Shown: positions 1 to 44,196 of the stretch, piece by piece
Numbering within the stretch: position 1 is the stretch's first letter
Layout: every line of letters begins with the position of its first letter
Assembly (NCBI GenBank): GCA_014802325.1
Contig: JAAVCK010000018.1
Span: 1-44,196, forward strand
Direction of reading: 5' to 3'
DNA: 44,196 nt
Source of the DNA: Bacteroides sp.
GTDB lineage: Bacteria > Bacteroidota > Bacteroidia > Bacteroidales > Muribaculaceae
Notes under the pieces: generated by a model
What the model was told of the DNA's origin: nothing
The model's database searches: none
The model's input: the letters and a program-made list of their open reading frames with translations, nothing else
Position numbers and translations under genes: made by a program

Positions 1-118
1 GAATTATGAATCATGAATTATGAATCATGAATTATGAATCATGAATTATGAATCATGAATTATGAATCATGAATTATGAATCATGAATCAAAAAGAATCA
101 TGAATCAAAAGGAATCAT
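1..118. repeat. Short tandem repeat, GAATTATGAATCAT x6 plus two 17-base variants
   Basis: Six perfect 14-base units (GAATTATGAATCAT) fill 1-84. Two near-identical 17-base units (GAATCAAAAAGAATCAT and GAATCAAAAGGAATCAT) fill 85-118 and end directly against the stop codon of the antiporter gene at 119. The array may continue left of the window. The same ATGAATCAT wording recurs at 8866-8948 and 12281-12342, so this belongs to a dispersed family of low-complexity intergenic tracts. No coding function is apparent. Confidence 0.9.
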
Positions 119-2401
119 TTAGGCGAGGGTGGAGATGCGGGCGGTGTCGCCTACGAGCCAGAGGGTGTCGCCGGGACGGAAGGTGAACTGCGGTGTGGGC
201 GAGATGTATTCGTCGTCGCGGTAGATGGATACGATGAGCGATGAGTAGTTGTTGCGGAAATTGGTATCGGCTACTGTCATGCCCACAACGGGGGAGGTCT
301 CGGTGAGTCGGACGGATGTGAATTTTACGTCGACGGGTGTGGAGCTGTCGGATTCCTGATTGTCAAGTTCAACTACCGGCAGGAGTGCCTGGATCTGCTC
401 GTCGGTGCCGATGATGCCGAGGACGTCGCCGGGGAAGATTCGTGCGTCGCCCGAGGGGACGGGATCGACAGATACGCCTCGCTGAATGCTGGCTACCGAT
501 ACGCCATACTGCGAGCGCAGGGGTGAGTGCTTGAGCTGCTCACCTACGAAGGGGCAGTCGGGACCTACGGTCATGTATGCGAGGTGGAGATTGGCGATAA
601 TATTGTTGTTTCGTCCTGACCGGCGGAGTTCGCGCTCGTTGAGATTATCGAGAAATTTCGACTCGATGTGGTTGAGGCGGCGGCGTATGCGCTTGGAATA
701 GGACATGAGCAGTACAATGAATAGCGCGAGTCCGATGGTCCAGCCTACTGTCATTGAGTAGATGGCCGACAGGAGGTAGACTATCAGAGCCATGGCAATG
801 ATGAGGCGGAAAACCGACATGATGATGAGGGGAACGTCGAAGCGGGCGTTGGCGGCAATGAGACGTTCGCGCTCAGTCTTTTTGGATGCCGGATAGGTGA
901 GCGCCAGCAGGAATGGAGCCATGGCCACGAGGGCGGTGACGGTGGTGAGGAACTTGCCCCAGCCGGGCATGATCCTTACCATAAATGGTAGGAATATCTT
1001 GGTGGCAACAGCCGTGATGGCTATGAGAATGGAGGAGTAGAGCACCACGCGCCAGAGGTAGCGGCGGAGGAGCGAACGCCACAGCGCCACGGAGGTGCCG
1101 GTCTCGGCAGTGCAGTTGGTGGAGTAGCGGTCGATGAGGAAGTGGAGGCGCGAGGGTAGAATACGCTCGATGAAGCGGTAGACGGGATCGGCCATGCGGA
1201 TGAAGTAGGGAGTGGTGAATGTGGTGATTACCGACACGGCCACTACTATGGGGTAAATGGTGGGCTGGAGAACCCCGAGCGACATGCCGAGCGAAGCGAT
1301 GATGAAAGCGAACTCACCGATCTGGGTGAGCGAGAAGCCGCTCTGTATGGCCACTTTGAGCGTCTGTCCGGTGAGGAGCATGCCGAAAGTGCCGAAGAAT
1401 ATCATGCCGACGATCACTACGCCTGAGAGCAGGAATATAGGTCCGGCGTATTCGACGATGATGTGAGGATTGACCATCATGCCCACGGATATGAAGAATA
1501 CCGATCCGAAGAGGTCTTTGACGGAGGTGGTGACGCGCTCGATGCGCTCGGCGAAGCTTGTGCCTGCGAGAATGGAGCCCATTACGAACGCTCCGAGAGC
1601 GAGCGAGAAGCCGCAGGCCACGGAGAATACGGCCATGCCCAGACAGAGGCCCATGGATACGATGAGAAGAGTCTCATTGTTGAGGAATCGGCGCTGGGAA
1701 TTGAAGAGCGAGGGGAGGATAAACACTCCGACGAGAAACCAGATGATGAGGAAGAAGGCGAGTTTGCCGACCGAGAAAAGCATCTCGGCTCCCTGCACGG
1801 AATTGTTGACGGCGATGGAAGAAAGGATTACCATCATGAGCACGGCGAAGAGGTCTTCGACGATGAGGACTGCGAACACGAGCGATGCAAACTTGTGGTG
1901 TTGCAGATTCATGTCGGTAAACGCCTTGATGATGATGGTGGTGGACGACATGGAGAGCATGCCACCGAGGAAAAGACAGTTGATGGTGGTGAATCCGAGG
2001 AAATGACCTACGGCGAATCCGGCGCACATCATGCCCGAGACTATGAACAGCGCCGTGACGACAGCCGAGCCGCCGGCATTGAGCAACTTCTTGAACGAGA
2101 ACTCAAGACCGAGCGAGAACAGCAGCACTATGATACCGATCTGCGCCCAGAAGTCGATATTGGCTTCGGTGGTGACTGAGGGGAGGTATTCAAAATTAGG
2201 GCTGGCGAGAAATCCGGCCACGATGTATCCGAGCACCACAGGCTGCTTGAGCCACTTGAACAGCAGGGTGGTGAAGGCAGCGAGAATGAGGATGAAAGCG
2301 AGGTCGGAAATAAGACCGTTGACGTTGAAAGCACCTGCTTCGGCAGCTTCGTGAGCGGCCGCGGCGCCTTCGGTAGATATCATAGCAAGGATGGAAAACA
2401 T
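119..2401 (-). CDS. CPA2-family cation/proton antiporter with two RCK_C (TrkA-C) domains
   Basis: A 760-residue inner-membrane protein of the KefB/CPA2 monovalent cation:proton antiporter family, likely exchanging K+ or Na+ for H+. Roughly the first 400 residues hold about a dozen hydrophobic segments of the Na+/H+ exchanger fold, including the LFSLGLEFSFKKLL region near residue 95. Further hydrophobic segments lie around residues 460-570. The C-terminus carries two RCK_C-type ligand-binding modules, about 596-680 and 690-760, each with the FPGD/RPGD turn typical of that domain. No NAD-binding TrkA-N domain is seen. It starts 18 bases after the MgtC-like gene ends and is probably the last gene of the operon that begins near 4074. 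The ion specificity cannot be read from the sequence. Confidence 0.88.
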   Translation of the reverse strand: MFSILAMISTEGAAAAHEAAEAGAFNVNGLISDLAFILILAAFTTLLFKWLKQPVVLGYIVAGFLASPNFEYLPSVTTEANIDFWAQIGIIVLLFSLGLEFSFKKLLNAGGSAVVTALFIVSGMMCAGFAVGHFLGFTTINCLFLGGMLSMSSTTIIIKAFTDMNLQHHKFASLVFAVLIVEDLFAVLMMVILSSIAVNNSVQGAEMLFSVGKLAFFLIIWFLVGVFILPSLFNSQRRFLNNETLLIVSMGLCLGMAVFSVACGFSLALGAFVMGSILAGTSFAERIERVTTSVKDLFGSVFFISVGMMVNPHIIVEYAGPIFLLSGVVIVGMIFFGTFGMLLTGQTLKVAIQSGFSLTQIGEFAFIIASLGMSLGVLQPTIYPIVVAVSVITTFTTPYFIRMADPVYRFIERILPSRLHFLIDRYSTNCTAETGTSVALWRSLLRRYLWRVVLYSSILIAITAVATKIFLPFMVRIMPGWGKFLTTVTALVAMAPFLLALTYPASKKTERERLIAANARFDVPLIIMSVFRLIIAMALIVYLLSAIYSMTVGWTIGLALFIVLLMSYSKRIRRRLNHIESKFLDNLNERELRRSGRNNNIIANLHLAYMTVGPDCPFVGEQLKHSPLRSQYGVSVASIQRGVSVDPVPSGDARIFPGDVLGIIGTDEQIQALLPVVELDNQESDSSTPVDVKFTSVRLTETSPVVGMTVADTNFRNNYSSLIVSIYRDDEYISPTPQFTFRPGDTLWLVGDTARISTLA

Positions 2402-2419
2402 AGTGTATACCGGTATCTG

Positions 2420-3139
2420 TCAGGAAAGATCAGCTTGGTTGGAAAGTGAGATGGATATGGTGGGATTGACTCGGCTCAGGTCGTGAAACACGGTCATGAA
2501 GTCGTAGCGGTCAGGGACGATTACGAGCAGATTCAGGCGGGTATAGTCGGCGTCGTATTCAAAGTCGACGTATACGCGCGACAGATGGATGTGGTGGCGG
2601 GAGAGGACTTCGCGGTATCCGTCGATGGAATGGATGATACCGCTGATGCGCAGGCGTATGGTGCGTGCTTCGTGGCCGAGGCTGATACGGTATTCGATCA
2701 TTTCGAGCACGGAGAGGATGGCGAGCACGAGCAGGGTGGCTGCGATGGCCACGATATACATGCCTACTCCTACGGCCATGCCGATGGTGGCGATGATCCA
2801 TATGCCGGCAGCTGTGGTGAGACCGCGCACGGAGCCTTTCATCTGTATGATGGCGCCTGCACCGAGAAAACCTATGCCGGTGATAACCTGAGCGGCTATA
2901 CGGCCAGGGTCGCCATTTTTGAGGCCGAGGTATTCCTGGGGCACGTAGATGGAAAGAATCATGGCCAGGCATGCACCCATGGATATGAGGGCGAACGTGC
3001 GCAGACCGGCGGCCTGTCCCTTGCGCTTGCGCTCAAGGCCTATGGCACTGCCGAGGAGGAGGGCCAGCAGAAGCCGGAATATGGCGCAGAGGGTGGACAG
3101 TTCGCGGGCGTTGATGCAGTCGATGAAGTCCTGCCACAT
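2420..3139 (-). CDS. MgtC/SapB-family membrane protein
   Basis: A 239-residue protein of the MgtC/SapB family. The hallmark segment near residue 25 reads LLLALLLGSAIGLERKRKGQ, followed by LRTFALISMGA, TGIGFLGAGAII and VRGLTTAAGIWI, all conserved family blocks. About five membrane helices occupy residues 17-145. A soluble, ACT-like C-terminal domain covers about 160-239. Related proteins are linked to magnesium homeostasis and, in some pathogens, to inhibition of the F-type ATPase; the role here is not known. It starts 6 bases after the coiled-coil gene ends and is followed after 18 bases by the antiporter, so the three genes probably form one ion-homeostasis or envelope operon. Confidence 0.88.
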   Translation of the reverse strand: MWQDFIDCINARELSTLCAIFRLLLALLLGSAIGLERKRKGQAAGLRTFALISMGACLAMILSIYVPQEYLGLKNGDPGRIAAQVITGIGFLGAGAIIQMKGSVRGLTTAAGIWIIATIGMAVGVGMYIVAIAATLLVLAILSVLEMIEYRISLGHEARTIRLRISGIIHSIDGYREVLSRHHIHLSRVYVDFEYDADYTRLNLLVIVPDRYDFMTVFHDLSRVNPTISISLSNQADLS

Positions 3140-3145
3140 AAGGAT

Positions 3146-4057
3146 TTATTTCTTGAGAGTGAAGTGGCGCGATACGAGGCGATAGCCGTCGGTGAAGAGC
3201 TCGACGGTGTAGTCGCCTGGATTGAGCGTGGTATTGACATCCCAGTAAATGGTGACCCCGGGTATCTCGTCGCCGGCATATTCGATGGTCTTGCGGGCAG
3301 TGGCGGGAATGGAACGTCCTTCAAAGTCAAAGCTCATGCCGCCGCCGAGGAGCTGTCCTTCGGGGTTGACGATGCGGAGGTAGATGGTCTTGGAACCGAC
3401 GGGTGTGGAATTGTTTTGCGGGATGGTGAAAGTGACCATAAGCTGCTTGGCCTTGGTGATGTTTTTCTCGGTCTTGCCGTTCTTTTTGAGACCGGTTATA
3501 GACAGGCCGGTCACGTTGAGCTTCTCGGCGAGAGTCATACGCTCGGTAAGAGTCTCGTTACGCTGCTGCACGTCGGCTACTTTGGATGAAAGCTCACGGT
3601 TGCGGGCGCGCACTTCGTCGTTTTCCTGACGGAGAGCGCCGTTTTCTTTGTTGAGCGAGTCAATCTGGGCGATATAGTGGCGCAGGAGTCCCTTGAGAGT
3701 TCCGATTTCGTTCTGGAGTTCCTGAATACGCGCGCGGTTTTTGGTCTTCTCGCTGTTGAGCTCCTTGATGAGCTGCTCTACCTTGGCTTTAGCGGCGGTG
3801 TATTTGGCCAGAATGGTGTCGTTGGCAATACGGGTGGCCTGGTCTTCGTATTGACGGAACTCGGCGTTGATGGCGTCAAACTCGTTGGTGAGCTGGAGCT
3901 GGTCGTTGGAAAGGCGCAGTTCTTCGTTTTGCAGGTTGGCCTCCTCGACCTGGTTTTTGAGCGAAGTCACCTGGGTGACGCTGAAAATCACGGCGCCGAG
4001 CAGGAGAAGGGCGAGAATGATAACTGCCCAGATAAGTGGAGTGAATTTATTTTTCAT
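3146..4057 (-). CDS. Membrane-anchored coiled-coil protein of unknown function
   Basis: A 303-residue protein I cannot assign to a named family. A short basic start (MKNKFTP) is followed by one hydrophobic helix at about residues 10-29. Residues 30-165 form a long heptad-rich coiled coil (QVEEANLQNEELRLSNDQLQ and onward). The last 130 residues look like a compact beta-rich domain. This suggests an inner-membrane anchor with a periplasmic coiled coil and a terminal sandwich domain. It is the first gene of a three-gene operon with the MgtC-like protein and the antiporter, 58 bases below a possible promoter at 4074-4081. The boundary of the C-terminal domain is approximate. Confidence 0.78.
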   Translation of the reverse strand: MKNKFTPLIWAVIILALLLLGAVIFSVTQVTSLKNQVEEANLQNEELRLSNDQLQLTNEFDAINAEFRQYEDQATRIANDTILAKYTAAKAKVEQLIKELNSEKTKNRARIQELQNEIGTLKGLLRHYIAQIDSLNKENGALRQENDEVRARNRELSSKVADVQQRNETLTERMTLAEKLNVTGLSITGLKKNGKTEKNITKAKQLMVTFTIPQNNSTPVGSKTIYLRIVNPEGQLLGGGMSFDFEGRSIPATARKTIEYAGDEIPGVTIYWDVNTTLNPGDYTVELFTDGYRLVSRHFTLKK

Positions 4058-4073
4058 CGTGACAGAATTTTTG

Positions 4074-4081
4074 CAAAGGTA
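4074..4081 (-). promoter_or_regulatory. Promoter -7 element of the coiled-coil/mgtC/antiporter operon
   Basis: The minus strand reads TACCTTTG here, matching the Bacteroidota TAnnTTTG -7 element, 16 bases from the ATG at 4057. No clear TTTG is visible 19-21 bases upstream, so the call rests on the -7 box and on its position between two genes. Confidence 0.5.
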
Positions 4082-4121
4082 CGAAAATTTCGGGAATTAT
4101 CGAGCGATGCCGGACTGTAGG

Positions 4122-4871
4122 TCACAGCTTGAGGAGGTTGAGGGCTTTTTCGAGGTCGGCGGGGGTGTCGATGCCTATTGTGGGGGCTGTGGAGGGGGCC
4201 GTGGCGATGCGGTAGCCGGCCTGAAGCCATCGGAGCTGTTCGAGCGACTCGGCTATTTCGAGGGGTGAGCGCGGGAGGGTGGTGATGTGCTGGAGGGTGT
4301 CAGCCTTGTAGCCGTAGAGGCCTACGTGGGTGAGATAGGCGTGGTGGCTCGGCCATTGTTCGCACGGCAGACCGCGGAGGTAAGGGATGACTGAGCGTGA
4401 GAAGTAGAGGGCGTTGCCGTCGGTATCGGTCACCACTTTGGGTTTGTTGGGGTCGGCCAGGTCGGCGTAGTCGCCATCGGGGCTGAAGGGGCGGACAATG
4501 GTGGCGAGTTGAGTGTCGGGCCGGGAGATGAATATATCCATCACGGCGCGCAGCTGGCCCGGGTCGATGAATGGTTCATCGCCCTGGATGTTGATCACCA
4601 CGTCGGCCGAGGAGCGGAGGTTGCGATATGCTTCAGCGCAACGGTCGGTGCCGCTGGAGTGGGAGGGTGAGGTCATGACGACATTGCCGCCGAATGCGCG
4701 TACGGCGTCGGCTATGCGGTCGTCGTCGGTGCAGACGGCGAGGTCAGTGAATACGGAGGCGACGCGTTCGTATACGCGCTGTATCATAGGTTTTCCTGCC
4801 ATCATGGCAAGGGGCTTGCCGGGGAAGCGTGTGGATGCGTAGCGGGCGGGGATAAGAGCGAGAAATTTCAT
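4122..4871 (-). CDS. kdsB: 3-deoxy-manno-octulosonate cytidylyltransferase (CMP-Kdo synthetase)
   Basis: A 249-residue cytosolic enzyme that activates Kdo with CTP to give CMP-Kdo for lipopolysaccharide inner-core synthesis. The N-terminal nucleotide-binding signature IPARYASTRFPGKPL is at residues 7-21. VINIQGDEPFI near residue 93 is the conserved metal-binding block, and RSVIPYLRG near residue 157 is also typical. Length matches the family (about 245-255). It follows the NfeD gene with a 15-base gap, so it is probably the last gene of the adaptor/OMF/NfeD operon, which would link that operon to the envelope. Confidence 0.95.
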   Translation of the reverse strand: MKFLALIPARYASTRFPGKPLAMMAGKPMIQRVYERVASVFTDLAVCTDDDRIADAVRAFGGNVVMTSPSHSSGTDRCAEAYRNLRSSADVVINIQGDEPFIDPGQLRAVMDIFISRPDTQLATIVRPFSPDGDYADLADPNKPKVVTDTDGNALYFSRSVIPYLRGLPCEQWPSHHAYLTHVGLYGYKADTLQHITTLPRSPLEIAESLEQLRWLQAGYRIATAPSTAPTIGIDTPADLEKALNLLKL

Positions 4872-4886
4872 GATTGTAATGTGAGG

Positions 4887-6275
4887 TTAAAGGGTGCGTG
4901 TGACGTAGATCTGGGCGTTTTCGTAGCGCACGATGTTGACTTTCTGTCCGGCGGGGATGAACGACATGGTGGCTACCGCATCGAGCGTCTGCCCGTCGAC
5001 AAGCACTTTGCCCGAGGGGCGGAGGTCAGTGACGGCTACGCCTGTGTGGCCGATGAAGCGCTTGGGCGACATGTCGACTCCGATGTAACCTTCGTCGACC
5101 TGCTGAGTAAGGAGGAGCTCGGTATGGCGGCGTGCCCATCGCGGGCCGTAGGATGATGTGAGATACCATATCAGGGCTATGGCGAGCACCACGCCTGCGC
5201 AGAAGATCACGAGCGACGATATGAGTGAGTCGGAGTCGTAGAATCCGAGCGAGAATGTCATGTGCTCGATGAGTCCGATAATTATGGCGGCGCTCACGCA
5301 GAGTATGCCTGAAATGCCGGTGATGCCGAATCCGGGGACGACGAATATCTCAAGCAATATCAGAATCAGTCCGACGATAAAGAGCACTACTATCCAGCTG
5401 CTGGCTATGCCTACGAGGTAGAGGGGCAGGAAGTAGAGCGCGGCAGCGGTGATGGCCACTACCGAGGGGAAGCCCATGCCGGCTGTCTGCATCTCCATGT
5501 AGATGCCTCCGATTATCAGCATGATGAGTATGGCCTGGACTCCCGGCGAGGTGAAAAATCCGATCAAGCGGTCGACCCACGAGGGGGCGTAGGTGGTAGT
5601 GGTGTAGGAATTGATGCCGAGATTTTGGAGCACTTCCGGTATGGAGGATGCGCGGCCGTCGGCATAGCCCCAGTGCAGGGCTTCGTCGGTGGTGAAGGTG
5701 AGCACCCGGGTGGAGTCGATCAGTCCGGGGACGCTTACGCGCGAGTCGACCATGGCTTCGGCTATGAGGGGGTCGCGCCGCCACTGCATGGTGGAGTCGT
5801 CGGCGAGATATTTGCCGTGGTGTTCGGCGGTAGCTCTCATCATGGCGCGCATGTATGACTGATATTTGTCGGGCATGGCCGAGCCGTCGGTGCCGCTCAC
5901 TACCGTGACGGCTCCCATGGTGGCTCCGGGACGCATGACTACGGTGTCGCACGCCAGAGCTATCAGGGCGCCGGCCGAAGCGGCATTGTTGTCGACGAAT
6001 GCCACTACGGGGCGGGGGTAGTTGAGGAGGGCTGTGCGGATGGAGTCGGCGTGGACCACCGATCCGCCGTAGGTGTTGAGGTGGACGAGTATCATGTCGG
6101 CATCCATGGCGCGGGCGTTGTCGAGCGCATTGCGGGTGTAGAGCCACGTGGTCGATCCGATCTCGTCGTCGAGGTTGAGCACATACACCTTTGCCGGATC
6201 AGCGGCCGGGATGGATGCAGCGGCAGAGCTGATGATGGCCAGAAGGGCGGTGAAGAGGGCGAGGAAGCGTTTCAT
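4887..6275 (-). CDS. NfeD-family membrane serine protease (ClpP-like plus NfeD/OB domain)
   Basis: A 462-residue protein of the NfeD/SppA-related family. A signal-type N-terminus (about 1-22) precedes a ClpP/crotonase-fold protease domain. The predicted oxyanion glycines are G70-G71, the nucleophile Ser100 lies in NNAASAG, and Lys137 in PDKYQSY is a good candidate for the catalytic base. About four to five membrane helices lie at 230-375, followed by the small beta-barrel NfeD domain (about 400-462, with VGVDMSPKRFIGHTGVAVTD). Long NfeD proteins of this type often act with stomatin-like proteins in membrane quality control; no stomatin gene is adjacent. The ATG overlaps the stop of the outer-membrane factor gene by 4 bases, indicating translational coupling. 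Confidence 0.88.
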   Translation of the reverse strand: MKRFLALFTALLAIISSAAASIPAADPAKVYVLNLDDEIGSTTWLYTRNALDNARAMDADMILVHLNTYGGSVVHADSIRTALLNYPRPVVAFVDNNAASAGALIALACDTVVMRPGATMGAVTVVSGTDGSAMPDKYQSYMRAMMRATAEHHGKYLADDSTMQWRRDPLIAEAMVDSRVSVPGLIDSTRVLTFTTDEALHWGYADGRASSIPEVLQNLGINSYTTTTYAPSWVDRLIGFFTSPGVQAILIMLIIGGIYMEMQTAGMGFPSVVAITAAALYFLPLYLVGIASSWIVVLFIVGLILILLEIFVVPGFGITGISGILCVSAAIIIGLIEHMTFSLGFYDSDSLISSLVIFCAGVVLAIALIWYLTSSYGPRWARRHTELLLTQQVDEGYIGVDMSPKRFIGHTGVAVTDLRPSGKVLVDGQTLDAVATMSFIPAGQKVNIVRYENAQIYVTRTL

Positions 6276-7672
6276 TTCGGTAGATTTAATAAGTCGGGCG
6301 AACCACCGCCTACGGCCTTGTAGACTTGCACGAGGGCGAGATACTGGTCGCGGCGGGCGTTGGCAAATCCTATCTGGGCGTCGAAATACTGACGCTGCGC
6401 GTCAAGCACTTCAAGGTAGTGGAGCATACCGCCTCGGTATTGCAGTCGCGACAGTTCGACGTATTTCAGAGCGGCGTCGCGGAGCTCCTCCATCAGGGCG
6501 GTGGTGTGGCGAGCCTTGTGGTAGGCGGTTACGGCATCCTGCACCTCGACAAATGCGGCTATGACACACTGCTCGTAGGCGAGCCGGGTCTGTTCGTAGA
6601 CCTGTATGGCCTGCTGCCATGCGCGCTTCTTTCGTCCGAAGTCAAATACGGGAGCGGTGATGCTTCCGATGAAATCGCCGTAGAGCGAACGGAAAAATCC
6701 GCCGAAAGAGTCGTTTTCCCATCCGCCGGTGAGCGAGACCACTATCGACGGGAAGCGGTCGGCATACGAGATGCCTACGCCGTCCATTGCGGCTTTGAGG
6801 CGAAGCTCGGCGGCCATCACGTCGGGGCGACGGCGCAGTAGGTCGGTAGGGACACCGGTGAGAAGGGTGTCGGGCAGGCCTTCGTTGAGATACAGATGCG
6901 ACATGCCGATCTCGCGTCCGGGAAATTCACCCATGAGCAGGGCGAGGGCGTTGAGGCGACTCTGAAGGTCGTTTTCGAGCGAAGGAATAAGAGCGGCGGC
7001 GGAGTTGTATTCCACTTTGGCCTGCTGATATACGGTCTCAGAGGTGAGTCCGCCTTCGTAGCGCAGCCGGGCCTGTTCGAGACCTTCGCGGCGTGTGACG
7101 AGAGTCTGCTTTACGATGGCTATCTGAGTGTCGAGCGCGAGGAGGTTGAAATATGTGGTGGCCGCTTCGGCTATGAGCGACATCTGAAGGGCGCGGTAGT
7201 CCTCGACCGAGGCGCGGTAAAGATTGGCACTTTTGCGGCGCTGGCGGGCCTGTTTGCCCCAGAGGTTGGCTTCCCAAGCCACGTTGGCTGTCAGGTCGAG
7301 GGTATTGCCTACGGTGTGGGGCGAGCCGGAGTAGTTGATACGCTCCTGCTCGGCTGATATGCCGGCTGAAATTTCGGGTGCGAGATTCAGTCGGTCGGTG
7401 TGGTATTGCAGGCGCAGCTCCTCGATGCGAGAGGCGGCTGCGAGGAAGTCGCGGTTGTGGAGCAGCGTGCGCTCGATTATGAAGCGGAGATTGCGGTCAG
7501 TGTAAATCTCCCACCACTGCATGTCGGCATATGAGAGCGAGTCGGCCACGGTGCCCTCATATCTTTCGGGTATGTCGGTGCCGATGGTGCTTGCGGTGAG
7601 ATCGCGAGTGCCGGAGCATGCCGCAAGCATCAGTGTTAACAGTGTGGCTATCAGTGCAGCTTTGAGATTCAT
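6272..7672 (-). CDS. TolC/NodT-type outer-membrane efflux lipoprotein
   Basis: A 466-residue outer-membrane factor of the NodT branch of the TolC family. The signal peptide ends in a lipobox (LMLAACSGT, Cys19). The rest shows the two tandem TolC repeats with long amphipathic helices; PDTLLTGVPTDLLRRRPDV near residue 270 is the typical link before the second repeat. It would form the trimeric exit duct of an efflux complex. It starts 12 bases after the adaptor gene ends, and the NfeD gene overlaps its stop. The gene for an RND or ABC inner-membrane pump, normally found between adaptor and duct, is absent. Confidence 0.92.
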   Translation of the reverse strand: MNLKAALIATLLTLMLAACSGTRDLTASTIGTDIPERYEGTVADSLSYADMQWWEIYTDRNLRFIIERTLLHNRDFLAAASRIEELRLQYHTDRLNLAPEISAGISAEQERINYSGSPHTVGNTLDLTANVAWEANLWGKQARQRRKSANLYRASVEDYRALQMSLIAEAATTYFNLLALDTQIAIVKQTLVTRREGLEQARLRYEGGLTSETVYQQAKVEYNSAAALIPSLENDLQSRLNALALLMGEFPGREIGMSHLYLNEGLPDTLLTGVPTDLLRRRPDVMAAELRLKAAMDGVGISYADRFPSIVVSLTGGWENDSFGGFFRSLYGDFIGSITAPVFDFGRKKRAWQQAIQVYEQTRLAYEQCVIAAFVEVQDAVTAYHKARHTTALMEELRDAALKYVELSRLQYRGGMLHYLEVLDAQRQYFDAQIGFANARRDQYLALVQVYKAVGGGSPDLLNLPK

Positions 7673-7684
7673 GGCCGTGAGATG

Positions 7685-8824
7685 TTATCGCGATGGTTTT
7701 ACGGGGTCGACCATCATACCGGGAGCAATGGAGTCAGTGTAGCGTGCCACGATGATCTCGCCGGGTGTGAGTCCGGAGCGCACGGTGACTTTGGGGCCGA
7801 ATTCGATACCGGTGTCAATATTGCGTTCGGCTGTAATATTGTCGTCACCGAGCACCATGACGAAAGCGCTGTCGCGTCGGATTTTGACGGCGGATGTGGG
7901 TATGGCTATGGTGGGCCGGTGCATGTCGAGGTATATCTTTATGCGTGCCTTTTCGCCGGGGAGGAGGTTGTGGTCGGGATTAGGCACAAGTGCGCTGACG
8001 TCAAAGGTTCCTGTCTCGGGGTCGACCGACGGTGAGGCGAAATCCACAATGCCTGAGTGGGGATATACGGAGCCGTCGGAGAGCGAAAGGGTGACGTAGG
8101 AGTTCCACGTGCAGGTGGAGTCGGTGTTGAGTATCTTTATGACGCGTGACTTGCCTTTGAAATATTCTGGGGCTGAGATGGCAAAGTCTACTCTGACGCT
8201 GTCGGTCTTCTCGATAGTGGCGAGGAGTGACTTGCCCGAGGGACCTACAAATGTGCCTATATCGGGTACTTTACCGGATATGTAGCCCGAAATGGGGGCT
8301 TGCACGGTGGTGTAGCCGAGGGTGATTTCGGCTGTGGTAAGGTCGGCCCGGCAGGCTTCGAGTTCGGCTTTTGCGGCATCGTAGGCCACTTCGGCGTTGT
8401 CGAGGTCGAGCTGTGAAGCGGCATTTTTCTCATAAAGGGGGCGTATGCGGTCGAGGTCACGGCGAGCCTTGTCGGCTTGCACACGCGCTTTTTCAAGATT
8501 GGCACGGGCGCGGCTGACGTTGGCCTTGTATATTCCGGGGTCGATGGCAAAGAGCACCTGGCCTTTGGATATGTGACTGCCTTCGATAAATGATATCCGC
8601 TGCAGGTAGCCGTCGACGCGGGCGTTGATTTCCACAAAGCGGTGGGCGCGGATAAGTCCGTTGTATTCGCCGTAGACCATCACGCTGTCGTCGGTGACGT
8701 GTATCACTTCCACCTCGGGAGTGGAGTCGGTCACCGACATGGATTGGGTGCATGAACATGTGCATGCGGCCAGCATCAGGGCGGAGGCTACCGGTGTGAA
8801 AAGTGATTTTTTCAGTTTTTGCAT
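7685..8824 (-). CDS. RND-type periplasmic adaptor lipoprotein (HlyD/AcrA family)
   Basis: A 379-residue membrane-fusion protein of the AcrA/MexA type. The signal peptide ends in a lipobox (LMLAACTCS, Cys21). The lipoyl half-motif VDGYLQRISFIEGSHISKGQ lies near residues 71-90, followed by a helical hairpin (about 105-170). The second lipoyl half (TVQAPISGYIS) is near residue 173, then the beta-barrel and membrane-proximal domains. It should link an inner-membrane transporter with the outer-membrane duct encoded 12 bases downstream. No pump gene is present in the operon, so it may work with a transporter encoded elsewhere. Confidence 0.92.
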   Translation of the reverse strand: MQKLKKSLFTPVASALMLAACTCSCTQSMSVTDSTPEVEVIHVTDDSVMVYGEYNGLIRAHRFVEINARVDGYLQRISFIEGSHISKGQVLFAIDPGIYKANVSRARANLEKARVQADKARRDLDRIRPLYEKNAASQLDLDNAEVAYDAAKAELEACRADLTTAEITLGYTTVQAPISGYISGKVPDIGTFVGPSGKSLLATIEKTDSVRVDFAISAPEYFKGKSRVIKILNTDSTCTWNSYVTLSLSDGSVYPHSGIVDFASPSVDPETGTFDVSALVPNPDHNLLPGEKARIKIYLDMHRPTIAIPTSAVKIRRDSAFVMVLGDDNITAERNIDTGIEFGPKVTVRSGLTPGEIIVARYTDSIAPGMMVDPVKPSR

Positions 8825-8846
8825 TTTCGGGAGATGATTTAATATG

Positions 8847-8854
8847 CAAAGATA
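8847..8854 (-). promoter_or_regulatory. Promoter -7 element of the adaptor/OMF/NfeD/kdsB operon
   Basis: The minus strand reads TATCTTTG, a match to TAnnTTTG, 22 bases from the adaptor ATG. The -33 region falls in the ATTCATGATT repeat tract and shows no TTTG, so the repeat may have replaced or altered the upstream element. Confidence 0.5.
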
Positions 8855-8865
8855 ATCACTTTTTT

Positions 8866-8948
8866 TGATTCATGATTCCTTTTTGATTCATGATTAAGGA
8901 TTCATGATTCATGATTCCTTTTTGATTTATGATTCATGATTCATGATT
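8866..8948. repeat. ATTCATGATT low-complexity tract
   Basis: Imperfect repetitions of GATTCATGATTC with CCTTTTT spacers. It has the same wording as 1-118 and 12281-12342. It sits between the adaptor promoter and the hairpin cluster that begins near 8949, the same order as at the second island. The frames open through it give only repetitive Asn-His-Glu-Ser peptides. Confidence 0.85.
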
Positions 8949-9235
8949 TTTTTGTGCAACCGCTCCGCGGTTGTGGCGTGGGGGTGTTTGTACCCCGGGT
9001 GGCGAGCACCCGGGGTTAACGTTGTGGCAGCCACTCCGTGGCTTTTTTTGACTCGCACCTGTGGGTTCCGCCGGTTGGGGCTTATGATGCATGATTTTTT
9101 GTGCAACCGCTCCGCGGTTGTGGCGTGGGGGTGTTTGTACCCCGGGTGACAAGCACCCGGGGTTAACGTTGTGGTAGCCACTCCGTGGCTTTTTATTGAC
9201 TCGCACCTGTGGGTTCGTGCTCGGTTGGGGCTTTG
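8949..9235. repeat. Palindromic repeat cluster, two full units of three hairpins
   Basis: Each unit holds three stem-loops in fixed order. Hairpin 1 is CAACCGCTCCGCGGTTG (8957-8973 and 9104-9120). Hairpin 2 has arms ACCCCGGGT and ACCCGGGGT (8992-9016 and 9139-9163). Hairpin 3 is AGCCACTCCGTGGCT followed by a T run (9029-9043 and 9176-9190). A GACTCGCACCTGTGGGTT segment ends each unit. The same unit occurs again at 12343-12596. Several frames stay open through the units but give only repeat-derived peptides, so I do not call genes here. Confidence 0.88.
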
Positions 9236-9251
9236 CCGTCTGACGTGGAGG

Positions 9252-9271
9252 GGCGCTTCCGTAGGAGCGCC
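9252..9271. other. Short GC-rich stem-loop
   Basis: GGCGCTTC pairs with GGAGCGCC around a four-base loop, using one G-T pair. No T tract follows closely on either strand. It lies between the repeat cluster and the protease terminator, and its function is unknown. Confidence 0.5.
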
Positions 9272-9302
9272 ATTACGGGGGGATGATATGTGGGTATTAT
9301 GG

Positions 9303-9341
9303 AAAAATATATGCGCCATGCGTCGGGGGACGCATGGCGCA
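9303..9341 (-). terminator. Intrinsic terminator of the M6 metalloprotease gene
   Basis: A perfect 13-base-pair stem (9312-9324 with 9329-9341, loop GGGG) is followed on the minus strand by ATATTTTT. It lies 24 bases after the stop codon of the minus-strand protease gene. Confidence 0.85.
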
Positions 9342-9364
9342 GGGATTGGGATTACGAGTGATGA

Positions 9365-12145
9365 TCAGCGGCGGATGATGACTTTGGCCACATTGCCACC
9401 TACGCGGACTATGTAGAGTCCGGCCGGGAGGGTGATGGTGCGGCGGGGACCGTGGTATACCGTCATGCCCTGGGGGGTGAAGACGGTGGCGTCGGCATCG
9501 GTGCCTGTGATGGTGATGAACTGTCCGCCTGTGATGGTTACGTCGGCGTCGGGTGTGATGGATTCAATGCCGGCTGCATTGGGATCGAGTTTGACGGTGA
9601 CGGGGGCGGATGGGAGAGAGAGTAGTGTGCCGTCGGTGGCGGTGACGGTGTAGTTGTATACGGCGTCGACATTGAGGCCGGTGACCGTGTAGGAGGTTAC
9701 GTTGCCCACGTTGAGCGCATCGATTACCTTTTCTTCGTAGCTGGAATCACCGCCGGAGATGAAGATATCGTCGATCGCGATGGGATATGAGCCTGTGGTG
9801 GCACCGGTATATTCGAGCTTGATGGCGTGGTAGCCCTTTTCGATGGGGAGGGTCACTACGCGTCCGGTGGTGGAGATGGTCACTTCGGTGATAGTCTCCC
9901 AAGCTTCAGAGGTGGTTAGCCCGTAAACGGTGACCTTATTTTCAGTCGAGGTAGCGTTAGTGCCGCGCAACCAGAATTTGAGCAGCGTGATGTCGCCTTT
10001 CTTTACGGATGTGACGATGTTCTCACCGAGCTTGTTGAGGCGGAGTGCGGGAGCTGATTCGCCGCAGTTGCTCGGTATGACATATTTGCCCGACGCGGTG
10101 GTGGTCCAGCCTTCGGGGAGCTTATTGCTATCGTAGGTAGCGTTCTCGCTGAAAACGGTAGCGGGTATTACCTCGTTAACGGTCAGGAGATATGCCGAAG
10201 CGTCATTAAATGCTTCCCACGAAGCTACGAAGGTGGATGCGGTGATCGATGTGGCGGGGAGGGCTACAACATTGCGGTCAGAGAATCCGGCTTCACCGGT
10301 GGTGAATTTCAGTTCGGCAGATTCGTCGCTGACGCAGCTGTTGCCTATGGCCATGACGGATACGTAGTAGTCAGTCTCCGGGATGAGGTCGGTGAGATCG
10401 TAGGAAGTCACCGTGCCTACGTGTACGTGATTAAGGTCAGCGCGGGTAGCACCGTCAGCAGCCACGGTGAGGAGGTAGCCCTTGGCGCCGTCGACAGCTT
10501 TCCAAGTCAGGGACGCCGAACGCGGCTGGATGTCAGATGCTTTAACATCAGTGGGGGCGGCGATGCGTGAGGTGCCGTCGTTGAACTTGAAGGTTACGAT
10601 GCCGTTGGATTCAGCTATGTCAGTAAGAGTGTGGGGGAGAGCCACACCTTCGAGCGTAGCGAATGCGGGCGAAGTCTGAGCCGAGAAAGTGGTCTTGCGG
10701 AGCGAGCCGGGCCAGGGGTCGGACGTTGCAGCAAAGGGAGTGCCGAACGAGGAGCGTTCGCCACCGGCTTCGAGCACGTCTACATGCTGTGCGGCATAGT
10801 TGTTGACAGAGTTGCTGGTCCAGTAGTTCTTATTGAAGGCGATACGCCATATGAGCATGCCGTGGTAGGGGATGAACTGATCCCAGCCGTTTTTCTGGCG
10901 GTTTTCAAAAAGGAAAAATTCATTGGGATCGTCGGTGTTGACGATGAAAGCCACGTTGGTGGAAAGATCGGGCACCATTACTTCCGAGGGATCGGAGAGT
11001 TCGATGGGGTCGATCCAGCCCATGGAGAGGCGCTCGAATGTGGAATAGGCAGGGGGAGTGCGGCCGTCGTTGAGGTAGCAGCCGTAGTCGAGCACAGACC
11101 ATTCAAGTGGAGTGTGGTAGCTTGCGCCGTTGGTGGTGTAGAGGTCGGGCAGACCCATCACGTGGCTGAACTCATGTACGGTAGTACCGATGCCGCAGGG
11201 GACATTGCTGATATTGAGTTCGTTGGAGCAAGCGTAGTGGTCAAGGAGCTTACCGTCAAGATAAACGGTCTTCATTGCACCGTTGTATATCCAGTAAGCG
11301 TGTGGCCAAACGGTGGAAGAAGAACCGCCATCGGCCTCGCCATAACCGGCGTAGATTACGAATACGTTGTCGATAAGGCCGTCGTTGTCACAGTCATACT
11401 GCGAGAAATCCACTTCGGGGTCAAGCGCGGTACATGCCTCAATAGCCATTTCCTCGGGATGAAGATCGCTACCATATAAACCGTTGCCGCCGTAGTATGA
11501 CATTTCGCGCGACAGGGTGATGGGGCGGTACACGTCAAAGCGGGGACGGAATTTATTGTTGGAGCTCTCAAGGAAGTAGTCGCGGGCCGAACCGGTGCCG
11601 TTGTCATCGCTGAAGCCTTCTTCGTTGAGCATGCGGTGGTAGTAGTCCTGAGGGTCGGGTATGGTGAACTTCACGTCCTGATACTCCACAAGCACCACAA
11701 GCACGGGCTGCTCGCCCATGGAGGGGAATGATGAGGTGAGCATGTTTTCGGGTACGCGCGCTCCTACCTTAAACATTTCGCGGCCTGAACGCGATGTGCT
11801 TGCGCGATTGACCATATCAGTGGCCGATACCGACGACAGGAAAGAGCGTGCGTCGGCCGAGAGGGAAGCTTCGGGGGCTGCCATAAACTGAGTGGCGACG
11901 ATGGCGCCGGATGCGTCGAGGGTGGCGAAGCGGTATGCGCCGTCTTCGCCCTGAGTCACGAGGCGCTGATTGTCGGTAAGTGTGTAGTGGAAACGCTCAT
12001 CGCCGAATGTGCGGACGGTGATTTCTGTGCCGTCGGGTTGGGTGACAGTGCGCCATTCGGGCTTGGCCGGTACAGCTCCGGCTATAGCGGCGGCTGCAAG
12101 AAACGAACCTGCAAGAATATACTTTTTGAAAGTGGTTAAAGACAT
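9365..12145 (-). CDS. M6-family (immune inhibitor A-like) secreted metalloprotease with C-terminal sorting domain
   Basis: A 926-residue secreted protease. A Sec signal peptide (about 1-25) precedes a propeptide (about 26-130) and an M6 catalytic domain (about 140-450). The zinc site reads HEFSHVMGLPD, with His324, Glu325, His328 and Asp334 fitting the HExxHxxGxxD pattern. Two fibronectin type III-like regions follow (about 515-610 and 620 onward), the second interrupted by a jelly-roll-like insert. The last 70 residues (VFTPQGMTVY, then LPAGLYIVRVGG, ending VIIRR) resemble a type IX secretion C-terminal sorting domain, implying surface display or release. The gene stands alone with its own promoter and terminator and has a composite repeat island on each side. 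It probably degrades host or dietary protein; the substrate is unknown. Confidence 0.9.
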   Translation of the reverse strand: MSLTTFKKYILAGSFLAAAAIAGAVPAKPEWRTVTQPDGTEITVRTFGDERFHYTLTDNQRLVTQGEDGAYRFATLDASGAIVATQFMAAPEASLSADARSFLSSVSATDMVNRASTSRSGREMFKVGARVPENMLTSSFPSMGEQPVLVVLVEYQDVKFTIPDPQDYYHRMLNEEGFSDDNGTGSARDYFLESSNNKFRPRFDVYRPITLSREMSYYGGNGLYGSDLHPEEMAIEACTALDPEVDFSQYDCDNDGLIDNVFVIYAGYGEADGGSSSTVWPHAYWIYNGAMKTVYLDGKLLDHYACSNELNISNVPCGIGTTVHEFSHVMGLPDLYTTNGASYHTPLEWSVLDYGCYLNDGRTPPAYSTFERLSMGWIDPIELSDPSEVMVPDLSTNVAFIVNTDDPNEFFLFENRQKNGWDQFIPYHGMLIWRIAFNKNYWTSNSVNNYAAQHVDVLEAGGERSSFGTPFAATSDPWPGSLRKTTFSAQTSPAFATLEGVALPHTLTDIAESNGIVTFKFNDGTSRIAAPTDVKASDIQPRSASLTWKAVDGAKGYLLTVAADGATRADLNHVHVGTVTSYDLTDLIPETDYYVSVMAIGNSCVSDESAELKFTTGEAGFSDRNVVALPATSITASTFVASWEAFNDASAYLLTVNEVIPATVFSENATYDSNKLPEGWTTTASGKYVIPSNCGESAPALRLNKLGENIVTSVKKGDITLLKFWLRGTNATSTENKVTVYGLTTSEAWETITEVTISTTGRVVTLPIEKGYHAIKLEYTGATTGSYPIAIDDIFISGGDSSYEEKVIDALNVGNVTSYTVTGLNVDAVYNYTVTATDGTLLSLPSAPVTVKLDPNAAGIESITPDADVTITGGQFITITGTDADATVFTPQGMTVYHGPRRTITLPAGLYIVRVGGNVAKVIIRR

Positions 12146-12213
12146 ATCGGGTTAAATATTTACTTAATCTGTTTCAAATTTGGCGTAAAATAGCCTTTTT
12201 GCTTTACAATATG

Positions 12214-12221
12214 CAAAGTTA
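12214..12221 (-). promoter_or_regulatory. Promoter -7 element of the M6 protease gene
   Basis: The minus strand reads TAACTTTG, matching TAnnTTTG, 68 bases above the ATG at 12145. No clear TTTG is visible at the expected upstream distance. The A/T-rich leader shows no strong stem-loop. Confidence 0.5.
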
Positions 12222-12280
12222 GATAAATTTTCAATAGAAATTGGCGATGGCAAGTATTTTTCACCCGAATTAACTTTTAT

Positions 12281-12342
12281 TGATTCCCTTTTATGATTTA
12301 TGATTCCTTTTTGATTTATGATTCATGATGCATGATTCATGA
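12281..12342. repeat. ATTCATGATT low-complexity tract, second island
   Basis: It has the same GATTCATGATTC/CCTTTTT wording as 8866-8948. Here too it lies between the promoter of a minus-strand gene and a hairpin cluster, so the two islands have the same internal order. Confidence 0.85.
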
Positions 12343-12596
12343 TTTTTTGTGCAACCGCTCCGCGGTTGTGTTGTGGAGGGTGTTTGTACCCCGGGTGGCG
12401 AGCACCCGGGGTTAACCAAGTTGCAGCCACTCCGTGGCTTTTTTTGTGCATAAGCACCTGGGGTTAACATTGTGGTAGCCACTCCGTGGCTTTTTTGAGA
12501 CATACCTGTAGGTGTTCATAAGCACCCGGGGTTAACCAAGTAGCAGCCACTCCGTGGCTTTTTTTCGATGCGCACCCGTGGGTGCGTCGGGTGTGG
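12343..12596. repeat. Palindromic repeat cluster, one full and two partial units
   Basis: One full three-hairpin unit is present: hairpin 1 at 12352-12368, hairpin 2 at 12388-12412 and hairpin 3 at 12425-12439. Two truncated units follow, keeping the GCACC(T/C)GGGGTTAAC half of hairpin 2 and hairpin 3 (12477-12491 and 12545-12559). Every hairpin 3 ends in a run of six or more T on the plus strand. The unit is near-identical to those at 8949-9235. It separates the protease and GH43 genes. Confidence 0.88.
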
Positions 12597-12661
12597 AACT
12601 GCGGCAATGAAATTACATTTTTGCTCGGGGGGATGCTTCAGGGAGGGTCGGGCATTTTGGG

Positions 12662-14344
12662 TCAAAGGGGGAGGGATGTGGCATAGAGGCCGACGGTGGT
12701 GCCTGTGAAGCCTCCGCGTTGGGTGGCGATATGTTCGGCCGGGACGTCAGCGGCCAGGAGTTGCCAGTCGGCTGAGGGGAGGCGGTAGTAGAAGTCGTAG
12801 ACGGTGCCTCTGGATTCAATTTTGAGTTCTACGGCAGAGTGACGCTCAGGGAGGGCGGCCGATGCGATGAGATCGTTATGCCCCGGTTTGCCTAACCGAT
12901 AGAGTGATACGCGACCTTTCTGCAAGGCGAGATAGTATTGGCGTGTCTCATTTTTGACCATCAGCAGACCTGCCGATTCGTCGGCGGAGGGATTGAAATC
13001 GACTTCAGTTTCGGCAGTGAAGCGGTGGTGCTGGATGCGGCGACCAAGATAAGCCGGTGTTACACGGGAGCGAGCATCGACGGGAGCGCACAGGAGGCGG
13101 AGTCCGTCGCCGGTGGCGGCATAGGGTTTCACGTCTCCCCAGAGTCCGATCCATTCGGGTGAAAGCTCCGACGCTGAGAAGTCGTCGCGCCAGGTGAAGT
13201 TACCACCCTGACCGGGATGCTGGGGTGCATCGAGTCCGGGGATGTTGCGGCGAAGCGACACGGTATCGAGACACTGGGTGATATATGGGAAACCGTCGGC
13301 ACTCCATTTTACGGGCATAAGGTAAGTTTCGCGGCCGAGGTGATCCTCACCGTCGTTCCATGGGCGGCAGCCGAGAAATACGGCAAACCATTCGCCGTCG
13401 GGCCGCTGCACGAGGTCAGCATGACCAGTCGAGGTCACGGGACGGCGACGGTTGGTCTTAAGCAAACGCTGGGTCAGCATAGGGTTGCGGCTCCAGCGAC
13501 GGAAAGGGCCGAAAACCGAGTCGGCACGATAGCACACCTCGGAGTGTACCCAGTTGGTGCCCCCTTCGGCAGCGATCATATAGTACGAGCCGTCTTTTTT
13601 GAAGATATGCGGGCCTTCGTTGCGCTCAAGTCGCTCTTCAGGACCTACGCCCTCTTCACGGAAATGGCGCGGCTCACCTACGGGGCGCTGCGAGGCGGTG
13701 TCGAATTCCACTATCGAGAGCGCACGGTAGTTGCTCCACTTCACCGGGTTATGCTCGTCGCTCTTGTAGATAATGTAGGTCTTGCCGTCGTCGTCGAAGA
13801 AAAACGACGGGTCGATACCTTCGATACCGTCGAGAATCACGGGATCGCTCCAAGGCCCGAGCGGATGGGGAGCGGTGACGTAGAAATTGACCGAGCCGCC
13901 GTCTTTACCGTTCATTACGCAGGTAGTGATCATGTAGTAGGTGCTGTCGACGGGATTGTATTTCAGGTCAGGGGCATATATTCCGCCCTTGTCGAGCGAC
14001 AGACCTTCGAGCCAAGGTAGCTGGGTATGGCGCGAGAGCACGTTTCCGACATGCTTCCATGAAACGAGGTCGGATGAATGGTATAAGGGCACGCCCGGGA
14101 AGTATCCGAACGTGGATGTTACGAGCCAGTAATCGTCGCCGGTGCGGCATATCGAGGGGTCGGAGGCCCATCCACTTATTACGGGGTTGAAGTAATCGCC
14201 GGGGGCAGTGAGCGGATTGTCGTTGTAGTATTCGTCGTTGCCCTGATAGGCGAAGTAACTGAACTTTGCGGAATTATCGGCCGCCTCGGCTGCGAAGACC
14301 GAGAGAATCGATGACAATAACGCGCTGAAAATGATATTTTTCAT
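12662..14344 (-). CDS. Glycoside hydrolase family 43 protein with C-terminal beta-sandwich
   Basis: A 560-residue secreted enzyme with a Sec signal peptide (about 1-22) and a five-bladed propeller of family GH43. The expected residues are visible: general base Asp62 in WASDPSI, a further conserved Asp125 in YAPDLKYN, the pKa-modulating Asp178 in GIDPSFF, and general acid Glu243 in RNEGPHI. Residues from about 370 form a beta-sandwich of the kind found at the C-terminus of GH43 xylosidases and arabinofuranosidases (FTWRDDF, then ETEVDF, ending VGLYAT). It likely removes xylose or arabinose from plant polysaccharide side chains. It follows pdxB by 57 bases with no visible promoter, and no SusC/D pair is adjacent, so substrate context is lacking. 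Confidence 0.9.
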   Translation of the reverse strand: MKNIIFSALLSSILSVFAAEAADNSAKFSYFAYQGNDEYYNDNPLTAPGDYFNPVISGWASDPSICRTGDDYWLVTSTFGYFPGVPLYHSSDLVSWKHVGNVLSRHTQLPWLEGLSLDKGGIYAPDLKYNPVDSTYYMITTCVMNGKDGGSVNFYVTAPHPLGPWSDPVILDGIEGIDPSFFFDDDGKTYIIYKSDEHNPVKWSNYRALSIVEFDTASQRPVGEPRHFREEGVGPEERLERNEGPHIFKKDGSYYMIAAEGGTNWVHSEVCYRADSVFGPFRRWSRNPMLTQRLLKTNRRRPVTSTGHADLVQRPDGEWFAVFLGCRPWNDGEDHLGRETYLMPVKWSADGFPYITQCLDTVSLRRNIPGLDAPQHPGQGGNFTWRDDFSASELSPEWIGLWGDVKPYAATGDGLRLLCAPVDARSRVTPAYLGRRIQHHRFTAETEVDFNPSADESAGLLMVKNETRQYYLALQKGRVSLYRLGKPGHNDLIASAALPERHSAVELKIESRGTVYDFYYRLPSADWQLLAADVPAEHIATQRGGFTGTTVGLYATSLPL

Positions 14345-14401
14345 GGCAGATGTCAGGTGTTAGCGGGATATGAATTAATAATGAAACAGCAGAGAGCCGA
14401 T

Positions 14402-15409
14402 TTACTTCGGCTCGGGGCGGAGGAGGTAGTGGTTGCGGAGGGATTCAAATGCTGCGGGGGTGGAGCGGAGGGCTTTGTCGTCGTCGAGGATATGGTAGGT
14501 GGAGAGGATGGCGTCGGCGGTGACGGATGTCGGGGGTGCGGGCGGGATGTCAACGGGCAATGGGTTGACGCTGACACCGAAGTGGCGGCTGAAGGCGTCG
14601 ACAGCCATAGCTGTGGCGCGGATTTTACCTTCGCGTGAGTAGCCCGCTATGTGGGGTGTGGCGATAAATGTGGCGGCGAGCAGCCCGGGATCGATGTCAG
14701 GTTCGCCTTCCCAACAGTCGATGACAATCGGTCCGACCGTACCGGCCCGATGTGCGGCAAGAAGATCGGCAGTGCCGGTGACGGGTCCACGCGCGGCATT
14801 GATAATCATGGGCTTTCGGCGCAGGGAGGCAAGGAATTCGGGCGAAGCGAGGTGATGTGTCGGATGCACGCCGGTGAGTGTGAGCGGCGTGTGAAAGGTG
14901 ATTACGTCGGCCGACTCGGCTATCTCTTCCATCGACGCCCAGGGACCCGGGTGGCCGGCTTCGGCACGCGGCGGGTCGCAGCGAAGCACGTTCATGCCTA
15001 ACGAACGTACCCAATGCTCGACGATGCTGCCGACATTGCCCACGCCTATAATACCGACTGTAAGTCCGTGCACTCCTTCGGGGTGAGCGGCAAGTATGGC
15101 GGCCATGACATATTGAGCCACGGCGGGGGCATTGCATCCGGGAGCATTGGCTACGGTGATGCCGCGCGAGGCGCAGTAAGGCAGGTCGATATGGTCAGTG
15201 CCGATGGTGGCTGTGGCTATAAAGCGACATTGACTGCCGTCAAGCAGCGCTGAGTCGCATCGGGTGCGGGTGCGGGTGATGAGAGCGTCGGCCGACCGCA
15301 TGACCTCGGGAGTGATTTGCTCGGCCGGCAGATAGCTTACGTGGCCGGCGGGAGTGAGCACGTCCTCGATGTAAGGTATCCGATCCTCGACTATAATATT
15401 AAGGGACAT
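14402..15409 (-). CDS. pdxB: Erythronate-4-phosphate dehydrogenase
   Basis: A 335-residue NAD-dependent enzyme of the DXP-dependent pyridoxal phosphate route, oxidising 4-phosphoerythronate. It has the D-2-hydroxyacid dehydrogenase fold. ATIGTDHID near residue 67 and NAPGCNAPAVAQYV near 88 are typical of PdxB. The nucleotide-binding loop GVGNVG is at 122-127. The catalytic set is Arg207 (NAARG), Glu236 (WEGEP) and His253 (TPHIAG). It is shorter than the E. coli protein (378), mainly in the C-terminal domain. Its start overlaps the end of the membrane-protein gene by 19 bases. Confidence 0.93.
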   Translation of the reverse strand: MSLNIIVEDRIPYIEDVLTPAGHVSYLPAEQITPEVMRSADALITRTRTRCDSALLDGSQCRFIATATIGTDHIDLPYCASRGITVANAPGCNAPAVAQYVMAAILAAHPEGVHGLTVGIIGVGNVGSIVEHWVRSLGMNVLRCDPPRAEAGHPGPWASMEEIAESADVITFHTPLTLTGVHPTHHLASPEFLASLRRKPMIINAARGPVTGTADLLAAHRAGTVGPIVIDCWEGEPDIDPGLLAATFIATPHIAGYSREGKIRATAMAVDAFSRHFGVSVNPLPVDIPPAPPTSVTADAILSTYHILDDDKALRSTPAAFESLRNHYLLRPEPK

Positions 15410-16371
15410 ACGTAGATAGCTGTGTAGGCGATGATGAGAATAGTCACCGATATGTAGCTTGAGCGGTGGCGGTTGAGCCGGAAGAAGTGGGCTATCTGAA
15501 AAGCCACGAAACAGTTGAGAGCGGTGAGGTAGAAGAATAGATTTTCAAAGTCGGCTATGATGAAAATTCCGGAGGCGACAGCCATGAGAGTGAGCAGGCC
15601 GTTGAGGGCACGCGCCCGGGCATTGAGAGTGAGGACCTTGATCAGCACCATAAATCCCATCACGAAACCGGCCAGGAGCGTAAGGACAACGGACGCTACG
15701 GCAGGCCACAGCGAGGGATGGCGGAAGTATACGAACGGCGACTCACGCCATACGGATATGTGGAAATTGAACGATACGTCGAATATGGCCCATGCTATCC
15801 ACGCGGGTGTGAGCAGTCCGATAATAAGCGCGGCCAGCGAGCGGCTGCTGAAAATGCGCATCTGCGTGAGACCGAGTATGAGTACCGGCAGGTAGAGTAT
15901 GGTGGCACGGTGGAGCAGCACGGCAGAGCCGAGAATCACCCCGGTGAGGAATACCTTCCGACGGTCGCGGGGTCGATTGTAGAGCAGATAATACAGCGCG
16001 AGCGACACGAGGAGCACCATGGCCAGAAGCGTTGACATGACGGTCTCGGTGGGCGGCGCGGGGGCTGCGCCACACATGAGCATAAAGAAACCTGCGTAGA
16101 CTATACGGGTGGTGCGGAGGAGATTGTAGCGGCGGTTGATGTGAAACATCATGGCCGTGACAGCCAGCAGCATCAGGGCGGTGGCCCAGGAAGGGACGCT
16201 GAGGGAGAACGGAAATTCGATAAGAGCGCTGCTGGTGCCGGCGTCGGGGAGCACGGGGATGAGTCCGAGCATCGGTGCGGCAAGAGTCATGACCAGACCT
16301 GCGACGATAAGCAGCAGGCTGGCCGGACGGGAGCGGAGAAAAGTGGCGAATTTCTGTTCGGCGACGTGCAT
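15391..16371 (-). CDS. Polytopic membrane protein, DUF6427-like
   Basis: A 326-residue integral membrane protein with about nine to ten hydrophobic helices and almost no soluble domain. Its position between purD and pdxB and its general look recall the Bacteroidales family DUF6427; I assign that from memory of the family and not from a search. It may belong to the broader group of glycosyltransferase-like or O-antigen-like polytopic proteins, but no catalytic motif is evident. It starts 17 bases after purD ends and overlaps pdxB by 19 bases, so it is part of the same operon. Confidence 0.7.
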   Translation of the reverse strand: MHVAEQKFATFLRSRPASLLLIVAGLVMTLAAPMLGLIPVLPDAGTSSALIEFPFSLSVPSWATALMLLAVTAMMFHINRRYNLLRTTRIVYAGFFMLMCGAAPAPPTETVMSTLLAMVLLVSLALYYLLYNRPRDRRKVFLTGVILGSAVLLHRATILYLPVLILGLTQMRIFSSRSLAALIIGLLTPAWIAWAIFDVSFNFHISVWRESPFVYFRHPSLWPAVASVVLTLLAGFVMGFMVLIKVLTLNARARALNGLLTLMAVASGIFIIADFENLFFYLTALNCFVAFQIAHFFRLNRHRSSYISVTILIIAYTAIYVCPLIL

Positions 16372-16388
16372 CGCGGTGAGGGATGAGA

Positions 16389-17786
16389 TCAGTTGAGGTT
16401 TCGTTCACTCTCGATGCGCATGAGGTCGGCACCGATGTCGCGGCGGAAATATTTGCCTTCAAAGCATACGGCACGTGCGGCTGCAAAGCTGCGGTCGAGC
16501 GCTTCGGTGAGTGTCTTTCCGGTAGCGGAGCATGCTATGACACGTCCGCCTGAAGTGACGAGCACATCGTCGGCATTGCGACCGGTGCCGGCGTGAAACA
16601 GAATGGTCTCTTCGGGCATATCGGCGGGAATTGTGATGGGCAGGCCCTTGGGATAACTGCCGGGATAGCCGCCTGATACGACCATGACGGTGGTGGCATA
16701 GCCGGGACGGTGAACGAGCGGCAGCGAGCCGAGCGAACCGGTAGCGGCGGCGTGCATGAGCTGAAGAAGGTCGCTCTCGATGCGGAGCATAACTACTTCG
16801 GTCTCGGGGTCGCCCATACGCACGTTGTATTCGATGACCATAGGCTTACCGGCAACGTCGATGAGGCCGAGGAATATGAATCCGCGATATGTGATGCCTT
16901 CGTCGATAAGGCCTTTGACGGTGGGTATCACGATATCCTGCTCGACCTGATGCATAAATTCATCGTCGGCAAACGCTACGGGGCTGACGGCACCCATACC
17001 TCCGGTGTTGAGCCCGGTGTCGCCTTCGCCTATGCGCTTATAGTCTTTAGCCACGGGGAGAATGCGGTAGCCGCCGTTGCCGTCGGTGAGCACGAAGACC
17101 GAGCACTCTATACCGCTCAGGAATTCCTCGATCACTACGGTGGCCGATGAAGCGCCAAACATGCCTCCGAGCATCTCGCGGAGCGACTGCTTGGCTTCAT
17201 CGAGATCATTGATTATGAGCACTCCCTTGCCGGCTGCCAAGCCGTCGGCTTTAAGCACGTAGGGGGCTGAGAGCTCTTCGAGGAATCGACATCCGTCTTC
17301 TACAGTCTCGGCTGTGAATGAGCGGAACCGGGCTGTGGGGATGTTGTGACGGGTCATGAACTGCTTGGCAAAGTCCTTACTGCCTTCGAGTGCGGCTCCG
17401 GCTTTGGAGGGGCCTACGACGGGGAGCGAGGGACGGTGCTCGTGAAAGTAATCCCATATTCCTGCCACGAGAGGGTCTTCGTTGCCTACCACGATGAGAC
17501 CTATGTCGTGTTTCTCAGTCCAGGCGTCGATTGCGGGGAAGTCGAGGGGCGAGAGCGATACATTTTCTCCGAAGGCGGCTGTGCCACCATTGCCGGGAGC
17601 TATGAAAAGGCGGGCACAGAGCGGACTGCTGCTGATTTTCCATGCGAGAGCGGCTTCGCGGCCACCCGAGCCGAGCAGGAGCACGTTGATTTTACGGGGA
17701 GCCTGAGTGTCGGCGGGAGCGAATGGATTGTCGCCGGGAGTCTCGCTTACGAATCCGGCAGGGTTTACTTTATACTGGAGTGCCAT
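16389..17786 (-). CDS. purD: Phosphoribosylamine-glycine ligase (GAR synthetase)
   Basis: A 465-residue ATP-grasp enzyme catalysing the second step of purine synthesis, joining glycine to phosphoribosylamine. LLLGSGGREAALAWKI (about 36-51) is the N-terminal signature. SKDFAKQFM, then VLKADGLAAGKGVLI, then LNTGGMGAVSP are the ATP-grasp and substrate blocks, and EYNVRMGDPE near residue 318 is the conserved metal site. The frame opens with about 33 residues before the usual N-terminus (MALQYKVNPAG...). No other ATG is available before the signature, but a GTG at the Val of INVLLLG would give a family-length protein of about 430, so the start is uncertain. It is transcribed from the THUMP methyltransferase promoter, 50 bases downstream of that gene. 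Confidence 0.93.
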   Translation of the reverse strand: MALQYKVNPAGFVSETPGDNPFAPADTQAPRKINVLLLGSGGREAALAWKISSSPLCARLFIAPGNGGTAAFGENVSLSPLDFPAIDAWTEKHDIGLIVVGNEDPLVAGIWDYFHEHRPSLPVVGPSKAGAALEGSKDFAKQFMTRHNIPTARFRSFTAETVEDGCRFLEELSAPYVLKADGLAAGKGVLIINDLDEAKQSLREMLGGMFGASSATVVIEEFLSGIECSVFVLTDGNGGYRILPVAKDYKRIGEGDTGLNTGGMGAVSPVAFADDEFMHQVEQDIVIPTVKGLIDEGITYRGFIFLGLIDVAGKPMVIEYNVRMGDPETEVVMLRIESDLLQLMHAAATGSLGSLPLVHRPGYATTVMVVSGGYPGSYPKGLPITIPADMPEETILFHAGTGRNADDVLVTSGGRVIACSATGKTLTEALDRSFAAARAVCFEGKYFRRDIGADLMRIESERNLN

Positions 17787-17836
17787 GACGATGGGAGGGA
17801 ATTAATTTTGAATTTAGAATTTCGAATCGTGAATCA

Positions 17837-19387
17837 TTAATCATTCTCGCTTTCTTTATCGAGCTTGCGCCATCCGCGACGACGTGCACGCATGAATGGT
17901 CCTTCGGGTGCAGGGATTGAGGGCGTGCGAGGTGTGTCGAGGCTCAGGAGCGCATCGGGATTGCGACGGCGTCCGAGCAGGCGGGTTGCTTCCGATGTTT
18001 CGGGACGACCGGGTCGGGTAGGCCGACCGGGTCTTGCGGGACGGGTAGGTCGGGCAGGGCGTGAGCTGCGCGAGGAGGCGCTTGGCTTGCGGTCAGATTC
18101 CTTGCCACCCATGCCGCGTCGGCGGGCGTCGGCCTTCCACTCGTTGTCGGTAAGGCGGCGCGGACGGTCAGAGTCGCGGCGCGGGGCGCGGTCGCTCTTG
18201 ATGGAGCCACCCTCGCGGCGGAATGTGGTTTTGTCGCCGTCGAATATGATATATTCGCGGAGCTGGCAGTCGAGACCGCCGTTTTGCATCTCCTCCTTCA
18301 GCGAGGGGGTGAGACCTATCTTGGCAAGATAGTCCTCGTTGGAGGAAATCACCCATGCGTGGTAGCCGCGGAAAACGTGTTTGAGCTTCGAGCCGAGTGT
18401 CTCGTAAAGTTTCTCCATGTCGTCGACATTGATGCGCTCGCCGTAGGGGGGATTGGTGATGAGCACACCGGGAGTGCCGTCGGCGGGAGCTTCGTCCCAC
18501 TTCACGATGGGCTTGATGCGGAGCACGACGTATTCGTCAACACCGGCGGCAAGTACATTCTGCTCGGCTATTGAGACGGCTTTCGGAGAAATGTCGGAGC
18601 CGTAGATTTTGAATGGAATTTCGCGGGGAGCCGGGCCTTCGTTGAGTACGCTTTCAAAAAGCTCGGGGTCAAATTCGGGCCAGTTTTCAAAGGCAAATGA
18701 GTTGCGGAACTTGCCGGGCTTGATGCCGGCTGCTATCATGGCAGCTTCGACAAGGAAGGTGCCGGAGCCGCACATGGGGTCGACGAAAGGTGACTGTCCT
18801 TTCCACCCGCTCTTGAGGATGATGCCGGCGGCAAGTACCTCGTTGATAGGAGCTTCGGTGGTGGCCACGCGCCATCCGCGCTTGTGGAGCGATTCGCCGG
18901 AAGAGTTGAGCGACAGGGTGACACGGTCGCCGTCGATATGCACGTTGATCATCACATCAGCGTCGCGCAGACGGACTCCGGGACGCTTGTCGGGTCCGAA
19001 TTTGTCTTTGAAATAGTCGACTATGGCATCTTTGACACGGTAGGTGACGAAGCGCGAGTGGGTGAACTCGCTCGAATGAGCCACAGTGTCAATAGAGAAA
19101 GTCTTGTCGAGACTGAGCACTTGCGACCAGTCATATTCCTTTACCATCTCGTAGAGGGTGTCGGGGTCGGCCGCCATGAACTTGTAGATAGGCTTGAGAA
19201 TACTCAAGGCTGTGCGGCAGCAGATATTGGCGCGGTACATCATCGCCTTGTCGCCCTCAAACGACACCATGCGGCGTCCGGGCGTCACGTTTTCAGCTCC
19301 GAGCTGACGGAGCTCCTCGGCCAGCACATCTTCCAGACCTTTGAGAGTCTTGGCCACCATCTCAAAGTTTTGCTTTATTTCACTCAT
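17837..19387 (-). CDS. THUMP-domain class I SAM-dependent RNA methyltransferase with R/P-rich tail
   Basis: A 516-residue protein of the RlmL/YcbY N-terminal-half type, which makes N2-methylguanosine in 23S rRNA in studied members. Residues 1 to about 160 form the ferredoxin-like and THUMP RNA-binding part (VAKTLKGLEDVLAEELRQLG at the start). About 165-385 is the Rossmann methyltransferase, with FVDPMCGSGTFLVEAA as the SAM loop and the catalytic TNPPYGERI near residue 310. After about 395 comes a low-complexity, Arg/Pro/Ser-rich basic tail with RPTRPARP-type repeats, probably disordered and RNA-binding. It is the first gene of the operon with purD and has a strong promoter at 19481-19512. Confidence 0.9.
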   Translation of the reverse strand: MSEIKQNFEMVAKTLKGLEDVLAEELRQLGAENVTPGRRMVSFEGDKAMMYRANICCRTALSILKPIYKFMAADPDTLYEMVKEYDWSQVLSLDKTFSIDTVAHSSEFTHSRFVTYRVKDAIVDYFKDKFGPDKRPGVRLRDADVMINVHIDGDRVTLSLNSSGESLHKRGWRVATTEAPINEVLAAGIILKSGWKGQSPFVDPMCGSGTFLVEAAMIAAGIKPGKFRNSFAFENWPEFDPELFESVLNEGPAPREIPFKIYGSDISPKAVSIAEQNVLAAGVDEYVVLRIKPIVKWDEAPADGTPGVLITNPPYGERINVDDMEKLYETLGSKLKHVFRGYHAWVISSNEDYLAKIGLTPSLKEEMQNGGLDCQLREYIIFDGDKTTFRREGGSIKSDRAPRRDSDRPRRLTDNEWKADARRRGMGGKESDRKPSASSRSSRPARPTRPARPGRPTRPGRPETSEATRLLGRRRNPDALLSLDTPRTPSIPAPEGPFMRARRRGWRKLDKESEND

Positions 19388-19480
19388 AGATTTGAATTAT
19401 GAAAAGCGCACCGGCGCTGTCAACAGTGATAGTCAATGTACAATCTGTCCCATGGCATCTCCGGCTCCGGAACAGCATTG

Positions 19481-19512
19481 CAAAGTTATATCAAAATCTT
19501 CGGTTGAGCAAA
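19481..19512 (-). promoter_or_regulatory. Promoter of the THUMP methyltransferase/purD operon
   Basis: On the minus strand TTTG (19512-19509), 20 bases, then TAACTTTG (19488-19481): a full match to the Bacteroidota promoter. The TTTG overlaps the last bases of the T tract of the tRNA-Gln terminator, so terminator and promoter are packed together. The predicted leader is about 87 bases. Confidence 0.75.
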
Positions 19513-19543
19513 TAAAAAAGCAAGGAGCCGGGGGGCTCCTTGC
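19511..19543 (-). terminator. Intrinsic terminator of tRNA-Gln
   Basis: A perfect 10-base-pair stem (GCAAGGAGCC, 19520-19529, with its complement at 19534-19543, loop of four) is followed on the minus strand by TTTTTTATT. It begins 6 bases beyond the tRNA 3' end. Confidence 0.92.
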
Positions 19544-19548
19544 CGATG

Positions 19549-19619
19549 TTGTCTTACAAGGATTCGAACCTTGACAGGCAGAACCAAAAACTGCAGTGCT
19601 ACCATTACACCATAAGACA
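19549..19619 (-). tRNA. tRNA-Gln (anticodon TTG)
   Basis: A complete 71-base cloverleaf. The acceptor TGTCTTA pairs with TAAGACA and a discriminator A follows; CCA is not encoded. The T arm is CAAGG-TTCGAAT-CCTTG. The anticodon loop is TTTTGGT with anticodon TTG, so it is glutamine. The last anticodon-stem pair (31:39) is T-T instead of a normal pair, a small oddity. It has its own promoter (19664-19694) and terminator. Confidence 0.95.
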
Positions 19620-19663
19620 ATCCTTATAGCTCAAGCCGCCGGGTGCGACGGCCTAAAGCAGTG

Positions 19664-19694
19664 CAAAGTTACAGCTAATTCAGTGACGGGCAAA
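19664..19694 (-). promoter_or_regulatory. Promoter of tRNA-Gln
   Basis: On the minus strand TTTG (19694-19691), 19 bases, then TAACTTTG (19671-19664). The -7 box ends 45 bases before the mature tRNA 5' end, leaving a short leader for processing. It lies just downstream of the carB stop codon, where I see no carB terminator. Confidence 0.8.
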
Positions 19695-19709
19695 GTGAAT
19701 TAACAAATT

Positions 19710-22700
19710 TTAATATTCGTCCCAGGCCTTGATCTCGATGTCGTCGAGCGGATGAGTGGTGAAAGCTTCGATGAAAGCCGATGCAAGGCGGGCGTTTGTG
19801 AGCAGTGGGATGTTGAGGTCGGTAGCGGCGCGTCGTATGCGGTAGCCGTTGGATAGCTCGGATGAGGAGTAGTTTTTGGGGATGTTGACCACGAGGTCGA
19901 TCTTGTGGTCGTGAAGAAGCTGTTCGGCCTGAGGCTGACAGTTGGTCTCGCTGGGCCAGTAGGCGCGGATGGTTGGTATACCGTTCTCACTGAGGTATTT
20001 GTGAGTGCCGCCGGTAGCGTAGATGGTATAGCCCTTATTGTTGAGCAGGTGGGCAGCATCGAGCATGGCCGATTTGGATTTGGGCCCTCCGGTGGAGAGG
20101 AGCACTGTGCGGCGCGGTATGCGCTGACCCACGGAGATGAGAGCCTTCATGAGCGCTTCGGAAGAGTCCACGCCAAGACATCCCACCTCGCCGGTCGAAG
20201 CCATGTCGACACCGAGCACGGGGTCGGCACCCTGAAGGCGCGAGAATGAGAATTGCGATGCTTTGATGCCTACGTAGTCGAGGTCAAAGGCGCTCTTGCC
20301 GGGCTTCTCGACGTTGAGACCGAGCATGACACGTGTGGCCAGATCGATGAAATTGATTTTCAATACCTTGGATACGAATGGGAAGCTTCGCGAGGCTCGG
20401 AGGTTACATTCGATGACCTTGATATCGTTGTTTTTGGCAAGGAACTGGATATTGAACGGACCCGAGATGTGGAGCGCTTCGGCTATGCGGCGAGAGATCT
20501 TGCGGATGCGTCGCATGGTCTCGACATAGAGTTTCTGCGGGGGAAACTGTATGGTGGCGTCGCCTGAGTGTACGCCAGCATATTCTATGTGCTCGGAAAT
20601 GGCGTAGGCCACTATCTCGCCTTTGCAAGCCACGGCGTCCATCTCTATTTCCTTGGCCTGCGAGATGAACTGCGACACTACTACGGGGTGCTTCTTCGAT
20701 ACGTTGGCCGCGAGGCGGAGGAAGCGTGTGAGCTGGTCGTCGTTGTGGCATACGTTCATAGCCGCTCCCGAGAGTACGTAGCTGGGTCGGACGAGCACGG
20801 GGTAGCCTACTTCGTCGATGAAGCGGTGTATGTCGTCCATAGAAGTCAGTTCGCTCCAGCGGGGCTGGTCGATGCCAAGGCGGTCGAGCATGGCCGAGAA
20901 CTTGTTGCGGTCTTCGGCGTTGTCGATGTCGCGGGCCTGAGTGCCGAGGATGTTAACACCCTGCTGGTCAAGGCGTGTGGCAAGGTTGTTGGGTATCTGT
21001 CCGCCCACGGAGAGTATGGTGCCGTGGGGCTGTTCGAGATCGAGTATGTCCATGACGCGCTCGAATGTGAGCTCGTCGAAGTAGAGGCGGTCGCAGATGT
21101 CGTAGTCGGTCGACACGGTCTCGGGGTTGTAGTTGATCATGACCGAACGCCATCCGTTGCGCTTCACGGTCATAAGAGCGTTGACCGAGCACCAGTCAAA
21201 TTCCACTGACGAGCCGATGCGGTAGGCGCCCGAGCCGAGCACCACGATAGAGCGGTGGTCGTGGAGATAGTTGACGTCGTTTTGCGAGCCGTTGTAGGTG
21301 AGGTAGAGATAGTTGGTCATGGCCGGATATTCGGCGGCGAGGGTGTCGATCTGCTTCACCACGGGCACTATTCCGAGCTGCTTGCGGAGATTACGCACCT
21401 GAAGGTTAGCGCTTTCGGCGTCGATATCCATGTCGCCTTTCATCACCTCGCGTGCAATCTGGAAGTCGGAGAAACCCTGACTCTTGGCCTGACGGAGCAG
21501 CTGCTCGGGGAGGAGGTCGAGCTGATCGTATTGAGCAAGTTCGCCGGAGGTGGTGATGATATTATGGAGCTTGTGGAGAAACCACTTGTCGATCTTGGTG
21601 AGCTCGTGGATGCGGTCGACGGTGTAGCCCTGCTGCATGGCCTGCGATATGATAAATATGCGCTTGTCGGTGGGGGAGGCGAGAGCGCGGTCGATGTCGT
21701 CGACTTTCACGGGGTGATTGCCCACGAATCCGTGCATGCCCTGACCGATCATGCGGAGGCCTTTCTGAATTACTTCCTCGAAAGTGCGGCCTATAGCCAT
21801 GACTTCGCCTACAGACTTCATGGATGAGCCGATCTCGCGGCGGACACCGTGGAATTTACCGAGGTCCCAGCGCGGTATCTTGCACACGATATAGTCAAGA
21901 GCCGGCTCGAAGAAGGCTGAGGTTTCGAGCGTGACGGAGTTTTTCAGATCGAAGAGACCGTAGCCGAGACCGAGCTTGGCGGCTACGAAAGCCAGAGGGT
22001 AGCCGGTGGCTTTGGAAGCGAGAGCCGAGGAGCGGCTGAGGCGTGCGTTGACCTCGATGACGCGGTAGTCCATCGAGGCGGGGTCAAAGGCATACTGCAC
22101 GTTACATTCGCCCACGATGCCGATGTGGCGTATGATCTTGATGGCGAGTTTACGCAGATAGTGGTAGTCTTCGTTGGTGAGGGTCTGCGAGGGAGCTACT
22201 ACGATGGACTCGCCGGTGTGGATGCCGAGAGGGTCGAAGTTTTCCATGTTGCAGACGGTGATACAGTTGTCAAAACGGTCGCGCACCACTTCGTATTCAA
22301 CTTCTTTCCAGCCCTTGAGCGATTTCTCGACGAGAACCTGCGGGGAGAAAGACAGAGCCTTGTCGACGAGCGAAACGAGTTCCTGCTCGTTGTCGCAGAA
22401 TCCGCTTCCGAGTCCGCCCAGAGCGTAGGCGGCGCGCACGATCACCGGATAGCCAAGCTGCTCAGCGGCGTGCATGGCTTCGAGGGTGGTGGATACGGCC
22501 TGGCTCTTGATGGTCTTGACGTTGATTTCGTCGAGTTTATGCACGAAGAGCTCGCGGTCTTCGGTGTCCATTATGGCCTGGACGGGTGTACCGAGCACTT
22601 CCACGCCGTATTTTTCAAGCACGCCGGAGCGATAGAGCTCTACGCCGCAGTTGAGGGCGGTCTGTCCGCCGAATGCGAGCAGGATACCGTCGGGGCGTTC

Positions 22701-22937
22701 GCGGGCTATGACCTTTTCCACGAAGTAGGGAGTGACGGGAAGGAAGTATATCTTGTCGGCAAACCCTTCGGAGGTCTGTACGGTGGCTATGTTGGGGTTG
22801 ATGAGGACGGTGGTGATACCTTCTTCCTTCATTGCCTTAAGGGCCTGAGAACCGGAGTAGTCAAATTCGCCGGCCTCGCCTATCTTGAGAGCTCCGCTAC
22901 CGAGCAGGAGCACTTTTCTGATTGATTCGTTGCGCAT
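19710..22937 (-). CDS. carB: Carbamoyl-phosphate synthase large subunit
   Basis: A 1075-residue subunit that makes carbamoyl phosphate from bicarbonate, ammonia and two ATP for arginine and pyrimidine synthesis; length matches the E. coli protein (1073). Two ATP-grasp halves are visible: the first with GSGALKIGEAGEFDYSGSQA (13-32) and LLAFGGQTALNCG, the second with VLGSGAYRIGSSVEFDW near 567 and ILSVGGQIPNNLA. The C-terminal MGS-like allosteric domain starts near residue 940 (LSTGGPKSKSAMLDAA, then YATGGTHKYL). It starts 15 bases after carA ends. Confidence 0.97.
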   Translation of the reverse strand: MRNESIRKVLLLGSGALKIGEAGEFDYSGSQALKAMKEEGITTVLINPNIATVQTSEGFADKIYFLPVTPYFVEKVIARERPDGILLAFGGQTALNCGVELYRSGVLEKYGVEVLGTPVQAIMDTEDRELFVHKLDEINVKTIKSQAVSTTLEAMHAAEQLGYPVIVRAAYALGGLGSGFCDNEQELVSLVDKALSFSPQVLVEKSLKGWKEVEYEVVRDRFDNCITVCNMENFDPLGIHTGESIVVAPSQTLTNEDYHYLRKLAIKIIRHIGIVGECNVQYAFDPASMDYRVIEVNARLSRSSALASKATGYPLAFVAAKLGLGYGLFDLKNSVTLETSAFFEPALDYIVCKIPRWDLGKFHGVRREIGSSMKSVGEVMAIGRTFEEVIQKGLRMIGQGMHGFVGNHPVKVDDIDRALASPTDKRIFIISQAMQQGYTVDRIHELTKIDKWFLHKLHNIITTSGELAQYDQLDLLPEQLLRQAKSQGFSDFQIAREVMKGDMDIDAESANLQVRNLRKQLGIVPVVKQIDTLAAEYPAMTNYLYLTYNGSQNDVNYLHDHRSIVVLGSGAYRIGSSVEFDWCSVNALMTVKRNGWRSVMINYNPETVSTDYDICDRLYFDELTFERVMDILDLEQPHGTILSVGGQIPNNLATRLDQQGVNILGTQARDIDNAEDRNKFSAMLDRLGIDQPRWSELTSMDDIHRFIDEVGYPVLVRPSYVLSGAAMNVCHNDDQLTRFLRLAANVSKKHPVVVSQFISQAKEIEMDAVACKGEIVAYAISEHIEYAGVHSGDATIQFPPQKLYVETMRRIRKISRRIAEALHISGPFNIQFLAKNNDIKVIECNLRASRSFPFVSKVLKINFIDLATRVMLGLNVEKPGKSAFDLDYVGIKASQFSFSRLQGADPVLGVDMASTGEVGCLGVDSSEALMKALISVGQRIPRRTVLLSTGGPKSKSAMLDAAHLLNNKGYTIYATGGTHKYLSENGIPTIRAYWPSETNCQPQAEQLLHDHKIDLVVNIPKNYSSSELSNGYRIRRAATDLNIPLLTNARLASAFIEAFTTHPLDDIEIKAWDEY

Positions 22938-22952
22938 GGTGGGGTGATGGTT

Positions 22953-24029
22953 TTAGATCATAGCTATGAATTCGTCGAAAAGGAATTCGGTATCTTTCGG
23001 ACCCGAGCTTGCTTCGGGGTGGAACTGAGCTGAGAAGTAGGGGAGAGTCTTGTGGCGTATGCCTTCGTTTGTGCCGTCGTTCATGTTGATGAAGAGGGGT
23101 TCCCAGTCGGCGGGGAGAGTGTCGTTGTCGACGGCGAATCCGTGGTTCTGTGAAGTGATGAAGCAACGCTCCGTACCGGCGCGTCTTACGGGCTGGTTGT
23201 GGCTGCGGTGGCCATATTTGAGTTTATATGTCTTCGCACCGGCGGCTTTGGCCAGGAGCTGGTTGCCCATGCAGATGCCGCAAATGGGTTTGCCGGTGGT
23301 CATGGCTTTACGGATAAGCTCTACGGTCTCGCCGGCCATGTCGGGGTTGCCGGGTCCGTTGGATATGAAGAGTCCGTCGTAGGGTATGGATGTGAAGTCG
23401 TAGTTCCAGGGCACGCGAATCACTTTCACGCCGCGACGTGTGAGGCAACGGATAATGTTGTGTTTCACGCCGCAGTCCACGAGCACAACGGTCTTTTCTC
23501 CGTCGCCGTGAACCTCCACTTCCTTACACGATACTTTTGCCACGAGGTTTTCTTTGTTGGGGTCGTAGAACGGAATGGCGTCGGCGTCTTCGCCTTCCAT
23601 CACGATCTTGCCGAGCATGGAGCCGTGTTCGCGGAGATGCTTGGTGAGGGCACGGGTGTCGATGCCGTAAATTCCGGGGATTTTTTCTTCCTGAAGCCAC
23701 TGAGCCAGAGAGCGGTCGGCCTGCCAGTGGGAGTGTTCAAACGAGTAGTCCTGAGCCACGATGGCTTTGCAATGGATGTGGTCGCTTTCGTAGTATTCGC
23801 TGACGTCGTCTTTCTCGCGGCGCGGCGGCACGCCGTAGTTTCCGAGAATGGGGTAGGTGGTGACGAGAATCTGACCCTGATAGGAAGGGTCGGTAAGGCT
23901 CTCTGGGTAGCCGGTCATTGCTGTGTTGAACACTACTTCGCCGGCTGTAGAGCCTTCATAGCCGAAGGATTTACCTTCCATCGTGGTGCCGTCCTCAAGG
24001 ATGAGAAACGCGCGCTTTGATTGTCGCAT
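22953..24029 (-). CDS. carA: Carbamoyl-phosphate synthase small (glutaminase) subunit
   Basis: A class I glutamine amidotransferase that supplies ammonia to CarB. The N-terminal CarA domain (ILEDGTTMEGKSFG, then TGYPESLTDPSYQGQI) is followed by the GATase domain. Its nucleophile Cys is in GICMGNQLL (near residue 250) and its His-Glu pair is in FHPEAS (near residue 336). The frame is open up to an ATG at 24071, but I choose the ATG at 24029 (MRQSKRAF, 358 residues). That fits family N-termini, and the promoter at 24059-24066 lies between the two ATGs, so the upstream one would not be transcribed. It is divergent from the susC operon. Confidence 0.95.
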   Translation of the reverse strand: MRQSKRAFLILEDGTTMEGKSFGYEGSTAGEVVFNTAMTGYPESLTDPSYQGQILVTTYPILGNYGVPPRREKDDVSEYYESDHIHCKAIVAQDYSFEHSHWQADRSLAQWLQEEKIPGIYGIDTRALTKHLREHGSMLGKIVMEGEDADAIPFYDPNKENLVAKVSCKEVEVHGDGEKTVVLVDCGVKHNIIRCLTRRGVKVIRVPWNYDFTSIPYDGLFISNGPGNPDMAGETVELIRKAMTTGKPICGICMGNQLLAKAAGAKTYKLKYGHRSHNQPVRRAGTERCFITSQNHGFAVDNDTLPADWEPLFINMNDGTNEGIRHKTLPYFSAQFHPEASSGPKDTEFLFDEFIAMI

Positions 24030-24058
24030 ACTGTGTAATGGTTGGGTGAAATACTTTG

Positions 24059-24066
24059 CAAAGATA
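24059..24066 (-). promoter_or_regulatory. Promoter -7 element of carAB
   Basis: The minus strand reads TATCTTTG, and 20 bases upstream stands TTTC, one mismatch from TTTG. The transcript would begin near 24052 with a leader of about 23 bases, too short for a long attenuator. Confidence 0.6.
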
Positions 24067-24268
24067 AGCATTTTTTTTCAGAGCGCGAAAGGATTGTAGC
24101 CATAAGGGAAATATTAATGGGTGCGGGGATCGCGCGCGTGCGCGTATTTTATATAATGTGTGACGTGAAGCGGTGGCTGAATATGAGGGCGTAATGTGTA
24201 ACGATTGTCAACGAAAAGCGACGGAATATTGCAATTATAATGTTAAAATGCTACTTTTTTCGGGCTAT

Positions 24269-24302
24269 TTTGTAACTTTTTTCATTTTTTGTTGTATCTT
24301 TG
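24269..24302 (+). promoter_or_regulatory. Promoter of the susC/susD operon
   Basis: TTTG (24269-24272), 22 bases, then TATCTTTG (24295-24302). The spacing is slightly longer than the usual 19-21. A CTAAAC-ATT-GTTTAG hairpin (24308-24322) falls at the predicted transcript start, and the leader to the ATG is about 110 bases of mostly A/T. The rest of 24067-24268 holds no gene that I can see. Confidence 0.6.
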
Positions 24303-24416
24303 CATCTCTAAACATTGTTTAGTAGCTCTTGACCAAATCATAACAGGTTTCCAATAACGTGTAACTATTGATAAAAATTATTTAAAAACTATATTGTCTA
24401 ATTCTTTAAAAAAGGT

Positions 24417-27400
24417 ATGAAAAAGCTGTTTCTATTACTTACGGCCGTATTCTGTTTCGCAGTGATGGCGCAAGCCCGTACCATCAGCGGAACGGTGATC
24501 GATGCCGAAAATGAAGAGCCTCTGCCGGGTGCGACGGTTGTGCCTAACGGTGGCGGAACCGGAGTAGCAACCGACTTTGACGGTAACTTCACAATGGAAA
24601 TCCCCGACAATGTGAAGACAGTGACTGTCTCCTATGTGGGATATGCTCCCCAGACCGCTCAGGTCGCTGAAAACATGGTGATAAAGATGGTCGCCGACAA
24701 TCAGCTCGAAACTGTAGTCGTGGTAGGCTACGGTCAGAGCAAGAAACTTGGTTCGGTGGTAGGTTCGGTATCTGTAGTTGGCGAGCAGGTGTTTAAGGAT
24801 GTGCCCACCGCTACATTCCTCGATGCTCTCCAGGGTCAGGTGCCCGGTCTTAACATCGCATCAAACTCGGGTGACCCCTCGGCCAACGAGATGCACATAC
24901 GTATGCGTGGTGTGAACTCGCTCAACGCCGGAAATACACCTCTGTTTATTCTTGACGGTGCTCCTATCACTTCGGCAGTGTTCACTACGCTGAATCCTTC
25001 TGACATCGAGTCAGTGACAGTGCTTAAGGATGCATCTTCGGTAGCTATCTACGGTTCGCGTGCTGCCAATGGTGTGATCGTGATCACTTCCAAGAAAGGT
25101 AAGTTTCAGGAAAAAGCCAAGGTCAACATCCGCGCTTCTTATGGATGGTCGCAGATGGCCCACGACAATGTGACGATGATGAACTCCGAGCAGTATATCC
25201 GTTACCGCGATCTTATAGGCAAGCCCGTATCTGAAGAAATCCGCTCGCTCGTGGATAACTACGGTATTTCTACCAACTGGCGCGATGAGGTTTTCAACAG
25301 CTCAGCTCCCACCTATCAGCTTGACGCATCAGTGCGCGGCGGTAGCGAAAATTCAAGCTACTACGTGTCGCTCAACCACTATGACGCTGACGGTATCATG
25401 CCTCAGTCGCATCTCCGTCGTTCGACTCTCCGTGCGAACATTACTACCCGTGTGACCGACTGGTTCCGCTTCGGCTTCAAGACCAACCTCGGTTATGAGA
25501 AGGGTGAGACCAACTCACAGAATAATTCAGCATATTCGGGCGGTGGAACAGCATATATGGCCAACCCCTCTATGTTTGCTCGAGTTGCATTCCCTTATGA
25601 TTCGCCCCGCTACTATACATTTACGCAGGACGGCCAGATAGTATACGGCGATAAAGTAAAATATCTTCGCTATTCAGAACTGGTAATGCCCGATGCGCTT
25701 GCAGCTACGCAGAGCCGTGCTCAGAAGAATCTTTCGATCAATACTTCGATAGATGAGACTATCGTGCCGATAGAGGGTCTTACAATCCGTGCGCAGCAGA
25801 ATGTAGATGCGTATGACTATCGCTATTCGGGCTATCAGTATCCACGCGAAGCTGAACTTACTCCAATGGGTGACGTTAACGATTGGTATGGATCGCCCAC
25901 TGGAAGTAACAGCCAGAGTTTCCAGCGCTACTATTCGTTTACTTATACCAATACAGCAGAGTATACCCGTACTATTGCTGATGTGCATAACCTTACAGTC
26001 CTTCTTGGTCAGGAAGCGATTATTACAAAAAATGAGCAGTTTGGTGCTTATGGCGCCGGCTATACTGACTCTCGTCTGATGTTCCTCGGTAATGCTATCT
26101 CTCCCCTTACTACCGATAATCTCAGCCAGTCACTTACCAAGTCGGTATTTAATTCATTCTTTGGTACTGCAAGCTATGACTATAACAACCGTTACTTTGT
26201 AGACGCTACTTACCGTCGCGACGGTAGCTCGAAGTTTGCAGCCGGTCACCGTTGGGCCAACTTCTGGTCACTCGGTGGAATGTGGCGTATCACTAATGAA
26301 GATTTCATGAAGTCAGTAACCTGGCTTAATGATCTCAGTCTCCGTCTGAGCTACGGTACTACCGGTAACTCTTCTATTTCAGATTGGCTTTATACCGGTA
26401 CACTTGCCGGTGGTAATATATATACCGGTGGTCTGACAGGCAATGATGGTCAGTCAATAGGTATTTCATCTGCTTCAAATAAAGACCTTACTTGGGAGAC
26501 AGTGCGTGCTTGGGACCTCGGTCTCGGATTCGCAGTACTCAACAATAAGATCAAAGGTGAGATAGACTTCTATCGCAAGGAGACTGTTGACATGCTTATG
26601 TCAATTCCCTATTCGTATACTACCGGTTTCTCAGGCGGTTACGGTAATATTGGTAACATGACCAATACCGGTGTGGATATCGATCTTAACTTTGCCATCT
26701 TTACTACTAAAGACTGGTACTGGGGTATTCGTGCCAACTTCAACTACAACCGTAACGAGATCACCAAACTCTTCGACGGTCAGGATACATTCACTATACC
26801 TAATACCGGAGTGCAGTACAAAGTAGGTCACTCGGCCGGTGAAATGTATACAGTTGAGTATGCAGGCGTTGACCCACGCGATGGTCAGCAGATGTGGATC
26901 GACAAGGATGGTAACCTTACCAAGCAGTTCAATGAAGAGCGCGATGCCAAGCTGATAGGTAAGAGCATGTATGCTCCCTACTCAGGCGGTTTCGGTACGG
27001 ACATACGCTGGCGCGATTTAAGCCTGCGCGTTGACTTCAACTGGGCAGCCAAGAAGTATATGACCAACAATGACCGTTACTTCATCGAGAACAATAACTT
27101 CGCAGATCAGTCAAACCAGAATGTGAAGATGCTTGAAGTATGGACATATCCGGGCCAGATCACCGATGTGCCCGCAGCCGACGGTCAGACCCTTCAGTTT
27201 GACTCTCACCTTATCGAGAATGCTTCATACCTCCGTCTGAAGAATCTTACTCTGACTTACAAACTTCCTCAGAGCGTGCTCAACAAGCTGCACCTCGACA
27301 ACGTGGCCTTCCACTTTACAGGTCGAAACTTGCTGACATTCACTGACTATTCGGGATATGATCCTGAACCTGAAACTAACGTAGTAGCATTCTACTATCC

Positions 27401-27443
27401 CAATACCCGTCAGTATGAAATCGGTTTTGAGGTAGGATTTTAA
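24417..27443 (+). CDS. SusC-like TonB-dependent outer-membrane transporter
   Basis: A 1008-residue SusC/RagA-family receptor that imports glycans or peptides across the outer membrane, powered by TonB. A Sec signal peptide (1-20) precedes a carboxypeptidase-regulatory-like domain (about 21-95, ISGTVIDAENEEPLPGA). A TonB-box-like VVVVGYG lies at 100-106. The plug spans about 110-230 (DALQGQVPGLNI, then IRMRGVNSL, then PLFILDGAPI), and a 22-strand barrel ends in Phe (IGFEVGF). The susD gene follows. The genes have more A/T-ending codons than their neighbours, consistent with high expression. No sensor, anti-sigma factor or glycosidase is adjacent, so the substrate is unknown. Confidence 0.95.
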   Translation: MKKLFLLLTAVFCFAVMAQARTISGTVIDAENEEPLPGATVVPNGGGTGVATDFDGNFTMEIPDNVKTVTVSYVGYAPQTAQVAENMVIKMVADNQLETVVVVGYGQSKKLGSVVGSVSVVGEQVFKDVPTATFLDALQGQVPGLNIASNSGDPSANEMHIRMRGVNSLNAGNTPLFILDGAPITSAVFTTLNPSDIESVTVLKDASSVAIYGSRAANGVIVITSKKGKFQEKAKVNIRASYGWSQMAHDNVTMMNSEQYIRYRDLIGKPVSEEIRSLVDNYGISTNWRDEVFNSSAPTYQLDASVRGGSENSSYYVSLNHYDADGIMPQSHLRRSTLRANITTRVTDWFRFGFKTNLGYEKGETNSQNNSAYSGGGTAYMANPSMFARVAFPYDSPRYYTFTQDGQIVYGDKVKYLRYSELVMPDALAATQSRAQKNLSINTSIDETIVPIEGLTIRAQQNVDAYDYRYSGYQYPREAELTPMGDVNDWYGSPTGSNSQSFQRYYSFTYTNTAEYTRTIADVHNLTVLLGQEAIITKNEQFGAYGAGYTDSRLMFLGNAISPLTTDNLSQSLTKSVFNSFFGTASYDYNNRYFVDATYRRDGSSKFAAGHRWANFWSLGGMWRITNEDFMKSVTWLNDLSLRLSYGTTGNSSISDWLYTGTLAGGNIYTGGLTGNDGQSIGISSASNKDLTWETVRAWDLGLGFAVLNNKIKGEIDFYRKETVDMLMSIPYSYTTGFSGGYGNIGNMTNTGVDIDLNFAIFTTKDWYWGIRANFNYNRNEITKLFDGQDTFTIPNTGVQYKVGHSAGEMYTVEYAGVDPRDGQQMWIDKDGNLTKQFNEERDAKLIGKSMYAPYSGGFGTDIRWRDLSLRVDFNWAAKKYMTNNDRYFIENNNFADQSNQNVKMLEVWTYPGQITDVPAADGQTLQFDSHLIENASYLRLKNLTLTYKLPQSVLNKLHLDNVAFHFTGRNLLTFTDYSGYDPEPETNVVAFYYPNTRQYEIGFEVGF

Positions 27444-27473
27444 TCAGCACAACTTCTAATGATAAAATTAGCA

Positions 27474-29039
27474 ATGAAAAAAATCATATATTCCATACTG
27501 GCCCTGGGCGGACTTCTGACCACGTCATGTGATATGAATATCCCTCAGCCAAACGTGATAGATGACCAGAACGGCATGCAGGATGTCACTGATTGCCTTC
27601 ACTACCGCAACGGTATCTACAATGGACTTCGTTCGCGCACCACAGGCGGATATGTATACTATACTGATCTGGCTATGGACCAGTTTGTCGGTTCGGTTCA
27701 GAACGGTAATACTAACAATGATATCAATACCGGTAACATCACATCATCGCTCGATCAGGTGACTTCCCTTTGGGCCGGATATTACGGCGGTATTGTGTCT
27801 GCAAACTATTTTCTCGAAAAGGCTCAGCCTATACTCGACGAGCTGCCCGTTGCTCAGATTGCAAATATTACTGAGATGAAGCGCTATATCGCTGAGGCTC
27901 ACTTTGCACGTGCTTTCTACTACTTTAAGCTGACTGAGCTTTTCTGCCCGATTTATACCGACCAGAATAAGGATACAAATGTAGGAGTGCCTTTGCGAAC
28001 CAACTACGATCCTTCTTCAAATAAGGCAACTTATCCCGGACGCTCCACTCTCTATGCCACATATAAGTTTATTGAGGATGAGCTTGCTCTGGCTTATGAA
28101 GGTCTGAAAAACTATGAAGAAACACTTCCCGAGGAAGCCGCTGTGCAGTCTCTCGTACAGAATTCTTCGTTCCTTAACTCATGGATCGTACGTGCACTTC
28201 AGGCTCGTACTGCTCTGCTCAAGGGTGACTACGCAAATGCTCTTGTGTATGCCAATGATATTATCAACAACTGCAAGATCTACCGTCTCGTCGACGCTTC
28301 TTCTACCGGTACTATCCTCAACCGTCAGTATCCTTACGTGAAGATGTGGACTACCGACGAGGGCTCAGAGCTTATGTTCCGTCCCTATGTTGATACTCAG
28401 GAACTTTACATCAGCTCTACAGGTGGTGGTTGGCTTAAGGATCAGAGCGATAAGGTTAACTTCCTTCCCGTGGCGAATGTTGTTAATAATTATTACGGTA
28501 CTGGCGACGTGCGTAGTCGGGCGTTTATAGGTACTCAAAATCTTTTTAACAATGGATCTACTTATAATGGCGTAAGCACATTCAATAAGTGGCCCGGTAA
28601 TGAGTCACTCCGTACTGTGAATTCGGTAAATAACCTTGCCAATATGGGTAAGCCATTCCGTCTGTCGGAGATCTATCTTATCAAGATGGAGTGTGAATAC
28701 ATGACCGGAGCAGGTGATGCCCTCGGTACACTCAACAATTTCCGTAAATACCGCATTGAAAAATACGAGGATCTTTCATATAGCGGCTCAGAACTTCTCG
28801 CTCAGATTCAAGCTGAACGTACTAAGGAACTCATTGGTGAAGGTTTCCGTCTGGCTGACTGCCGTCGCTGGAAAGTTGAGTTTACCCGTACTTCAGGACT
28901 CGGTTTGGGCAACCTGATAGTAACCGGTTCGGAAGGCGTTCACTACACTGCTGATGACTATCGTTATGTATGGCCTATACCGGCTGATGAGATTCAGGTA
29001 AATCCCCAGCTTGTTGGGCAGCAGAATCGCGGCTATTAA
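27474..29039 (+). CDS. SusD/RagB-like surface nutrient-binding lipoprotein
   Basis: The outer-leaflet partner that caps the SusC barrel and binds the ligand. I start it at 27474 (MKKIIYSILALGG, 521 residues) because that gives a regular lipoprotein signal with lipobox LTTSC (Cys19). An ATG at 27459 would add five residues (MIKLA) before it. Helical TPR-like repeats and the C-terminal RagB/SusD block (LSEIYLIKMECEYMTGAGD, then RTKELIGEGFRLADCRRW) are present. It ends in a typical VGQQNRGY tail. The gap to susC is about 30 bases. Confidence 0.93.
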   Translation: MKKIIYSILALGGLLTTSCDMNIPQPNVIDDQNGMQDVTDCLHYRNGIYNGLRSRTTGGYVYYTDLAMDQFVGSVQNGNTNNDINTGNITSSLDQVTSLWAGYYGGIVSANYFLEKAQPILDELPVAQIANITEMKRYIAEAHFARAFYYFKLTELFCPIYTDQNKDTNVGVPLRTNYDPSSNKATYPGRSTLYATYKFIEDELALAYEGLKNYEETLPEEAAVQSLVQNSSFLNSWIVRALQARTALLKGDYANALVYANDIINNCKIYRLVDASSTGTILNRQYPYVKMWTTDEGSELMFRPYVDTQELYISSTGGGWLKDQSDKVNFLPVANVVNNYYGTGDVRSRAFIGTQNLFNNGSTYNGVSTFNKWPGNESLRTVNSVNNLANMGKPFRLSEIYLIKMECEYMTGAGDALGTLNNFRKYRIEKYEDLSYSGSELLAQIQAERTKELIGEGFRLADCRRWKVEFTRTSGLGLGNLIVTGSEGVHYTADDYRYVWPIPADEIQVNPQLVGQQNRGY

Positions 29040-29070
29040 TCTTATTTGTGATTTTTAATTACTTTAGATA

Positions 29071-29967
29071 ATGAAACTGTATAAGTATTTCTCAATATTT
29101 GCAGTCGCTACTCTGGCTTTAACATCCTGTAGCGATGATAACGATGACCGTTCGATCAACACTGCTCCAGGCGTGGGTGTGTCGGTTGAAAGCTCTGAGA
29201 TGGTTGTTAATGAGATGAAAGGTGTTTTTCAGGTACCCTTAGTACTCACCGGCAATCCCAACGGCTACGTAAAGGTTAAGGTTAAGGTTGTAGGTACTGA
29301 CGATCCTAATCAGGAGCAGGCTATTGCCGACAGCCATTTCTATGTGACAAGCGAGACCATTAATATTCCGGCCGACGAGAAAACTGCGTCGGTTGAAATC
29401 CGTACTCAATATCTTGAGTCGCGTGACGATGACCGCTACTTCCGTATAGTAATAGAAAGTGCGGAGGGTGCTACTATAGAACCTATGAATGCATGTACTA
29501 TAGCTATTCAGGATCGTCTGAGCTCACCGATATATGCCCTTGCCGGTCCTTGGGAATTGACGTTCAATGATTACGATAATGCTACGATTGTTACTCCTAA
29601 TGCGACCTTAGACGTAATCAATGAAGCAACCGGAGAATGTCAGTTTGTCGGATTCTATCCCGAGCTTTACAGTGAGCTTGTGCTCAATGTTATTCTCCGT
29701 GATGACGAGTCAACTGGTACTTACAATATGTCTATTCCTCTTGGGACTACCGCTGCCAGCGGCCTTAGCTTTTCGGGACTTGGTACTTGTGATGTATTAA
29801 TCACTGATACCAATGGAAAATCAAGTGGTGAAATTGCCGGAACATGGAACGCTGACCATACCATGGTGGAATTTGCTGACGGTATCATACTCGGTGTTTT
29901 CTCAGAGGGTGCTTACAAGGGTCCGTGGGATAGACTGACCAACATGAAGTTTAAGCCTCTGATGTAA
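29071..29967 (+). CDS. Surface lipoprotein in SusE/SusF position, Calx-beta-like N-terminal domain
   Basis: A 298-residue lipoprotein with lipobox LALTSC (Cys20), followed by SDDNDD, an acidic stretch fitting the Bacteroidota signal for surface export. Residues about 35-145 look like a Calx-beta/immunoglobulin-like strand-rich domain, and about 150-298 a second beta domain beginning with AGPWELTFNDYD. Third genes of susCD operons usually encode surface glycan-binding proteins, and that is the likely role. I do not recognise a precise family. It is 31 bases downstream of susD. Confidence 0.8.
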   Translation: MKLYKYFSIFAVATLALTSCSDDNDDRSINTAPGVGVSVESSEMVVNEMKGVFQVPLVLTGNPNGYVKVKVKVVGTDDPNQEQAIADSHFYVTSETINIPADEKTASVEIRTQYLESRDDDRYFRIVIESAEGATIEPMNACTIAIQDRLSSPIYALAGPWELTFNDYDNATIVTPNATLDVINEATGECQFVGFYPELYSELVLNVILRDDESTGTYNMSIPLGTTAASGLSFSGLGTCDVLITDTNGKSSGEIAGTWNADHTMVEFADGIILGVFSEGAYKGPWDRLTNMKFKPLM

Positions 29968-30002
29968 AATAGATACAGCTACATTATATACCTCTTTTTC
30001 AG

Positions 30003-30034
30003 GGACAGCCCGACGCGGATGCGCCGGGCTGTCC
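30003..30034. other. GC-rich stem-loop after the susCD operon
   Basis: A 10-base-pair stem (GGACAGCCCG with CGGGCTGTCC) extends after one mismatch by three more pairs around a GGAT loop. No T tract follows on the plus strand, so it is not a classic intrinsic terminator. It may still define the 3' end of the susCD transcript or protect it. Confidence 0.55.
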
Positions 30035-30068
30035 TGCGTAAGGCGGCGAGTTAAAAGTGTAAAATCAT

Positions 30069-30099
30069 TTTGATTTTCTTTCCCGATACATTATCTTTG
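30069..30099 (+). promoter_or_regulatory. Promoter of rarA, predicted leaderless transcript
   Basis: TTTG (30069-30072), 19 bases, then TATCTTTG (30092-30099), a full Bacteroidota promoter. The ATG of rarA is at 30105, only 5 bases beyond the -7 box, where the transcript itself is expected to begin. Confidence 0.7.
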
Positions 30100-30104
30100 T
30101 TATT

Positions 30105-31406
30105 ATGAATCGCAATGCACCTCTTGCCGAGCGGCTTCGTCCCCGCTCACTTGATGAATATATCGGTCAGACTCACTTGGTGGGCCCCGGTGGGGTGGTA
30201 CGCACCATGATTGAGCAGGGTAGCGTGGCCTCGTTTATCCTTTGGGGTCCTCCCGGGGTTGGAAAGACCACGCTTGCGCGCATTATTGCCAACACGGTGG
30301 AAGTGCCGTTTTACACACTGTCGGCCGTAAATTCGGGCGTGAAGGATGTGCGCGAGGTGATAGAGAAGTGCCGTGCCGACGCGAGAAGCATGTTCTCGCG
30401 CGGGCGTCCGGTGCTGTTTATCGACGAAATCCATCGTTTCAGCAAGTCGCAGCAGGATAGTCTGCTCGGGGCTGTGGAGAGCGGCGTGGTGACTCTCATT
30501 GGCGCCACAACGGAAAATCCGTCGTTTGAGGTCATACGTCCGCTTCTGTCGCGCGCGCAGGTTTACACGCTGCGTCCGCTTGAGAAGGAGGAATTGCAGC
30601 AGCTGCTTGACCGTGCGCTGACGGCCGACGAAGTTTTGTCGGAGCGTGGTGTGGATGTGGAGTCGACCACGGCGCTGTTCAGATTTGCCGGCGGCGATGC
30701 CCGTAAGTTGCTCAATATTCTTGATCTCATGCTTCAGGCTACGCCGGCGGGTAACAGGGTGGTGATCAATGACAAGACTGTCACCGAGCGTCTTCAGGAA
30801 AATCCGGCCGCGTATGACAAGAACGGCGAGATGCACTATGACATTATCTCTGCCTTTATCAAGAGCATCCGAGGCAGCGATCCCGATGCAGCCGTGTACT
30901 GGCTGGCGCGTATGATAGCGGGAGGTGAGGATCCGGAGTTCATAGCCCGCAGGCTCGTGATACTTGCCGGCGAGGACATCGGTCTGGCCAACCCTAACGC
31001 GCTGCTGCTTGCCAATACCACCTACGAGGTGATACGCAAGATAGGCATGCCCGAAGGTCGTATTCCGCTCGCCGAGTGCACCATTTATCTTGCCACGTCG
31101 CCTAAGAGCAATTCGGCTTATATGGCTATTGACCGCGCGCTTGCCCTCGTGAACGAGACGGGTGACCTGCCCGTGCCGCTCCATCTGCGCAACGCTCCGA
31201 CGTCGCTGATGAAAGAAATGGGCTACGGTCGTGACTACAAATATGCGCATGACTATCCGGGCAACTTTGTAATTCAGCAGTTTATGCCCGATGAACTGGA
31301 CCATCGCGACCTCTGGCGCCCGTGTAACAACCCGACCGAACAGCGCGCCATGGCTCTGCAGAATGCCCGCTGGCGCCCCCAAACCGATTCAACTGAGAAA
31401 AAATAG
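30105..31406 (+). CDS. rarA: Replication-associated recombination protein A (AAA+ ATPase)
   Basis: A 433-residue AAA+ ATPase of the RarA/MgsA/WRNIP1 family, which acts at stalled replication forks. The N-terminus [20 protein letters not shown] is typical. Walker A is GPPGVGKTT (about 48-56) and Walker B is LFIDEIHRF (about 104-112), followed by the sensor 1 block [13 protein letters not shown]. The C-terminal tetramerisation region includes [22 protein letters not shown] and the [12 protein letters not shown] ending. It is a single gene with its own promoter. Length matches the family (about 425-450). Confidence 0.96.
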
Positions 31407-31415
31407 TTAAAAAAC

Positions 31416-31446
31416 TTGCGGGAAAAGAAAAATTCCACTACCTTTG
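31416..31446 (+). promoter_or_regulatory. Promoter of tRNA-Leu
   Basis: TTG (31416-31418), 20 bases, then TACCTTTG (31439-31446), a strong Bacteroidota promoter. It ends 20 bases before the mature tRNA. Confidence 0.8.
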
Positions 31447-31466
31447 CAACACTGAAACCCCCTAAA

Positions 31467-31547
31467 GCCCAGGTGGCGGAATGGTAGACGCGCTCGTTTC
31501 AGGTGCGAGTGCTGCGAGGCGTGCAGGTTCGAGTCCTGTTCTGGGCA
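31467..31547 (+). tRNA. tRNA-Leu (anticodon CAG)
   Basis: An 81-base class II tRNA. The acceptor GCCCAGG pairs with TCTGGGC (one G-T) and discriminator A follows. The anticodon stem CTCGT/GCGAG encloses TTCAGGT with anticodon CAG. A long variable arm and T arm GGTTCGAGTCC are present; CCA is not encoded. AT-rich foreign DNA begins shortly after its terminator, so this tRNA is the likely integration target of the island. Confidence 0.95.
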
Positions 31548-31553
31548 CAGATA

Positions 31554-31606
31554 AAGCGAGATAACTCATTGAAGATTCAATAGTTATCTCGCTTCTTTTT
31601 ATTTTT
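31554..31606 (+). terminator. Intrinsic terminator of tRNA-Leu
   Basis: AAGCGAGATAACT (31554-31566) pairs perfectly with 31582-31594. After one bulged C, ATTGAA (31568-31573) pairs with TTCAAT (31576-31581). CTTTTTATTTTT follows. This is the strongest intrinsic terminator in the window. Confidence 0.93.
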
Positions 31607-31870
31607 ACGTGCATATTACGTGCAAAAGGTCTGCACGCAACTCCCTGCTTACCCTCCATTATATCCAAAATTCTTACGCCATCATTAAAAATTTTTTAGG
31701 ACTCTGTCAATATTTTCGTCGTAATCTATTTTGGTAAGATTATACTTTTTCAGTCAGTGCTTCATATAATCAAACACCCTCAATGTAGATAAGACTAAAT
31801 TTCTTCGATACTCTTTATGTATTATGTATTTCATGGTCTCTAAAAAACTGATGACGATACATTATTTCCT

Positions 31871-34033
31871 TTAAATGAGGTCTTTAAAAAATCCAAATTC
31901 CTCATCAACTAGAATGCGCCGATCAAGGCCTAGATTACGTTGTTCACATGAGGTTTCTGAGACCATGGCACATGAAAAACAAGCTGCATAGTTTAGCGGA
32001 TCGCTATCATTTTCCCAACAGATGGGATCTGATGAACAATCTATTGCTCTATTTAAAGCTGTCATGATTATATTTTCAATGAGTTCTGGTTGTCCTTGCC
32101 ATACTAAACCTCCCATACTTCCTTCAGAGCCATCTGCCGTATATATAAGAACGCCGCACATCCTTTCGGAGAAGTAAAGACGTTCTTTTAGACTTGCAGT
32201 AGGATATCCACAAGAGAATTCGAGTTCTTTCATGATTATATGGGAGAGCGTATGCAAAAGATAAAATTTTTCGACTCCACCTTTTTGCATCATAGCAGCC
32301 ACATTTTCATAAATATTCTCCATATGGCGATTATGCGGATATCGTTTTTGGAATACGGTGGAGTTCCTTTCTACCCATTGAGAAATCAGGTCTTCGTTAA
32401 GACTAAAAAATAACCCCTCTCCGAATGTCTGATTGGCGGGCATAACAAGAACCTCCTCATTAGGTTCTTTGAAGATTTTCATACTACTAGGATATCGCGT
32501 AACTCCATCGACAACTTCCGGTTGGGGGATTTGTACTCTTGAAAAGTTAATTTGAGTAGAACTTACGCCAAGAGTTTCCACTTGCTGAATCTTGGAGAAG
32601 TATGGCTTTAAAGATTCTGGCAAATCAATATCTTTAAACTCCAGTTTATCGGAAGATTCGTTGGATTTGCTGTTGTTTTGAAATACAGAGAATTCCGAAA
32701 AACGATATTCCTCTCTTGAATCTGAAGATGATGGCTCGGCATCAGCATACAAGAAAGCAGCTACGATGCTCATCATATCTTCAGCTGTGACATCATATCC
32801 ACTATCAGATGCTTTATCTAGCAAATCCTCAGTAGTTATTGAGTTTATATAGTCAGCCCGCGATTTATCGGGATTTCGCTGAATGTATCTAGTGTACCAC
32901 CTTGTCGTAAGCAAATTAAGAAGTCTTTGTTCCGAATCACTAAGACTGGCAGCAGAGTCTAAATAGCAACTTGGGAGATAAAGACTACTGAAATTCTCAG
33001 CATAGTAGACACTATTACTGGTTACAAGAGCCCACTTCATATTAACAGACTGACCGCGATGTGTGCACTTCGCATTATCTCTAGCTCCGATTCCTTCCCA
33101 AGGACGATGACCGGGACAGGATGGCTGAAGGTTCATAATACCTTCTAGGCTTATAGACTGTCCACAACAACCACATTTTAGCGTACCAAAACTTTCAGAA
33201 TGAGCTCTATTCTCATGCCATTGTAATTGGTGCTTACCGTTACTTGAACCAGAGCATGGGTACTCATCCGCGTCAAAGCCGAAAAGATCGAAGCCTTCTT
33301 TGTGAACTATGTCTTTGCCCTGCTTCTTCACAGCACAAAAGTATTTATCCCAAGGAATATCTGACATATGTCCGTTCCTACAAATTAGCACCATGGATAC
33401 CTGTTCCAGTAAATTATAGACCTGATTTTTCCCCTCAGGCAATCCGGATTTATGTAATTTGGTGGTAGGAGATTTAGGGTCTCTTGGAGGAGCAAAGTAC
33501 TCAGCTAATCCGTTATTGCATCCTCGTTCCTTCCACATTTTGAACCAATCTTCAACAGTCATTAAGTCATGACTTGGTCGCATTGAAAAGAACCAACGAG
33601 GGAATGTAATAGCAGGCACAGTAAACATTTCTTCCTTAAGCCCTGTTCCTTGTTGATTTCTTTCAAGATAGCGCAGATTTAAAGGATGGTCCGTTACATT
33701 ACATCTATTCCAGCCAGTAAGCTCTATATGTGGTATGCTAACTAAACATCTTAGTTTAGTCAATGATTCAGAATTTCGCAGAAAACTAATAAACCTTGGA
33801 TCATCGACAAATTCCACTCCAAGATTATCAGCAAGCGTTTGGTCTATCGTCGTCTCCGGATTATTCTTTAATTTGTTTGATACGACTCTAATAAACTCCC
33901 AGTATGAAGATGACATCGGCATTACAAATCCACCTGACTTGGTGGGTAAAATAGCGCCAACACCAGCATTCGAGGAAAGTAATTTATACTTCCCGATCCC
34001 TTGATTGTATTGTTTTAATGTTCGTATTTCCAT
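31871..34033 (-). CDS. drmB: DrmB-like DUF1998 protein (DISARM core)
   Basis: A 720-residue protein of the DUF1998/DrmB type, which in DISARM forms a complex with the DrmA helicase that engages DNA. The family block CRNGHMSDIPWDKY lies near residue 216. A zinc-binding cluster CGCCGQ near 284 with CPGH near 308 follows. The DUF1998 C-terminus shows HTLSHIIMKELEFSCGYP near 591, SEGSMGGLV, and the Cys set CFSC/SCEQRNLGLDRRIL (about 681-705). The drmA stop lies 3 bases before its ATG, and its Shine-Dalgarno AAGGAG (34042-34047) is inside the last codons of drmA, so translation is coupled. It is the last gene of the operon. No drmC or methyltransferase follows. Confidence 0.85.
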   Translation of the reverse strand: MEIRTLKQYNQGIGKYKLLSSNAGVGAILPTKSGGFVMPMSSSYWEFIRVVSNKLKNNPETTIDQTLADNLGVEFVDDPRFISFLRNSESLTKLRCLVSIPHIELTGWNRCNVTDHPLNLRYLERNQQGTGLKEEMFTVPAITFPRWFFSMRPSHDLMTVEDWFKMWKERGCNNGLAEYFAPPRDPKSPTTKLHKSGLPEGKNQVYNLLEQVSMVLICRNGHMSDIPWDKYFCAVKKQGKDIVHKEGFDLFGFDADEYPCSGSSNGKHQLQWHENRAHSESFGTLKCGCCGQSISLEGIMNLQPSCPGHRPWEGIGARDNAKCTHRGQSVNMKWALVTSNSVYYAENFSSLYLPSCYLDSAASLSDSEQRLLNLLTTRWYTRYIQRNPDKSRADYINSITTEDLLDKASDSGYDVTAEDMMSIVAAFLYADAEPSSSDSREEYRFSEFSVFQNNSKSNESSDKLEFKDIDLPESLKPYFSKIQQVETLGVSSTQINFSRVQIPQPEVVDGVTRYPSSMKIFKEPNEEVLVMPANQTFGEGLFFSLNEDLISQWVERNSTVFQKRYPHNRHMENIYENVAAMMQKGGVEKFYLLHTLSHIIMKELEFSCGYPTASLKERLYFSERMCGVLIYTADGSEGSMGGLVWQGQPELIENIIMTALNRAIDCSSDPICWENDSDPLNYAACFSCAMVSETSCEQRNLGLDRRILVDEEFGFFKDLI

Positions 34034-34036
34034 AAT

Positions 34037-37000
34037 TTAATCTCCTTGGTATATAACACGTACATTGAGAACCGCTTCAGGTTCAATCATTCTTAAGGAC
34101 GATGAAACGGTCCAATTACTTGCATTTTTAGTTTCTTCATAATCAATGGGAGAAGTGAACAATGGGGTCTTGTCATTCCGTCTAACTCCTTTGTTTTCAT
34201 ATACAAGGTTTGAGGGAAGCTCGGTTGCCATATTGCACCATTGATCTAGTGCAGAAGATATAAGTTGTTGAATATCTTTCAACTGAACCGTAGTAAGCAA
34301 TTGTTTTTCAAGCTTATTTGGAAGGAGTTGGCTTCTCTTATGCCGTTCTATAAAATATCTTGACACGATTTCCATTGCCTTCTCTTTAAGCTTGTCCTTA
34401 TTAATCTGAGCAGCAGCATTATTATTAGCTAATTCAGGCATCAAATGTCGGATAATTGAAGCCATATACAAAGGAAGATATTTCTGCACAGATTTTTTCG
34501 AGAACGGAGTAATCGAAATTGGCTCGACATAATAGTATAGCTTCTCATGGAATTCCCTGAAACGTTCAAAATGGGAAACATCTCTTGATCGGAAAGGATT
34601 ATGCAGGGTCAAAACTAATCCCTTGACGCTTCGGGCAACACGTGAACTTGCTTGGATATATTCTGCAATGTTACGCGGCATCGAATTCATGATTATTGTG
34701 TTGAACCTACTAACATCAAGTCCAACTGAAATCATGTTTGTTGCCAAAATATAATCTGGAGGAACAACAGCTTTATTCCAATTGCTATCCTCATCCTTAA
34801 ATGGGAGACGATGTGCCATTTCCCATCGCTGTTCTACCTCAGCAAATTTTCCGTTTATTTCTTCACCCGAGAGTCGACTAGTAAGCTCTGCTTTACCTAG
34901 ATTATCTCCCGAATAGAAACAATCCATAAGATTACCATATCGAAGGACTCGCTTAAACAGACGTTTTGTATATTTTGCGTATTCGGTATAGAATAAAGCA
35001 TCAGTTTTACCTACTTCACGAAGACTATTGAAGTAGGATAACACTGAAAAATAATTGTCTGCGGCTCTCTCAAAGTCCACTTCATTCCCATATTCTAATT
35101 CAAATATTGCCCTGTGAACGAAAATAATGGCTGCCAAACGCATCTGTGTTGTCATCTGCGTTCTCCCTGTAGGCATAATGCCCATATACTTTCTCTTTGA
35201 ACAATATTGCTCTTTATTATCAACTTTCTGTCTTTTATAAAAAGAGAAGAACGAATCATCGTGTGTTAATCCATTTTTGGGGAAGATATTAACACTACGA
35301 TCGTAGAGAGCACGAATCTGTAATTCCGTGTTTCTTGTGGTAGCGGTAGAGGATATTATTTTAGGACGTAAGGTTATTTTATTCCCACTTTTGAGAGTTT
35401 CTTTTCTGCTACATAGTTGGTCTATTGCACCCTCGAAGAAACCAACAGCACTTCCAAGGGGCCCCAATAGCAAATGCAGTTCATCTTGAATAATCAAATC
35501 GGGAGTTAGAAAACCTGCCGCGGTTCCAAAAATTCTACGGGAATCCTTTGTCTTTTCTCTATTCGAAGTGGAGACCTTGTGTGCAATAGCAGCAAATTTA
35601 TCAACGGTACCAAATAATAGTGACGGAGGATTTTCATATATTGATTCATCACAAAGTTCTACTGGCACCGCTTTTCTACCGAATGTACAATTCCTATTCT
35701 CGCAAAAGAATTGCTGTACGCCGGAGTCATATGTTAACCGCTTTCCACACCAAGGACATAAATCCAGTGGAATTTTGGTATTGTTTGTGGTTCCCCTTCC
35801 GGACCATTTTATTGCTTCTTCATTTAGACCCTTCTTTGTATTTGGAAGGGAAGCTTCACCCACATAAAGGCCTATTGAGATAACATCTTTCCCATAATCA
35901 TTGGGATCCCAACGTCGAATTTGCTCTAAGGCCATGATAAGCCTTAGGGCACGTTGGAATTGTTGTGTGGTAAGGAGTCGAAGTGTGTAACGCATTATCG
36001 CAGATACTCCTCCACCTTTAGCTCCATAAGAGATCCTTCTGTTTAATATGCACAAGGCAATCAGTCCAAGATATGCTTCCGTTTTACCGCCTCCAGTTGG
36101 AAACCAGACTAAATCTACTAATTCATTCCTTTTATTCCACTGAGAATCTTTCGGATTATTGAAAATGCCATCTAGATTCAGCAAAATGAAAGCCAACTGA
36201 AAAGGTCGCCAAGCAGCATGTTCGCCATCTTTAAATATTTCATCACTTGATGATTTATAGAAATCAGCATTAAGTTTTCGGCGCCCGAGCGCTTGTATTA
36301 TTTCTTGATTTTCAGCCTTATTATGCCATAATTGCATATACATGGCTGAATTCATTACTCTAAAAGCTTTAAGCGCGATTGGATTCAATGACAGAATGTC
36401 ATCAATATTGGAGAGCATTCGTAAATAATCCGATTCACACTCATCCAAGTTGGCATTACCGAATTCTAGATCTCTAGCCTCCAATCGCGTTCTCATTTCT
36501 TGAATCCACAAACCATAAGCGTTGACGAATTTTTTCAATTCGTTTATGACTTCATTGTCTGAAACTTCCGAAAACAATGATAATCGTTTAAACTGAAGTA
36601 CATTGGTGTCTTCTAAGAATGGGGCAGGAACCATTACACCGTCAGTAGCAACATACGCAGAAAACTTCTTTCTAGGAACCGGCTCAACATCAGGTGTTTC
36701 AAAAGACGGTATAAATTCAATGAAAACTTCATTTACTTTGCCCTTTGAATCTTTATTCCAATCAACTGAGCACATGTGGCCTACACCATAGTCCTCAATT
36801 TCTCTATATAGGTAGTTGAGTTTATCTTCTGCTTTTAAGACGTCTTCATAATTATCATTCTTTCGATATGGCAAAAGATACTCGCTGATAACAGAACCTT
36901 TTATGCCAAAGAAACAGAAAAGGTTAACCTGCTCATTTACTATCGAGAAATAATTATGTTTGTCTTCTTGGAAGGGCGTTGAATCATTCTGAATCAGTAG

Positions 37001-38146
37001 TTTCAAATAAACATTATCGTCTTTATCTCTTCGGCTATCTTTAGTTATTTGTAACCAAGCGGATAATGATATATGCCTATCAGATGAATTGGCACCCACT
37101 CCATTGCGATTTGGGACAGTATCTAAAATGATATTTTTTAGTACCGCATAATCTTCCGGTTTAAAGATAGTCTTATGACCTTGCAGCTTGTCTAAAGGGA
37201 TACTCGATAAATCTATCTCCTTTGTAAATGATATAGATCTCCAGAATCCAAAGCTCTTTTTGTCATACATGGAGAGAAAGTCATCAAAATATGAGATGAT
37301 TGTCTCGTAATTCTCAATTTCAAGTATGCCTTCTCGGAATTTATTAATATCTTCGTCAGAAAGGTACAGCCCGTCTTTTACTTGACGTAATTGGTTGAAT
37401 AGATATTCGCGATACGAAAGCAAAAATCTATATGGAGCTTTAACTTTCTCTGCAATGTTAAGTCTATTAGCAATTCGCAATGCTAACTCTTGATTTAAAT
37501 CTCGTAGAAGCTGTTTGATAATAGATACATTCTTAGTATTAATATCTTTGATCGAGATGGATTTGCCATCAAATGAAAAGTATTGATGAAGGGTCTGAGT
37601 CGAATCCCAGAAATCATTAAAGAGCTTGTCATTGTCTGTAAGATTGACCCTTATATTACGGCGGTCTGTCCCAATAATTTTTTTATAATATCTACCCGAG
37701 ATAGAAATCCGAAGGTTCCCATTTATCAAAGCTTCTTTGGCCAAGCAACAGGACATACCAATAGCATGAGGGAATCTTCTGCTTAAAGAATAAATATCTT
37801 CATCGTCAATTTCTTCTTGTCTGTAGAGTTCGAAGTTCGTTTCTTGTTGAGGCGCCTCTGCTGGAGCCATCTCGCTTGTTGCTATCTCATCTGCGTCAAA
37901 TGATTCATCATACGTGTCTCTATTCTCGCCTGGATCTTGGCAATCTTTTACAGGCATTTGTTTAGGGAAAAGAATAGCAGTGCTATAGATTGAACCAGGA
38001 GTGGTATTTACCACTTCCTCTTGACATACAGCATCTTCAGCGTCCGTATGATACGAAAACTTCCCTCGGCATCCATTGGGGCCAATCATTTGCTCCCTAA
38101 TAAAAGCCTCTAACGAGTCTCTTTTGATATCTATAATGTTTGACAT
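34037..38146 (-). CDS. drmA: DrmA-like SF2 helicase (DISARM core)
   Basis: A 1369-residue superfamily 2 helicase of the DrmA type. Walker A WFPTGGGKTEAYLGL lies near 680, the DExH motif QDELHLLLGPLGSAVG near 885, motif III SSTAT near 932 and motif VI QASSRVARS near 1164. A zinc ribbon CPWCGKRL...CENRNC lies near 798, inserted between motifs I and II. About 650 residues precede the helicase core and have no motif I recognise. I start at 38146 (MSNIIDIKRD): it has a good Shine-Dalgarno (38154-38159), while the ATG at 38212 lies within the -33 box of the promoter at 38182-38212. In DISARM, DrmA with DrmB senses or unwinds phage DNA; this role is inferred from the family. Confidence 0.87.
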   Translation of the reverse strand: MSNIIDIKRDSLEAFIREQMIGPNGCRGKFSYHTDAEDAVCQEEVVNTTPGSIYSTAILFPKQMPVKDCQDPGENRDTYDESFDADEIATSEMAPAEAPQQETNFELYRQEEIDDEDIYSLSRRFPHAIGMSCCLAKEALINGNLRISISGRYYKKIIGTDRRNIRVNLTDNDKLFNDFWDSTQTLHQYFSFDGKSISIKDINTKNVSIIKQLLRDLNQELALRIANRLNIAEKVKAPYRFLLSYREYLFNQLRQVKDGLYLSDEDINKFREGILEIENYETIISYFDDFLSMYDKKSFGFWRSISFTKEIDLSSIPLDKLQGHKTIFKPEDYAVLKNIILDTVPNRNGVGANSSDRHISLSAWLQITKDSRRDKDDNVYLKLLIQNDSTPFQEDKHNYFSIVNEQVNLFCFFGIKGSVISEYLLPYRKNDNYEDVLKAEDKLNYLYREIEDYGVGHMCSVDWNKDSKGKVNEVFIEFIPSFETPDVEPVPRKKFSAYVATDGVMVPAPFLEDTNVLQFKRLSLFSEVSDNEVINELKKFVNAYGLWIQEMRTRLEARDLEFGNANLDECESDYLRMLSNIDDILSLNPIALKAFRVMNSAMYMQLWHNKAENQEIIQALGRRKLNADFYKSSSDEIFKDGEHAAWRPFQLAFILLNLDGIFNNPKDSQWNKRNELVDLVWFPTGGGKTEAYLGLIALCILNRRISYGAKGGGVSAIMRYTLRLLTTQQFQRALRLIMALEQIRRWDPNDYGKDVISIGLYVGEASLPNTKKGLNEEAIKWSGRGTTNNTKIPLDLCPWCGKRLTYDSGVQQFFCENRNCTFGRKAVPVELCDESIYENPPSLLFGTVDKFAAIAHKVSTSNREKTKDSRRIFGTAAGFLTPDLIIQDELHLLLGPLGSAVGFFEGAIDQLCSRKETLKSGNKITLRPKIISSTATTRNTELQIRALYDRSVNIFPKNGLTHDDSFFSFYKRQKVDNKEQYCSKRKYMGIMPTGRTQMTTQMRLAAIIFVHRAIFELEYGNEVDFERAADNYFSVLSYFNSLREVGKTDALFYTEYAKYTKRLFKRVLRYGNLMDCFYSGDNLGKAELTSRLSGEEINGKFAEVEQRWEMAHRLPFKDEDSNWNKAVVPPDYILATNMISVGLDVSRFNTIIMNSMPRNIAEYIQASSRVARSVKGLVLTLHNPFRSRDVSHFERFREFHEKLYYYVEPISITPFSKKSVQKYLPLYMASIIRHLMPELANNNAAAQINKDKLKEKAMEIVSRYFIERHKRSQLLPNKLEKQLLTTVQLKDIQQLISSALDQWCNMATELPSNLVYENKGVRRNDKTPLFTSPIDYEETKNASNWTVSSSLRMIEPEAVLNVRVIYQGD

Positions 38147-38153
38147 TCTTAAT

Positions 38154-38159
38154 CTCCTT
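38154..38159 (-). promoter_or_regulatory. Shine-Dalgarno site that fixes the drmA start
   Basis: The minus strand reads AAGGAG, 7 bases before the ATG at 38146. Core genes of this window largely lack such sites. A near-identical site (34042-34047) precedes drmB, suggesting this gene pair came from a donor, or a lifestyle, that favours Shine-Dalgarno initiation. Confidence 0.8.
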
Positions 38160-38181
38160 ATATTGCTTGGTTTATTATTTA

Positions 38182-38212
38182 CAAATTTACTATATCTTGT
38201 GTAATTCTGCAA
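38182..38212 (-). promoter_or_regulatory. Internal promoter for drmA-drmB
   Basis: On the minus strand TTG (38212-38210), 20 bases, then TAAATTTG (38189-38182), matching the Bacteroidota consensus. It lies in the 101-base gap between the 770-residue gene and drmA, the only long gap in the operon, so drmAB may be expressed separately from the upstream genes. Confidence 0.55.
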
Positions 38213-38224
38213 TTATGTGGCGCC

Positions 38225-38251
38225 TTAAAGACATTCCGAATGTTACTTTAA
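38225..38251. promoter_or_regulatory. Dyad-symmetric site upstream of the drmA promoter
   Basis: TTAAAG-ACATTC (38225-38236) is complementary to GAATGT-TA-CTTTAA (38238-38251), with a two-base bulge. It overlaps the stop codon of the 770-residue gene and sits 13 bases above the -33 box. It could be an operator or an mRNA hairpin; nothing proves which. Confidence 0.4.
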
Positions 38252-40560
38252 TTACACGTCGCGATTGTTTTGAGGTCGATCTTTTCTTCAACTAATTCGA
38301 CTAGTGTAACCAAATCCTTGATATTGTGAATTTGTAGAGCCTCATTGATTGGGCTTTCTTTAAATTCCTCAAACATTTCATCTGTAATTTCACTAAAAAG
38401 ATAATCCATCATGAAATGGTCTATCATCTGATTATTTGCTCTCGAGTTTGCCTTAGTAGCACGCTTCACAGCTCTCATTGCGTCTAGATACTTCAAAGAA
38501 AGGCCTAGGTATTCAATTAAACGTTTCTGTGTCTTTCGCGCTAACGGTAGAAGCATTTTACTTTCAGGTGAATACCAAGCGCGGAAAGCGTACAAACTTA
38601 TTCTCTCCCGGTCATTTAAAGGTTCCATAAGTTCATCGTAAACTTCTTGTTCTCCCATTGCCTCAACCTTTTTTCTTAAAAGAATGTTCCAAATTGTATT
38701 ATCAGATTGTTCCTCATCTTTTGTTAAACGTCCAATCCTCAAGTAGTAGTCACGCAACACCTGAACTTTCCTGTTTGCTTTTTGACTTTCCTTTTCCATG
38801 AATTCTTCAATTAATCCATCTAAAGCAGAAAGTTTCTGTAGGTTAACTCCTTTAAGAGTCTCTACATGCTCTTTTAACTCTGAGAACTTTTCAATCGCAA
38901 TAACAGAGTCTTTCTCATATATTATGAGCTCTGTATCAAGAACTGATATTTTTTCTCCATCAGAAAAAGTGATAGGATTTGTTTGTGTACTATTGCTCCT
39001 AGTCTGCGTTTCATCTGGTTCCACATCATAATTTTCCTTAGCACTTACAGGATGAATCGGCTTGGGAAGGGTAAAGTCATAGTGCTTTCTAAACAGACTG
39101 TTGGTATATTGACACAGCAATTTATTGTATTCATAAAGATCCCACTCATGGATGCTGTTAAAAGAGAATCCATGAGCAATATCTAGTATTCTTTGTTCTT
39201 CATTCAATATATATGGATCAAAGGAATTAGGATACTTGTGATAGCTGTTATTTGCAAAGTGTCCTCTATATGTGAGATTTACAATACACTTTTCTTTTAT
39301 AGCGGCTTTCCCATCCTTTGGCTTTAACTCGGATACGCAATAAAATTTTAATTTTCTACCAATGCCAAAAACAACTTTCAGTCCCTCTTTTTCTTGCATG
39401 GTAGCATCATGAGGTAATATAAAAGCAACCCTTGTATCATCTCCGATGAATTTCAAAATTTCAGGAATTATCCTATTGTCGGCTATTTCTTGCTGGTATT
39501 CTAGTGAGAAAGCTAACTCAACATCCATTCCAACAATAGCCGACTGAGCCTTTCGTAGATAATTATTGCACAATGTCTTATTAAGACACAACGACAGATG
39601 ATTTCTTTCAAGAATAGGATAATCACAGGTTCCAACAAATTCGCCAATCATACCATTATAGTAAAATTGGTCATCCTCAATGAATACATGCTGGTTAACA
39701 AACGGCTTCCCAAACAAATACAATGATTCTTCCTCTGTAAATGTTATGAAGTCTTCATTATGCAAGGATTCTTTTTCAGAAGCAAGACATTCGAATTTTG
39801 AGTGTCCTAATCTAATCATTCGCGCCCTAGTTTTATAAAGACGTTGTGGCTTTTGCGAAAACTCGAACACAAAGCAGTTCTTGACATTATCCAAACCAGC
39901 TCGTTCAATTCCACTTTTTGTTAATGAATTACACTGGTCACTATTACGATATATTACAAATAGATTGGAGATGGATTCACCCAGAGGTTCGTTATCGTAA
40001 GTAATGTCGTCAATCTCTTTTTGTCCGATTTCGGTGCATATTGTCAAATTTGAATCATTATCAAGATTGTTATATCCACCTGATAGATCACTTAGATATT
40101 CATTTTTATTGCCACGCGATGCATTGAGCACTTGGATTGGTGTGAACAGTAGATTTTTCCCGGTGTAGGAATACAACGGCATCCCTGTCCTACATATTTG
40201 GGAAACATATCGACGATATTTTATTAGTCTATTATTGAAACGATTATCATTGGTTGCGAGCATAATTGGCGTTTTCTTCAATGCTCTTAGCTTATTTATA
40301 TTCTTATCATTATACGAAAGTACCAATTTCAAAACGAGGTACTCCACAAAGACGTCTTCCGCCCAATCCGGACAATTGGGGATTCGTACAATTGGGAAAT
40401 GAATATCTTCATCTTCCTTAGATAAATAAAAATCAATAATCTCATTCAAAAGCAAAAGCAGCCGTCTTGCGTTGGACTTCTGACTATGAACCATAAGGCT
40501 GATGATGGCATCAACAAGCTCTGAGTCTTTATTAACTATGTTTTTGAAATTATCGTTCAT
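38248..40560 (-). CDS. Unrecognised 770-residue protein, DrmE candidate by position
   Basis: A 770-residue soluble protein in which I see no catalytic motif, signal peptide or membrane helix. The N-terminal third is mixed alpha/beta, including RALKKTPIMLATNDNRF and VEYLVLKLVLSYN. A middle segment reads VAFILPHDATMQEKEGLKVVFG. Residues from about 560 are strongly helical and acidic (SELKEHVETLKGVNLQKLSA and on). It occupies the place held by drmE in class 2 DISARM (just before drmA), and its size is compatible, so DrmE homology is a reasonable hypothesis but is not shown by any motif I know. Its ATG overlaps the NERD-helicase stop as ATGA, so the two are translationally coupled and probably work together. 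Confidence 0.6.
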   Translation of the reverse strand: MNDNFKNIVNKDSELVDAIISLMVHSQKSNARRLLLLLNEIIDFYLSKEDEDIHFPIVRIPNCPDWAEDVFVEYLVLKLVLSYNDKNINKLRALKKTPIMLATNDNRFNNRLIKYRRYVSQICRTGMPLYSYTGKNLLFTPIQVLNASRGNKNEYLSDLSGGYNNLDNDSNLTICTEIGQKEIDDITYDNEPLGESISNLFVIYRNSDQCNSLTKSGIERAGLDNVKNCFVFEFSQKPQRLYKTRARMIRLGHSKFECLASEKESLHNEDFITFTEEESLYLFGKPFVNQHVFIEDDQFYYNGMIGEFVGTCDYPILERNHLSLCLNKTLCNNYLRKAQSAIVGMDVELAFSLEYQQEIADNRIIPEILKFIGDDTRVAFILPHDATMQEKEGLKVVFGIGRKLKFYCVSELKPKDGKAAIKEKCIVNLTYRGHFANNSYHKYPNSFDPYILNEEQRILDIAHGFSFNSIHEWDLYEYNKLLCQYTNSLFRKHYDFTLPKPIHPVSAKENYDVEPDETQTRSNSTQTNPITFSDGEKISVLDTELIIYEKDSVIAIEKFSELKEHVETLKGVNLQKLSALDGLIEEFMEKESQKANRKVQVLRDYYLRIGRLTKDEEQSDNTIWNILLRKKVEAMGEQEVYDELMEPLNDRERISLYAFRAWYSPESKMLLPLARKTQKRLIEYLGLSLKYLDAMRAVKRATKANSRANNQMIDHFMMDYLFSEITDEMFEEFKESPINEALQIHNIKDLVTLVELVEEKIDLKTIATCN

Positions 40561-42287
40561 TTCTTTAAATAGATGATCTCAACATCAAGAATGGCTCTTG
40601 ACATTCCAATATAAAGTTCGTATTTATCGCTCACTTTATCAGCGTCTATGAGAAGAATAATATGCTTATTTTCAAGACCTTTATAGGACAATATAGTCGT
40701 TAATGATAAAGTCTCGCTTTGTAGTGATAAGTTTTTATGCGTCAGTTCTTTTATCCACTCGATATCAGCTAATCTATCATAGAATGAAGCAATACCGCAT
40801 CGTAAAGTTGACGAAGAGAGCAACACATAATCACTAATGGATTTATTAGATTTGGCTCTTAAATAAATATCTTTAAGAAGACCAATTCCCTCACGGTAGG
40901 TAGCACATTTATTAACCTTAATACATGAAGGATTTGATAACGAGAAATCGTCAATGATGTTGCAAACCTCGTGTAATTCGGCATGGAGGATTTTATTAGC
41001 ACAATGAACCAGACATTTATTGGACGGGACTCTTTTGTTTTCGTTCAATATGTAATGAGCTCCAAAATCAGAGATTTCATTTGCAAATACTCTCAATTGA
41101 CGATCATCATTTCTATAACCTTGCTCGGTGTCATAAAAGATTAGATACCGACCATTGGATAATCCTCTTGAATCAACTGATGTGAGAGTATTGATTACAT
41201 CCTTGATTCCCTTATCAAATATATCTTGTGCCTCATCTACGACAATAAAATCAAATGGATAGAAACCTTCTCGTTTTCGATAGGCTCTTACAACATCATT
41301 AACTTTAGTACGGATACAATTGGGCGTGCCTTGAAAATCTTCAAAACTTATGGTATCTTTCCCTGTAGACAGTCTCGAGATAAAGGAAATGTATTGTTCA
41401 ACTTGGCAGTTCTTTATGTTTGCGATTTCCAAGTCGTGTTTAATTTTAGATGCAAGTAGGTTGTTCCAACAGAGATAGACGCCTCTTAGTTTTTTATATT
41501 TTCGAATAAACGCTTTTGCAATCGTAGTTTTACCAGTTCCCGGGCCTCCCTCTATAATAATTCTTTTGTTTTGTTGAATGGCACGGAAAACTTCAAGGTT
41601 TTGAACTTCAAGCCAATTGACTATAGTAGCATAGTTCTCTTCAGAATAATTCCAGAATGTTGGCCTGTTTTGAGAAAAGGGACTTATTGAAATAGCTAAT
41701 TCTTTGTCAGACATAATAACCTCTCCCCAGTTCTTCATTTGTCGTTCCTTGCATATAACATCTAATGCAAATTTTGCGAAAGAACAATTTGAGGATATTT
41801 GTTCTGCCTCAGTCCAAAGTTTATATTTTAAATCAAGAATGGAAGTACTATTTGTTGATGACATCATAGTATGCGGGAATGCACATGCTGTGGCCACGAA
41901 GACTCCATTGGGAAGGATATTATTGTTTATAATAGCAAATTTGTAGTCATCCGCTTGAGCAAATGGAGACCTGTCCATATAGTTAATTCCATTACTGCTA
42001 AAGAAAAATTTGCCATCATCTATACCGACCTTACCGCCTTTGACTTCTACTATTAATATCCCATATGCAGAAGCCAACAAAAAATCTATCTGGATTTCTG
42101 ATTGGGAGTTAATGGATATAGGCAATCTCAAATCGTGCCAAAAGTGCCATAACAAATCACTCTTTTGGCAATCATTGTATATTCTCCGATACATATCAAT
42201 TTCTCCATGCAGAGGTGTCCCATCATTTTTTACCATGATAGTCTCTAACATATCTAGATCCTTATAATCGTGAGATATAATAGCCAT
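40557..42287 (-). CDS. NERD nuclease domain-UvrD-like helicase fusion
   Basis: A 576-residue protein joining two activities. Residues about 25-150 are a NERD domain, a PD-(D/E)XK-type nuclease fold: Glu64 and Asp68 in SEIQIDFLL, and Glu81-x-Lys83 in LIVEVKGG, fit the active site. Residues 225-576 are a compact superfamily 1 helicase of the UvrD/Rep type. It has Walker A GGPGTGKT (247-254), Walker B VVDEAQD (349-355), motif III IFYDTEQ (383-389), and a C-terminal SYKGLENKHIILL plus YIGMSRA block (motifs V and VI of the UvrD_C_2 type). It is shorter than UvrD and lacks the 1B/2B insertions. NERD helicases recur in defence loci. It overlaps the next gene by 4 bases and follows the radical SAM gene by 14. 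Confidence 0.85.
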   Translation of the reverse strand: MAIISHDYKDLDMLETIMVKNDGTPLHGEIDMYRRIYNDCQKSDLLWHFWHDLRLPISINSQSEIQIDFLLASAYGILIVEVKGGKVGIDDGKFFFSSNGINYMDRSPFAQADDYKFAIINNNILPNGVFVATACAFPHTMMSSTNSTSILDLKYKLWTEAEQISSNCSFAKFALDVICKERQMKNWGEVIMSDKELAISISPFSQNRPTFWNYSEENYATIVNWLEVQNLEVFRAIQQNKRIIIEGGPGTGKTTIAKAFIRKYKKLRGVYLCWNNLLASKIKHDLEIANIKNCQVEQYISFISRLSTGKDTISFEDFQGTPNCIRTKVNDVVRAYRKREGFYPFDFIVVDEAQDIFDKGIKDVINTLTSVDSRGLSNGRYLIFYDTEQGYRNDDRQLRVFANEISDFGAHYILNENKRVPSNKCLVHCANKILHAELHEVCNIIDDFSLSNPSCIKVNKCATYREGIGLLKDIYLRAKSNKSISDYVLLSSSTLRCGIASFYDRLADIEWIKELTHKNLSLQSETLSLTTILSYKGLENKHIILLIDADKVSDKYELYIGMSRAILDVEIIYLKK

Positions 42288-42301
42288 AGTCCAACTTATT
42301 A

Positions 42302-43690
42302 TTAGTTTGATTTTTTTAGTATTTCAAATTTAAGGGAGAACAAATCAAGTAGCTCATCAACATGTTCTGGAAACATATCAAATAACTCAACAATGGTCCT
42401 TAAGGGAAGACACATTCTGACGTTATCATAATATCCGGCCTTTACATCTTTAATGAACTCATCATAGCTCTTTTGTTTCGGCCGTCCAACAATTTTTTTA
42501 GTTGTCTCTTCCCAGAAAGATTGATTACGATATACAAATTCCCAAAACGACATTTTTTTATAAAATGCTTGCTGATTACACCATCTTGCAATTTGTACAT
42601 ACAAGTTAGGAAGGGGAGAATTATGGTAATCCTCATGCCTCATGACATATCCTACACAACCGAATTTCATGAGAATCTCGATACGCTTGAAAATTAAGCA
42701 AATATCTTCATAGAAACGCTCAATATTGTCTGGTGTCATGCGGTACCCACAGAACAAATAGAATTTAGTTCCTTTATTGGGATTATATTTCCTCCATATT
42801 TTTAACGCTTTTATTATTTTCTCTCTGTCCTGCCAGTTGTCAAAGGCAAATATAAAATCTCCATGATATTTACACTGAGAAAGCATTTTGGCGATTTCCT
42901 CTCCATCAGGGCTCTCTGCAATAATCCTTTCATCTAATCCTTGTCTAAATTGAAAAGGACGTCCAAGTTTCATCAATGCTTCTAACTGAGGCTTCCATAT
43001 TTCCTTGGGGGCTGCAAGAAAATTGTCATCCCATAAATAGATATACGGTCTAATCAATCTACCACGATCGTCTCTTTCGTTACTGACAAACCATTCAAGT
43101 TTAGAGTATGCAGAAACCTTATTCTCCAGTTTATTTACGCAAAATGGGCAATGACGGATACAGCCCCTGGTGAGAAAGCCAATAGAGTAACGTTTATAGT
43201 CACTATAATAATTCGGATTTCGCCCCTCCTTAACCTTCTGCTCAATATAATCATCATATAGCTTATAATCCGGCATTTGACGACTTAAGTCTATACCAAA
43301 TGGTCTTTCTTCTATGCAATATTTATTGGGTAGTGTCCTTAAAAATGGATCGTTTTCTATTTGATGCATGTCCTGTTCGCGAAATTGTTTGAACTCGGAC
43401 ACTTTTGTTTTAGTGGCATACATACCTGTGCCACCAATCCTAAACTTTCTTTTCTGGTATTTGGTGGCAGTAGTATAAAATTGAGGGTCTGGAGAGAAAG
43501 AGAAAACCTTTGAGATATAGATTAATTTATATTTTGAAATATTTATAGTATTCGTAGTAATCAACTCAACAACAAAATTATTGTCTTTGAGGAAGCCGGA
43601 TAGTTTCATTAACAATAAATTCGGATGTCGGGTACCTCCGTTTAATAAATCTGCGTCAACCAATCCAATTTTGGGTTTCTTTTTAGCCAC
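42302..43690 (-). CDS. Radical SAM protein with B12-binding-like N-terminus (phage-type)
   Basis: A 462-residue radical SAM enzyme. Cys177, Cys181 and Cys184 in GCIRHCPFC form the CxxxCxxC site for the [4Fe-4S] cluster that cleaves S-adenosylmethionine. Residues 1 to about 110 (KIGLVDADLLNGG...HPNLLLMKLSG, then IYISKVFSFSPDP, then IGGTGMY) resemble the Rossmann-like N-terminal domain of a radical SAM group common in phages and mobile elements, whose substrate is unknown. It starts with GTG at 43690, 8 bases after the XRE regulator stop. It is not a viperin: the order and spacing of motifs differ. Its place in a defence operon suggests modification of a nucleic acid, nucleotide or protein, which is inference. 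Confidence 0.8.
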   Translation of the reverse strand: MAKKKPKIGLVDADLLNGGTRHPNLLLMKLSGFLKDNNFVVELITTNTINISKYKLIYISKVFSFSPDPQFYTTATKYQKRKFRIGGTGMYATKTKVSEFKQFREQDMHQIENDPFLRTLPNKYCIEERPFGIDLSRQMPDYKLYDDYIEQKVKEGRNPNYYSDYKRYSIGFLTRGCIRHCPFCVNKLENKVSAYSKLEWFVSNERDDRGRLIRPYIYLWDDNFLAAPKEIWKPQLEALMKLGRPFQFRQGLDERIIAESPDGEEIAKMLSQCKYHGDFIFAFDNWQDREKIIKALKIWRKYNPNKGTKFYLFCGYRMTPDNIERFYEDICLIFKRIEILMKFGCVGYVMRHEDYHNSPLPNLYVQIARWCNQQAFYKKMSFWEFVYRNQSFWEETTKKIVGRPKQKSYDEFIKDVKAGYYDNVRMCLPLRTIVELFDMFPEHVDELLDLFSLKFEILKKSN

Positions 43691-43698
43691 GGTAATCG

Positions 43699-43914
43699 TT
43701 ATTTATCCATTAGAAGTTCAGACATTTTTGTGTTAATCAGCTCGGAAATATTTTTTAATGTATATAAATCCGGTTGGGAAGTGTTGGTGCACCATTTGGA
43801 GACAGTGACGGGGTCTTTGCCTAATTGCTCGGCAAGCCATTTACCAGTGTGTCCTGTTTCCGCTAATACCGCTTTTATCCTATTTAGTTTTTGACGTTCT
43901 ATTTTTGTCTCCAT
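43699..43914 (-). CDS. XRE-family (Cro/C1-type) transcriptional regulator
   Basis: A 71-residue single-domain helix-turn-helix protein. I start at the ATG at 43914 (METKIERQKLNRIKAVLAE), matching common Bacteroidales homologues that begin METKIE; the frame is open nine residues further up. The HTH core reads GKWLAEQLGKDPVTVSKWCTN. Such small regulators head restriction-modification and other defence loci and usually autoregulate. It is the first gene of the operon, and two CTGTATA direct repeats sit at its promoter. Confidence 0.88.
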   Translation of the reverse strand: METKIERQKLNRIKAVLAETGHTGKWLAEQLGKDPVTVSKWCTNTSQPDLYTLKNISELINTKMSELLMDK

Positions 43915-43938
43915 TGATTGATTTATTAAATTTGAACG

Positions 43939-43984
43939 CAAAGTTACTAAATATAATTGAGACTGTATACTATTATGCTGTATA
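43939..43984 (-). promoter_or_regulatory. Promoter and candidate operators of the defence operon
   Basis: The minus strand reads TAACTTTG at 43946-43939 as the -7 box, about 25 bases above the regulator ATG. The -33 position holds no TTTG; instead CTGTATA occurs twice in the same direction (43963-43969 and 43978-43984 on the plus strand, period 15). The first copy covers the -33 site. This fits autorepression by the XRE protein. Confidence 0.45.
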
Positions 43985-44025
43985 ACATATTCGTTTGCAA
44001 CTTGATTTTGCCGTACCTTTGATCT

Positions 44026-44196
44026 TTATGTCCGTGAGTCTATACGATGCTTGTGGAGGAAATTGTCAATATCGGCTTGGTTGACGTAGATTTTGCGGCC
44101 AATCTGGGAGAAGGGGATGAGGCGTTGGTCGCGGTAGTTCTGCCATGTTTTTGGTGAAATGCCGAGGAGTTTTCGCGCTTCTTCGGATTCGAGCCA
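44026..44196 (-). CDS. Excisionase-like HTH (HTH_17) DNA-binding protein, partial
   Basis: Only the last 56 codons and the stop are inside the window; the gene runs off the right edge. The reading WLESEEARKLLGISPKTW, then RLIPFSQIGRKIYV, then DIDNFLHKHR is the MerR-like winged HTH_17 domain found in excisionases and in small regulators of Bacteroidales integrative elements. It ends 112 bases above the XRE start, in the same direction. It supports a mobile-element origin of the island. Its local base composition is closer to that of the core genes than the defence operon is. Confidence 0.8.
   Translation of the reverse strand, partial: WLESEEARKLLGISPKTWQNYRDQRLIPFSQIGRKIYVNQADIDNFLHKHRIDSRT

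Follow-up and report, generated by a model that had tools for sequence, protein, structure and literature searches.

A radical-SAM gene in the methyltransferase slot of a probable DISARM-type defence operon of Muribaculaceae

Introduction

How could a DISARM-type operon that carries no DNA methyltransferase tell its own DNA from that of a phage? The question is raised by a locus in a Muribaculaceae genome (Bacteroides sp., GCA_014802325.1, contig JAAVCK010000018.1), of which the whole stretch of 44,196 nucleotides, hereafter the window, was analysed. DISARM systems fall into two classes, each defined by its own set of genes. In passages of PMC9252829, class 1 comprises DrmA, DrmB, DrmC, DrmD, and DrmMI, and class 2 comprises DrmA, DrmB, DrmC, DrmE, and DrmMII. 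The initial annotation of the window proposed a DISARM-related variant without methyltransferase or DrmC, in which a NERD nuclease replaces DrmC and self is recognized by another modification or by DNA-end sensing instead of classical methylation. We favour, with about even confidence, the explanation that the operon is an anti-phage system of DISARM type whose C5-cytosine methyltransferase gave way to a radical-SAM enzyme.

Results and discussion

Organization of the locus

Six minus-strand open reading frames occupy positions 31871..43914, encoding in turn an XRE regulator, a radical-SAM protein (rSAM), a NERD-UvrD protein, a 770-aa protein (U770), DrmA, and DrmB. With ATG starts at 43914 for XRE and 38146 for DrmA, the intergenic gaps from XRE to DrmB are 8, 14, -4, 101, and 3 bases, in agreement with the initial annotation. 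The features are as follows.

31467..31548, plus strand: tRNA-Leu (CAG) at the DrmB end of the operon (ARAGORN)
31871..34033, minus strand: DrmB-like protein (DUF1998/MZB), 720 aa (NF038324, PDB 7s9v_B)
34037..38146, minus strand: DrmA-like SF2 helicase, 1369 aa from ATG 38146, with an open frame that reaches TTG 38212
38248..40560, minus strand: U770, a 770-aa protein at the DrmE position (hhalign family profile and gene position)
40557..42287, minus strand: fusion of a NERD nuclease and a UvrD-like helicase, 576 aa (PF08378, PADLOC NERD+UvrD models)
42302..43690, minus strand: radical-SAM enzyme in the methyltransferase slot, 462 aa, GTG start (CX3CX2C, phrog_9298, AF2 model)
43699..43914, minus strand: XRE/Cro-type regulator, 71 aa (HTH_3, 4.4e-7)
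43939..43946, minus strand: putative Bacteroidota -7 promoter element TAACTTTG, upstream of XRE

The promoter-type element fits TAnnTTTG, which we take to be the Bacteroidota -7 promoter motif; it has the same letters in L007 and L008, and its counterpart in L073, TATATTTG, likewise fits. AGGAG-type sequences are found upstream of the DrmA ATG 38146 and of DrmB. The G+C content is 0.35–0.40 across the six genes versus about 0.53–0.60 in the window's first 23 kb. The tRNA-Leu (CAG) is a possible integration site. In the genome G014, the operon likewise adjoins a tRNA-Leu(CAG), with the gene preceding the window's tRNA located on a separate contig, and in G007 this tRNA lies about 87 kb from the operon; a search for a second att copy found none. 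Because the contig stops at 44196, nothing beyond that position can be read in the source genome.

DrmA, DrmB, and comparison with known systems

Profile and sequence matches identify DrmA and DrmB as genuine DISARM relatives, which agrees with the earlier assignment. DrmB passes NCBIfam NF038324 (292 bits, cut-off 240, 1.1e-86) and matches PDB 7s9v_B at 1.6e-40. DrmA matches the PADLOC DrmA model (6.2e-182) and Serratia DrmA (7s9v_A, 3.5e-104) but at 718.9 bits stays under the cut-off of 950 of the NCBIfam DrmA equivalog, and it is thus regarded as a divergent DrmA; its match to DpdJ is weak (34.7 of 800 bits). The Walker A motif FPTGGGKTEA and the motif IIQDELHLL are kept, and the base-contacting valine of Serratia DrmA is replaced by an isoleucine. 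As this residue is isoleucine or valine in 26 of 26 DrmAs compared, base sensing by DrmA may persist, and the position is uninformative as a marker of methylation dependence. Type I genes lie alongside the Hymenobacter locus of this comparison and near L083. According to passages of PMC9142583, Serratia DrmAB is autoinhibited and has a preference for ssDNA or 5' overhangs; 5-methylcytosine lowers its ATPase activity.

The operon resembles DISARM class 2 in having DrmA, DrmB, and a protein at the DrmE position, but it differs by the absence of a methyltransferase and DrmC, the presence of rSAM in the methyltransferase slot, the additional NERD-UvrD, and the failure of U770 to match the DrmE model. 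With class 1 it shares DrmA and DrmB, whereas DrmD, DrmMI, and DrmC are absent from the six genes. None of these genes matches a model of the SNF2-like helicase DrmD (PADLOC, NCBIfam) or of a DrmMI/DrmMII methyltransferase (PADLOC, Pfam, NCBIfam), and none matches DrmC. The initial claim that both a linked methyltransferase and DrmC are missing also holds for G007, where neither was found directly adjoining the unit; next to DrmB, neither G007 nor G014 gave a blastp match to Nostoc DrmC.

As described in parts of the Bell 2025 preprint (PMC12458937), TALON, ARMADA, and BRIGADE resemble the window operon in their YprA-family helicase, and TALON also in its NERD nuclease. In contrast to these systems, the window has DrmA and DrmB as separate genes, and its six genes lack BrxHII, PglX, TPR-CSD, TBP, and a 7-deazaguanine gene. 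Pfam detected neither TPR-CSD nor TBP among them, although NERD is present, and neither Pfam nor NCBIfam matched a 7-deazaguanine synthesis gene. By the definitions in those parts of PMC12458937, the gene content rules out ARMADA, TALON, BRIGADE, and Dpd as identities of the six genes.

Conservation of the unit

The complete six-gene unit is found in the window and in G007. The G014 contig starts inside NERD, so that its rSAM is not visible, and the G1147 contig (identical in length and gene positions to CAMWQF010000110) stops inside DrmA; the remaining gene order agrees in both. Gene order and reading frames are thus kept in four genomes to the contig limits, with dN/dS values of 0.02–0.27 indicating purifying selection on all six genes, which argues for a unit beyond chance. 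Of 397 family genomes, four, counting its own, encode DrmA of the window type, and a fifth (G825) encodes another type. In G007 (3.6-Mb contig), no methyltransferase was found immediately before or after the unit. The ORF list for the 5.4 kb before XRE has just three entries of at least 200 aa, which encode a tyrosine integrase, a YhcG nuclease, and a MobC-like protein. Past DrmB, the first methyltransferase found is of the Eco57I type, 9.7 kb away on the opposite strand and adjoining OLD/UvrD genes, with a 482-aa protein without a Pfam match in between.

Two distant lineages also have the rSAM-NERD-U770 half of the operon. In MT837356, a scaffold of 7 kb from human faeces that was deposited as a phage, rSAM (60.5% identity), NERD (39%), and U770 (26%) follow one another as in the window until the scaffold ends. 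In G684, which belongs to another family, the locus is headed by an XRE counterpart (56% identity) and contains a RecG-C-like regulator, rSAM (58%), NERD (38%), and a 207-aa U770 remnant. No DrmA was found in the 13 kb beyond this locus or among the genome matches listed, which is compatible with an independent role of rSAM. Across lineages, rSAM is conserved at 58–61% identity versus 38–39% for NERD and 26% for U770. In the order sample, rSAM was detected at 1e-10 in 4 of 384 genomes, namely its own, G684, and two weak relatives, and a NERD search in relatives of G684 and G780 yielded no additional DISARM unit. The alternative that the genes occur independently holds in part: the six-gene unit is kept together, whereas relatives of rSAM also occur alone in phages and a NERD-UvrD protein is present without DISARM in G456.

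A radical-SAM gene in the methyltransferase slot

The closest point of comparison is the locus of G459 (L041), which encodes a C5-cytosine methyltransferase (PF00145), NERD, U770, DrmA, and DrmB. Its last four genes are in the order of the window operon (35/22/40/38% identity), but the methyltransferase stands where the window has the radical-SAM gene, an exchange seen against this one C5 relative with matching gene order. PADLOC ranks general type II models best for this methyltransferase and DrmMII lower. XRE is not seen in G459, where the contig starts 447 bases before the methyltransferase. Four further Bacteroidales loci (L055, L056, L057, L074) encode a C5 methyltransferase, a DrmE-position protein, NERD-UvrD, DrmA, and DrmB. 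The DrmE-position protein passes the NCBIfam DrmE model in L055 (603 bits) and L074 (389 bits; cut-off 80), and no match was obtained for L057 or, in a scan by PADLOC only, for L056. L055 and L074 are thereby similar to class 2, with no DrmC seen.

We compared 22 DrmA loci (L041–L057, L074, the window, G007, G014, and G1147). A C5 methyltransferase is linked in 5, NERD-UvrD in 9, and rSAM in 3 (window, G007, and G1147), with the 5' side invisible in L042, L043, and L054 and the region before NERD invisible in G014. DrmC was found in 0 of the 22 (blastp with Nostoc DrmC; PLD motif), with 664 visible bases behind DrmB in L041, 73 in L049, and none in G1147. The earlier suggestion that NERD stands in for DrmC is therefore abandoned: NERD-UvrD also occurs in C5 methyltransferase loci, two of them with a recognized DrmE, and DrmC was not found with or without NERD, so that the two are not specifically coupled.

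In seven loci whose flanks can be read for at least 1.5 kb on each side (L044, L046–L048, L050–L052), a DrmE-like protein, DrmA, and DrmB are encoded with no directly adjoining methyltransferase; in L050–L052 the DrmE-like protein is shorter and preceded by a second gene, and type I HsdS and HsdM genes are located 3.6 kb upstream in L047. L045, L049, and L053 are similar but cut by contig ends. The flanks of these other DrmAB loci were assessed by blastp to reference methyltransferases and by reading, in part with Pfam, and N6 methyltransferases could be overlooked since blastp missed an Eco57I-type gene in L009. As no fewer than seven further Bacteroidales loci with DrmAB show neither gene beside the unit, the lack of a methyltransferase and DrmC there is not by itself distinctive, and a modification gene may be unnecessary in such systems. 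The rare feature among these loci is the rSAM in the methyltransferase slot. Among the matches listed in open-access literature, covering passages of PMC9716671, PMC10250203, PMC13118837, PMC12926258, PMC10853773, PMC12715929, PMC4158269, and PMC5379612, we found no radical-SAM gene in a DISARM/DrmAB operon.

The history of this exchange can be followed in the NERD-UvrD protein, which contains a NERD domain above the cut-off (PF08378, 1e-9), matches the PADLOC NERD+UvrD models, and has intact motifs in the alignment (IDF...EVKGG, Walker A GGPGTGKT, DEAQD). In a tree of 11 NERD proteins, those of the five rSAM operons form one clade (99.8/100), with G459 next; the four remaining DISARM NERDs, all from C5 methyltransferase loci, lie beyond G459 together with the non-DISARM NERD of G456. 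Since the rSAM clade is single and the five other DISARM NERDs come from C5 methyltransferase loci, a single swap from C5 methyltransferase to rSAM is the simplest account for these few loci, given a root outside the rSAM clade.

U770 as a probable DrmE-like protein

No family was assigned to U770 at E below 0.1 (PADLOC, Pfam, NCBIfam) or at 0.001 in PHROGs, NF038316 (NCBIfam DrmE) gave no match, and its structure model (pLDDT 30) was set aside. Comparison of the merged U770 family (7 proteins) with DrmE and DrmE-like proteins (14) by hhalign yielded Prob 70.5 and E 3.9e-5 over a colinear C-terminal segment, located in the same place in both; a reversed-column control gave E 0.063. The merged comparison was done after weak comparisons with three smaller DrmE-type groups (E 0.16, 0.0027, and 0.072). 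Together with the gene position, the merged-profile similarity suggests that U770 probably belongs to the DrmE-like proteins as a very divergent member. This placement of U770 and the occupation of the G459 methyltransferase slot by rSAM are features beyond the initial annotation. Of 61 relatives, counting its own genome, 3 encode U770, and among 395 phylum genomes its own is the only one to do so; the contigs RIBL01000036 (Muribaculaceae isolate) and CAMWQF010000110 also carry it. A search of plasmids and two scans of phage contigs revealed nothing beyond its own genome.

The radical-SAM protein and its phage relatives

Although rSAM scores under the cut-off of the Pfam Radical_SAM model, its assignment is based on the CX3CX2C motif at residues 177–184, a match to phrog_9298 (2.3e-37), and its AlphaFold (AF2) model (pLDDT 82.7, pTM 0.79). 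The motif is invariant in 9 aligned relatives and in an alignment of 32. The model predicts a Rossmann-like strand-helix N-terminal domain followed by the radical-SAM domain. A PDB sequence search with rSAM and U770 found nothing meaningful, and the best Foldseek matches of the rSAM model in the PDB are MiaB (7mjz, 7.2e-7) and TokK (7kdx, 4.8e-6), both globally weak (TM about 0.4, rmsd 12–14 A). MiaB-like enzymes hold a second cluster through three extra cysteines. As only one cysteine (position 125) precedes CX3CX2C, rSAM appears to lack these ligands. TokK is a cobalamin-dependent radical-SAM methylase, and cobalamin binding by rSAM is possible; a MiaB-like RNA target would be equally compatible.

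An IMG/VR profile scan retrieved 137 rSAM relatives, of which 80 were kept and 74 analysed. The phage relatives, members of the same enzyme family (phrog_9298), share about 40% identity with the operon rSAM at best. In contrast to them, the operon proteins have their own clade: five from three lineages separate from 25 phage or plasmid relatives with support of 100/100, and a 31–33-aa insertion and a C-terminal extension are present in 5/5 operon rSAMs and 0/25 of the others. The operon rSAMs are a separate subfamily within a phage family. Searches for NERD and DrmB in phage contigs and for DrmA in phage records found none.

Of the 74 loci, 39 have a DNA methyltransferase (ParB_N-N6/N4 or C5) next to the phage rSAM, where other genes of the same phage loci lead one to expect 7.2; de-duplication at 85% leaves 20 of 49, against an expectation of 4.5. 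After 70% de-duplication, 5 of 24 clusters have one within two genes (2.4 expected), so that the association derives mainly from related phages. The observed count is also favoured because both methyltransferase models were derived from families within five genes of rSAM. One large phage lineage therefore shows a strong association, which is modest when lineages are compared and nearly disappears under the stricter de-duplication. Representative neighbours were verified with Pfam. In NatCom_21982, which groups with the large phage lineage in the tree, a methyltransferase gene overlaps rSAM; LoVEphage encodes a distant relative (28% identity) with a Dam-type gene two genes off, and around the relative on a Selenomonas plasmid the annotation shows an HNH gene and, over 6 kb, no methyltransferase.

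Proposed mechanism and alternatives

We consider it very probable that the operon serves DISARM-related defence. In the proposed mechanism, XRE would control a single transcript, and DrmA-DrmB, by analogy with Serratia DrmAB, would load onto single-stranded or 5'-overhang DNA and then translocate. NERD-UvrD, judging from its intact motifs, may cut or resect the loaded DNA as the nuclease arm, with U770 perhaps as a DrmE-like partner. With SAM as cosubstrate, rSAM would modify nucleic acid, host DNA being the most likely target, and self DNA would thereby be spared DrmAB firing; its modification would differ from that of the C5 methyltransferase and be read by the same DrmAB sensor. Self-marking is suggested by the operon slot, the apparently single exchange, and the methyltransferase genes that accompany many of the phage relatives. 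Whether rSAM acts on nucleic acid at all seems evenly balanced, and that it marks self DNA is a tentative proposal. Of the two bases for self/non-self discrimination initially put forward, marking by another modification has become the most specific reading; DNA-end sensing, a published property of Serratia DrmAB in passages of PMC9142583, is also possible.

The best-surviving alternative, which we regard as rather unlikely, is that rSAM is an effector or accessory enzyme that makes an antiviral nucleotide or modifies tRNA or protein, with DrmAB discriminating by DNA ends alone. It fits the tRNA enzyme MiaB as best fold match and the recurrence of DrmE-like/DrmA/DrmB loci without an adjoining methyltransferase, as well as the substrate preference of Serratia DrmAB (ssDNA and 5' overhangs, passages of PMC9142583), but leaves the C5 methyltransferase slot and the apparently single exchange unexplained. 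An antiviral nucleotide is what viperins make. A search with rSAM of PADLOC, whose library presumably contains a viperin model, gave no match at E up to 1, and this speaks against membership of the known prokaryotic viperins.

Alternatively, rSAM could be a phage-derived passenger, with any self-marking provided in trans by chromosomal C5 methyltransferases. Such enzymes are encoded elsewhere in G000, G007, G014, and G1147 (1, 6, 3 (two genes), and 3 genome-wide matches) and could act in trans, and relatives of rSAM occur in many phage contigs (137). A passenger would, however, hardly be expected to be better conserved than NERD and U770, to keep its place in the operon order, and to be under purifying selection, and G684 carries rSAM with zero C5 methyltransferase matches, though DrmAB is also absent there. 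We therefore consider this explanation improbable.

We regard it as very improbable that the six genes serve a mobile island in DNA repair or maintenance and not in defence, an idea in line with the repair-related roles of YprA-family helicases outside the defence branch (passages of PMC12458937) and with the integrases and MobC-like gene that flank the G007 unit, but opposed by the DISARM arrangement of helicase and DUF1998 in two genes (same source), by DrmB passing its model, by the patchy distribution (4/397 family genomes, own included), and by the OLD/UvrD, YhcG, and RhuM genes near the G007 unit.

Implications

Returning to the displacement of the methyltransferase by rSAM, its most far-reaching form, which we regard as doubtful, is that a possibly cobalamin-dependent DNA modification replaces the methyltransferase self-mark, and that related phages may mark their own DNA and so escape. 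The exchange of a methyltransferase for a radical-SAM enzyme while the other machinery is kept makes DISARM self-avoidance, and its need for methylation, testable. If rSAM modifies DNA, it would bring a new self-marking chemistry to immunity and point to a function for a large phage radical-SAM family to which PHROGs assigns none.

Flanks of the operon

An excisionase-like HTH_17 ORF adjoins XRE at 44050-44196 of the window, where it is interrupted by the contig end, and near-identical sequence also lies 5' of XRE in L007. At the DrmB end, G014 (L010, with the operon cut by the contig start inside NERD) has three genes at 10454-14693, between DrmB and tRNA-Leu, that are lacking in the window: one matching SMC_N weakly, one for RhuM and one for Fic/Bro-N. 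G007, which also has the complete unit, encodes a Gabija-like pair of OLD-type AAA/TOPRIM and UvrD genes, adjoining an Eco57I-type methyltransferase (MTase) (L009, 14174-19816); the pair begins ~5.7 kb beyond the operon, on the opposite strand.

Operon genes in other surroundings

The radical-SAM enzyme (rSAM), NERD and the 770-aa protein of the bacterial operon are present together at 1485-7027 of MT837356.1 (L062), deposited as 'Bacteriophage sp.', and because of these genes the record is probably a scaffold of bacterial or mobile-element origin. Among the phrog_9298 relatives of rSAM in phage contigs (L093, L096, L121, L132 and relatives), the recurrent neighbours form the list terminase small subunit, AdoMet-synthetase-like protein, ParB_N-MTase, rSAM and C5 MTase, a composite over several loci. 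Elsewhere, L066 (2650-10871) encodes an AAA ATPase, a 632-aa ORF containing rSAM, a ResIII helicase and a second AAA ATPase, possibly another defence cluster. A DISARM-free NERD-UvrD gene is found in G456 (L169, 8773-11569), divergent from an N6/N4-type MTase gene (PF01555).

DISARM-like loci elsewhere

DrmE-like, DrmA and DrmB genes occur together in Bacteroidales (L044, L046-L048, L050-L052) and on a plasmid (L079), with neither an MTase nor DrmC immediately flanking them, and PADLOC gave no model matches for the DrmE-like proteins scanned (L044, L047, L050 and L079). L083 resembles these loci but adjoins type I restriction genes. In L048 (G767), a PRTase-CE (phosphoribosyltransferase) gene at 12165-13442 lies immediately 5' of the DrmE-like gene. 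The gene row of G825 is an extended DISARM-like locus:

L074, 129-15655: C5 MTase, AIPR, DrmE, NERD-UvrD, DrmA, DrmB, Vsr-like, SLFN-g3 helicase
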